Source: Branchiostoma floridae (lineage: Eukaryota > Chordata > Leptocardii > Amphioxiformes > Branchiostomatidae). Taken from it: a stretch of DNA of 64,000 nucleotides. Positions 1 through 64,000 of this stretch are shown piece by piece. How positions within the stretch are numbered: the stretch's first letter is position 1; each line of letters begins with the position of its first letter. A program made the position numbers and the translations under genes. Where the stretch lies: assembly GCF_000003815.2 (NCBI RefSeq), contig NC_049979.1, positions 10,382,818-10,446,817 on the forward strand, read 5' to 3'. The notes under the pieces were generated by a model that was not told the DNA's origin, searched no databases, and saw nothing but the letters and a program-made list of their open reading frames with translations.

Positions 1-92
1 CGGAATGCATAAATCTTAACGTAGATTTGGAAAGGCACCGAAAATAGCCGAGTGGAGAAAACCGTATGTCCTTCAAAGAGGGCTCTAGGCAG

Positions 93-100
93 TGACGTCA
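93..100. promoter_or_regulatory. Consensus CRE/ATF site before atlastin exon 1
   Basis: The palindrome TGACGTCA is a perfect cAMP-response/ATF element. It ends 19 bases before the candidate initiator ATG at 120. CRE sites commonly sit within about 100 bp of start sites in TATA-less promoters. The nearby TGACGT core is also bound by ATF6/XBP1-type factors, which would suit a gene for an ER membrane protein; that link is inference. No TATA box is obvious in bases 1-92. Confidence 0.45.
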
Positions 101-119
101 TCAGATGTAGATTTCCAAG

Positions 120-162
120 ATGGAGGAATTGAGCAATCGTAAACAGATGGATCCTGCAGAAG
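120..162 (+). CDS. ATL: Candidate first coding exon of atlastin
   Basis: The ATG at 120 lies in a good context (AAGATGG) and opens 14 codons beginning [11 protein letters not shown] donor AAG|GTAGTG follows in phase 1. The next exon has a strong acceptor at 2715-2716 and starts AAAACATG; joining them gives GAA AAC ATG, in frame with the conserved atlastin reading. Phase agreement alone has a one-in-three chance. The alternative is a non-coding first exon ending at 2281 (TAG|GTAAGA), which would make 2722 the start codon. Confidence 0.5.
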
Positions 163-3100
163 GTAGTGTATATTTACCATATTTTGGGGACAGGAGCAAT
201 TTTTAGGTACACAATGACGTGTGATAGCAGTTCATTAAGTGTCCAGACTTGTAAAGCAAGAAAGGTGTAGGTCTGGGCCTTGTGTACAGTCCCGTGACTC
301 ATTTGTTTGGAGAGCCTCCGGATGTAACGTTAACGGTTTTCTACAGCACATACAGTCGTCCATCCACTCATTTTGTCACGTTATGTCCACAACTACCTCC
401 CGTAAATATCGTTGTTGTAACGGCTTGTTTAGGAAGAACGTGTGTAGTGCTACCAAGGGGAATGACACAACACCCTGGCCAACCACAGGAAAGAACATGT
501 CTGACTGATGGAACGATAAAAGATGGCGCAACATGTCCACGACATGGCATGCATGCATCATGGTAGTGCCATACTGCTTGTGTACATAATTTTTTTCATC
601 TGACACTTCCGCCCACGTCGTGTATCTCTGTTGTTGTTATTTGCGAAATACTGTGAAAATTTGTAACGTTGGCCCAACGCGTCAAAGTCCTACCCCACAC
701 TTTAATACAAGGACAGACAAGACTGACATGATGGCACTGTTGGCAGAGTATCAGATTGCTAACAACAGACACTACCCTTGTAGCTCATGGAAGGATTTAA
801 TACTAAAACATGATCCAGTTCAAATATAAATCGCACTGGATTGGATTCTAGATCATAAATGATGTGCAACTTTTACAACCTTTAGATAATCAATGTTTAA
901 TAGGATAATCATGTTGCAATCCTGTGACAAATGCTTCATTATGAAATCAATGTAGGCTTAGTGGTCTCAACATTACAGTGACAGAGATCGCAGGACCTTG
1001 TCAGGAAATATTAGCCTTGCATGTAGACCATACTGGACTGTATATACACTTGCTGCATATGCACACTTGCACAGGAAAACCTTAAATATCTGACGGTATG
1101 GTGTATCAGTTTTTCGGACATGCAAAATATTGTTCTTGTTGCTGAATCACAGAAATTGGCATGATCTACCTTAACTTTAAAATTTTATAGTTACAGTTTT
1201 AACCTCATCTGAAACATTAAATTCAATAAAGACCAACTGGAACTAAACATTTTCATGTCAATTGATACGATAAGTTTCTTTTAAAATTATTTTTGCAATC
1301 CAGGCAAGCCAAAATCAAACGCAGCAAGTGGCTTATAGTACCTGACCAGAGCATGTAGGAGGGCATACGTGTACATGTACCTTAGAAAGCTACAGTTGCT
1401 TTTTACCCAACAAAGATCAAAGTCTAAAGTCTTTTGTGGAATCTTTCATTCTGCGAGTCTGTTGGTTGGTAACCTTTGACCTTTAATACAGGTGGCATGA
1501 TGTGTTGTATTGGATGTTCAGATCATGGATTTTTGTCCTAATTTGTGTGAAAGTGAATTTACTGCAAATAAGCATGTTCCTAGGTTTTAAACAGAATATG
1601 AGGTTTCACACTTCTGAAACCAAAGCAATTACTAGTATGTGATACTGATAGCATCTCACTCTCTTGTATCAATGCTAATATGACTGCTTAAATAGTACTA
1701 GTACATGTTAATGGCAAGCAATTTCCCTCTATGGATATTGTAGCCATACTTCAACGTCAAAGGGCTGTTATACCTGCTATATGGATACTGATTGCATCTA
1801 ATACCAACTTATATTTGCATTTTGATTGCTCAAATTTATCCAAAGTAATAGTTAGAACATAGCTCGAGGCCTTCTATTGGGGAAAAGGGTCGCTCCTCCA
1901 CAAGGGGCGAAGCCTAGGCAGTTATCACAGTGTTGGCTGATGAGTGTTGCAAAAAAAGTGTTGTACTGTGATAAAAGTGTGGCCCTATGTTATTCAAATG
2001 ATTTCATAGTACCACACTTTTTTCATAGTGCCACACTTCTTCAAGTTACTGACTAAGGGGGTATAAAACAGAAATTAAACAAAGGGCTCTGATTGGCTGA
2101 GGGGTAGTGGCCATGTTCTAACTACTTACTGCACAGTGTTCATGATGTGTGCATGTTCATGTTTTTGGTGAATCCAGTGACTATCAGCTAGAGATCTCCT
2201 GGACACCATCCATTGAGCCAACATTCAATAACAGGACTTACATATACATCAGAACTGTTTGATTCTGCTATCTACTCTGTAGGTAAGAAGTGTACCGAGT
2301 GCATGCTGTGGGCATGGTGGCATAGTGGTGCTATTTTCCATGCTTGAAAGAGGCCATAAGTTTTAAAAAAGTTAAGTTTTCTTGCAATAGGAACAGTGCT
2401 TCTGAAGAACCCTATGTGGTCTAACACGCTTGCAACAGCATGCTCACACTTACCTGACAGAAATCTCAGCAGTTGACTTGCAGTGTTTTTATTTGTTGCG
2501 TAAAATATGTATTAATGCCTGTGCATTTGCAAGTTTGTATTTGTCAAAACTGCCCATGAAGACCATGTCACTCGGGACAATTAAAATGGGCACTTTAGAC
2601 AGAATTGTGCATGGGAAAATTTATCTTAAGGTACGACCAAAAAGTAATACACGTTACTACTAGTATTCATAAGTCATATACCTTATGTTCTGTTTTCTCT
2701 ATTTTCCCTATTGCAGAAAACATGTCTGCAGGAGACACCATAGGGCTGAATGGGAGACCCATCCCTGTTGTTCTGGTCAACTCAGACGACCATACCTTTG
2801 AGCTTGACGAAGATGCTCTTAGGTCAGTCCTCCTCAAGGAGCACATCCAGGACAAGAAGGTTGTTGTTGTTTCTGTCGCTGGTGCCTTCCGTAAGGGCAA
2901 GTCTTTTCTCCTCAACTTCTTCCTGCGATACCTGAAAAGCAAGGTAAGAGATACCATCAGAGTGTTGAGCACTATATACCAGTTGTTGTGAGTTGAATAT
3001 TGGTATTGACACAGATTGATAATGTTGTGGCCATGAAACGCCATCTATTCAACAAAATACTCGTTTTTCTTAAAAGAAGAACTTAGACATGTTATGTGTG

Positions 3101-6100
3101 GCAGAAAGAGTTTATTCATGAATCTACATTATATGTTAAAGATTTAACGTACATGCATTTGCTCTGGAACAGTGTAAGCGTAAAACACAGCACATAAGCC
3201 TACTTTTTTTTACAATGTCCACCATTTTAAATAGGTGAATACTGTATATGCTATTTTTTAAATGTTACTGAAGTGTTACCTAACAGTGATATACATGTAC
3301 TAGAAATATATGTGTGTTCTGTCACTTCTGTGTGTACCTTTACCAATTACCGTGCATTTAATAATTAGGTTTTTGCCTCTGTGCAGTGTGAAAAGAGCAA
3401 AGGTGTATTGTATAACAAATGTCTGCTATTTCATGAATTTTATGATAGGAGTTTAAAGCCAATAAAGGTATACTGTTGAGTCTGCACAGTGTAACATTAC
3501 AGATTAAATGGTACTTTGCCCCTAGCATAGCTATAGAAAAAGTATTCCCCATTGGTATTATAAAAACCAAATGAAACAATACAAATAAAGAAGAAAATAT
3601 TCCTTAAAGTCGTTCCAAATTCATCTTTAACCTCCTTTTTGTCAGTTTCCACATACATTATATGTGCTTGTAGAAAATATCTCATGGACTGAAGGGAAAC
3701 TATGAAATGAACCTTGACATAATGATGAAAAAGATCAATAACAAAATGAATGCATGAGTCACTGTTAACTGTTTCTGTCCGCATGCATTCCAGTGTTGGT
3801 GCTCATCAGGGAGTACTGTGGTACAGTATTAAATCTTTTTCCTTCCAGTAGAAATAGCATTTTGGCAGGAGGATTTGGATGGCTATACATTATTCATCCC
3901 ACACATCTGCAATGCCTGTGGCAGGGCTTAGTTATGATATCTAGATGCAACATCTTACAGCAATCATGACCTCGTCCCGCGGTTCCTTTTAGTGAGCGAT
4001 GTTCGGTGGCAGCAAGCACTTATCTATATATACATCTTTTTCTGCAATTTCCTTTTAGTCGTTTAATTGGGACATGTTTGGTGTCATCAGTCTGATGTGG
4101 AAGCTTTCTGCTTTGTGCCCAGAGTCAGAGTAATGTTGTCTGGGAAATGGCTACTCCCCTTCCAGTCATTCCCTTTGAATGAGGAAATAAGATCTACATC
4201 TGTGAAATGTACCATCCGTGTTCAGACTACCATGTAAATTGAGTTAGAAGGATGAAAAAGGCTGTGTTGGAAGTAATGTAATACATTTGTTGCGTAATGT
4301 AATATTGTCCACATGTATTCAGGCAATCTAGGCACTAGATAATGTGAAAGGAGAATTGATGGGCTTTTGGACAGAATGTGATGTTGGATTTTGGGAGAGT
4401 AAGACATTTTGGTGTTACAGATTTCAGTCTCAAATTGTTGCAATGGAACCCAAATAAACTTTAAGTGCCATTGAATTACCGGCATACATTAAGAAATAGT
4501 CAATCAAGGTAATCAATCAATAACATAAAAAACATATCAAGAATGAGATAAACTGAACATTTTTAGTCAGATTTCCCTGCTATAGTATCAGTAAGACATA
4601 TAACAATCCTTAAAAAAATGCTCTAAACACTGAGCGGGATCTGACATCTGCTTAGAGATTAGAGGTTAGGCAAATGACTTAGCGGTGGCTATGGTGCCAT
4701 AACACATCATTGGAGTCTCTGACAGAAGAAAGAGAGCAGTTTGAACCTTGCATCGTATACTATTAGTAGACTGTAGGCAGTGCTTCCATTCATTCATCCA
4801 CCAACTTCTAGTTATAACTCCTTTTTCTAGTTTTCCAGCACCCTGTTTACTTTCCCTTTACACTGGGTCTAACTCCTGCTTCAATGTTTTATGTATATTC
4901 TACACATTCACTCTTATCATCCAGAAAACTTCTAGCTCAATCAGACAATCTTGTAAATATCCTTCTTTGCTCTTACTGAAGGGAAAGGATGAGTGGCTGG
5001 GACAGGAAGACCAGCAGCTGGAGGGATTCTCCTGGAGAGGGGGGTCAGAACGACACACCACAGGTATCCTCATCTGGAGCGACCCTTTCATAGTCACGCT
5101 GCCCAATGGAGAAGAGGTCAGTACTACATTCATGTAGACCTGATTGATTACAAATCAAGGAATACCATCCCTGTTGGCCAACCGATATGGTTTGTTACCT
5201 TCGCCGAGAAGGTTATATTTTGGGTAGCGTTTGTGTGTGTGTGTGTGTGTAGAAGACCAGCATAACTCAAGAACCCCTGGATGGATTGTATTGATATTTG
5301 GTATGTGGGTAGGTCTTGATAATACCTAAAAATGATTAGATTTTGGGGCCCCTAGTGGCTTGTAATGGTACTGCAGTTTAACTTCCGGGTTTGATATCTC
5401 GAGTTCTGGATATGCTGTGGTCATGATTTTTGAGTGGTAGATAGCTCTTGGGGTAGAAAGTAAGTAGTGTAGTTTTGGGCCCCCTAGCGGCTTGTTTTGG
5501 AACTGCAGGGGCCGGACAGTGTCAGATTTTGAAAGGGAATAACTCAAGAAGGGATTAACGGATCGTCACAATTTTTGGTATGTAGATAGCTCAAGTGATG
5601 CTTTATATAGTTAACTATTTATTATGCAAATTGACATCTAATTTGCATAATTAATGAGGAAATCGTCTAACCCGCTCCATTCCATTATAGGACTATTGCA
5701 ACATTGGTAACATTGGTAAATGAGTAAGAGAAGAAGATATTGATAGATGAGCATTATGCAAATTAATACCCAATTAGCATAATTAATGAGAAAATGCTAT
5801 AATCCTATTGTGGTAAATGACAGGAATTTCTTACTTGGGGCATTTGGGAGTTATGAACAGGTGAACATCATTGATCTCTATTATGCAAATGAGGACATCA
5901 TTTGCATAAAAATGAGGACCTCATTTGCATTAAGTATCAGAAAATGCGGTTAAACCATTCTTTCTTAACATATTGTGTAACTGGATTGAAGAGATGATTA
6001 ACGAATATTATTTATACAAATTAGGATCTTATTTGCATAATTAACGAGAACCACAATTCAAACACTAGTTGTAAAGGTTAAAGTCATTTGGCGAAGGTAT

Positions 6101-9100
6101 GGGGTCGTGGAACTCTAGTTGGTTTATCAATTTATAAGCAGGGAAGTTGAAAAAAGTCTGTTGTAATTTTGACAGACGGTATTTGAATTAGAATGTAATT
6201 CTTCTATCATATGATTTATAAGAATTGTAAATATGACTTTGTGCTACCAAACCCTTTTGTCATCGGCAAAGATTGTGTCACAAAGCTATACTCAAGCTTA
6301 ATTTATAGCTTGTTACAATGTGACAGATAAAATAGTGCAACAGTCCTTCTGATTTCCTCCACACAGGTAGCAATAGTGCTGTTGGACACCCAGGGAGCCT
6401 TTGACAGCCAGTCAACAGTGAAGGACTGTGCCACGGTGTTTGCCCTCAGCACCATGACCAGCTCTGTACAGGTCTACAACCTCACACAGAACATACAGGA
6501 GGACGACCTGCAGCACCTGCAAGTAGGTTAGATTTGAACAGGTTCATGCTTCAACTTTAGCTGGATATCACCTTTTCTGTGCGAGATCAGAACTGATCTG
6601 CAGGACTGTCTTGATTCTGCAAACAATCGTACCAAAAACAAAAGTTTGTGAATGGTTATATAGGGTTGATAAGTAAATGGATTCTTTACTCAACCAAAAC
6701 AGAAAGACTATGGGAACGTTGGCAATTATACTCTTTTGATTGAGTAACAAAGGACTGTATTATCCAGTCTTACAAAGTATAGTAAGGTTGACTTCATAAG
6801 TTTGCCTAATATAGTATGCTGTCAGGCACTGGTGATCAAAGGTTATCTTTTTACTACACAGTCACTGATCTAAAAATGACAACATCGTGATGTTTCATGG
6901 CTAGAGTTATTCTTCAATTTTTTTTTTTCTTTACTCCACAGTTGTTTACTGAGTATGGAAGGTTAGCCCTGGAAGATACCAACTCGACTCCATTTCAGGT
7001 ACTTCATTAGCATTAGTGACTTGAAGGTGATGTTAGGAATTACAGCAATTGTTGAGTATCTTGGAGTTTGTAAATTGTTTCATCATTTCAATGGAAAATA
7101 TTTATTTCATTTAAGTACCAGTGCACATAAAGATGTTTTGTTGGTGTCACGTAAGAAACTTTACTTACTGTTGTTGAAAAAATAAGGTCACAAAATGAGT
7201 CACAAAAATTGGACAAATGAAGACAATAGATCTTGACGAAATGAAAGAGTGAAATGAGCTACAAAGGTTAACAAACCATGATTTATGATTGTTATGATCA
7301 AGTTAACTAAATGCAATAGTAAACATTTTTCTTCACCACAGGTCTTGGAGTTCTTGGTGCGAGACTGGAGCTATCCATATGAAGCAGAATATGGGTCTGA
7401 AGGAGGAAGGAACATTCTGGAAAGAAGACTTGAGGTGCTTATTATACTTTTATACTTTTTTATTTTCTCATCACTAGTGTATGTATCTTGAAGTGTCCAT
7501 GTTTTGATAATTTTGCCGTTGCCATCACCAAGAACATCTTTACTATATGAGCCGTCTTTTCATGTATGGTGGAAGAAAATATTTTTTGTTCTTTCCCTGT
7601 AAAGATTGCAGACAAGCAGCACGAGGAACTCCAAAATGTGAGGAGACACATCAAGAAGTGTTTTGAGAAGACGGGCTGTTTCCTGATGCCTCACCCCGGC
7701 ATGAAGGTCGCCACCAACCCTGTGTTTGATGGCAGACTCCAAGGTGATATTTTCTCCAAGTGTGGGCTTTCTTACACTATGATATATTGTAGTACAACCA
7801 TGTATTTACATGACATAGGGATTCAGCACGATTGAATGTTTTTGACTGTTTTTTAAATCACTTTTCAGATTGTGGTAATGCCAGTCGTTATAAATGGCTT
7901 TAGAAAGCAGTGAAAAAGTAGAAATTATCTTTTTGACTTTGTGAACCCTTGTTTTATTTTTGTGGTAGGTAGCATGTAGGAATTTATTTTATTGATATCT
8001 AGTACAAAGATGGAGAGACAATGTTGTTAAGTTCCTGAATGCCACTTGGCCAAGTGGTTCAAGGAGTGCAAACTGGGGAAAGGTTTCTCCCTCTGAGATG
8101 ATGATGATGGTCTAATCCGTACATTTTAATGTGGTAGGAGGTGTAGTTGCAGAGATGACTTTTTGCCTTCTGTTTTGCTAGACATTGAGAGTGACTTCAA
8201 GGAACAGCTGAAGGTTCTGGTGCCCCAGCTCCTGGAGCCGACTCACCTGGTGGTCAAGAAGATCAATGGTGCAGATGTCACAGCCAGGGAATTAGTGGAA
8301 TACTTCAAGGTAAATAATCCTAACTAATAGCAGGCATAAGCCCGTGTGTATCTTCGACATTTTATGTGTTGGGTAGTAAAAGAAATGAGGGCTTCTTGAT
8401 AGTATGCCATGTTTTACTTAAGGCCTAAGATATCCTCTTGTCTTTCCCGTGACACAGTTTTCTCCACATCTGAATGTTCTGCTCTGAAAGAAGCAAGAGT
8501 ATCGGGTGTTTAGAAAAAGACAACAGTTTGGTGTCATATCAAGATAATAAGTGTATTTGTTTCTCCTCAACTTCCTTGTCTACCTTGTAACAGGCCTACG
8601 TGAATGTATTCAAAAGCGACGAGCTCCCAGAACCAAAGTCCATGCTGCAGGCAACAGCAGAAGCAAACAACCTGGCTGCAGTGGCCACAGCTAAGGCCCT
8701 ATATCAAGCAGAGATGGAGAAGGTAGGTCATGACAACAGTCTTTGTAACTTAAACTCTCACTGTCCAAGGACACTGTGCAGCCCCTGACTAGTGGAGGGC
8801 TACTAGAAACATTGTTTAGTCAAGCTAAGCTTGACACAGTTACATATGTAGTTTTAGTGGTTCCACAGTAATCTCTATTGTAGTTAGCCAAATACTAGTA
8901 GAGACTCCTTTTCACATGTCCCATCTATGCATGCATATTCAACAGTTACAAACTGTAAGTATTGTTGATGCCAAAATAGTTACAGCTATTGGTTGTTTAC
9001 GGATGCCACCTGGGTGAAATAACTAGAACTGCAGGTATTGTTACTTAGCATGCAAGTCTTCGTCATGTATGCACTTTTTCTATGATTATTACAGCATACA

Positions 9101-10470
9101 TCATTGCTATATGGTTGGTAAATCATAGGAGAGCTGGACCTGCTGTTTCAGGAACATCCTGGATACCCAGATACCATTTTGCCACCTTATCATAGCTTTG
9201 TACAATAGTGGAACTGTCTGTTAGTTGACATTATGGATCAATACATGTATGTGCTACATATATCATTTAGAACAGCCCTATCAAACTACATGTATTTTTT
9301 TCAACAGATCTGTGGAGGAAATCAGCCATACCTGAATCCCGATGAGCTTGAGGCTCACCACCAGCGTTTCAAAGAGAACTGTCTAGAAATCTTTCACGAA
9401 AAGAAGAAGATGGGAGGAGAAGAGTACAGTTCTTGCTTTGCTGAGCAGCTGGACAAGGAAGTAGAGGAAGCCTTCGAGCACTTCTCTGAGCAGAATGATA
9501 GCAAGAACATCTTCCGTGCTGCACAGACGCCGGCCACGTTGTTTGCAGTCATGGTGGTCACATACGTACTATCAGGTATTAGAACTACATTCCTTTCCAC
9601 GTATCAAAGTACTTGCATCTACTTATGTACGTGTTTCAATGACCTGTGTATTAGATGTTGTATTGAAAGGTCCAACCAAACAGCTCTTATCAACAATCTG
9701 TTTTGGACTGAAACTTAGCAAAGTGAAAAGTAAAAAAGCTGTATTGCAATGATTTAGTGTGCTTAAGCTGATTTGTTTGCATTATTTTCATCATCAAAAT
9801 GTCCCCTCCCATTCTGCCTTGCTGTAGGTTTCTTTGCATTGCTTGGAATGTACACCGTAGCCAACATCCTGACAGCGGTATTGTGGGCATCCCTAGTCAG
9901 CCTGTGCACATGGTCGTACATCAGATACAGCGGACAGTACCGTGAGGTTGGCACATACATCGATCTGGGAGCAGAAGTCATCTGGGAGAAAGTATGTGAA
10001 CCTTAATGATTAGTTAATCTTATACTCTATGTCCTTTTTTTCTTTCTTTACTACTGTAACTCTTGAAAGGTTCATGGTGGTGTTATTTTCACTTTTTTCA
10101 CTATAACCCCTTATCCTGAAATCATTCTACTGCGAGTATGTGGTTTGGAATTCTGCTGTACTGCAGAATTGTTTCAACCATGAACTTCAAACTCTGCTAA
10201 AACCTCATTTTCCCTCCTTCTACAAAACAAAACTACAGCCAAAGGAACTGTATTTACAGTACCCTCATGTAGTGTCTACAAATCATTATCAAATGGCCTG
10301 GCTATGCTATATTGTGCTTTAACTTGGATACAACTAAAATATCCTACTATGTAGCTATATTCTAATGTTTGATTTCTGAACCCACACAGGTTGTGAGCCA
10401 GGCTTACATGAAGGTGGTGCAGAAGGGTGTGGAACATAGTATGGCCAATAACAGAAAGAAGAAAAACTGA
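120..10470 (+). CDS. ATL: Atlastin, ER membrane-fusing dynamin-like GTPase
   Basis: Atlastins tether and fuse ER tubules using GTP. Exons read by homology and phase: 120-162 (tentative first), 2717-2943, 4982-5116, 6367-6522, 6942-6998, 7342-7434, 7605-7743, 8182-8309, 8594-8722, 9308-9575, 9828-9991, 10390-10470. The product is about 539 residues, or 523 if it starts at the ATG at 2722; the family is usually 540-580. Numbering from 2722, the P-loop GAFRKGKS is at 54-61, switch-2 DTQG at about 126-129 and the G4-like VRD at about 196-198. The helical middle domain carries QHEELQNVR and [11 protein letters not shown]. Two adjacent hydrophobic segments ([14 protein letters not shown] and the following exon's [13 protein letters not shown]) form the membrane hairpin. 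A cytosolic tail ends in NRKKKN. The acceptor of exon 3 could be 4988 instead of 4982, both in frame. Family identity is certain; the vertebrate paralogue equivalent is not assignable because amphioxus is expected to carry one pre-duplication gene. Confidence 0.93.
163..2716 (+). other. Atlastin intron 1 (2.55 kb)
   Basis: No coding exon is supported here. It contains a MITE-like element (1844-2130) and a strong unused-looking donor (TAG|GTAAGA at 2282) that could end an alternative non-coding first exon. Short open frames between 239 and 830 have no family signature and overlap on both strands. Confidence 0.5.
1844..2130. mobile_element. MITE-like element with GTTAGAACAT inverted ends
   Basis: The left end reads GTAATAGTTAGAACATAG and the reverse complement of the right end reads AGTAAGTAGTTAGAACATGG, so the termini are near-identical inverted repeats about 18 bp long. 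The interior has a second imperfect palindrome built on AAGTGTGG/CCACACTT. The 287-bp length, lack of coding and nested hairpins fit a non-autonomous DNA transposon. No family name is assigned. Confidence 0.5.
5197..6098. mobile_element. Non-autonomous repeat, CCTTCGCC ends and ATGCAAAT units
   Basis: ACCTTCGCC at 5197-5205 is mirrored exactly by GGCGAAGGT at 6090-6098. Between them lie a short TG run (5233-5250), two or three degenerate copies of a roughly 130-bp unit (GGGGCCCCTAGTGGCTTG at about 5345, GGGCCCCCTAGCGGCTTG at about 5477, each near TTTGGTATGT...TAGCTC), then four palindromic units pairing ATTATGCAAAT with ATTTGCATAATTAATGAG (about 5625, 5755, 5880, 6005). No coding capacity is seen. 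It sits in the atlastin intron between exons 5116 and 6367. Confidence 0.6.
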
Positions 10471-12690
10471 GGATGACAATTTGATATAAGGCAACAGATA
10501 CACACATTATCATCATACACACAACACACACACACACGCACATGCACATGCACACACTCACATACACACACATCCATCCATACATTTGCCAAAGTTATTG
10601 ACAACATACCATGGTGTGCATCTGTACCATACTTTTGTCTGAGCAGACAAGAGGACCAGAGACATGATCTAAGTCTTGTCTTGGTCTTAGCCTTAGCTTT
10701 AACTCTTGATTTCCACATGAATAATACCAACAAGCATTCATTACCTTCATACCTGTATATTTCTTTTGCCATACAGAATTCATTGTAATATTTTCATATT
10801 CTGTGACATTATTGTTGGTTATTTGTTCAAAAAATAGTTGGCTTTCAATTATAGTGTACATGTATTCTAAACCATGGATTAGCTAAAGCTTTACTCTGTG
10901 ACATCTATCTATGTTTGTACTAATAATTATAACAGAATTCTTCATAAATCATTGGACATAGTCAAGCAAATGTTCAGTTACTATACATACTGTTGCTTTC
11001 TACCCACTAGTACTGTTGATACATTACATGTTCAGTAATTTAACCCCATTCTGGTTGACAATGGCCTTGGGAGTTGAGTGATTCCTTTCACTTAGACATT
11101 TTCTGAGCAATCTTTACATATTTATGATAGACTATTCGTATCAAATTCTCCCTGCTGAGACTACCTTGCTGTGTCCTTATGTTTATGTCTATGTACTTCT
11201 CAAGCTCAAAAGCTGAAGCTATAATATTCTGTGATGTTATAATGTATGTGATATCCTGACCAAGTTACTTGGAGTGTGCACATGTTTGGGGACTCTGTTC
11301 TAAAATGTTCAAAATTTGTAAAGACGTCATGTCATGGGTGGGAAATTCTAATTACTGACAACATGGATTGCTTAAAGATACAGTTTCTTTTTTGCTGTTG
11401 TTATAACTGTCAATTTTAACATTTAAAACACACACTCTTGTATTTCCAATGGAAAAGAGATGGACAGACATCATTCAAGTGTTACAATAATTGGAATGCA
11501 CAAATAGGTAAAACAAAAGGCTACCACGGTATTTATAAAAAGTGCTGTCTGTTTGTTTGCCACTGTCTTCTGATCTATGCTCTTTTGGTCAAAACTTGAC
11601 AACAACATTAATGTAAGTTTGCTTTTGTGATGTTCATGCACAGTAACTAGATAAATACCATGTCATACAAGTGTCCCAATGTTCACTGTACAGTTACCTC
11701 ATGTGGCTGCTGTAATCTCTTTGATTCAGTCTGACAAAAAGAGAGGAAAAATTAATGCTCAGGGCCAGATAGCTCAGTTTCTATGTAGCATTTGATGTTA
11801 AATTGATGGAGGCATGTGTACAGAGGAGTGATGGTATTGTTTGCAATGCCATTCTATATGAATAATATGTTGCTATGAAAAAAAGAAGAAAATGCATGAT
11901 TTAGGCAAGATGTTTTTGTGACTAGAAGTTAGGACTTGGACATAATTTATATCAGAGCATTGGCTGTATTCGTACATTGCAGCTTGGTCTACAACTTGTC
12001 CTAGGAGGACAGAGAAGGGGATGACCAACCTGACAATAAAGGCCTGTAAGGTCACAACCATCCATTGTTACCACTCACAATGGAAACCCAGTATTATGTA
12101 CACACTCCCCTGTATAATCTGTAATAGGAAATAGAAGTAGACTATAAGGGTCAAGACTGAGGCTTCACATGACAATGCTAGGGCTTCATTCTTCAGACCT
12201 AACCTCACAGCTGCTGGGCCATGTCATCCTGTGCATATGATGTGTGTGAAGTTGTAAGGTCTAACTATAAGACCTATAGTACCATGTCTCCTCATCACCC
12301 ATGGGGTATATTTGTAGCATCCTTGCATCTAGCTTGGTTTGACCAACACACGACCGTGAACATGCTGTGTTTTGATGTAGGAGTTGTGACATCTATGTAA
12401 ATAGTCAGCCATGTTTTGTAATGTCGGATTTCCTACCGTGCAGAAAATGTACAGAGATAACAACACTTGTACAGCTAATTTTGTACATCTCCATCCTAGA
12501 ATTTTGTACTACCATACTGTTCAATCAATATGTAATGGAAATGTTTATGAATGATGCAAAGTGATGTATTGTTCTTGTTGAAGTGACAGTATGCACAGGA
12601 TGTTTGTCTTCGGCTCCTCAGTTCCTCAGATTTGCCTTGTTACCTTCATCAGTAGGATATGAAATAAATATGATGCATTTGAAATAACAG
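10471..12690 (+). other. ATL: Atlastin 3' UTR with poly(A) signal at 12663
   Basis: No open frame with a recognisable family follows the stop at 10470. The first clear AATAAA in a suitable place is 12663-12668, giving a 3' UTR of about 2.2 kb. A CA/CACATG simple repeat starts 45 bases after the stop. The exact end is inferred; a shorter form is possible. Confidence 0.5.
10516..10572. repeat. CA-rich microsatellite in atlastin 3' UTR
   Basis: An interrupted (CA)n tract with CACATG interruptions. Confidence 0.85.
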
Positions 12691-13650
12691 TGTTTTTTAA
12701 CAGTGTTTTTTTTTTCCTCATGTATGGCATTCGTTGCAGTTCCCCTTAAATTCGTTTGCAAACTTGTTGATTTTAAGTAGTCATCTACTTACTAGTACAG
12801 CATTCGAAAGAAAAGCTGGAAAACCAGGGATAACTAATACTTTCTAGCCACTCCCCCTCGAAAAGGGTTGGACTTGCGGTCTAGTGCAACTCCTTTAGGA
12901 TGATTTAAATCTACCGGTACTGTGACTGCCAGTTTTCTGTACAGTCAGTTGGTACCTCATTGCGTTGACCGTTATCCTCAGTGGTAAATACGGACAGATG
13001 ACGTGAACACCTGAAGGAGTGGGATACAGGTAACGGCAGGATATATACTACACAAAGTCGCAGACGTCAACCTCAGTCATTCTCTCCAGTTTGCAAGATC
13101 TGCCACATGGATGGATCAACCTCATCAAAATCTGGACAATCTATGTGAACAGCTGGAAAATCATAGAAGTTGTTGTCATTGCGAGGGTTGGGGCGGTACA
13201 AGTCATGTGTACCAAAATACGTACAAATAAAGTCTCTGTCGCATTTTACTCTGACTCTAATTCATGTGCAGCTTCCACTGACTATTTTCCATTGAAAGTC
13301 GGTCGGAAGATAAAGTATAGATGCTGTGCAGACCTGGAGTCGGACACGGTCTGACCGTCATACATGTCGGAAATAAATGCCCCGTCATACATGCTTGGTG
13401 TAACACAATGCGCTGTGTGTTCTGCAAGGTGGCTTGGTCTTAATACATGGAAGTGTCTGGAAACAACAATCCCTTAATTCAGTTCAAACAAAAGCATTGC
13501 TTCAGCATTGTTCGAACGCAGATGAAAATGCGTGTCATTATGTATAAAGAGACATGTCAGCCTTGCAGGATACTCGACCCCCGTCGATCCTGGAAATGAA
13601 AACAGGCGACCTCTACTACTCGCCGAAAATATATACGGAATGCCTCGAGT
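12691..13650. other. Intergenic region between atlastin and RLC
   Basis: No family-level coding signal. A TATATA at 13039-13044 is followed by an 87-codon open frame from 13091 and an AATAAA at 13370-13375, which could mark a small orphan transcript, but codon use is not persuasive. Confidence 0.4.
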
Positions 13651-13706
13651 ATGCAAATTAGCAATATCATCTGTGCTTACTTTTCATGGCAATGTGCCAT
13701 ATAAGG
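13651..13706 (+). promoter_or_regulatory. RLC promoter: octamer and CArG/TATA box
   Basis: ATGCAAAT at 13651-13658 is a perfect POU octamer. CCATATAAGG at 13697-13706 is a perfect CArG box (CC, six A/T, GG), the binding site of serum response factor used by striated and smooth muscle genes. The same bases contain TATAAG, so it may serve as the TATA box. If so, transcription would start near 13730, leaving a 5' UTR of about 140 bases before the ATG at 13868. Site function is inferred. Confidence 0.55.
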
Positions 13707-13867
13707 AAAGTGTCAGACCAAGAATTCTCTGATAGGTCCGTTATTCCGGTCTTCAGAACTGATATAGCCCGACCAACCGACTTTGGAGGTCAGCAGTTTC
13801 TGCGCTCACCAGTGCGTCGGCTAGTCGTTGGGGTCCCTGTGTCTAAAAGGAACGAACTGAACCAAAG

Positions 13868-16800
13868 ATGGTAAGTAGTGCTCTGTCCATATTAGAGGCT
13901 TTTTCTCAGCTTTTGGAATTGATAAAACAGCTTCCTTTCGGTTTTGTTTGGCGACTGTGACAAGTTTTCGTTATGCGATTGGACGACTAGACAATGCAGT
14001 TGATCAAACTTTGAAAACGGAGTTCTTCGAAATGTAATGAGCTCTTAAGAGTTGTGGCATGCAGTAAGTTACAGACGCCTTATAGCTATGAACATCGATT
14101 AGCGTTTTTAAATAACTTTCGATTTCATATCATTGTATTGCAAAGGAGAGCAATGTTTACAAATGATGGAAAGTAGACTTAATGGGCCTTGCACTTATAC
14201 AAGACTTGACTTATCGTCATATGTTACGAATATAAGTGACAATTGAGAAAAAGGGCAAGCGCAATACTTTTCCTTCGTCTCCCAACTATGATACACACCA
14301 GCAGTCAAACAGGGGTATTTCGTTTTTCCAGTCAGGCTGAAATAGTTTAAATACCGACATGGTGTAGTACAGGATAGTATATGTACGCGCATACCTTAGG
14401 ATACTTGAAACTGCATTTACGTATTGAAAGTGATACCCCGTTGATACCCGATTCGCACTATTTCATAATTCCCCAAGCACATCGTAATATACGCAATGAT
14501 TCAAATGTGGCTATATAAAAAAAGGAACACGGAAAAATTCTGTGCTTTATACAGTCGTACGTGAGGTTAGGACGGTACTATTTTGGGGCAGGGGATCGAT
14601 TACAAAAAACACAGACAATGCAATTCTACTTTTCGCTTAATGCTTTGCCATTTCCGACTGAGCCATTACACTGCTCAAAGTCTGATTCTGAAACGAAGAA
14701 AAAGCAACGTATAATAGATGCATTGCTACACAAAGTATACGATACAGCCAGCCTTTCTTGGCACAGAACACGATTACGTTTAATACTGGCTCCATCTTGG
14801 ATGAAAGTTTCATTTTGGCGGGAACACATTCCAGGAATACTCGCGAGGGGACAGCAAATTCTGCGCCCGGCTAGTGTGGCTACTGTTGAACTGTTTACAG
14901 ATGACCTAAGACAAAACTATTAATGTCATGTTTTTTGATACGCAAAGCAAGATGATGACAGTTAATGGTTCTATGAGTAGCGATGGTTGCGTGTTCTGGT
15001 AATATCAAAATATTAAATATTAAACAGTAAAAAAAATGGAATGTGGAAACTTTGAAGACTTCAAATTTAGATTTCAGGGGAAAAAGGAAAAATATTGTAC
15101 GTGCGATCGACAGAAATAGGACTTAACGTTTTTGTATATGTTTAGCTTACGCGTTGTGTACGTTGTGTCACCTTGTTGTGTTGAAACCCTGTGCGCTAGG
15201 CGTCCAGAAAGGCCAAGAAGAAGGCAGGATCCCTACGCGCTAAGCGCGTCACTTCCAACGTCTTCGCGATGTTCGACACCGCGCAGATTCAAGAATTCAA
15301 AGAGGTAATTATCCACTTCGATGAGAGTGAGAGTAACCCGAGTCCTGTTGTATTGCTCTCTCCTAACAGGCAAGCAGAAAGGCCAAGAAGAAGGCTGGGT
15401 CCATGCGCGCCAAGCGCGTGACATCCAACGTCTTCGCCATGTTCACCTCCGAGCAGATCCAGGAGTTCAAAGAGGCAAGCCATGTAGCATGGCCGACTTA
15501 GCAAAACCCACTCTTGTACAAACTGGGCGGGTTTTGCTACTTCGGTCTGCTTCCTAAGTTAGAAGACCAGAGACGTTTGTGATCCTACTGTCATGGGCTA
15601 TGGTTTGGATCACAGACGCCCTGGCCAACCAACGAACCCACGAGAATTGCCTGTAGTAGCTTGTACTCCGCATTCTAACCCATACTGCTCTTTCACAAAT
15701 CTATCATCACCATTTTCATTTCAGAAGGTCCAACAGAGTGCCCACGGATCCATAACTTCATTCTATGCTTAACATCTTCCTTTTTTTTCACCCGCCGACA
15801 ACTGACAATACCATAGAACTGCCCTGTGTTGTGCTATGACCCTTTATGCAACTGAAACGTACGAATGACTAGTGGTGGAATCGGGCTTACTGTAACACCG
15901 CTAACGTACAAGATACGACAAGTGATGTCGGTTTTCGAAAAAAAAAGACAACCGAATTATTAACTGTTCAAACAACTTCTATTCATATCTGTGCTGTATA
16001 ATTCTGAAACCCTGCCAAAAGGTCAACCTTCAACAGAACTACAGGCCATTAAAACACTATGAAAAATGAATTGTGAGGAAGAGTGACTAACGACAAACTT
16101 ACATTTCCTGTTCCATGACAAACAAGTCAACTGACATTTTAGAATGCACGACCGACCCACAGCACGTACATGTATTTCCATAGACCACCATGGCATCAAC
16201 TCGGCCTGTACCTGAAAATGGGACTCTCTCGTCGTCGTCGTATATGGACCAATACACAAAGATTACACCACCCACCATCCACGACACATGTTTAATTTAA
16301 ACATCCCAGATCCTCTACTAACCGGGACATCAGCTGATAACTCTAGATCTCTAACCTAACCGTTACGTTAAGATTACATACCTGATCACTAAAGCGTCGC
16401 CCCTCTGTCCCTGTCCCACAGGCTTTCACGTGGATCGACCAGAACCACGACGGCTTCCTGCAGCCTGACGATCTGAAGGGTGTCTTCTCAGAGCTGAGTA
16501 AGTCGGGTCTCCTCAAAACCTGTGTTAAACTGTGTATAGTTGCTATGAGGTCTGATGATACATGCATCTATAGTCGTACCAGATGATATGTCATTGTCGA
16601 AGCATCGCGGGGATTTAATTTCGCGGTGGCGGGAAAATGAAGTGTTCGCGGTTCAGCGCCATGTACTGTACTGTAGTCACATACTGCAATATAAAATGTT
16701 CGCGGTGGTTTTGAGTTCGCGGTGAAACAGCCATCGCAAAAAAAACGCGAACATAAAATCACCGCGAACATTTCTGCATCTACAGCACAAATGGCAGGTT

Positions 16801-17869
16801 TAAGATAGTTAACCATCCATTGCTGCCTTTCTCCAGACAAGGATCCCGGCAGTGATGGCATCGACAAGATGATGGCCGACGCACCTGGTCCCATCAACTT
16901 CACCTGCTTCTTGACAATCATGGGCAGGAAACTCAAGGGTAAGTTGTGCACCTGATGTTGTAAAGGTAAGAGCGACAGAACGCCAACAGATTATGAACGT
17001 AAGATCGTGACGTTGTGTTGTGTTGTGGTGGACCGAGGGCCATTATAAACAGAACAGCGGCATTTTGTCAACATCTCCTAGGCTCACCATACAAACATTT
17101 GTCTTTCTTACAGGCGTGGACACAGAAGAGGTCATGTTAGACGCCTTCAAGATCTTGGATCCCGATGAGACTGGGAAAGTAGCAGTATCGACGTAAGTTG
17201 TCCTGAACATTTTCGTGTCCATTCTTTTAGCAATAGATTTCCTGGGCTTGGTTTACATGACAAACGCAATCATCACACGATAGAAGACGTCCCAATCACA
17301 TTAATGTAAACGCTCTGTAGTGAAGTGTATTTCCAGAGATATTTCACTAGACGTAGACCAAACGTTTGGAATCGTCCAACCAAAATAATAATCGATACTT
17401 TTTCTCTCTTCCTACAGGATCAAAGAGCTGCTGGTCAGTGGCGGCGAGAAGTTCTCAGATGACGAGGTACTTTCTATATTATCTCATGGCATCAGCTTTG
17501 CAAGCATACAGATAAAGGAGAATTTCCGTAAACCTTTAGATGTGTTCTTTAGATGTTACTTCAGAGTCAGGATTGTATGCCAGTTTTGATTGCATCTAGT
17601 TCCTGATATCCAGATCCCGTGGTTATGATTATATTCTACGACAATTATTATTATTATCTCGTTATTATGGTTAACTTCATCCATTACAATATCATTTATT
17701 GCCATCATCCCGTTATTATGATTAAATCCCGAGACAACAACACATATGTTAATTCATATTTTGACTTCTCTTTCCTCAGCTGAAGGGTGCATTTGAGGGT
17801 GCACCAGTCGAGGACGGAAACTTGGACTACATCAAGTACTGCAAGATCGTGAAGCGCGGCGAGGACTAG
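13868..17869 (+). CDS. Myosin regulatory light chain (muscle/smooth type)
   Basis: The regulatory light chain binds the myosin lever arm and controls motor activity by Mg/Ca binding and N-terminal phosphorylation. Exons: the ATG alone at 13868-13870, then 15200-15304 or 15370-15474 (alternatives), 16422-16497, 16837-16938, 17114-17192, 17418-17466, 17780-17869. All phases agree and the product is 167 residues, normal for the family. The N-terminus is basic (KAKKKAGS). KRVTSNVFAMF keeps the Thr-Ser pair phosphorylated by light-chain kinase (residues 19-20). EF-hand 1 loop DQNHDGFLQPDD has the metal ligands. MADAPGPINFTCFLT and the LKGVDTEE helix are family hallmarks, and the protein ends YCKIVKRGED. 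The smooth/non-muscle style phosphosite and the muscle-like KKAGS lead make the exact class uncertain. A poly(A) signal ATTAAA lies at 18143. Confidence 0.93.
15200..15304 (+). CDS. RLC alternative exon A (N-terminal segment)
   Basis: This 105-nt phase-0 exon encodes 35 residues from ASRKAKKKAG to IQEFKE. It holds the Thr-Ser phosphosite. Its acceptor is GTGCGCTAG with a thin pyrimidine tract, and its donor is GAG|GTAATT. It differs from exon B by L/M at exon position 12 and by D-T-A against T-S-E at positions 26-28, immediately before the first EF-hand helix. Confidence 0.85.
15370..15474 (+). CDS. RLC alternative exon B, with GC donor
   Basis: This tandem copy of exon A has identical length and phase. 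Fifteen codons differ, of which 11 are synonymous and 4 change the residue, so both copies have been held under protein-level selection. Its acceptor (CTCTCTCCTAACAG) is stronger than that of exon A. Its 3' boundary reads GAG|GCAAGC, a GC-type 5' splice site; the next exon (16422) continues AFTWIDQN in frame. The nearest GT downstream (CAT|GTAGCA) would add four residues not found in the family. Confidence 0.82.
16595..16795. mobile_element. TTCGCGGT palindromic MITE in RLC intron
   Basis: The motif TTCGCGGT and its complement ACCGCGAA recur in both orientations (near 16618, 16648, 16699, 16716, and inverted near 16745-16768), able to fold into a hairpin. The copy ends around TTTCTGCATCTACAG. 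From general knowledge this short palindromic repeat type is abundant in amphioxus and other marine invertebrate genomes. No coding. Confidence 0.6.
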
Positions 17870-18142
17870 ACCAGCTCCATCCCCCACCCACACGCTTCGG
17901 TCGTATAGGGATCACGTCATCGTCTTTGAACTATGTCAGAAACGTACTTTGTGAGCACATTTGAGCTATTTATGGCGACATCCTCACCACCACAGTTGTC
18001 ATTCTCACGTTGCCTGCTATTTTTGGCTCGCACATGTATGAAACATAGTCGGGCTTCTGACATACTTTGAACCGACTCAAGTTACCATTCTTCTGTACCA
18101 ACAAATGTATTTACTTATCTCCAAATCAATTTTCGTTATGAA

Positions 18143-18148
18143 ATTAAA
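18143..18148 (+). terminator. Poly(A) signal of RLC gene
   Basis: ATTAAA, the commonest variant hexamer, lies 274 bases after the stop codon at 17869. It is the first plausible signal in this 3' UTR. Confidence 0.55.
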
Positions 18149-18674
18149 TGTGTACTTCTAAGCGCCTGTTGGTCATTTGGACTTCACTGGTCGTATTGTA
18201 ACAAAAAGTGTAAGTGTACTACCGTCTTTGGAAAAACGTAGGCGAAGTAAACGAAGTAGATGTAGCATGTACATGTGAACAGTTAAGAGGGGTGACATTT
18301 GAAGAAATAACCAGAGGGGTTGCGAAGGACAGAGGAGCATAAGGATTCTCTTGCACAGGGAGATCCCCACTTGCATTTTTGTACAGTTCGTATTTTGGTT
18401 TGTGTCAATGGTTTGTCCAGCCTTTTTACTCCCAGTAAAGTTAAATGGCTGCTCTTACCTACTTCTACTTTCTCTGTGAATTTGTTGTCAGCGTCGTTAC
18501 TAAACATTACTTAACGCCACCACCAGTTCTTGAATTGACTTACAATCTCAAATGGATGGACTTGCGGTCAGCGGTAACTATGGACCAACGCGATTCCACG
18601 ATGCCAGTAATGCGTCTCCATAAGAAATGTGTTAAACGTTTATGAGAGAGACGTATAAAAGGAAGGAATGAGAA

Positions 18675-18680
<6 letters not shown>

Positions 18681-18760
<80 letters not shown>

Positions 18761-18776
18761 GAGAGAGAGAGAGTTA
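18681..18776. repeat. (GA)n microsatellite
   Basis: A GA dinucleotide tract of about 95 bp with a single GAAA interruption near its right end. Confidence 0.95.
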
Positions 18777-20189
18777 CCCAAGCCATGGCCCCAATCACCA
18801 CGTGACGCACAATGTCCTTGGTGCTGAAGCGCCATCTCGGGTGCCTGTGGACTGTTCCAATCCGTCACACACATACCGCTACTGTGGAGTTGTCAATAGA
18901 TCGTTGCTACACGAAACGCCTAATGATATAATAGCTATATGCTGCAAAGAACTGTTCAGCACCAGGACCCCTCCCTCATCACACAAACATTACTTGAGTC
19001 AAAGATATCACGCAACCTCGATCCCGATCTGCACACAGTGGTTGGTATAAAATAATTTGTTTGAGTAAAGAAATGTGTATCATGCAGTACCACCAGTAAT
19101 ACTTATCCACCGGGTCACATAATTTCGCTACTTAAAAAATGTGTTTAGGAGATCTCTGAGTACAGAATCCCCTAAGTATACACCGCTCAAAAATGCTTAT
19201 TTACTTCTTACTTGATAAGGTCTCCTCATCTCTCTGAGTGGCCTGCATCAAGGAGTCTGTACCTTTTTTGTACCGTACTTTGCCATTCCGGGCGGCTCTG
19301 GGCCACATCTCAAGGCTTTGAAATACAGGAGTGCATTATACTGGGGGATGTTGCACTGGAGATCTCTTTAGATGCATTGTTTTGAGGTAGTAGATATGTG
19401 TGACTGGCGGGATTATGTTAACAACTTAAGATGTTATACCATGTGTCCAACAAATAGAAACATGGAATGATATAACCCATATACATACATAGTCTCCAAC
19501 AGGCCTTCCTAAAGGGTTGATGTTGATAATGACAAATATATGGTGGCCAGGAAAGTGCGCCTGCAGTAAAAGTAGCATTTCTCCCTGAACTGTTCGGGCA
19601 AAGAAAACCTTGTGGTGTGGTGGTCAAAGTCTCCCGCCAAATCATTCTCCTTGGTAGTTGGTCTGGTGGAGACTAGTACGCACACATCATATAAAGTAGT
19701 CTACATCTCCTTTCCCGATGAGATGTGGCTGGTTCTCAACGTTAACACTGATGGAATATCACGAAAATACCTCTTGCACCATCTATCTTTGCTGTCTAAT
19801 AAAAAGGGCGTAAATTGTGATTTCTCATGATGAAAGATGAAAGGTATAGGTGAAAAAATATCAGGCATCTTAGCAAAAGGAAGAGAAAAGACATGTTGCA
19901 TGTACGTACCATCGTCATTGTTGGAAAAATGATTATCTTTTATATTAAAATTTTACATATTCCATGTATTGTGTTATTGGGTGCCCTCGTACTACATGTA
20001 TTAGGAAAGTTTTGTTATCTTATTTGACGACAATACATGTGCAAGGATACTAGTACTTCCCCGGTAGGATAACCCGTTATCTTAAGTTAATGTTTCAGCA
20101 AAACGGTTCTCCGTATTGTGCAATTGTTACAGTACATGCGTCTCTAAATACATTGTATAAAAGAGTCCCGATACGAGTATTGCATTGCC

Positions 20190-20222
20190 GTGTATGTATG
20201 TATGTATGTATGTATGTATGTA
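20190..20222. repeat. (TATG)n tetranucleotide repeat
   Basis: About eight uninterrupted units of TATG/TGTA. Confidence 0.9.
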
Positions 20223-21311
20223 TTGCCGTGATCGGCTGAGAAACCAATACAGGTGCACTCAATGTAAGCTGTCGCCACTTCGGTCCGTCCCTTGTCACTC
20301 ACTTTATGTGTAATTGTCTAACTTAGGGCCGTGGGAGATCAAAACAGTCTGCTATGGAATGTGATGGTCTAGCAAAATATACTGCAGCTTCCATTGTGCA
20401 ACGGCTGCACTTCATATTCGACCCTCATGGTGGCGTTTATAATCAGGATAAGGCTCGGATTTAACTATAGTAATAAAGGAATGAACAGTTTTGAACGGTG
20501 GTATGCACTTTTGATGACCGTTTTTTGTACTGGGTCGCAAGAGACAAAAAGAAACGGCCCGCAAAAATGTATTATGAGCCCCGCAAAGAAAACACGAAGA
20601 AAGGCGCAGAAAGTCTGCTATGGAGGCTAACAAATCTGTCCACACTGCCCATGATCTTTAGCCATAGCAAAACACAATAGTAGCGTTGTGTATCACTCGG
20701 TCCAAGATGAAATCTAATGATTGTCCTTTGTCCAGCAAAGCAACTCTACCTGGCTCACACACGTGTGACCCCAGCGCGCCATGGAGCTGGTCACGCCCAC
20801 TTTACCTGAGCACTTTCCCTTTTCTGTCCGCCGGACTTGCAGCACCAGTGATGGCTGACAGGACAAATAATAATTAAGGACACTGCCATTCGGACAATGT
20901 TTTTAGATGAGATACACAAAACTTCGCCCCTGTGTGTGATTTAAATCAACATTAAATGTTGACTGTAAGCCTATTCTTGTGACAGAATCAGTTTGGTCAA
21001 ACATTTGAATATGCCCATCTTGTTTGGATATGGGCAATTGAGTTCGCATCATGACCCAGTTATTTCTCTGTCAGCAAGTACCGAGACGTCGATATTTTGA
21101 AAGTCCCGCCTGCCAGTCGACAGTTGGTAAAGATATCGACCTACATGTACTTAATATGAACACACGCGTTCGATATGAAGTGTAAGTACATAGAGTACTC
21201 TGGATTGAGTTAATGGTTGATGGTAGGTCCCCACTTTCTCACCTGCCCATGACCTGAAGTACACCCATGGGCTCACCCGCCGACCGGCATGCTTTGCAAG
21301 CAGCTGGCAAG

Positions 21312-21324
21312 ATGGAGGGATTCG
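21312..21324 (+). CDS. EML: Likely 13-nt first coding exon of EML
   Basis: AAGATGGAGG gives a good start context. The exon encodes MEGF plus one base, then a strong donor GTAAGT. Joined in phase 1 to 31283 it yields MEGFDDSLSQDS, matching the known vertebrate EML start pattern (M-D/E-G-F ... D-D-S-I/L-S). The 9.96-kb intron that follows is long, so a missed nearer start cannot be excluded. Confidence 0.65.
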
Positions 21325-24300
21325 GTAAGTGGCTGTCAAACATCTCCTCTGGTTTTCTCCTTTTTTGTCGGCCCTGTCTGTGCTCTGTGTCGTTTGATAT
21401 GATAGGTTAGCTCAGATAAGGTTTGTTGTACTGTGGATATCGTTTGTTTTGTCTGGAGGGTCTGGGTTTGGTCATAGGGGTGCGGGGACGTTGGGTGACG
21501 AGCGGTAGTGTACAAACGTCAAATCTATTTCCCCAAACACAGACCGGTACAGATCGGTACAGCACGGCACGGGGAGATGTTCAGACGACACGAAACACTG
21601 CAGATGGTGGTTACACAGCAGTCGTTTGTGTATTAGCTGCACAGCTGCTACTACTAGTCAGTACAGAGCTCCCGTGAACGCCAAGGGCTTTTTATTCTGG
21701 CGCGATTTCTTATCCTGGAACATGCCAGGGACTTTCTGCCTGTGCATGACGGTGTCCTGGGATGGTTGGTTTTGATTTCCGCGGATCCCCGATGGTGGGC
21801 TGGGACTGTTTGTCCAGTTCTGGCAGCTGGGGGCAGTTAGTGTCTAAAAGCCGTGAAGAGATCACCAAAAATGGCAGTAGAACAGAGAAGCCCCTCCCTC
21901 GCGTTTTCTCTCGTGGAGTTGGCATCACAAATTGCAGTCTGAAAGGGGGAAAGAGGATCGGGTTAGAAACAACATATTACATCTGTTGTATCAACTCACT
22001 AGAGTAACGCAATGCCAGCCCCATTGAGTAGATCACTGCTCAATGTTGTGGCATAAATAGCACCTTATTAGACATTAGGAGGTAATTTATGTTATTGTAG
22101 CAAACACCATTACCAACATAATGAATTTGCTGATGTTGAATAATGATATGATTATGTATCAAACAGATCTTATGATCGGAAATGATTCACAAGTTCAGTG
22201 GTATCAGAACAATATTGCTTTGCTGAGAAAAGCGTGTTTTCACACTTCAGGGCAGTTGCTCCTTTATTGTGCTATTTTATACAATGCCTAATTGCAGTTG
22301 TCATAAATAATGTGTGACAAGATGTAAATGGCAGAGGGGCAATCAGCCCAATCCTTGGTGATCCACATGAACAATAAATCTCCATCAAACTCAAGGACAA
22401 CAGGGCGCTGGTGGTTTTATGTTTCTCTATGCAAGACCACAGAGCCTTTGAAGTTCTGGCTGATTGGCTTTTGTTCAGGAGATGACTGTTGTACTGTTAC
22501 AAGATGGACCTTGCATACAACCTTGTTACATGACTGCAAACAAATCTGACAAAGTGTGTTTGCTGTCAGCTGCTGCTGGGACCTACTAGTACAATGTTCT
22601 TATTCAGCACTGACATGGGCATGTATTATACAACAAGTAAACTCCATCCGCTACACAATATGGGCTTTAGCACTTTTGTTCTGAAACGCTGAAGAGGCGA
22701 GTAGAAACAGTACCCTGGCTTCTGTGATTCGAACCTGGGCCCGCCAGCTCACAAAACCAACATCGCAAAAGGTCTGTATCCATAGGCCTGGTCAGTTGGT
22801 GGCACATGAGCCTCACTGTTACAGTTCTTATCAGCCAGGGACATTTCTTTTCCTTACAAGACATGTATAATCCTGGCTGGTGCACGTGATTGAGACAAGG
22901 ACTGGAAAATGCAAACTTATGAATGTAGAAATGGTTCAGGTTGACACAGTTTCACCCAGAACATGCATGTAAATATGAATGATCCATTCAGTCTGAGACA
23001 GTGCTTTCACCTGAGTGAAAAGTAGTTCTTGGCTGACAGCTAATTGACTATGGAGAGGAATGCTGCCACGCCCCCTTTGCAAACACTGCATTTCAGTCAA
23101 GTCTAGATCCTGACAAGCTTGTGTGTAACAGAGCATAGCAAAGAAGTGTTTCACTGAAAAGGTAACTCAATACATTGCTTGAAATAAATTGTGACTGGCA
23201 CGCCTTGGTATTCCTGTGTTTGTGTGAAAACTGTCCCACAACAAAGTGGCAAGAGACAATGCAAACATCGTCAAGTGGCAAAACTAACACATTATCACCA
23301 AATTGACTGGCTAGGGAAAGTGAATTAGTAAATAAAGTCTTTAGCTTAGGTAGACCTATAGCAAGTAGCAAGAATAAATAAACCAAAAGGCCATATTGCC
23401 AAAGTGGAAAAATTACTTCCTTGATACTTCCTTTCCCTTTCATCATCTCCTTTCCTTCCTAGTTGAAGATTCTCCTTCTTTCCTGTGCAGTGTTTTTAAC
23501 AGACAATTTTCTGTGAAATTGTGGCTACTTTGTCAACTTTCATTATTCATTCCAATATAACACAATGGCAAGTAATGGTGAATCAGGCATTCATGAAGAG
23601 GAAGCACATCTGTTACAATGGGAGGGGATATGGGAGGCAATCCAAAGGAAGTTATTCATATTTGTGGCTATGGTCTTTAAGTGTTTCCTACATATACACA
23701 GGGGGCTCACTGTTCCTCTCACCTTGGACCTTGGAGGAATGCCAGGTCCAGACAAGTTAATCCTCTTGGGTATATCACCTGTGAACCTGAAAAATTGCTG
23801 TAACATTACCCTTGCTTCAGGCATTACTGACATCCATTAGGCCTGTGTTAAACATTGTAATGTTACGAAAGCACAGAGAGAGGCACTATCTAAAGTGTGC
23901 AGATAATATGAACATCCACAGTATACCTGACTTGAGCCTGCATTGTTGTACTAAGTTCTTTATGGTATACTGCCATGACAGAAGTACAGTTCCCAGGGGA
24001 GGTATATTCCATGATTCAGTGATTGGATATGTCAATAATTAATCCTTTCCCTGATTGTATTTTATGTCAGTTGACCTAGCATCCCTTTGTGGCAATGGCA
24101 GGGAGGCTTCAAAGGCTGCAGTGGAGACTTGAATTAATGATATGATAAGGATGTTGGAAGTACTATCATGTTCTTTTATATATAATAGTGAAATAATGTG
24201 ACCTTTGTACATCCCTAGTAAAATTACAGGCATGCTGAATGGGCTGAATTTGTCTGGCTATTTTGAACACCTACATGTATTGAGGATTATGGAATTTATT

Positions 24301-26306
24301 TATTCTATCCATGTTGTTCTTTTGTAAAAATATTAATGAATGGAAATCGAGAAGTAAAGATTTTCTTGGGGCAAGAAGGGTCCAAAAGTTTTGATGACTT
24401 GGATTGCAGCCTGAGAAGGACTAACTACATATTGAAAGAGATCTTTGGTGATTTATTTTCTCCTTATCTTATCTTATCATTTGTGCATGTAGGTTCAAAT
24501 TGGTCACATTTGTACATTGTAGAGTTTTAGCATATACACGTAGGTGGGATGTTTAGAAGTGCTATAGCATGCACATAATGATGATGTGCACTTGTGATTG
24601 AGTACACTTTTTATACCTGCCAATGGGTTTATTTCATACACATTTTCAAAGACGTATAAAGTCTTCCTGTTATTATATGGGAACTCGTCTCTAGGTACAG
24701 ATCATAGGAGAATGCCCAACATGTCATTGTTCATTACATAGAATTGTCCTGACTCACATGTATGTTGGAGGCATCAAATATAGCCTGTAGCATGCTTAAG
24801 GTTAAAACAGCCCAAGCGTTCAACTGATATATGATGTTACAGATGCACAGTCCATGCAGGGGTATTTTGTTAATGTTACATCAAGCATATCCTGGATCAA
24901 TGGGAATGCAATTACATGGGTCTGATTTGATAAATTGTGTTTGAGAAAAAGAGGAAATTACTAGGCACCTAAGTTGATTATCCAATTCTGTAGGCTTGTT
25001 AGAATGCACTGTGCAATTGTGATTTTCTTGGACTGTCAGGAAATTAGATTAAGTGGATCACTTGTAAGTAGAGTAATTTCATCTTCAGCGGTTCACCGAA
25101 TCAAAGCTTTATCTTTCTTGTTTTATACCCAAATGTGTAAACAGTGCTGTATTTGTCCTTGTCTTGAAACCTCAGTCAGCTTATGATTTATGATGCACAT
25201 TTGTTTTAAATCACTGAACTTTGACCTAATTGTTGTCTGAAGTCTGAAGCTATGGCCTTGGGTTATTCACCTGGCACTTGACAGGCCTGGGGGTATAGGT
25301 AGGTTTGGGTCCTATGGGTAGGTTTTCACTTTCAGGCCACTTGTAATCTGCCTATTCCAGCCCAAGATTCCTACATATTCTAAGACTCAACTTTCAAATG
25401 TATACATTATGATATTTATGTACTGGTATGTAAATGGGGAGCTGTTATACTTTTTTAAAAATCAGGTAGGCCACCATGTAATGTCAATCGGAGCCTTGGG
25501 TCCTGTGTATGGGGGAGCCATAGGCATAAAAGTTGAATCAAACACACATAGGCTTGCAGGATAAAGAACCCATCACATTTATTGAGAGTAGGGGTTGACC
25601 TAGTGTACTTGGCCAAATTCTTGAGGACATGATAGGCACATGCTGCAATTCTTCCTGGTTTCTCGATGACCAATAGCATAGAATATTTTTCCTGAGTTCT
25701 CACCCCCTCCCTGAATGTAGAGAATGGGTACTGTTACTTGTGAAGTATTCAGTGACCTCTTACCACTAACATATCACACTGCAAATACATGTCTATCTAA
25801 GTATCTTGCTATGTCTTACTACTTCAGCGAATGAAACAACACAATGTAGCCATTTGGTTCCACATTATTGTTTTATATGTATATAGTTTTAGACAGCAGG
25901 GAGAAGGTTAAAACATCTCATTTCCCCTCCCGGTGCAGAATAAGTCCTATTGATTGTACAGGACCTGCCTCTGCCTTGGTTGAACCAGCTGAAGCTCGGG
26001 TTCGCATAAAAGGCTGGGCTGTCTACCAGGCCAGGCTACCTGGCCTGTCTACCTGGCCTGGCTATCACGTCAGGCTACTCAGATCCCCCCATTCATAGCC
26101 CCATCATATGGCATTCAGCTGATTGACAGGCATAGTAATTGCTAATCTCCCGTCACTGCAAGTGACCTGAGGTTGGCCTGTCCACCACTGGCTGGGCCCT
26201 TCGGGAATGTGTCTGGTAGGACTTCCTTGCAGCGTTAGGAACACAAGTACCAGTACTGACTGTTTGTGTATGTTTGTGTGTGTGTAAATGTGTGTGTGTA
26301 CATGTA

Positions 26307-26341
<35 letters not shown>

Positions 26342-29300
26342 ACGGGCTTGCCAGCAACAGAAATTTGTTTCTTTATTGAATATCTATCTTCTAGAACAGA
26401 AACCATCTCAGCTCGTGCAACAAGAAGGAAGAGCATAAATCGCTGTAAAGCTAAACTTGTATTGACCAGGGGGGGGGTATAATTACATGTACCTCCTTGT
26501 TCTCTATGCTAGTATGCCATGTTGACATACACAATCTCGGTAGTCACATAGCCTTTTTGAGGCTGTGGATTGTTATCCAATGTACAATTTTTTGTGTCCA
26601 GGACAAANNNNNNNNNNNNNNNNNNNNNNNNNNNNNNNNNNNNNNNNNNNNNNNNNNNNNNNNNNNNNNNNNNNNNNNNNNNNNNNNNNNNNNNNNNNNN
26701 NNNNNNNCAAATTTTGTGTCAAGGATTTGAACCCAGGACCTCTGTTTTCTAGGTCTAAACCCTAAAGCATTTACTCAACACAGTACTCAGGTACGGTACT
26801 TGAATGTGTTCCTGACATGCTGCAAGGAAGGCCTCATAACCACTACCAGACACATTCCCGAAGGGTCCAGCCAGTGGTGGACAGGTTAACCTCAGGTCAC
26901 TTGCAGGGTTAAAGATTAGCAATTACTATGCCTGTCAATCAGCTATTTTGGCTGAATGCCATATGATTGGGCTATGAATGGGGGGGATCTGAGTAGCCTG
27001 ACGTGATAGCCAGGCCAGGTAGACAGGCCAGGTAGCCTGGCCCGGTAGACAGCCCAGCCTTTTAAGCGAACCCCTGAAGCTCCCACTGTGTCTGTCTGGT
27101 TTGTGTTTCACTTCAGGGCAGATAGCTGACCTCTGGGTGATGACTGTAAAAGGTCATGTATGGGTATACACTTCACATCAGTGTTGACTTACCCTAGATA
27201 GTAGAGGTGTAACTTTACACCTTGAAAAAGAGGCAATATTGGTCATCTAATATGTGTTGGTGAATGATTGTACTTAAGGAAGAGAAATGATTTACAATCA
27301 ATTCTTCTAAAATCTGAAGAGGCAATTTTTAAGAAGGTCAGTTGTTGGCACAATTTTATGGCCAAGAAGCATTTGAGATCATTATGAAGTACTGTGGTAG
27401 TGTTCCCCCAGACCAATTGAGGTTAGTTTTATCCATGATATTAATGTGCTCTGAACAACAACATTGTTTTTGCATCTCTGTACTATATATTCATGAGTTC
27501 CCCACTCATACTAGCCAACCAGGCATGACTTTGTTGTTTATTGATAGTAATACAATATTCCTGTGACCAGGAAAACTCCAAACATCCGGGTAGATTTCCT
27601 GATTGGCAACTTGAGAATTTGTTCTGCATGCAATTTGTCTCTGAGGTTCTTGCACAACAGCTAGCATAAAGAACAACAATTCTGTCCCAGACTATTGCAT
27701 ATTTACTACTCAACAGTGCCAACCACTGGCTCTCTTGATACCAAATAGCAGTCATCAAGGCACAGATGCAGTGTATGTGATGGAGACTCAATATACTGCA
27801 ATGTCTTTCTTCCTGCACAAAAAATTGAAGAAACTGGGTTTGAAAGGTAAGTCTGAAGACTTGATGTACATGTACAGTAAGACCAAACCAGGTGGTTCAG
27901 CAGGTTACAGTCCAGCTTGACAGCTTGAAGTGCTTAGTCTAGTAGATGGATGTAAATAAGGTGTTTCAAATGCTGCAGAAGAGCTGCATTGTATTTGCAG
28001 ACTGTAGTGAGCCACTCACCAGAAAATATGGCAATGTGAAAGGTCACGGGTGATTAGGCAGATAGAAAGCAGGGATTAGGCAGGTAGGATGTGGATTTAG
28101 GGACCACAGTCATCTAATATTCTAGATCAGCACTCCCTATTCTGAATACCTGAAATATATCTTACTTTAAGCCATAAGAAGGTTGTCTTCAGTTTAGCAT
28201 CCACTGATTTTAGGTTGCTGTTAGTGAGTGTTGTTATCACTATTACATGTAAGTCTATATGAACTGCTAATCTCTAGTGTATGGAACATGTAGAAGATGA
28301 GATCATATTCTAAAGGAGCTGTGTTGATTTGAAATGAAAGTCTTGCTGGGGCATGTTGCAAAGTACATATAAACAAACTGTTGGAATTATTTTCTGCTTC
28401 TGTATTTCTGTTTCCTGAAGTTATCTTTACTAGATCTACTGTGCATTAAACAAATTATATTGTTGTATGGCTAAAAAGTATAAAATGTGCTCACTCGTGT
28501 ATATATGTAACATTACATACCATCATGACTTTCAAATTAAATATGCAATAGGACCTTGACGGTCAGGAATTATTTGGCCAATGCTGTAGGTCAAGTGTCA
28601 ATCAGCCACTATAGCTGTTCAAAATGGTTTCAAATTAGAACATAGTATCTAACGTTTCAATGTTGTTTCGTTTTTTGAGTCAGGCTGCTGAAAGGTGTCT
28701 GAATTCAGCCTAATTGTTGTGAAGTAATATACTAGTAGTCTTTAGCATTACTTGTACAGTGTTTTCACTATCAGGGGCGTATGGAGACTGTATACTATAT
28801 AGAGAGTGTGTGTGTGTGTGTGTGTGGTGGGGGGTCAGTAAGTGGGGTGGGCATGGTTTAGTCAGGCTATGCCTTGCTGGTCTTAATCTGCATGTATTGG
28901 GGACATACTCGTTGGCAGACATGAGAAGTTGTTTGGTTACCATGGTGAGAGAGAGCTGGTCTTTGATGTTGCTGATGATATTACAGCATTGGAGCAGGAA
29001 TGTAATCTACAGAGAGTGCAATCAGACTAGGCATCAGCCAGAACCCAAATTATGTATCGACTAGTATGTACAAAGTCTAGTAATCTGGGTTGCACCATTG
29101 AAACTATGTACGAGTCAACCTATGTTTATGTGAAATGTTGTTATTTTCTTCAATGAAAGTATAAAGCGTATAAATGTTTGTGCGTACATGCATATATTAA
29201 AATCAAATGAGTCATTCTTACGCGTTACAAACATGTAGTATAATGTTGTAATTGTAACAGACCAGCTTGATAATAAAATGATTCCAAATTACAATATCTG

Positions 29301-32300
29301 TGTGTCCAAATGTACATTATGTGAAAGTAGAATGCTCTTTAATTTCTGGAACATAATTTTCCCTGCCATGCCAGAGAAGTGATTGCCCTATACTTGAGTG
29401 ATTCTTTTATACAGTCAACAGTAAACCTGATTTGGTTGCCAGACACATGAGCAGAATGCGTAAGTAAGCTGTGCTCTTTGTTGTGGTCCTGTAGCTGACA
29501 GCAAACCCATGGAGATGGAGCCAGCTTCTGCGGCTGATGAAACATCATCCCAACACCTATGTAATTATCCTCAAAAATATTGTTTGCATGTATAATTTAG
29601 ATTAGTCTAGCAAATTATGGCTATTCGTGGGAAAGGTGCAAATATTTTGAAATCTTTTCCTTTGCCTTGTAAAATGAGTTGCACATGTATATATTTGGAT
29701 GATGTTTTCTTGTTGTTACTACGAGCGCTAGAGTTAGGTTTTGGTGGATTTTTTTCTACTTAAACTAACCCTTAGACTTAATTTGGGAAGATGTAAGTAC
29801 ATGCAAGGATTCTTAGAAGGAAGCCACTTTCTTCAACTGCTTATAATTGTTCCATCTCTACTGGTGCAGAGATTACTCAAGGTGTTAAAGAAGCATGTTG
29901 TAGTTCATTGCACTGCTTGCCTAGTGCTAACAGTGTCAGGGCTATTTTTCTCTCACTCTCATACTGCTGACAGCCTGCCTTGTTAAGCTGTGCTGAATTC
30001 AACAAGGCTTTCCCATGTGTAAATCCCTGCTGAAAGGGATGGTCTTCTTTGTGCTGGTCTAAATGGGGCCACAAGGAATGTCAAGTTACATCATTCATGG
30101 TTGGACAGATATTCATGAGTGCTTTCAAAATAAAAAAAGAAATGGGAGGGTGGGAAAGGTGGGGATGACTAATACTGTCATATTTGTGTCAGCGTCTACT
30201 ATTATCAAGGACTGCAACTTATAAGATTTTAATACATGTCTAATTCTCCATGAGTGTAATATCTGCAATGAGGAAGCATTGCAAAAGTATCAAGCATCAT
30301 TAAAGTGGTAGGCAACTCATAATATATGAATTGAAAACAGCATTTTGAAAGCTTGTTATTGAAGCCTCCTTTCTTGTACAGATATTTTAGTTTGCCCAAG
30401 GCTAGGTATCAAAGCCTAAGTCATCAAGATGATCTGTTATCAGTATCTATGTCACAGCACACCTTTGGCAACTTTGGTACCTTTAATCTCTTCTATTTTG
30501 CACTACAATAATTCTCCAGCACAGTTTATATTTCCCATATTGACACCGGGTGCCCAACATATGTTTCCTTCTGGCATGGCTAATGATATGAGTAATTCCA
30601 TTTCCTTCCCGTGGAAGCTCAAGATGGAGACAAGCAGCCAGCCGGACCACCTGGTGGAGCCACAAGTATACTGTTTTACTTGAAGGGTGTTAGCCTGTGT
30701 TATTGGTGCTCTGTGGCATTATCTTTCTGTGGAAATGCACTTCACAATAGTACATAACACTCTTATCAGTCCATATCAGGTGTGGTAATGGTCAGAATGG
30801 AGGTGTAAAACTGCCACTCTAATACAGTGGGCAATACTTACTGGGTGGTAAATGATTACTAATGACTAGTACTACCTCATCCCTACTTTAAGGAATATAA
30901 GTTCGGAATAGATGATGATGTCATTTCTCTCTCCTGAAAGGCTTAACCATTTTCTTCTTATTTTGTGTTGTCTTAATCCTGTTATTAAAGGAAACAAAAG
31001 GTGAGGGAAAATTGGGTTCGTAAGGCTCCAGTACTACTGGTAGGATTCCTAGTGATTGGAATCTTTAAGGCGTGTGCACTTAATGATATGGCTGGAAGAT
31101 GAAGGTTCTTCCCCATTTCTTACCCTTGGATGGAATACTGGTCCAGTACAGATCCTACAACAGACAAGTGGGAATAAGACATACATGGATTAAGGTCTAT
31201 CATACTGTTAAACATATTTCACGTCTATTAAGAATATGTGTACTTAAACTTGTATCACACTGCCAGTTTCCTCCCCCTCCAGATGACAGCCTGTCCCAGG
31301 ACAGTATAGACCTGACAGACAGAGTGGCCACCCTGGAACAGAGGGTCCAGCTGCAGGAGGATGAGATCCAGCTCCTCAAGTCTGCGCTAGCTGACGTCCT
31401 CAGGAGGCTGGGCCAGTATGAAGAAAAAGACAGGAAAACAAACAAACGTAAGTCACTAACTGCTGTATTTTTTGTTCAATCCCTAACGTCAGACATGTGA
31501 TGTCTATTACTGTAAGTTCTTTGGTTTCACTTGGATTGCATTGGACAATCCAGTTGTGGTTTAATTATTCCACTGTGGAAAGTGGCATAAATGATAAATG
31601 AAGATCCATCAAATATTTCCACAGATTTATTTGACTGATTTCTATCCTATTCCACCAATGACCTGTTCTGTTAGATTTTCAAAATGTGATGATATTCACT
31701 TTCCATTATGATTTTTAACTGTTCACTTTACCATTTGGACTGGATAGATGTACGTAGAAACTCAGTGAAACATGTTTTCGACATACAAGGTAGCTGTTAT
31801 TGTTCCAGTTGTTTCTTGCCTTGACCAGTCCCAATTGTGCCAGAAGGGAGTCCATTAATGCCTGCACTGCTGACAGCTCGCCAGGCTTTTCAGGTGATTG
31901 GGGTAATTTCCTGATTATCAGCAATGCAGGCAGATCAATAGCAATTACAGCAGGGTCTGGAGTCTGGAGCTGGTGGGATTTTCTCAGCTTGCTTTCACAA
32001 AAGCAGCTTTGGTGACAATTAAGTTAAAACATTTATAAGGAAGTAGGTAGATGAAATCTTATATTTTCTGTGCTGACAGGTTTATATACAGGCAAAGGAA
32101 AATTGCTTTAAAAGTATAGATTTTCTTGACAGTATCTGCTGCTGATTAATGAGCAAATTGTGTTTTATAATCTGTGTAAGACTGAGGCCTGGGTAACTCA
32201 TCCATGGGATTTGCAGCTTGATCTTTAGCAGTTGCTACATCCTGTCTTGTTGGCAAAGCTTTCACAGGACAATTATAGCAAATCCAGAGTTGACCGCATT

Positions 32301-35300
32301 GTCAGATTTAAGCTGGTTTATGAAACAGTCACTACAATTCAGCAAAATTTGACTGATTTTGACCCTCAAAGTTTTCCAACAGAACACCACATTGACGATG
32401 GTGTATTACCTCCTGAAAATGATATGGTTTACCATCGCTTTCCACATCAATTTTTTTTCCCCACTCTGGTACATACAATATTATTTGGAGAACTAACTTT
32501 TTTCTCATGTTGCCTCTCGGAAGAATTACGTAGTTGCTACTTGTCATCAACGAGCTATTTCCAAAGCTGTTCCTATGGGAAATAACAGGAAAGATGTACA
32601 TTGCATAAAGCTGATGAAAAAAGATTACGCATATATACAGAAGGCTTGTATGCATTGAGAATGGGGAGCTGCAAGTTAAATGGCACATTTTTGCGAAATC
32701 AGAATAGCTGACAGTACTTTCTTCCACATGTACATTTGTATTTCAGAAGCATTCACCTTGGCTTGCTAACCTTAGATATTTCTCAGATTGTACTGATAGG
32801 GAGGGAAGTTACTGTCAAGGACGAGGAAGGTCAGGGGCTCTGGACCTATTTTGAAGGACACTCTCATTAATTTTGAATCAGACGCATGATGTTCCCATTA
32901 CTGAAAGTACCACTTTGAAAGATGAAGCAGGCTGATCCTCATGAAGACAAATCAGTGTGGTCGAAATCTTTAAGTTATTCTGAGTCATACAGTCCTTCAC
33001 TGCAAGTTAAGTTTAGATGAAGCTTACTCATCTGTCATCAGGATAGGTATACCAGTAAAAAGACTGTATTCAGGTATAAGTAGTATTTTTTATCATTCAT
33101 ATGTTTTGAAATTCATGATTAATCGTTGTCCCTTTTCCTTCAGTGAAACAAAAACAGATACTAGTAAATAATGCTTCTTAAAATTGTATATTGCTTAAAA
33201 TATCAGATCATGCATTAAGTATTATGCTGCTTAACATATTACCACAAGGGATGGGTACCAGTACAAAATATTCAGGTCCAGTTCAAGAGGATCAGATCTG
33301 GGTCTGGATTTCAACCTAAATCTTATTATCTGTGAAAACTTGTAAACGGGCGATATTCAAAACAATTGTCCATTTCACTACAAAGGAATATGTATGTGCT
33401 AGTATTCAACGTCCACTCAGGCATTTTGAAATCCTACCTTCTTGTAAATAACACTAACTGCTTCTGTTTTAGACCAAGGTTGACTGTAGAAACTTTGTAA
33501 AAATGACCATCAACTCTCCTTTACTTCACTCTTATTATTTTCTTGGACCTGTAAGCTCCAAAACACGTGAACGTCTACCGGTATTATCTGTTCATTTTCT
33601 AATCAGTCCAAAACTCAGTCCATTACCCAGTCCACTGATATTTTTCGGGTTCGGTTTTGTACCGGCACACCATACTGGTTTATCGGTTTTATTACCACTG
33701 TTATGAGGATCAACATTGACTATGTCCATGGTGCTGAAATAGCGTTTGCAACAGTGATCAACATTTTGCTTTCATACAAAATATATCACAGAAAGAGGAC
33801 TGTACCTAACAAGCAGCATTAAGAAATGCCTTTAGCTTATATTATATCAATCAGTAATACTAGACACAGACAGACTTTGGCTGGAGCCATGGTACCCAGT
33901 CTGGAGGGGGGAGGAGACACTGAGTCTGATACTGAACCATCTGTGACTGATGCTGGGATCCTCTCATCAATACTGAACAGGTCATTGGCTTTGCTGTGCG
34001 ACTGATGAAAGGCAAACAAGTTTCCTGGACAGTAGGTTGAAAACAGGCCTGGCATAATATTCTCTTTATATCATCTTCAAGATTACCAGTCTACTGCAGA
34101 CAAAGTGTGCTGTACTTTTGCAAGCATTCCTGCCTTCCATGACCTACACCACAACTTCCATGCAAGTTTGGATATTCTAACATGCCAATATCCATGGTTT
34201 TGTATGCAAAGTATGAGTTTTGACCATCTATTACAAATGATCCTCTAATTCACTGCTCTTTAAGATAAAGAGAGTGATCAGTTTTCTTTTTCATATTGGC
34301 TATTTTGGGAGTAAATGTCAGTATGGCAGAGTTGTCAATTTTTAATTTGGGGTGCATTTTTACATATCTTTTTAGTTATTTTATTCTTTTGCCTCCCAAA
34401 AAGTTAGCAAAGTATGATGGCATACTAAGGCTTCATTTGAACATCTCGGTAAGAGATGGTAGTCGTCCAAGTTTCTAGTACTTCCACGTTCCCCAGCAGA
34501 TATCAGTCTTTCACAACAGAATTACAGGGCAGGTATGATTCATAGAAAGGGCACAGTGCAGTGGTTCTAATTGTATTTCCCTGGTTTATTGTAGGAAGTC
34601 TGTCTAGCTGTAGCACTGAGCGTGGCAGTTGGCCAAGGATATTCTCAATGGAACTTCACATAGGTTTTCTTTCCCAAGGTTTCCATGACAATAACACAAT
34701 GTGCAAGCTACAAACCATCTAGCTGACACAAAGAGCTTTTCATAACTGACCTGATTTTTATTCAGCACAGCAGTTAATTTGTCCACATCATCTTTAATGT
34801 TATTGATGACTTAAAGATGACAAGAAAATTAGAAAGTCTATGAGTCATACCTGCAGTACCGTAATGGATAGCAGTGCATATATGTAGGTATTCCATCTAC
34901 AAGTATAGTAATCTTGTTTGCACTGACTGAGCTGGCCGTCAAGTTCCCAGAGGTAATTGCATTAAATTAAAGGCATGCTAGCTATTGCCAAGGCTTGCAT
35001 GTTATACCTTTTCAGCGTGCTAGATCAACTACATGTACCATTTTTTATTGGAACTCAACTAAGTGAAAATCTTTTAGAGCAAATGTGTTTCTTGTACATG
35101 TTAAAGAGCTTAATACATAGGGTGCATTCAAGTTGAAATGTAAATTGTTTTAGATCTGTTTGGTGAAGCATCAGTGCGCATATACAAGGTTGATTAGGTG
35201 TGGTAAAGGACTGTTTTGTTGAACATTAGCTTTGAATCACGCTGAAGACAGCACATACATGTACACCTAATGAGTCACAACTTAATGTCCATTGAAAAAT

Positions 35301-38300
35301 GTCCCTTAATTTTTCAACTTGTTAAAAAAACACAGCAATAATGAGACTGTATAGCAGGATGAAACCCAGGCTAGCTACACGTAATCTCTGGAGAGTGTGA
35401 AACCCATCACACTGGACATGCCTTGTGCTGTAGGCAGGTAGCCTGTGGGATGCTTATTAATGCTTATCCATCATATGATTTATCGCTTATCCATCCCATC
35501 TTTATTGCATGACTGACATCTCTTGGGATTCATCAAAACCATTCAAATGTCCAGAGAGGTGACCATGTGGCACAACCTATATTTCCAACATTATAGCTCT
35601 TGTACAGTGAAAAATAGTAGCAGGTTACCTTTTGTTGAATATGAAGAAACCAAATTCATTTTGGTACATATTTTAATATATATTTTAAGATAAATGAAAC
35701 TTGATAAGTGACAGGAGTACTTCAAAATATTGAATTATAGTATGGCATTGATTTTTAAGGTAACAGTTATACAGAGAAAATACATGACATCATCCCAATA
35801 TTTGCAACAGTAACTGCTCTGGGAAAAGAAAATATATCACATGTCCAATATGTCGTGCACGTTACAACCAACAGGGGGCAGGTTAGCCATCAGACAAGAT
35901 GAGTTGAAGGGATGGCACATTTGTAAGGCTGTGTAAACATGACAGCAGCCAAACGAATGGTCAATGGGGGAGTGATGCATCAGTGCTGAGCACTGACCTG
36001 CCGCGAGGATGATGATGAATGCATCAAATATGCCTTCTCTAGACAATTCTTCATATCGACACATTGGAGACAGAATAGGAAATTGTAATGTAATTGCATT
36101 CCATTGCAAAATTAACTGGTATATTGTAATAAATGGCAGAAAGAAGAATGTATTCTAGCTATGTGGAATCATAGTAAGAAGATAAGTTACCTATTAAATC
36201 TGCCATTTTACGAGGCAGGTGAAAGGCGTGTGTGATGTGAATGCCAAATTTGCTATTGCTATTGATCCTTGTATCCTGTAGAACATTCTATCATAAACCT
36301 AGCTATACAGAAAGTTTATGCTATGTTTGCTTTCTTCAGAATTTTCTATTGCAGAAATGTTCATATTTTTTGTTTTGTGTAATCCTTCCATTCTTTTAAA
36401 TTTTGTGTGTGTATTTTGTTGAAACAAACAGAAGTATTCATTAACATAAGTAGTTTTGAAGAAGTCTTTCTGCATTTTCAGTTTGAATGTCTGCATTTGG
36501 TATTTATGTGATAAAACCTTGTAACAGATACAAAATTCGTTAGATGTGATCTATGTGAGCAATAATAAACCTTGTCCTTCAGGTACAGTTTTAATACTGT
36601 TTTGTGAGATATGCATTATCAGTCAAGCTAGTAATCTTTGGTTAATTCAATGGCTCCAAATAATGGTATCTAAGACTTATTACACAATGCAGCTATGGAG
36701 GAATTACATTGATGATAATGACAGGGTGATATTAATTCATAGGGCACCCACATATCACGATGATGAAATGTCTGCTTCAGTCTCTTCAGGCATTGTGTCA
36801 TGTTGTGTTTATCATGAGTGCCCTTTTGTGTGGGAAATGACAGTTCATTCAAATGGCACAATTCATTGAACAACAGCAGGAGCAGGCACGGAATGTAATC
36901 AGGCCTCCTCTGGCAGACTGGCACATTTATACATCTATATCATAAGTCAGGCTGAAAATTAGCAGTGCCACGTATTGATGTCTCCATAAATTGTATGATA
37001 TGAAATTGCTATGTTCTTCTATTAAGGAAAGATATTTTGTGAACACTCATGCAGAATCATTCTGCTCCAGAACATCTTTTGCATATCTGTTTATTCCTCA
37101 TTGTTAGCAAGCCAGCTACAACTCTTTTGATTTTACACATGCATTCAGGGGGATTTTGGTGTTATAATTGACTTTCATGGCAGAGTTTTATCCTGAAAAC
37201 CTTTGACAGCAGTCCATAGAGAAAACTACAGATAACATACTGTACCTCACTGTCATGCTAGATGGTAATTACCTGGCCTCTGGGGAACATTAACAGCTAA
37301 TCTTCTGTTGACCACATATCTCTGCCATCTCACACTCAGCTGCAGTTACTGCCATATTAAGATCTGACAGAATATAATGACCTGCATTGGCCTTGCAAAT
37401 ATAGAAGTAGACCTTTCCTCACTTCAGGCAATCTGGCCACAAGATGAAGATTAGAGAACTAGTCATACATTTTGCTATTCTCCTTGATAAATGGACATCC
37501 CCTGAAAGAATATGAAACTATCCATCATCATTGACACAGTCATATTTCATGAGAGCTCAGTTCATTGGATGGCTATTCAGTACCATGAATAGCACGTTTT
37601 TGCTTTGCTCTGGGAAGATACCTGGTGAATGTTATTTTTATAACTATTTTTAGAATGTCTTTTTCATCAGCACACAAAGGAATTTCACAACACTGTTATC
37701 AGTTATTATCTTGGAGATGACATTTGAAGAAAGACTATTATTCCTCTCTTTTTGTGTGATGAGCAACAAGGTTTTACAATGACATTTTTCAGCATCTTTT
37801 GTAATTCATAACCATTTCAGCACCAAGGACAGAGACACAAATGTGAGCAATGTGCTTGACATGTATTACTTTAATGTAATCCCATCTTCCTGTTTAAGGG
37901 TTGAGGACTGCGTTAGCTCCCTACTTAAGCCTCCTGCATTGCTTCCTGTGCCTAGCTTTATTTGTACATAATATATACGGTAAAATCTGCCCAAGAAGGC
38001 CACTAAGGGAGCCGACAACACCTGGTCCATGTGGATAATAGGTCACTATTGACAGGATTCGTAATGCTTGCATCAATGGGAATATCTATGTAAGGGACCA
38101 CCAAGAAATGGTCACATTGGCATAGTCCTTTTGTAGACATGGTTACCTGTATAGGCATAACAGTGTTTTCCCTTATTCCAGCACGACCGCCAGTCCTGCC
38201 ATCCAGACCCACTATATCTAATGGAGGCACCAACACACCTAAAAAGGCCGACCACTCCATATCAGGGAGACAGCAGACCCCACCAACACCTACCTCCTAC

Positions 38301-41300
38301 ACACATGGCATCAGCCAGAGAAGTCCCATGCCTTCACCCAAAACTCCACACAGGGAAATCAAGAGGTGGTCATCAGGGGACGCGTCTTCTGGTCAACCCA
38401 GGTGGGCGTCGCCGTAAACTTCTGGTCCTTTCATTGCTTCCTTTTTTCAATAATTTCCAATATATTTTACATCTCAATTTTCTTAATTTCCATTTGTTTT
38501 GTGTTTTGATTGACAGAATCTATCATTGATTTTGGTATCTATGTTTTTAGCCTGGATTTCAGGCTGTTTCCAGGGCCTTCACAACCCAGCCCCTTGGCTC
38601 TAAGGCCAACATGCCTCCAAGGAAGTTTTACCTCAGCCGACATAAACTTTCCTTGGAATATGTTGGACCTCGAGCCAAGGGGCTTGCAGAGTAGGCCTAG
38701 GAAATATTCTGGCATCCAGGCCACTATGTTTTGATCTGTTTCTGTGTTCTCATTCTTTTTGCTGTGTGAAACAAGGTTTGCAGTTCCCATGCATCGTAAC
38801 TCCTGGACACTCGTAATATCAAAGACCCCAATTTTATGTGCACCATTCCAACTCAACTAATTTATTGCTTACCCTCACAAAGCAATTAAGATTGTATTAA
38901 AAAATGCATGCTATATGGGTTAATTTTAGCATTTTATTGTCAAGGAACTGATCTTGCTTTTACATGTTTTCGGCGAACATTTTCCAGGACCTTATCATGT
39001 GTGGAAAACTGGAAGCCTCTTTCTGTAACCTTTTCTTTTCATCTTAGATTCCTTTGTGTCATTACTTTCCCAGAATCCGCCATGACAGTGCAGGATCTGA
39101 CCATTCTACTGACTCTTCCTCACCTCGCAAACTTAAGGCCAGCAGTGGCAAACCACCCCTTCCCCCTAAGAATATTTCCAAGAGGTACTGAAAATGTACT
39201 GCCCGAGGGTCTTGCCTGGAGTGTGTCAGAATCCCAGAATGAATAACAGCATCTAATCTTACCCCCGCATCTTATTCTTGCCCATTTCCTACTGGTATTT
39301 CATATACAGGTTATTGCTAGTACATTTTGTTTGTGCCATATGTTGTTTCTGTTATGTCATACTACGTTATGTTATGTTTGTTCATGCATGAATGAGTCAT
39401 TCCTCACATGTGAGTACAGTCAGTAGTTCTTGTGGGTGACATAATTTTAATAGCGGAACTATAATTGATATCTGTTGAATGTCATGTGGCATGTCCACTT
39501 TTCTTTTGTATACATGTGTGTTATTTGTGCAAATCCACCTAACAAATTTGACTTATAAAGTAGCATGTTTGAATTTTTGACATTCTGTTATACCTTCCAT
39601 TGGCTGCTTCCTGGTTTGTTTGCCACATTGAAAAAATGATTATTCCAGTATTATTCTCAGTACTAGCTACAGTTTGAAAAGTGAACCTTAAGATACAGAG
39701 AAGGTTTTGGCATGTAGTAGACATGACCATCTTGCCTGCACATTAAATGAGGAACCTGGAATGAGGAATGATTCAACACTGCATGACAGTTTTTTTCTCA
39801 TCATTTGCCTGATTTTACTCTATAGATGTTTTACTGATCCTGCCTGAGTTTCTGCCAGTTCCAACAACAGATGGATGTTCTGGACTGGGCAGGTTTTTGC
39901 TCCACCTGACTCACTCTGTGCTAGTCCACTGATGACTTAAATTGTTTGTAGACCACCTGCCTCGCTACTGCCTTAACCTTGTGTGCACCCCACCTCTCAC
40001 CTCTGCTAGGAGTCGCAGTAGTTCACTGGATAGAACATCAATACTCAGGCAGAGTGGGAGAAGAGGGTCTGGTAGTCAAAGGTACTTGTACTAACTTCCA
40101 ACTCCCATCAGTAGCGCAACGAGATGCACATCTGTTTGTGTGTACATGTACATTGCATGCTGTTGTGTTTGTTACACACAGAGAAGCATTTTGACATCAT
40201 TGGTTGATTGATGTTTCTTAGGTAGGGAGTACTATAGAACAGATGCCAATGATATGGTTAGTAGGATTTGAAATTTGTACCAAAAAACAAATTTGTCTCC
40301 ACAGCTGCACAGAAATGTCAACAGCTTTAAGGTTTCCTACTTGTCTAACTTGGCATTTTGACCTTCTATTGTTTTCTCATCAATGAATTAAGAGAGAATG
40401 GAATTGTGACAAATATTGATAGATGGGCATGAAAGAATTTTAAAGATGACTTTTTAGGCCATATGGATAACGTCATTAAGTTTTGCTGATTCTAATGTTA
40501 TATTTTCTATGAGAAAATGCAGCACATACCACTGCAATGAAACTATGTTTTTCATATGTCTTTTAATTATGTGTAGTTATTAGGAAATGTGTTTTTAATT
40601 AGATGAAAACAATTTTTTTCTAATGACTACTGACCATTAGTTAGATATCAAGATGTCAAACGCGAGTTTGTACTAGCTTTCATCATTATGCACATGAAAA
40701 GGTGTTACGGTAAGGAACAACAGCATTTCATTGGAGACAGCCATGGCAATATGACAGGTTGAAAGATTAGAGTGTGCAATATGCTGTACTAATCTGCACA
40801 ATCATCTAATCCTGAGAAGACAACAGACCCAGAAGAGCTTTTAAATGTTCACTTACTTAAGATTATGCAGCATTTACACTTATTGAACATGTCTGCATTG
40901 TTATCAAGGGATGAGTTTCTTTTCTTAACTTTTAATTGGGTTTTATTTGATTTTATTGGTGTCAAAATATTGTAGACAAAATTGCATTTTGCTTTCAGGT
41001 CATAATGTCTTACAAAAAGCATAATTTTGTTCAACTATAGGAGCTACCTATACTTTATGAGTTAAGTAGTGCATACAAAGCAAAAGGAGTAGATTTAAAC
41101 CAGGGTAAATGTACAATAATTGAATTAAATTTGTACTTCCACTCTCAGTTCCACAAATGAATGTACATGATGATGATGATGGATGTACCATCTTTAACCA
41201 GTTAAACTTCCTAGTGTACTTCAAATTGGAAATAAAATTGATCTGCATTCTAATTGGCTTTGTTGCAAAATATATTACATCGCTGAAGTGCTATGAACCA

Positions 41301-44300
41301 AATCATAAGTGCTATGAACCAAATCATCAGGGTTTTTTTTTTTATTCCATCAAGTTCTTGTGTTGATGTTGACCATTGGTGTTACATCATATTATAAATG
41401 CTACCACAAAAAAGGGCTCAGAAGTCACTTGAGGTTAAGGGTTAGTCGACTGACAACTACATTACTAAGAAATGCATAGTACAATGTACTGATTGTTTTA
41501 TTCACACTTGTGAATGTCCTATACAAGGTAAGTTTCTGACCCTGAGTAGTTACAGTAGTCAAAACCAGACTTTTTTCTAATACATGTACCGGTAGAATAT
41601 ACAGCTAAATATGGTTTGTGCCATCTTCTTAGTGAGAACAACATGATCAAGTTTATATCGCTATAGGTTTGTCAACAAGTGTTATAATCATTTTTCACAT
41701 TGTTAACCTGTTTGGGATGAAATTTTATTATAGATTTGTTACCTAGTCAAGATGTTAATTGATGACAATAATAGCTATAAACTGATTATGTACCAAAAGC
41801 TCCAACTTACCTGTATGTCTTCCCTCCCACAGTCATAGTCCAAGGGAAGCTTCACATGTGCAAGGTATGTCTTCATGTTGTTATTCTTACTTCTTATACT
41901 TGAGATAAAATGGAATATGCTGAAAGGTATTACTGTCTATTATGACACAGTTGCCCTGCTGCAGATTGATTGAAACTCCACGCTCATTCTTTTTATTGTG
42001 TTGATTTAGGGGAATGCTAAAAGGTTAATGTTGTAGCTCGCTCAACAGGTTGATTAGTTTAAGTGCATTTTACATAGGGCAAAAAATTTAATCTAAGGTT
42101 AGTACATGTACGCTTAAATATGTTTACGAGGGCAATATGTTCCCCATGTGTCAGGCACCTGTAACTTTGCCTTTCTGAGTTTTTGTGCAACTGCATTATT
42201 GCAGTCATCAGGAGGTATTCAGGTCAAAGGTTGCAAGGTCACCGGTTCCATCTGATTATCAGGGCTTGGAGGAGTGCCAAACTCATAAAGGCAGGGGCTG
42301 CTGTGGTATAGGACAATTCATTGATCTCGGGCCAGCAAGTGGGCCAAATTCATAGGTTATTCCATTCGTAATTCACTTACTGAGCCTCACTTGCAGTGGG
42401 GCACCACAGAGGCAGGTCTTGTGATTGTTGTGTGGAATATCACAGAGGTAGATAGATATACGTAAAGACTGACAAAGATCGAAGATGGCTGGCAAGAAGA
42501 AACAGATTGAGCTACGGAAAGGTGAACTAGCTTTTGTAATTGTATTTTACCATCTTGATGTGGAACCTGAATGATTCATGACAGTTTTCTGTTCCTGTCT
42601 GGTACATGTAGGTGGAGTGAGGCCTCCAAGAAGCCCCTCTTGTCGTAAGAATGCGGAGTTTACATTGAGGTGTTTGAGAAATGGGGATGCTGCTTTGAAC
42701 TAAAAGATGTATAAGGTGTTCAATTGTACTCTGGTGCTGAAGAACTGCAGTCTAAAATGGTTGTAATTTTACAGGGTAAGATTTTAATTAACCAGAGTGC
42801 TTTCCAAGTGCCTGTGGTGGGGCAGCTATGGGGTGTTAACAGGTGTAAATTCTTTCTGGCTCTGAAATGAGATCCTCAAAATGCATGGTCTGTTATTCAA
42901 GCACTGGGTAGTGTCTTGTTTATAGCAAACTGTTGCTTGTCTTGCTGTACATTGTACAAATACTTGTCAATATGTGTTGTATGATGTATTGTGTTCATCA
43001 CAGAGGAGGGAGCGGTGCGGATGTTCCTTCGAGGACGACCCATCACCATGTACATGCCCACCAACATGATGGAAACATATAATTTCAAGGAGAAGGGAAC
43101 CTTACCAGCAGAGAAGCTCAAGCTGGAGTGGGTGTATCCTTCACATTCCACTGTCTCTGTTTTGGTTGAAAGCTGTGCTTGAATTTTGTTTGTTATCACT
43201 GATTTAGAAAAGGGCCTTTCTCTTGAATATTTATATATAATGCAGTTCTCAAGTTTCATATTCCCACATACCTCAAGTGCAGCTGTAGCATAAGTGGAAA
43301 CAATGGTTTTGCCAGAAGTAACAAAGCTTGAAGGTCCCTTCCTGTCCTGTGATCTGTGGACTGTTTATCACTGATAAGGTTTCTGCCCTCTAACGGTGTT
43401 TGTATTCTTGCCCTCTGCCCCTTCAAATATAATCTGATAAGCCGTTTGTTTTTGAGTGACACGAACAATTGGTGTGAGGGACAGAGCACATGATTATGAA
43501 ATTCATGTGTGCTGTAGTGGAATTATAGGGCACTAACCCTTGCCATGCTTGGTACACAGAAAAAGAATGTAGCCAAGATAAGAGTGGCCCCTCCCATGTC
43601 AGTTCTGGCTGTAATCCATGCAGGGTAGTCCCGCAGAGCATTGATTTCCTGACAGTCTATTCCTGTCACGTTGTAACCATCTGCTGGCACTGCAACTGTA
43701 GGAGGGCCTACGCTGGAGGAATCTATAACTAGGGATTCTCTCTGCAAGTTTTTTTTCACTCATCAAATTATGTCATTCCATGTCATTGGTCAATAACCGA
43801 TACAATAAAGGCATGTGAAGCACTCCAACACAGACTCTTTTTATCCTGTTGGGGATGATGATGTCATATTCATGAACAGCTGGAAAAGTTTTCGATAGCG
43901 TTTTGATAGAGTCAAACAAGATACAGTGCCACAAATTGACTACATGATCATGTACATGGGCCACATCCTGACATTGTTAAAAGTAAACAATTTTTAAAAT
44001 GTGAATTCTTCAGTGCATTCCAGCTGTCCTCAAGAACATAGAATTGTTTCATGTTTTTTAAACAACCTGCATGTATCTCCTGAAATAACAACATGAAAAG
44101 ACATATTTGTTTTACCATATTTTTTGTGTTTGATTATTTTCACTACCATCTTTGNNNNNNNNNNNNNNNNNNNNNNNNNNNNNNNNNNNNNNNNNNNNNN
44201 NNNNNNNNNNNNNNNNNNNNNNNNNNNNNNNNNNNNNNNNNNNNNNNNNNNNNNNNNNNNNNNNNNNNNNNNNNNNNNNNNNNNNNNNNNNNNNNNNNNN

Positions 44301-47300
44301 NNNNNNNNNNTCGTGTACTTTGTTGCAGCAGTGGTGGTACTGTACAACGTGGATGAACAGCTGCCAAGACACTACCTGGGTCACAATGATGACGTCAAGT
44401 GGTGAGAACTTGCTGCTCTATTGCAACTGTCACATGTTCCTTCTTTTGTTCAGACCCCAAGTACCATTTGCTGTTTCATTAGCAGTATTATATAGGGGAT
44501 GGTTTGCTAGCCCTTCCCATTTGACGTACCTCCCCGATACACATTTGTCATCCCTTCTGAAAGAAAGGTGCCCAACCCAGGATTGAACTTGGGGTGTCCC
44601 TGTTACCAGCTAATAAGAACTAGGAGGACATCCCTAATTGTCACTCATTAAAAAAACAGTTTTTCCAGTCTGTGAGTTTGTTTGTCCTGGTGTGTGTTTG
44701 GAGACTGAAAATGGTGTAAATGGAGACTTGCAGGATGGGAAGGCTGGTTTGGCCCGGGTTCAAAGTTGGTGCCATAAGTCCAACAGGAAGGCAAGAAAAT
44801 GCTTTACCTGGCAAAGCTTGAAGGTTACACTGCCTTTGTTGTTTCAGCCTTGCAGTTCATCCAGACAGGATCACTATAGCGACAGGGCAAGTGACTGGAC
44901 ATGGCAGAGATGGAGAGGTGAGCCAAATCTTTCTATAATACATGGGTTGACTATGATCTTGTTGAAACAATCTGTGTTTGAATGTGCATGTTTGCAGTGG
45001 TTTAGCAAAGCAATGAATAAATGTCTTTTGTCACATTTGATATTAGATTCTGCAGTGGTATACTGATAGGAACTGATCAGGTTTTGAAGTCTTTGTTAAG
45101 TACAGAATATGGTCATCATCCTACCCTGTGGTTATACTTTCTGATAACATCTATCTTAATACATGTAACTTAACTTAGCCCTATAACAATAGATGGTCCA
45201 TTCTTGTGTCTTTAACATGGCAATGAACTCTCATATTTAACTTGTATGTTGTAAAAGGTTGGTAATTAGTACATTTAGAGATTGGAAAGGAGATTCTGTG
45301 CCAGTGTCAAAGGCATTAGTGTGTTCATCGGGGGTTGGGATGAAACGAAAGTCCCCATCCCATGACATGCCTCTGTGTCTCATCAAAATGGTCCTTCCTG
45401 ATAAGAATGCAAATTGTTCCTTGCACAGAGGGAGTCCATCAATGATATTGGCAATGTCCCCAGTGTACAGGAATGTCCTTCTATTGATCTCTCAGCAAAA
45501 CCTGAGTGATTGAATGGCAGAATATTGCATAAGTCTGTGTAATGGGTTGCCTGCAGATCTGGCCAATCTGCCATGATGGTTTCTTAGGTTGCTTTCAGCA
45601 TTTTTGGAAGTCTAAGAGGTGGTGATAAAGATTTTATCAGTTTGAAGTGTACTCCTAAGGAATTTCTATTGTTAGACCCAATGTGGGCAGGATTACAATG
45701 ATTTAAAAGTTGTGCTGCCTAACTGTAATAATTATGCCAAACATTAATGGTTTGACTAAATAATCCGATGTATGTGGCCAGTCTGCAAATTATCTTATCT
45801 TGCATCTCATCTCTTAATCTTAGAAGCTAACTAGCTAAGTTTCCTTGCTAATACTAGTTGTTGCATCTGATAGTATACCGCCTATATGTATGACATTTCC
45901 TAACTTTCAGCTGGATACGTACAAGAATGTGGACTCCTTCTACAACAAGGATGTGGAGTTCTGGTACAGGGTGAGTGGGGCCTCACACAGGCCAGGAGCC
46001 AGCGGCAGTTAGGCGCTACTAACCACATCTTCTCTGTATGCATGGGATCTGGGGTTTTCTTCCACAATGACTTCTAACACACTGCTGCTACTTCGTGTAC
46101 ACTGTTTTCTTTCCTACCAACCACTTGACAGTCCTTAGCCTTCTTTTTTAAAATATGTCTTCAAACATGCGCAAACTTCTCAACCACAAGTGCAGGAATG
46201 CATGTGGTAACCTAAATTTTAGATTATCACACTCCTGACTAATTTTCTAAAATTTATACACAATGTCATGTATTCTCAAATTTTTTGGTAGTATCTTGGT
46301 ACTATCCCCTTTGCCAGACTACTGAATGCTTAGAAAATTAACAAGTCTTAAGTTGTGATGTCATCTGAGCCTTGCTCTTCCACCTGCCAGGAATTGTCTG
46401 ACTGCATGTAGTGTGTTGGAGATGTAGGTGCACAGGAGTTTTACTAATAAGTTTTTATCTTTCCACAGGACTAACAGTAGGTTACTTGTTTGATCCATAG
46501 ACTAGCCATCAAACTAACGAGGTGGAAAGGTGTGGTGTGCAGAAAGGGCCTTGGAGGACACATATGGTCACACAAAAATTTTGACTGAGGTCTCTGCATC
46601 TTATTTTGCAGGCCCATGTGCGCGTCTGGGACTCCGTCACTCTCCACACTCTGCATGTAATCGGAGCTGGCGACTTTGAACGTGGAGTTTGTTGTGTGGC
46701 ATTCTCCAAATCAGTAAGTTATCCTACCTAGCTGACTCTACAGTAATAGGCAGGTTACTGCTAAACAGCTAAGCAGGTTACAGCTATTAAGAAATGATGT
46801 GCAAAAGTTCTACAAAAGTCTGTATCCATGTCCATCACCAATGTGTTGTGTACATGTACATGTAAGAAGTATTAATACCAGAAGTCATTGTCATTGTGAC
46901 TCTCTATTGTCAATGATTTGTCTGTCATAAAAAGAGCCAGAGTGTTTGGTGTTGTTTATCAAGCAATACAGTAAAACATTCTAAAATTATATTCATGTTT
47001 TGGCTTGACATATCAACTGAAATGCAGAAAATGAATTCTAAAGCAACAAGTTTCTTTTAATATTGCATAACTAACAATCAGATAACAGATAACAATTTTT
47101 CTGATAACAGAATTTTTCTTTGTGAATGACAGTGACAGTGAAGGTCATGTCACTGTTGATTGTAATCTCTGCCTGGTGTATCCCCAGGATGGTGGAGCAC
47201 ATCTCCTGGCAGTGGATGAAGCCAACGAGCACATCCTGTCTGTGTGGGAGTGGCAGAAGGGAGAAAAGGGCCACAAAATCACGGAAACCAAGGTAAGCCT

Positions 47301-50300
47301 ACAGCAAATATTAGTATGTGGGTCTCTGTCTGGTGTATGAGAACTTCAGTCTGCAAAGTCATAGAAACCTAGGTAAGCCAAAATAACATACAACAAACGT
47401 GTGAACCACGGAGACCAACATTGTACAGCAAACAAGTGGGAACCTCTGGTGTGTCAGAACTGCAGGATACAAGACTTGGCAGAGATCCCAGAGCTAACCC
47501 AGTGAAAATCAATTCCCCGTGAAGCATTACAGCACTCAAACACAGGATTCACGCTAATGGGAAAAGTTTTGCAAAATCAATGCCTGCTTGAAAGGTCAAG
47601 AAATCCTTTAAGTCTTGAGATCTGAAGTGTCTGTTTCCTCCAAAGAATGTCTGCTTGCACTTGGCCGTGTGAAAATGCCAGTCAGGTTTAGAGTATTGCT
47701 GCTCATGGTGGAGTGGCTTACTTGGAAGTGGTGATGTAGGGCTATGTAAGATAATGCTGAAAGTGAAAGTAAAAATGATCTCTAACCAGTTAAGTTCACT
47801 GAAGAGCTATTTTTCTACTGGCAGTCAGATAAGAAGACAGACAATATGTACAACTAGTATTTACAGGCTCATTGTACTGGCATGTAGCTCTTTTTGATGC
47901 AATATACTGTGGACCACGGCTTAAAACCCTGTCCTAAGAACTGCAACCCTTTCCAGTAGCATGTATGTCTGGTAAGTGACAGCCAGGATTGAAACTTCCA
48001 ACCCTTAGTTCGGAGGCAGGGTTGCTAACCATTGCTGCCTATGTGATAGTTGTAGATAACCAACCAAGTATATGTTATGCAGGCTGCCAATGAGCCGGTG
48101 TTGGCAGCAGAGTTTCACCCCACGGAGAAGAACCAGATAGTGACCTGTGGGAAGTCCCATATCTGCTTCTGGACGCTGGAGGACAACAAGCTCAGCAAGA
48201 AGCAGGGCGTCTTTGAGGTGAGCCTGTCACATTTCTGGATGTTGACTATGTATATAGTATGTAAATCAAGAAGAATGGGGACTTGTCTGGTCAAGTTGTA
48301 GAAAATTGTTATAGGATAAAAATGCCCTTGTTATGCATGTAAAAGCTGCCTACATGTACTTATAGTTACACTTCATGCTATGTGTAGACTTTTGACTTAT
48401 TTGTACATCATACAGGATTTCAGTTATCAGGCATAAATAACATTTGGGAAACATGGGGGGTCATCACTACTCTTCCACTCTGGTACTCCACCCGCCTGGT
48501 TCAGGCAGGTCAAGGCAGACAAGAACTTGTTTCATAGTCTGCTCCTGTCCGTAATCACAAGCAGTCTGTCTATCTGGGCTGAGACCCCACTTTTACTTTT
48601 ACCAGATTGGCCACGCCTCCCACGCTCCTTGAGGAAGAGATTCCTGGGGGAAGTAGTTGATATGAACGCATGTATTTCGTACCAGTACATGTAAGAACAA
48701 ATGAATGAAGAATGAACGAAACACTGATGTGTGTATGAAGATGAAATACTCCCCTCTCCTCACAGAAACATGACAAGCCCAAGTACGTGCTTTGTCTAGC
48801 CTTTGCTGAGAATGGAGATGCCATCACTGGGGACTCCAATGGAAACATCTTTGTCTGGGGAAAAGGTAGGTTTTATCTCCTCTTTGAAAACTACATGTTC
48901 CAGCATAGTAACACTACTTCCAATCTCTTCTTGTAAGTTCCTGGAGAATATGAACTACCATTCCCTCCATGGCAGTATGAATTTCCTTGGCTTTTAGTGT
49001 TTGGTAGGATTTGCCATCTTTGGGACTGCTCCAAGGCAGAACTACAATTTGGAGAAGTGGTTCATATTGTTGTTTGCTCAAAGCCCTCTTCATCATCTCC
49101 ATACTGGCAATTTGATATGGCTTTACAGTTTTTTGCTACAGCTTTAGACATGTGCAACATGCATACAGCTTTAGTACTCCTTCATGAAAGATGGATATTG
49201 AACAATGTTCTGCTGGTTAGGTACCAACCGTATCAGCTGTGCCATGGTGGGTCCCCACGATGGAGGGATCTTCTCGGTATGTGTGATGAAGGATGGCACG
49301 CTGGTGTCTGGTGGGGGGAAGGACCGCAAACTCATCGCCTGGGACAGGAACTACCAGCAGACTGGGGCAGAAAGTGAGGTGGGTTTCCAGCCATGACAGG
49401 AGTCTTGGACTGTTCTTCTGAACTAACTAAGTTGTTGAAATGGAAATGAGATTTGTCACTTCTTATTGCAATAACGCAGTATTGTTTAGAGCATAATCAA
49501 GTCAAATTTTTCGAAAACTAATCATATTAATAAAATTAAAGGCAATTCAATCTCTACAATTGGATGAAATTTAGGGATTTACTTCAAGTTGTAGAGATTG
49601 AACTGTTATTGATATTGTTTGCCTTTGTATAGCTGCAAGTTTTGATACAGTTCACTTCTGTCTTTTGACAGATAGCAGAGGTGACAGGGCCAGTCCGAAC
49701 CATCACCCAGGGCAAGGGTGACGATGTGTTTGTGGGAACCACCCGTAATGCCATCCTCCGTGGAAGGGTTGGCGAGCCATTTGAACCTACTGTTGAGGTA
49801 AAATGTTCAACACAAGAGTTCATGTGTGATGTTTTGATTGTATACTTGTAATTAAATATTTACTTCTTGCTCTTTTGACCTTTTACTAGATAAGCATGGA
49901 ACATTACTTGACTGCTTGCAGTAATAACTTACTGACTAATGGTTTAGTGCTTGTTGCATCCTGAATGTTAATGGAATGTACTTTGTCATTTTTTTAAAAC
50001 CAAACAATTGTGATCATTTATTTCTTCACCAGTGTTGGGATGTAAGTTTATCTTTCTACTTATAAGCACTTGTAGTTTTCTCTGTTGCATTGAGCTTTTA
50101 TCCTTTTTGAATTTTCTACGGTTACACAAATACATTCTTCTGTTCGTAGTAGCTTTTGTATCTGATAAATCTCATTTTGCAGGCTCATACAGATGAGCTG
50201 TGGGGTCTAGCGGCCCACCCCAACCAGCACCTGTTCCTGACGTGTGCTTACGACAGACGAGTTTTCCTGTGGAATGCTGACACCCACACGCCTGTCTGGT

Positions 50301-53300
50301 CAAAAATCTTGGAGGTTTGTATATGTCCCTCCAACAAGCTATACCTGAAAGTTTCAGATCTATTATAGTATTGTGTTTTATAGATATGGACAGACTGCAT
50401 TATTGTTGTCCCTCCCTAATTACCGGCTTGTACCAGTCTGTCTGGTGCTAACTACATGGAGGTCCATTGCAGTACCAACTCTATATGCTAGGTGGCAGTC
50501 ATCCCTTGAAGGATGGTCATTCAGGAAACTTGACTTGAGATCAATTTAGCAAATTTTCGCTAAATCATGTTGTGGCTTTTCTGTACTATCTAATGCGGAC
50601 TAATAGTCCTTTACAGTTCACTAAGAGTGATTAACAATACAATATTTTCTGCGGCTATAAAGGACCCTGCCCAGTCAGCGGAGTTTCATCCCAATGGGAC
50701 AGTTGTGGCCATCGGACTGCAGTCTGGCCGCTGGCTGGTGCTGGACACGTCCAGCAAAGACCTGGTGACGGTGCACACCGACGGGAACGAGCAGCATGAC
50801 TGTGTACGCTACTCGCCTGGTAGGGATTCATCATCTGTATTACCTAGCAAGGCTGCCACCTGGTGCAGCAAAAAAATTGAATGTTATTGCATTCTTGCAA
50901 TGAAGATCTGAATTATACTGCATTTTTCATCAGCATAACATGAAGGATTGTGGAAATAATTTTAGATAAACAATGAATGATGTTTTTCACGTGAGTATCC
51001 TGTACATTTACATTTGTATACTGTTAGTTGAGATTATATATCTTCATACCTCGCTGCACACAGATGGGAACTTCCTGGCTGTCGGGTCTCACGACAATAT
51101 CATCTACCTGTACTCTGTGACTGAGGAGGGCAGAAAGTACAGCAGGGTTGGCAAACTCACCGTGAGTAAAGTCCTATGTGTTCCGCATGGGTTGAACATG
51201 GTGATCCTCAGAGGTGCTGAAGAGAAGAACACTGCTATCTGTTTGTCACAAATTTTATATCTATTGTATACCTTGTGGTGCTCATCATTAATACCTTATG
51301 GCATTACAAATTTGTAATTTAGATAAGGACAAACAATAGTATAATGAAGAAAAAAACTGTTAAACAATGATAACAAACAATACAAAAACTGAAGAAATCA
51401 TGACTCTATTGATATATAGAATAGGAAATTGGATTTTAGGTTAGTTTTCTGTATCAAAATAAAGAGTATTCACATTTTATCCTGAAGGAAGTCAAAGTCA
51501 ATGTTCTTTCCCGCGCCTGATGGCGCATAGTGCGGCGCCCATCTCTATTTCAGTAGCCCTGGGCCACACAACTTCGTACAATCACTACAGCAGGGGGTTA
51601 GTCCACTGGTAGCGGCGTGTGTTCAACTTCCATACTCTTTCCCGAATGCTGAGTGCTAAGCAGAGAAAGCAGCATGTACCATTTTTAAAGCCTTTGGTAT
51701 GACTCGGCCGGGGATTAAACTCACGACCTTCCGAATGTAAGGCGAACAATCTACCCACTCGGCCATTGCACTGAAGGAAGGCTTAACCTAAAACACAGCA
51801 GATTCCCTAAAAATTACACCACCATCATTAAAGTAAGCTTGACCTGATATGATGTTCCATTGCCTTACACAGGGACACTCCAGCTTTGTAACCCATCTAG
51901 ACTGGTCCAGCGACAGCCAGTACATCAGGAGCAACTCAGGGGACTACGAGATTTTGTATTGTAAGAAAATACTTTTATTCTTCAGTTTGTAATTTTTTTA
52001 ATGAAGATTGTCAATTCCTTGCTTTAACATAAAAATCTTGACCAATCCCATTTTGATGTTACTTTTTTAGCCCAGATGTATTTTTTAGCCCTAAATTGTA
52101 TATCAAGGAGAAGTGGCTTATTCCGAACCATTCACTGCACAGTGTTGGTCAATTAGGCTTTTTAGCCCTAGAGGGCATTGAAATCTACAGGTCAGTTTAA
52201 GTACCAGTTTAAGACAGGTCATCAAGGTCTCTATACCATAAAAAGTGCACACCTTCACAATGTGTGAACCATATTGTTTGCCATGTAGGGAGCGCTGCCA
52301 TGTGTCGCCAGGTACCTGCTGCAGCCTCTCTACGAGATGTGGAGTGGGCCACAGCCACGTGTACTCTCAACTTCCAGGTCTTTGGTGAGGGCTCATTCAC
52401 TCATTCTCTCTGCTCTATTTCTGTACACAAAGTAAGTGCTTACCAATCAAGTTGAAATGTCCTGAAACCGATATATAAGTCACATGACCTGAACGTAGCT
52501 GTGACAACAGCAATGTTGTTGAACTTGTCATGTCAATACGAATCAAATTTGACCTGTCAGTTCAAATCACAGAATTGACTGACAAGTCATTGAAATGTTT
52601 GCAGCAGAATAAAATAGGGCTGCATGTGTACCAAAGCAGATTATGTTCAAATGTTGAATGTTGTTTTCCCCAGGCATGTGGCCCGAGGGTTCAGATGGCA
52701 CCGACATCAACGGCTCTGCCTGCTCCAAGTCTGGCAAGCTGCTGGCCAACGCTGACGACTTTGGGAAGGTCAATCTGTTTAAGTACCCCTGCTGCCAGCC
52801 ACGGGTGAGTCTGCTAGAAGGAGCATTTAACACATTCAGCAAACAAACAAACTCATTATAAAACTGCTCATAATAACCTTATTTGTACCATTCAAAATTG
52901 TATAGCAAGTCACAATTTAGACTCTCAAAAATTAGAATAGAAGTGTTTACCAAAATGTAACATTAGTTACAGGTACTGTTACAGAGGTCTTGAACAATTG
53001 AACAGACAACTTGTGGACTTCAATGACGACAAAACATAAATGTTTATTTAGACCTCAGTTATCTTATGTAGAGAGTCCTGCTTTTTAGAGGATCTCAAAT
53101 TTTGAAAAATGGTGCTGATTTCAATGACCATAGTACAATGTTTTCACTTTTTTCCATATTTGCTGTAGGAATACTAGTAAGACATTCTAGTAGCAAAATA
53201 AGTTATTATAAGTGATTATACAAGTCTATTTGGGTTCAGAATAATGAATAAATGTCCCCAGCACGGAACTTTTTAATTGCATAGGTTTGATGTACGTTTC

Positions 53301-53500
53301 CCTTGATGCATACTTTTTCCCACTAGCAGTAAAATCTCCATCCTAATGCATCGTGGCTCTCTGTTTTCCAGTCTCCCTCCCACAGCTACCCTGGCCACAG
53401 CAGTCATGTGACCACAGTGGACTTCCTCCATGATGACAGCACTCTGCTGTCCACTGGGGGAAAGGACAATAGCATCTTCCAGTGGAAGGTCGTGGCTTAG
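21312..53500 (+). CDS. EML: EML1/2/4-type microtubule-associated protein
   Basis: EMLs bind microtubules through a trimerising coiled coil and a tandem beta-propeller (TAPE). Exons: 21312-21324 (likely first), 31283-31447, 38182-38401, 39074-39184, 40010-40081, 41833-41864, 43004-43131, one mostly in the N gap ending at 44401, 44848-44917, 45911-45970 (cassette), 46612-46713, 47188-47292, 48083-48217, 48766-48865, 49221-49378, 49672-49797, 50183-50314, 50663-50819, 51064-51161, 51873-51960, 52289-52384, 52674-52804, 53372-53500. Every junction agrees in phase. The exon at 31283 is the coiled coil (TLEQRVQLQEDEIQLLKSAL). Exons 38182-41864 are a Ser/Pro-rich basic linker. Exon 43004 opens the HELP motif (VRMFLRGRPITMYMP). 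Propeller hallmarks include GHNDDVK, TCGKSHICFWTLE, SGGGKDRKLIAW, HTDELWGLAAHP, HTDGNEQ, NSGDYEILYW, WPEGSDGTDIN and the final STGGKDNSIFQWK. Length is about 860 residues. GKGTNRIS resembles EML1/2 more than EML4. Confidence 0.92.
22715..22800 (-). repeat. tRNA-derived SINE head relic
   Basis: On the minus strand GGTTCGAATC (22726-22735) matches the pol III B box almost perfectly. It is preceded, in that reading, by tRNA-like sequence. There is no intact cloverleaf, so it is a SINE or tRNA pseudogene relic, not a tRNA gene. Confidence 0.5.
26276..26338. repeat. (TG)n microsatellite
   Basis: An interrupted TG tract inside the fold-back loop. Confidence 0.9.
26608..26707. other. Assembly gap of 100 N
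   Basis: Exactly 100 Ns, the conventional filler for a gap of unknown size. It lies between the arms of the inverted repeat, which probably caused it. Confidence 0.98.
26708..26765 (-). repeat. tRNA-derived SINE head relic beside gap
   Basis: On the minus strand GGGTTCAAATCC (complement of 26723-26734) fits the B-box pattern GWTCRANNC. The sequence continues with AAAGCATTTACTC in tRNA-like spacing. It is truncated by the gap. Confidence 0.5.
28803..28827. repeat. (TG)n microsatellite
   Basis: About twelve TG units followed by a G-rich stretch. Confidence 0.85.
29495..29560 (+). CDS. EML: Candidate EML cassette exon (66 nt, phase 1-1)
   Basis: A GC-richer island in an AT-rich intron. It has an acceptor TGGTCCTGTAG and a donor CTAT|GTAATT. 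In the frame needed by its neighbours it is open and would encode ADSKPMEMEPASAADETSSQ plus two residues. The length is a multiple of three. No homologue is recalled and the donor is weak. Confidence 0.3.
30618..30665 (+). CDS. EML: Candidate EML cassette exon (48 nt, phase 1-1)
   Basis: Another GC-rich island with a pyrimidine-rich upstream tract (CCATTTCCTTCCCGTGGAAG) and donor ACAA|GTATAC. In phase 1 it would encode QDGDKQPAGPPGGAT and neighbouring residues in frame with both flanking EML exons. Support is phase and composition only. Confidence 0.28.
31448..38181 (+). other. EML intron (6.7 kb) before linker exons
   Basis: No independent gene recognised. It holds one possible alternative first exon at 33889-33980. 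Other open frames (up to 131 codons on the minus strand near 32.3-32.7 kb) show no family signature. Confidence 0.5.
33889..33980 (+). CDS. EML: Possible alternative EML first exon
   Basis: GCCATGG is a strong start context. Thirty codons follow, acidic and Ser/Thr-rich (MVPSLEGGGDTESDTEPSVT...), to AACAG|GTCATT in phase 2. That phase fits only the linker exons at 39074, 40010 or 41833. The donor is weak and no homologue is known, so this is a lead rather than a call. Confidence 0.22.
38549..38722. mobile_element. 174-bp hairpin (palindromic MITE) in EML intron
   Basis: The left half reads AGCCTGGATTTCAGGCTG ... CCCCTTGGCTCTAAGGCC AACATG ... CCAAGGAAGTTT. The right half is its imperfect reverse complement (AAACTTTCCTTGG ... 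GTTGGACCTCGAGCCAAGG ... TCTGGCATCCAGGCC). The loop is about 15 bp. Nearly the whole element pairs with itself, as in a MITE. Confidence 0.7.
41285..41327. repeat. Two-copy tandem repeat, 20-bp unit
   Basis: AGTGCTATGAACCAAATCAT occurs twice with one or two bases between copies, in an EML intron. Confidence 0.85.
42485..42521 (+). CDS. EML: Alternative EML first exon (coiled-coil-less isoform)
   Basis: AAGATGG opens MAGKKKQIELRK and ends AAAG|GTGAAC in phase 1. It splices in frame to the HELP exon at 43004 (phase 1), giving RK-EEGAVRMFLRGRP. This mirrors the known short vertebrate EML2 form, in which a brief unique N-terminus runs directly into the HELP motif. No acceptor in matching phase lies just before it, so an internal promoter is the simplest reading. 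Confidence 0.6.
44155..44310. other. Assembly gap (156 N) hiding start of an EML exon
   Basis: The Ns remove the acceptor and about 20 codons of the HELP/propeller exon that resumes at 44311 (VYFVAAVVVLYNVDEQ). Family alignment predicts a segment of YGYRGRDCR type in the gap. Confidence 0.95.
44560..44630 (-). repeat. tRNA-derived SINE head relic
   Basis: On the minus strand AGTTCAATCC (44580-44589) is B-box-like, within tRNA-like text. It is decayed, with no cloverleaf. Confidence 0.4.
45911..45970 (+). CDS. EML: 60-nt in-frame EML cassette exon
   Basis: A clear acceptor (TAACTTTCAG) and donor (AGG|GTGAGT) bound 20 codons, LDTYKNVDSFYNKDVEFWYR, phase 0 at both ends. It is inserted between RDGE and AHVRVWDS, where vertebrate EMLs have only a short DGK-x-L-x-PHVRIWDS loop. 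Skipping it leaves an in-frame, family-like protein. It is probably alternatively spliced and adds an aromatic/acidic loop to the first propeller. Confidence 0.7.
47960..48040 (-). repeat. tRNA-derived SINE head relic
   Basis: On the minus strand the text GGTTAGCAACC ... GAAGTTTCAATCC keeps A-box-like and B-box-like spacing. The copy is decayed. Confidence 0.45.
51492..51770 (-). mobile_element. Intact-looking tRNA-derived SINE with 10-bp TSD
   Basis: The element is bounded by exact CTGAAGGAAG direct repeats at 51482-51491 and 51771-51780. Read on the minus strand it starts TGCAATGGCCGAGTGGG; TGGCCGAGTGGG is a perfect A box (TRGCNNAGYNGG). A degenerate B box GAGTTTAATCC follows. The remaining 200 bp is a non-tRNA body. 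The 279-bp length and target duplication mark a recent retroposition into this EML intron. Confidence 0.85.
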
Positions 53501-54155
53501 TCCAGACGATAGCCATTCAAGTCAAGACCTTCTTGTATTATGTCAAAAGGATGCAGAAAATGACCACAAGAGCTATTAAGGGCACTCCTGTCATACCCAC
53601 CATTCTTACTAATATATAACTATTGTTGAACACTGAACTCAAGGATTAAAGTTACTATTCTACTCTTTCACACAACTTCCAGCTACATTTTGCTTCTTGA
53701 AGGCAACACTTTTGTAAACTTGAGGCATGAGGTATGTCGCCATGTTGTGTCTCTTTATGTCTATTTAACTGAAGAAAAGATGCAATACCCAAGGCATTTG
53801 TACACAAATGTGCTTTTAAGAGATGCAGTACATATACAGATGTATGCATCAGTGCTGTGTGTACTAACCTATTTACGGTGCTACTTGTGGAGCTATCCGT
53901 GAATCCAGTGCTTGTGAAGTACATAGCTTCTTCACTTTTGTGTACATCTTCATTTTGCAATATTAGGTGTATTATACTATTTATAGTACTGAAGGACACT
54001 ATAATAAGTACATTGCACATGCAAAGGGTTTATTACCAGGTGGCTCAACATGGCAAAGTGAAAGACAGATATGTTGCACACATTTATAATGTGGTTAAGA
54101 ATTCAAACAACATAGTGGCAGACCTGTTGCAATGTATTGTGTACTACTGAATAAA
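53501..54155 (+). other. EML: EML 3' UTR with poly(A) signal at 54150
   Basis: AATAAA at 54150-54155 is the first good signal after the stop at 53500, giving a 3' UTR of about 670 bases. Confidence 0.6.
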
Positions 54156-54175
54156 ATGCAGTAACCTGTTGAGAC

Positions 54176-55630
54176 TGCAGTGAGCTTGTACATGTAGTTG
54201 ATAGGCATTGTTATGTGTACCACCTTCCTGTTCAGTCTACTTCTACCCAAACTTTGAAAGACTTTGCTACAGTCTGACTTGATATGTTGGATTTTATGAA
54301 TGAGCTACAATATGTAGACAAGGTAGTGATTCACTGACCTCAGAATATACTAACCCTAAGCAATTATTAAAGAATTTGTTGGCAAGGCAGTATTGTGGGA
54401 AAGTTGCTTGTGTAGTATTGATGAGCAGACTGGTGTGTCGTACAATACCTGCAGTCCAGGCATGGTGCTGCTGCTGCTTTGTATCTGTTGCCTTTATGGT
54501 CGACTTTTATAAATGAAAAAAACATGAGGTAAAAAGTGAAGTGTGGTATATGGAAAGTGAGGTTATGGGTTATGATAGGTGTGGAAACAATGCACAGAAA
54601 GTGGGTCCATTTCATCAGTTCTACTAGATACAGTGTGATGGTGGTTCAGCACCAGGGAGAGTGTGTGAACTTGGCTTTATGCTAAGATCTCATGAGTCCT
54701 CAATCCTACTTTTGAGAAACTAAATTGGACAGCTATGTGCAATATATGTAAAGGTTTACAAACAGCTGTGCAAAGTTTTGTTGTGCTACTTTTTTTTTCA
54801 AGATACAAGCATGATGCTTATCATGAATATGATGTGTTTTCAGCAAACCACCTATACTCGATTAATCATTTGTGTCCAGCAACATTTTCATATTTTTTTA
54901 CATAGACATTTACTGTGACTGTCTTGCAACAATTGTGCATTTCTGTAGAAAGGATAGAAATTATGTGTAGCAAGATGTTTCTAACTGAATGATAACAGGT
55001 GAGCATCTTCAACATCACAACACTAGACACAATATGCCTATGCTCCTTCTTAAATACGTCTTAGCATGAAAGTTCACCTGTGTTGGTAAACTGCATTATA
55101 GACTGAAGACTAAACTTAGCAAAACCACCACCAGAATGAATTGAAACTTACCACAGAGTTTTTGGGGTTAGTCCCAGTTCCTTCAAGTGTTGGTTTCGTA
55201 AAGTTTAATCTTTTGTTTCATGTCAGTCGGGTATGAGTGAATGAATGGAATGGGCCCACTGCTCATGTGCCTACTACACTCTGGTGCTGTGGTGGAACCT
55301 GTCAGTTAAGCTCACTACCAACAATGTTGGTATATGTGGAAACATCTGTGATCAGATCGGAGGAAGACTTTTGTATGGTATTTATTGAAGAAAGATGTAC
55401 CTTTCAATTAAAAAAGAAATGCTTTCCTACTTTCGTTTAATGAGATGGTCATTTTTTTCCAGAATTCTACCTGATAGCTGCACTTGTTGCTCATTGCATA
55501 GATTAGAAGAGTGATACAGTAGAAGCCATTTTATTGTACACCCCATATGCCAGTGTATTTCTGCAATTATCTGCTTGGTGCAAAAATGCGAAGTTTTTAT
55601 CCAGCTGGACCGCATCGGTTTGGGATCCTA
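54176..55630. other. Intergenic region without a recognised gene
   Basis: Open frames are short and unremarkable on both strands. No repeat structure was noted before the LINE target site at 55631. Confidence 0.45.
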
Positions 55631-55640
55631 TGCAATTAAC

Positions 55641-56523
55641 AAAAAAAAAAACCAATCTTTATTGACACGACAAAAGTACAGCGACTTTCGTAAGGTCTAC
55701 ATGTATAACAACTACTTACAGTACAACTAAACACACATATATGGATATCTATAGGTATGATTAAATCAACATATAGGGTCTAGCATGTCATTAACACTAT
55801 TAGTTCTACGGTATAAACATTCGTGGATATATTTGCCTACTTGTACACAGTGAGGGTTATCGCCTCCCAGAATGTATTTGAATTTATCTATCGAACAGAG
55901 AGTAGCAAATTCTTTAGAACAAGCGGAAAGTAATGTGAACAGCTCTGTGCGTTTATCATTATATCGAGAACAATCCATAACAAAGTGACGTTCGTCTTCG
56001 ATCTCATTTGGGCAAAATGGACAAAACCTCTGGTCACGGGGAATTTTAGTATATCTTCCGGCTTCTATATTTAGTTTGTGACTACTGATTCTCATCTTTG
56101 TAATTGCTCTACGAAGTTCGAAACTGTGTACATTCGAAAGATACTTCTTTTGTCCGTATCTTTCCTTTAGCGTAGAATAAATGCAAAGTTTTGGGTTATT
56201 CTGGATAGAAGAATGCCATTCTTGTATGTATATATCCTGTAAACGGAGTCGTAATTGGTCGGTTAGCATATTAACATGATACAACCTCGGGTTTGTCCAT
56301 ACATACCCAAAACCATTATAGTTGAGAATGTCAGTTACGTGATTTGTCCAGTCGTATTCGCCGGAAAGTAAAACATCATATGCTTCATGTAGTAAAGAAT
56401 CTTCGGGTAAGTTTGCTAGACGGTGCCAGTATTTGATTAATTGTATCTCAGCATTGATCGAAATGGGAAAGGTTCCTAACTCACCACGGATGCCGTCATT
56501 TGATGATTTCGAAGTTTGGGTTG
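55641..56523 (-). mobile_element. 5'-truncated LINE with 10-bp TSD
   Basis: TGCAATTAAC flanks the element exactly (55631-55640 and 56524-56533). The minus strand is open from the 5' edge (QTSKSSNDGIRGELGTFP) to a stop at 55766, about 250 residues. It encodes the C-terminal part of a non-LTR reverse transcriptase with the terminal zinc motif CPFC-x8-HFVMDC (CX2CX8HX4C). About 115 bases of 3' UTR follow, with AATAAA and then a run of 11 T on the coding strand at the insertion junction. The catalytic domain and endonuclease are missing by 5' truncation, so it cannot move by itself. The intact frame suggests a young insertion. The exact clade is not assigned. Confidence 0.85.
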
Positions 56524-57308
56524 TGCAATTAACTAGCTTCTACAGTATGTGTTACTAAGGTACCGATGGAACCATAGCAAACATCTAGCGATTCCCAGGA
56601 ATACTGCACAAGGTACTCTCCTGAACAAGATTGAGTTAATGAGGTATAGGTACTTTTAGACCATGTTCATTCTAGGCTCTGCAAATTATTCACCCAGGCA
56701 TGAGATTCATCCTGATTTGTGATGCCAAATTCACCTCAGGAGGTTGATTTGATGGATCCAGCTTAACCCCCATTGGAGCAAGATTCAGACAGTCATACCT
56801 GGCTTTGAAAATTGGGATCAATCCCGTGCCTTGGTGAATCCAGATTTGCAAAACCTGAATGAATTGGGTCCTAACGACTATTTTTAGCTCTAAGTGCAAC
56901 TCTGTAAGCCATGTTGTCATATCTTAAATGTTTTGAAAGCTAGCGTATGTCACCAGGGAGGAAGTCATAAAATATTAACAAGTCTTGATTAACGTGCAGC
57001 TTGTAATGGCTTGGAAAATGCCACGATTAACCCTGGGGGGTTTCTCAATGCCTCACAAAAGCGGACGTTGCTCCATTTAACAATGGCTTTTGAATAGCTA
57101 ACGATGTTCACAAATCCCAAGGCAGACATAAGATACTTCTCTGAGATAGATGAAGATATGACATCAGTGATCACTAAAGTGCTTGACACCACCACCTACA
57201 TTATGACAGTTTTCATCAATAAACAATACATGATGAATAGAGTATTTTCCATCAAAGGAATTGTGGGATAGTGCCTGGTTGGTAGGACAATCCCTTGTGG
57301 ATACACCG

Positions 57309-57340
57309 GGATCCTATATATATTATATATATTTAGGACC
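57309..57340. repeat. 32-bp AT-rich near-palindrome
   Basis: GGATCCTATATATATT followed by its imperfect reverse complement ATATATATTTAGGACC. It lies about 210 bases before the coiled-coil ORF and contains TATATATA, so it could also act as a TATA element. Confidence 0.6.
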
Positions 57341-57549
57341 CTTTGTCACCAACACAAGGAACATTGTCTCAAGCCATCAGTGAAATCTTTACTTTATTGC
57401 AAAGGCACAATGCCCTGCCCGATTCTTTGTGCACAAAAGACTTGTGACATTCAGAGGTACTAGCAGGACAAGGAGTATAGGTTTAGAATCAATTGACAAT
57501 CTGGTAAAGTGCCCTCAGTTCAGTAGCAGTTACAGTCGTCGTAGTTTTG

Positions 57550-58005
57550 ATGGCAGGCAGATACAGAGATGGGTCAGGAGGAATTTACGACGCTGCCATC
57601 TCACGCTCGTTGCAGGACTTGGAAGTCAGAGGATACAAGAAAGTCCGTCAGCAGAACAAGTTTGTTTCCTTGAAGCTGCAGGAGGAGCTTCAGGACATCG
57701 ACAAGGAGCAGACAAAATGGCTGCAGAAGCTGAAGGTCATGCAGCAGAAGATAGCCGACAGGAGGGACGAGCTGGCAAAGATACGAGGGAAGGAAGTACA
57801 GAATCAGAGGTCTAAGTCAGAGAATGCAGTCAGAGATGACTGTGAGAACACACCCAGCACTAAATCAGGAACCAGAAGTGCAGATTTGGTCCACTGTTTT
57901 GAGGGGCAGAGAAGCTATCCACTGCGACACTGGTGCGTCATGTCACCGGTGGGAGGAACTCCTGTCAGCAGGCAGTTAAAGGTGTGTCGAACCCACTTTA
58001 GATAG
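57550..58005 (+). CDS. Small coiled-coil protein of unknown function
   Basis: A single open frame of 151 residues starting MAGRYRDGSGGIYDAAISRS. Residues about 18-82 are strongly helical and charged with heptad-like spacing (LKLQEELQDIDKEQTKWL, MQQKIADRRDELAKIRG). The C-terminal half is polar and then rich in His, Cys and Arg, with no domain recognised. The N-terminal layout (DLE..., Lys/Gln-rich helix, EQ...L.KL) faintly recalls the vertebrate CCDC190 N-terminus, but this is a weak impression. The start at 57550 is the first ATG of the frame. Composition over the coiled coil is GC-richer than its surroundings, supporting coding; the C-terminal tail is less convincing and may be spliced differently. 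Confidence 0.55.
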   Translation: MAGRYRDGSGGIYDAAISRSLQDLEVRGYKKVRQQNKFVSLKLQEELQDIDKEQTKWLQKLKVMQQKIADRRDELAKIRGKEVQNQRSKSENAVRDDCENTPSTKSGTRSADLVHCFEGQRSYPLRHWCVMSPVGGTPVSRQLKVCRTHFR

Positions 58006-58753
58006 CTTCAACACAGATGTACACTCCTGGGATACAACAGAGCCACCGACCGCTCTGCCTGGTGAAGCTAGTGCTACCTTCTGTTAGCAAAATAGGATCT
58101 GAAGCTGAAACAAACCATGTATCCAGAGCTATTTCCACATCCCTTCATACCAGTTCTAACCTGCTACAGGGCAACATTGGACTGTATCTGCTGAACACAT
58201 AGTGCCAGAAGTCTTAATCAGGATTGCCAAAAAACAACGGACAAGCTGATAGAGATTGTATCAGCTCAGGATTTTCATCATCCTTAAAGAGAACATCAAA
58301 CCTAGGGAATACTTCCATCTAACACTTTCTCAAAGGACCACGATGAGGGAGACTACATGAGGAATGAAGGACTACATGTAAGTGACTGTACTACAGCAAG
58401 ACATTCCTACCAGGTGTCAGATGACTGATTTGGCCTGTGTAATGTGCACAATTATTGCTGATAGAACTTGTGTCAAGGAAATCATGAGAGTGATAAAAGC
58501 AGATGTGCTTAAAAACAAACAAACATACCAAACATGTTGTTGTATATGTTTCTGTAACAACACATTTAGAATTTTGTAATTCTTGCACAGGTGAAACTAA
58601 ATTAACACTTGTAAATCAAAATATGTAAGTTAAATCTTTTGTCGTTTTGTATGACAAGTGTTGTGACCTACAGGCTTGAAAAAAAATTTATTTCAACTTA
58701 AAGAATGAAATTTCTTGTGTCCGTCTCCCGTCATAAGTATTGATAAGAATCTT

Positions 58754-58759
58754 TATTGC
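58754..58759 (-). terminator. CCS: Poly(A) signal of CCS (minus strand)
   Basis: TTTATT on the plus strand is AATAAA on the minus strand, 594 bases after the CCS stop. A second copy lies near 58688. Confidence 0.4.
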
Positions 58760-59352
58760 CATGGAAGTATAATTTACTTCATCATCATTGACTTGACCAT
58801 ACACAATGTTATAGTAGCATACTAAGGCATAATAAGACATTTGAGGCATCTTACAATTTGTTTACATGAATAAAAGATATGATCAAAACATAGTATGTAC
58901 AATCAAACACATTATATGTGGTATTCTTTTTCAATGTAAAGTAGTACAGACAGTAACACTGACTTTACACTTTATGTAAAGTGAGTAGGTACTGATTCAG
59001 ATGTCAACTGAAATTGTGCTAATCTCATCTAGCTATAGTCTTCTTTCAATAGGACTAGAAAGTGTTCAAAAGGATCCATCATATTCATTCCACAATTTTT
59101 CTACTTTTAGAAGCTTTTTCTTAGTTCATATTTAGTCTGTGTGACACAAACTCTGCTGTCCAGGGCTGTATCTGGCCCCTCCCTGCCAGATGTTGGGTGG
59201 GCTGCTTTGAGCAAGATTCAATCAGGCTAGTTCACTTTCATCTATCCAGTAAATAGTGTGTTTTATCTTGATGTTTCTTGTCTTGGAAAATTATCCGTCA
59301 GCACAAGCATACAATTGCTCCTTGGTAAATGTGACCTTTGTGTCTGCTGGAT

Positions 59353-62300
59353 TCAGAGAGAACACTGCTGTCTCCTCCCCGGCCCTGCTAATGGTACATC
59401 CCGCTCGTCCCAGAGGCTGACACCGTCACAGGTGCAGATCTTCTTGGGGTTCTGGAACAGGCCGGCTGAACGAGCCACAATACCGCAGGCAAGTCTGGCA
59501 GAAAAAGTAACATGACATGTGCAAAATGATTGACCAATAAAAAAAGAAATCCTGACAACACATCAAGAAATATTCTGAAACTGCCAACCTCAATCTGTTT
59601 AAGAATGTATGAATACAGGTAGTACAAACCCTGGGCCAGCACTGCCGTCTTGCTTGGACGAGGCATCTTTACCCTTGCCAAGGTCATCCTTTCCAGAATG
59701 TACTACCAGGGAACGGCCAATTATGTCCCACACCTACGGGATAAAATTTCATCATCAAAAAAGTTACTCTTCACAATGGTTCTCATCAGCATTAACATAT
59801 ATGAAGAAAATTATATATAAGACATTGCACTTGTGGCAAAAAAATGTGAACATTTGATAATACTTTTTCTTTTCTCTGATTGGCTTCATTTTGGCTCAAG
59901 CTAACACGACAAGCCTTATTTGTTCTTTTGCTCATACCTTCAGTCTCTCATCTTCCATCCTAAATTCTGCTCTACCTCTCGCATCAGCCAGGACGTTACC
60001 TAGGTCTCCGACATGCTGCACAAGGATATAACAAACAAAACTTAAGTTTTCTGAACTACATGCATACGTTCTGTTTGAGCAAAGTAATTTACAAGTAAGT
60101 CTCAAAATTAGTTATAATGCCAAAAAATCTGTAAATACTATAATAAATTTTACAACAGTTTTTAAAAACTTTGCAGAGCAATCTTTAGGCAAAGTTTGAC
60201 CAGTCAGGACAAGATGTTAACATTACTTACTCTTTCCTGGTCACCAGGGCCTCCATGGCAGGAGTTGGTAGGGTTGAAGTGGTCTCCACAGCTGAGATGG
60301 GTGAAGCACACAAGTTAGTCTGATCTTGTCTGGGACCAGACTGATTAACTTAAACTCAACTCAGATTACAAGGTTTTTGGGGAGACTACAAGGCTTGACA
60401 ATCACAGATAACCAGAGTGATATGTCTAAAACAGTTACTCAAGCAACTGGATGTATCTCATTACCTGGATGTCTAACCTTCATCAACGTGACCAGGGTGA
60501 TATCTAGGAGCAGAGAGAGAAGAGCATCCCCAGATCCCTCCGATCAGCTAAATGTTACATTGTCAGAGAATTGAGGTCAGGCACATTTTGTCTATCAGAG
60601 CAGGGTAACAGAGGGTTGGCGTATCACTAAAACAGATTCAACTTAGGCACAGTATTGAAACCTTCCTGGAACCATTAATCAAACTGAGCCATTTTCTGAA
60701 GTCTTAAGAAGGTACAAGTATGTTTTACAACATTATTGACAAACACTACTCAAAGGTAATTAAGCACAGAATGGATGAGCCCACCTGTCACAACCCTGGG
60801 ACAAATCCCCCAGCTCATGAACAGCCAGGCCGTGGAGCCCAGGTGTCAGCCCATCGATCGTCCCCTCAATCGCCACCTTCTTCTCGGACAGCTGGACAAA
60901 CCTGACCACGCCCTGGACAGCACTCCTACCAAAACCAGACATTTGTGACACTGCAGCGCCCAGGTGGGCTGTAAGAGTAAACATGGAACATTCACTTTTC
61001 TGTTGTACCTCTAGTAATCTTGTGGTGTAACAGGTGGACGAACAATGCACATTAACAAAACAAAACAAAACAGAACAAAACACAAGTTTTACAAATACTT
61101 GTCAATTCTTTTTTTAGCTTTAGTACTTAATTTGAATGCCTTAGCATCTGTAAAGACCTACGTATACACGTAAGAAGGGGAGACTGCCAAAATCTGGTCA
61201 CATTGGCCAGGCGATCGCTTGTACAGGTTTACCTGTAACTATGTTTTGTGTTTATTAATACAATCGACAGCCATGAAGACAGTTACCTTGCCCCATGCCC
61301 TTGATGACTGCCCTCCTGCCCGTGGACTCCAACAGTTCCTGCACCTTGGCTGATGGGAGGGTGGTCTCCACAACAACCTGTTCTGTAGGCAGGTCAATAC
61401 TGAAGGAGTGCACACCTGCAGAAGGAAGAAAATGTTCTTCACTGTCCTTCTTTTAAATTGCAATATACAAAGACAAGCTACATGTCATACACATTGTTAA
61501 TTTGGTGTCATGCTCAGACAAGCAACTGCTTTTAATACGTTAGCCACATGACAGATATCACACACAATCAATAACGCAAACACATGTATGAGTATGTAGA
61601 CAGGTGGTCACTGCAGCTGGTTATGGTAAAAAAATGTCTAGTATTTGAGGCAAGAATGTAAGTTTGAAAATTATGGTACTGTATTTTCTTCCCCTTATGT
61701 CAACTTTCTTTTCTAAAGCACCCACCTTCTGCACCCTTGAGTGCATTTTCCACAGCGCTGGCACAACTCTGACATGTCATCTGGACATCAAACTCAACCT
61801 GAAGTTCAAACAGTTAAGTTATTTGCCTGGTGTATATACACCTGGTGATTAAGTGTATATACACCTGGTGATTAAATATAGTCTGTAACGTTATAGTAAC
61901 ATTATATGAACTTAGTTACCAGCAATTGTATATCTAATGTTACATTTGTAAGGTTATAACATTAACTAATATAATGTTATAACGTTATAACATTAACTAA
62001 TATATGTGCAACCAGCATGCCCGGATGATGATGATATGGAGAGATTATAACACTATAAATATATAGCCATTCGGCATAACACACCAGCTTTATAGTATCA
62101 TTTTCATTTGACATCATCTCAGAAGCAAAGCAACATATCAGTTGACTGGATTATTTTGTAAGCGTAACATGTCAGGACTGACTCAGTGATTCAGGAACTT
62201 GCTGGTTCATGACGTGGAAGCAGCCACCAATAGACTGGATTTTGACAAGCCAGATCTGTGATCTAAATGTATCACAGGCCATATGAAATCATATAAAATG

Positions 62301-62551
62301 CAAAATTTATCATGACATTTCAAGGAATACACTGTCACAGTAGTCATCAACTTGACAGGTGGACTATGAACTCTCTGATCAAGAACATGCCCCCCTCCCC
62401 ATCATAACAAACTGGGATGTTCACTTTGCCCTCTCTTTATCACACGTCAACGCAAAATCTAAGCACAAAATGATATATAAGACTGATGCTAGCCGTCCAT
62501 GACATTGTATCGCGAAGACGTAACGTTACATACCTTTGTAGGCGTCGCCAT
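59353..62551 (-). CDS. CCS: Copper chaperone for superoxide dismutase
   Basis: CCS delivers copper to SOD1 and makes its disulfide. Exons in coding order: 62534-62551, 61727-61799, 61287-61415, 60785-60968, 60231-60291, 59938-60015, 59630-59733, 59353-59494. All phases agree and the protein is 262 residues (human 274). Domain I has the copper motif MTCQSC. Domain II is SOD-like: GTIDGLTPGLHGLAVHE, SCGDHF and HVGDLGN keep the structural zinc ligands (His of DHFNP, His of CHGG, His of RHVGD and the following Asp). The first copper His of SOD1 (HVH) is Ala here (AVH), consistent with a chaperone rather than an enzyme. Domain III keeps the CXC motif in KKICTCDG. The tail is a short basic PGRRQQCSL. 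Exon 1 carries only MATPTK. Confidence 0.95.
61831..62004. repeat. Two local tandem duplications, AT-rich
   Basis: TGTATATACACCTGGTGATT occurs at 61831-61850 and 61854-61873. GTTATAACATTAACTAATAT occurs at 61953-61972 and 61984-62003, and is itself embedded in palindromic TTATAACGTTATAA. Both are in CCS intron 1. Confidence 0.85.
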
Positions 62552-63229
62552 CCTTTACGAAGGAGGGTGTCCACTCTCACAGTTCTGCACTGGCGTACGC
62601 GTGTGTTGGAGACGTGCTTGCTGTCGTACTACATCATACCGCTAGGCGACGCTCTCCAGTACACTTGTAGGGCTAGTACATGAAGGTTCCGGGTCGGAGT
62701 TCAAATCTGACCGGAGTTGGCGGAAGGGTGGTGTAATAGGCCGGAAGTGCGCTGTTGTCTCCCTAACTTTTGCTCCCTATGGCTTGGTGATCGTTATAGC
62801 TGAGCATAGATTTGTCGTATTTTCTGAAAAGCCCGTGGGTTGTATACGAGCAATCGCTGTTATTGTTTACATCCGGGGTATTCGGCGCACGAGCGCTGAC
62901 TGGTAGGCAAAAAGCGTTAGGAGATCAGATTACTAATTAGCATACCGGCGCGGAAGCAGATCGTACTGTTTACGCGAATTTGCGCATTTTCAGCCACGTT
63001 TTTATCGCATCCATGGGATTTTTTCAGATTTTGTATTTTTTTCACTACTTCTTAGTCTTTTTTTTTCTTTTCTTGTGTAATATTTTGGGAGAAAATGACC
63101 CTTGCCCTCTTGACTTCCGTCATGTGTTTCCGGTTGTTTTGATTTTCCCGCCGTACGGGCTTTCTGTCATCCGTTCCGGGCTGTTATATTTCTGTTCCTA
63201 ATGTGGTTTAATTAATACGTTTAATCAAT
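62552..63229. promoter_or_regulatory. Shared divergent promoter region, CCS and 63230 gene
   Basis: The two start codons point away from each other across 678 bp. The segment 62540-62960 is visibly richer in CpG than the surrounding DNA (GGCGTACGCGTG, GGCGACGC, GGCGCACGAGCGC, CCGGCGCGG). No TATA box suits either gene. A bidirectional CpG-type promoter is inferred. Confidence 0.4.
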
Positions 63230-64000
63230 ATGAGTTCTTCAAACAGCTACATTAGCTCTTTGGAGCCTAATGACCGAACCAGGTATTTTGAGAAATTAAT
63301 GGTAAGTGTCGAAGACGCCGGCGATAGTTCAAACCCGGAAGTGACTGGTTCGGCGGTGACTGGTGACGGTGTACGCCTACCTGACCCATACAGTCTGACA
63401 GGTGAGGATCATGTGTACATGTGTTTCTAGATTTTGATAAGGTAGATTTTTGTGTCAGATAAAGGTTACAAAAACATGAGTACGTGTAAATGTGTTTGTT
63501 GCTAATCTCTAGAAATTCTGGCTACGTAACGTTATGTTTATTATCATTTGTATGTTATACAGGTTGGAAGGATGATTTGAGCCTCTGGCCAGATACGGAC
63601 TATGGGTGCATCTACACCTACCTAATCGAGGCTCCAGGTCCGTTTAACGGAGAAGCCATGAAAGCCTATAAATCCCTGGAGGCGTACAATCTCTTTATAA
63701 GTGGCCATGTGAGGGAGTGCAGGTACCACCCTATTGGAAAAAATGTGAAGGTCTGCTTCCTTAAGGCCAAGGTTGTGCCAGGTGGCTGTTGGAGTGCATT
63801 GGAACAATATTTCTACTGTACATGTACCTGTAGTGAGAACTCTTGAAGATGAAGAATGAGATGCGTGATTAGTATTTAACTGTCAGATACGTTTTTATAT
63901 TTACTGTATTATCTTTTTTTTCTGTTACATTTGTGCTTCAGGACAGAGAGGTACAGAGAGCTCCTCTACCAACCATGGGTGTGTTTGACCCAAAAAGAGG
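63230..64000 (+). CDS. SWIM/YqaJ-type protein, N-terminal part (cut by window end)
   Basis: Exons: 63230-63401, 63563-63781 and 63947 to beyond 64000; phases are 1 and 1 and agree. The start MSSSNSYISSLEPNDRTRYF is the first ATG in frame. The second exon reads PDTDYGCIYTYLIEAP, KAYKSLEAYNLFISGHV and VCFLKAKVVP. The third continues ERYRELLYQPWVCLTQKE. From memory of the family, KAYKSLEAYNxFxxGxV, then a KAKV strand, then PWV, precedes a SWIM zinc finger and YqaJ-like nuclease domain in large uncharacterised proteins common in amphioxus and cnidarians, often thought transposon-linked. Those domains would lie beyond the window. Function is unknown. Confidence 0.6.

What the first reader, a model, noticed from the sequence alone, without database searches (positions are those of the whole stretch)
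15200..15474. Tandemly duplicated, probably mutually exclusive N-terminal exons in a myosin regulatory light chain
Two adjacent 105-nt exons share phase, length and 31 of 35 residues, with 11 synonymous and only 4 amino-acid-changing codons. This is the signature of a duplicated exon kept under selection. The 65-nt intron between them leaves little room for a branch point, favouring mutual exclusion although joint inclusion would stay in frame. The variable residues (D-T-A or T-S-E) sit just after the Thr-Ser phosphosite, so the choice could tune light-chain kinase response or lever-arm contacts by muscle type. I know of no such exon pair in vertebrate RLC genes.
Basis: partly seen in the sequence, partly recalled or inferred. 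Interest (0 to 1): 0.82.

Follow-up and report, generated by a model that had tools for sequence, protein, structure and literature searches.

The report
Twin alternative exons, amphioxus myosin light-chain
An amphioxus muscle gene for the myosin regulatory light chain carries two near-identical copies of the exon that encodes its phosphorylation tail, most likely used one at a time, and two sister genes carry duplicated exons at other positions.

Summary
Two adjacent 105-nt, phase-0 exons (A 15200-15304, B 15370-15474) encode the N-terminal phosphorylation region of a myosin regulatory light chain (RLC). They share 31/35 residues, with 11 synonymous and 4 replacement codons. Either exon gives an intact 167-aa RLC. 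I add four points.
(1) Exon B has a GC donor (GAG|GCAAGC), the only one seen in these genes; exon A has the poorest pyrimidine tract of its own gene.
(2) The 65-nt A-B intron has no consensus branch site at a usable place. The best candidate lies 32 nt from the donor of A, inside the ~50-nt steric limit cited for known exclusive pairs. Frame does not exclude joint use, so short-intron steric exclusion is the likely enforcer.
(3) Residue 27 is D or E in six other RLC genes and D in A; B (T-S-E) is derived there.
(4) Of at least seven RLC genes found in this genome, three carry a duplicated exon, each in a different module.
No transcript or congener data were available, so exclusive use is inferred. 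I rate it a credible new member of a known kind, moderately interesting.

The parts
13868..13870 (+). Exon 1 coding part: ATG only, donor GTAAGT
   Evidence: Gene model, (placed by eye); the same ATG|GTAAGT arrangement in the modelled paralogues L018 and L020
15150..15199 (+). Acceptor region of exon A: 11/20 pyrimidines, the fewest of exons A, B and 3-7 of this gene; nearest YTNAY branch motif 50 nt from the intron end
15200..15304 (+). Exon A (2a): residues 2-36, residues 27-29 D-T-A; donor GTAATT (U1 pairing -6.7 kcal/mol)
15305..15369 (+). 65-nt intron between the copies; shortest of 22 exon spacings in the four modelled RLC genes (next 140)
15332..15337 (+). Candidate branch site (A at 15336): intron position 32, 33 nt from the intron end; at the edge of a weak predicted hairpin with the pyrimidine tract (z -1.69)
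   Evidence: inferred
15370..15474 (+). Exon B (2b): residues 2-36, residues 27-29 T-S-E
15475..15480 (+). GC donor of exon B (AG|GCAAGC); positions -2, -1, +1 and +3 to +5 pair with U1
16422..16497 (+). Exon 3, EF-hand 1; common acceptor for A and B
16837..16938 (+). Exon 4
17114..17192 (+). Exon 5
17418..17466 (+). Exon 6
17780..17869 (+). Exon 7 with stop codon

Best explanation
Exon 2 of an amphioxus RLC gene was tandemly duplicated. Both copies have been kept as alternative versions of the phosphorylation-tail exon, and one of the two is spliced between exon 1 and exon 3 in each transcript. Likely working (inferred): the branch site that serves exon B sits about 32 nt from the donor of A, too close for A to be joined to B, so the spliceosome pairs exon 1 with either A or B. 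Exon B has the better acceptor but a GC donor; exon A has a GT donor but a poorer acceptor. The outcome is therefore balanced and could be tipped by splicing factors that differ between tissues. The protein differs mainly at residues 27-29, at the start of the first EF-hand helix just after the Thr19-Ser20 site, and so would alter the hinge that couples the phosphorylated tail to the N-lobe. Shown: the exons, splice signals, open frames and sequence constraint. Inferred: exclusive use, tissue choice and hinge effect.
For: Same length and phase, 87/105 nt, 11 synonymous against 4 replacement codons; dS 0.72, dN 0.10. If one copy had been neutral throughout, about 30 replacement changes would be expected at the point estimate of dS, against about 7.5 seen (P 7e-7; P 0.06 at the lower 95% bound of dS). 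No stop or indel. GC3 is A 25/35, B 30/35, exons 3-7 98/132. Both copies have AG acceptors and pairing donors. The GC donor keeps consensus elsewhere, the compensated pattern described for GC donors (PMC2490688, passages). The only YTNAY in the intron is 3 nt from its end; the best other candidate is 32 nt from the donor. Precedents: OGDH exons 4a/4b, whose mapped branch points lie below a proposed ~50-nt limit, and Tpm1 at 41 nt (PMC7969005, passages); let-2 intron 10, where a GC donor is needed for regulated choice (passages). Two sister genes also hold duplicated exons, one pair (3a/3b) out of frame if joined.
Against: No RNA evidence and no second species. A+B and skipping both stay in frame. 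Counting changes by lineage against three paralogues, exon A is clearly constrained (2 replacement of 10 polarised changes, P 1e-4) but exon B is not (3 of 6, P 0.12) (split by hand, synonymous sites saturated). The signals are less unusual than they first look: acceptors of L019 exons 4 and 5a have 10/20 and 11/20 pyrimidines, like exon A, and by U1 pairing the GC donor (-4.9) is only slightly weaker than the GT donors of exons 3, 5 and 6 of the same gene (-5.6 to -5.7). The branch site is a motif guess. PMC7969005 itself calls the precise role of the donor-branch distance unclear and quotes only ~9% of human exclusive pairs as limited by it. In human genes GC donors were linked chiefly to alternative 5' sites (PMC7242645). 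The hairpin is not significant (14 of 200 shuffles).
Confidence: 0.68

Rival explanations
1. Exon B is the normal exon and exon A a rarely used minor exon, because A has a poor pyrimidine tract.
For: A acceptor 11/20 pyrimidines against 14/20 for B and 13-17/20 for exons 3-7; GC3 of A is lower, 25/35 against 30/35.
Against: Exon A shows the stronger constraint and keeps the acidic residue 27 seen in 6 of 6 other RLC genes; acceptors as poor are found in L019.
Confidence: 0.12
2. Exon B is a dying copy: its donor changed from GT to GC and only A is used.
For: U1 pairing of the GC donor is -4.9 kcal/mol against -9.6 for a GT version; 5 of 5 comparable paralogue exon-2 donors are GT; constraint on B alone is not proven.
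Against: Frame intact, GC3 30/35, better acceptor, other donor positions at consensus; too few replacement changes in all for a long-neutral copy, though a recent loss is not excluded.
Confidence: 0.09
3. Both exons are included together, giving a 202-aa light chain with two phosphorylation tails.
For: A+B stays in frame.
Against: 65-nt intron whose branch candidates all lie within 32 nt of the donor of A or 3 nt from the acceptor; a second tail before EF-hand 1 would be disruptive (inference).
Confidence: 0.04
4. The choice is made by promoter, with another first exon feeding B.
For: Not excluded; I did not look for a second first exon.
Against: Both copies start in the same phase and can use the ATG exon at 13868-13870.
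Confidence: 0.04
5. Assembly artefact or allelic copies laid in tandem.
For: Amphioxus is highly polymorphic (recalled).
Against: The copies differ at 18 of 105 bases, have different splice sites and no similar flanks; each occurs once among the matches.
Confidence: 0.03

Closest known systems
OGDH exons 4a/4b (vertebrates), mutually exclusive by distant branch points
   Same: Tandem exon pair, short middle intron, branch sites inside a proposed ~50-nt limit from the first donor (PMC7969005, passages and section 29)
   Different: There the branch points were mapped in minigenes and joint inclusion breaks the frame; here the branch site is predicted and the frame stays open
alpha-Tropomyosin (Tpm1) mutually exclusive exons
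   Same: Muscle gene; donor-branch distance 41 nt as quoted in PMC7969005
   Different: Distant branch site is proven in the cited work; tropomyosin is a thin-filament protein (recalled)
C. elegans let-2, GC donor of intron 10
   Same: GC donor needed for developmentally regulated exon choice (PMC7242645 and PMC2490688, passages citing Farrer 2002)
   Different: Collagen IV gene; that exons 9 and 10 are the exclusive pair is recalled, not read in a call
Insect muscle myosin heavy chain (Mhc) exon clusters
   Same: Muscle myosin subunit diversified by mutually exclusive exons (PMC11944230, passages)
   Different: Heavy chain, five clusters of alternative exons in Drosophila, with transgenic functional evidence
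Vertebrate RLC genes (MYL2, MYLPF, MYL9, MYL12)
   Same: Same protein family; ATG-only first coding exon in muscle genes (recalled)
   Different: Single exon 2 (recalled); no alternative phosphorylation-tail exon in the listings of searches

Membership tests
Tandemly duplicated mutually exclusive exon pair | Adjacent exons of equal length and phase with homologous sequence | tested here: met
Tandemly duplicated mutually exclusive exon pair | Each exon alone gives an intact protein with compatible splice sites | tested here: met
   167-aa ORF with either exon; B has a GC donor
Tandemly duplicated mutually exclusive exon pair | Joint inclusion is prevented by frame | tested here: not met
   A+B stays in frame, 202 aa; this is one possible enforcing mechanism among several (PMC7969005 section 29), not a requirement
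Tandemly duplicated mutually exclusive exon pair | Joint inclusion is prevented by short donor-branch distance | tested here: inconclusive
   Motif candidates at intron positions 7, 20, 26 and 32, and one 3 nt from the end; none mapped
Tandemly duplicated mutually exclusive exon pair | Transcripts hold one exon or the other, never both | not testable with these tools
   No RNA data
Tandemly duplicated mutually exclusive exon pair | Both copies conserved in related species | not testable with these tools
   No other cephalochordate genome offered; the genome has no relatives here
Myosin regulatory light chain | Full-length homology to RLCs, closer than to calmodulin | tested here: met
   MYL9 chain E 9e-48, best calmodulin E 6.3e-22; EF-hand Pfam models
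Myosin regulatory light chain | Thr-Ser phosphosite with basic residues at -3 and -6 | tested here: met
   R14 and R17 before T19-S20 in both exons; kinase preference recalled
GC-AG intron | GC at +1/+2 with otherwise consensus donor | tested here: met
   AG|GCAAGC; use in RNA not tested

The most novel reading that the evidence does not exclude
Amphioxus RLC genes have acquired exon-level switches in three separate modules: the phosphorylation-tail hinge (this gene), the EF-hand 1 metal site (C4 gene, exons 3a/3b) and the C-lobe (non-muscle-like gene, alternative last exons). Together they would let a lineage without the vertebrate whole-genome duplications produce a combinatorial set of regulatory light chains for myotome, contractile notochord and other tissues.
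Probability: 0.35. Interest if true: 0.62.

Novelty: new member of a known kind. Interest (0 to 1): 0.47.

Why it matters
Phosphorylation of the RLC tail is a main switch of myosin II. A splice-level choice of the tail-hinge sequence would be a regulatory layer that no title or abstract in my searches described. The small difference (three adjacent residues plus L13M) makes a clean natural experiment on how the phosphorylated tail is coupled to the EF-hand lobe, and the short intron with a GC donor is a compact test of two proposed rules for exclusive splicing.

Tried and rejected
Frame-enforced exclusion: rejected for A/B because A+B is in frame, though it would hold for exons 3a/3b of the C4 paralogue. 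A GT 9 nt downstream as the real donor of B: rejected, U1 pairing -1.1 against -4.9 kcal/mol, and it would add three residues. RNA structure as selector: a hairpin pairing the candidate branch region with the pyrimidine tract is weak (z -1.69 for the intron; z -1.33 for 15290-15490). CArG box at 13697 as proof of a muscle promoter: the window count equals chance (5 against 5.4 expected). A third copy of exon 2: no good match outside A and B in a tblastn scan of window 10001-22000 (best unassigned exon-2 hit E 0.12). Excess of exon duplication in RLC genes: 3 of 7 against a published ~10% of animal genes gives P 0.026, but 2 of 6 without the window gene gives 0.11. Papers: searches listed none whose title or abstract start describes this exon pair; I saw all listed rows, but one search listed 20 of 34 and 20 of 235 papers, and only the licence-limited library was searched. 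PMC12613645 (salmon) looked relevant but its passages were a general list of splicing events, abbreviations and references.

Full report
WHAT IS THERE. The window holds a complete myosin regulatory light chain gene on the + strand: an ATG-only first coding exon (placed by eye), two copies of the next exon, and five further exons ending at 17869. With either copy the product is a 167-residue RLC. The nearest solved chains are MYL9 and MYL12B (A: E 9e-48 and 1.3e-47; B: 6.7e-47 and 9.4e-47). The window lies in a 513-Mb genome of 431 contigs, which I recall as the size of the Branchiostoma floridae assembly; the tool names no species.

THE PAIR. Exon A (15200-15304) and exon B (15370-15474) are both 105 nt and phase 0, and share 87/105 bases and 31/35 residues. 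Fifteen codons differ: eleven synonymously (one is a TCC/AGC serine switch) and four by replacement, L13M, D27T, T28S and A29E. Three of the four are consecutive (P 0.02 for four random positions). Flanking sequence is not alike. dS is 0.72 and dN 0.10. Had one copy been neutral since the duplication, about 30 replacement changes would be expected; about 7.5 are seen (P 7e-7, or 0.06 at the lower 95% bound of dS). A cruder simulation that fixes the number of changes is weaker: with 9 of the 18 changes falling neutrally on one copy, 4 or fewer residue changes without a stop come up in 4-6% of runs. Comparing the 18 differences with three paralogues (replacement and synonymous sites split by hand) puts 10 changes on A (2, in one replacement codon) and 6 on B (3, in two replacement codons), with 2 undecided. 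Constraint is therefore firm for A (P 1e-4) and only suggestive for B (P 0.12). Synonymous sites of the paralogues are saturated, so this is a weak test.

WHICH IS DERIVED. Residues 27-29 are D-Q-S (L018), D-Q-A (L019), E-Q-S (L020), D-K-G (L022), E-Q-S and D-S-S (two genes at L031/L032) and D-T-A in A. So residue 27 is acidic in 6 of 6 other genes and in A, and T only in B. B scores slightly lower than A against MYL9 (162.9 against 165.8 bits) and higher against calmodulin 9ya0 (86.1 against 81.8), because F-T-S-E-Q-I resembles the start of the first calmodulin helix. At many synonymous sites it is B that keeps the paralogue base. The net charge of the triplet is the same in A and B, and the phosphosites and upstream basic residues are unchanged. 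In smooth muscle RLC the N-terminal extension is disordered when unphosphorylated and helical when phosphorylated (PMC10868710, passages). A change at the junction of that extension and the first EF-hand helix is thus a natural point of action. That is inference, not a result.

SPLICE SIGNALS. Exons 1 and 3-6 have GT donors. Exon A has GTAATT (U1 pairing -6.7 kcal/mol) and 11/20 pyrimidines before its AG, the fewest in this gene, though L019 exons 4 and 5a have 10 and 11. Exon B has 14/20 but a GC donor, GAG|GCAAGC (-4.9; -9.6 if it were GT); by the same measure the GT donors of exons 3, 5 and 6 reach only -5.6 to -5.7. The five comparable paralogue exon-2 donors are GT. GC donors occur in a small fraction of introns, tend to match consensus elsewhere, and are enriched in alternatively spliced genes; in let-2 of C. 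elegans the GC donor is essential for regulated choice (PMC2490688, PMC7242645, passages). In human genes the enrichment was for alternative 5' sites.

WHY EXCLUSIVE. The A-B intron is 65 nt; among 22 exon spacings in the four modelled RLC genes the next shortest is 140. The only YTNAY motif is 3 nt from the intron end, which I judge too close to use. The looser candidates have their A at intron positions 7, 20, 26 and 32. The last (GTAAC, A at 15336) lies 33 nt from the intron end, a normal distance, but 32 nt from the donor of A. In OGDH the mapped branch points of the exclusive pair lie below a proposed ~50-nt limit, and Tpm1 has 41 nt, although that paper calls the exact role of the distance unclear and quotes ~9% of human exclusive pairs as limited by it (PMC7969005, passages and section 29). 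The frame does not help: A+B gives 202 aa and skipping gives 132 aa, both open. So I expect steric exclusion, with the A/B ratio set by the balance of a poorer acceptor (A) and a GC donor (B). A predicted hairpin over the candidate branch region is not significant.

SISTER GENES. Genome searches and fetched neighbourhoods show at least seven RLC genes: this one; two in tandem on C4 (L018, L022); a non-muscle-like gene on C2 at 2.02 Mb (L019); one on C2 at 21.2 Mb (L020); and two on C2 near 11.08-11.09 Mb (L031, L032). Three have a duplicated exon. The L018 gene has two 76-nt versions of exon 3 (EF-hand 1; 9/25 residues identical; joint use shifts the frame). The L019 gene has two terminal exons with their own stops (35 of 56 residues identical without gaps). 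In the other four genes each exon that the tblastn scans found was found once; L022, L031 and L032 were not modelled fully, and L020 has an N gap between exons 4 and 5. About 10% of animal genes were reported to hold tandemly duplicated exons (PMC9013439 citing a 2002 study, passage), so 3 of 7 is a mild excess (P 0.026; P 0.11 for 2 of 6 without the window gene).

WHAT IS KNOWN. Searches for amphioxus or Branchiostoma with RLC, light chain, exclusive exons or tandem exon duplication listed no paper whose title or abstract start describes such a pair; one search showed 20 of 235. I read passages only of PMC12613645, PMC11944230, PMC7242645, PMC8805411, PMC9013439, PMC2490688 and PMC10868710, and passages plus one section of PMC7969005; the rest were seen as listings. 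Subscription papers are not held, and database gene models were not available, so an automatic annotation with both isoforms may exist.

VERDICT. It is a new member of a known kind (tandem, probably mutually exclusive exons), in a gene family where I know of none, with the recurrent duplication in sister genes as the more interesting lead.

Noticed in passing
L018 (C4:14048000-14057900, minus strand), exons at L018 3761-3686 (3a) and 3170-3095 (3b): A sister RLC gene has two 76-nt versions of the EF-hand 1 exon, 9/25 residues alike, both with AG acceptor and GTGAGT donor; including both shifts the frame, so they must be exclusive if both are used. They would switch the metal-binding loop.
   Followed up: partly
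L019 (C2:2015500-2025400, minus strand), exons at L019 2341-2157 (5a) and 856-684 (5b): The non-muscle-like RLC gene has two alternative last exons with separate stop codons, C-termini KHGQKDREERTDQA and KHGAKDKDEQ.
   Followed up: partly
L022 1159-3386, L031 394-7000, L032 7497-9530: Three further RLC genes, one in tandem upstream of the L018 gene and two neighbours on C2 near 11.08-11.09 Mb; no duplicated exon seen in tblastn scans.
   Followed up: partly
window 13697-13706 and L020 3001-3010: Perfect CArG-type motifs upstream of the ATG of two RLC genes; the number in the window and in L020 equals chance, and L018 has none.
   Followed up: partly
window 2599-2991, 50594-51317, 60760-61101 (-): Exons of neighbouring genes: a GBP-type GTPase (atlastin by eye), an EML-type beta-propeller (E 1e-10, below Pfam's cut-off, a partial exon) and a Cu/Zn superoxide dismutase domain.
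   Followed up: no
window 55766-56539 (-): 257-aa open frame that looks by eye like part of a retroelement protein; no Pfam match at E 0.01.
   Followed up: no
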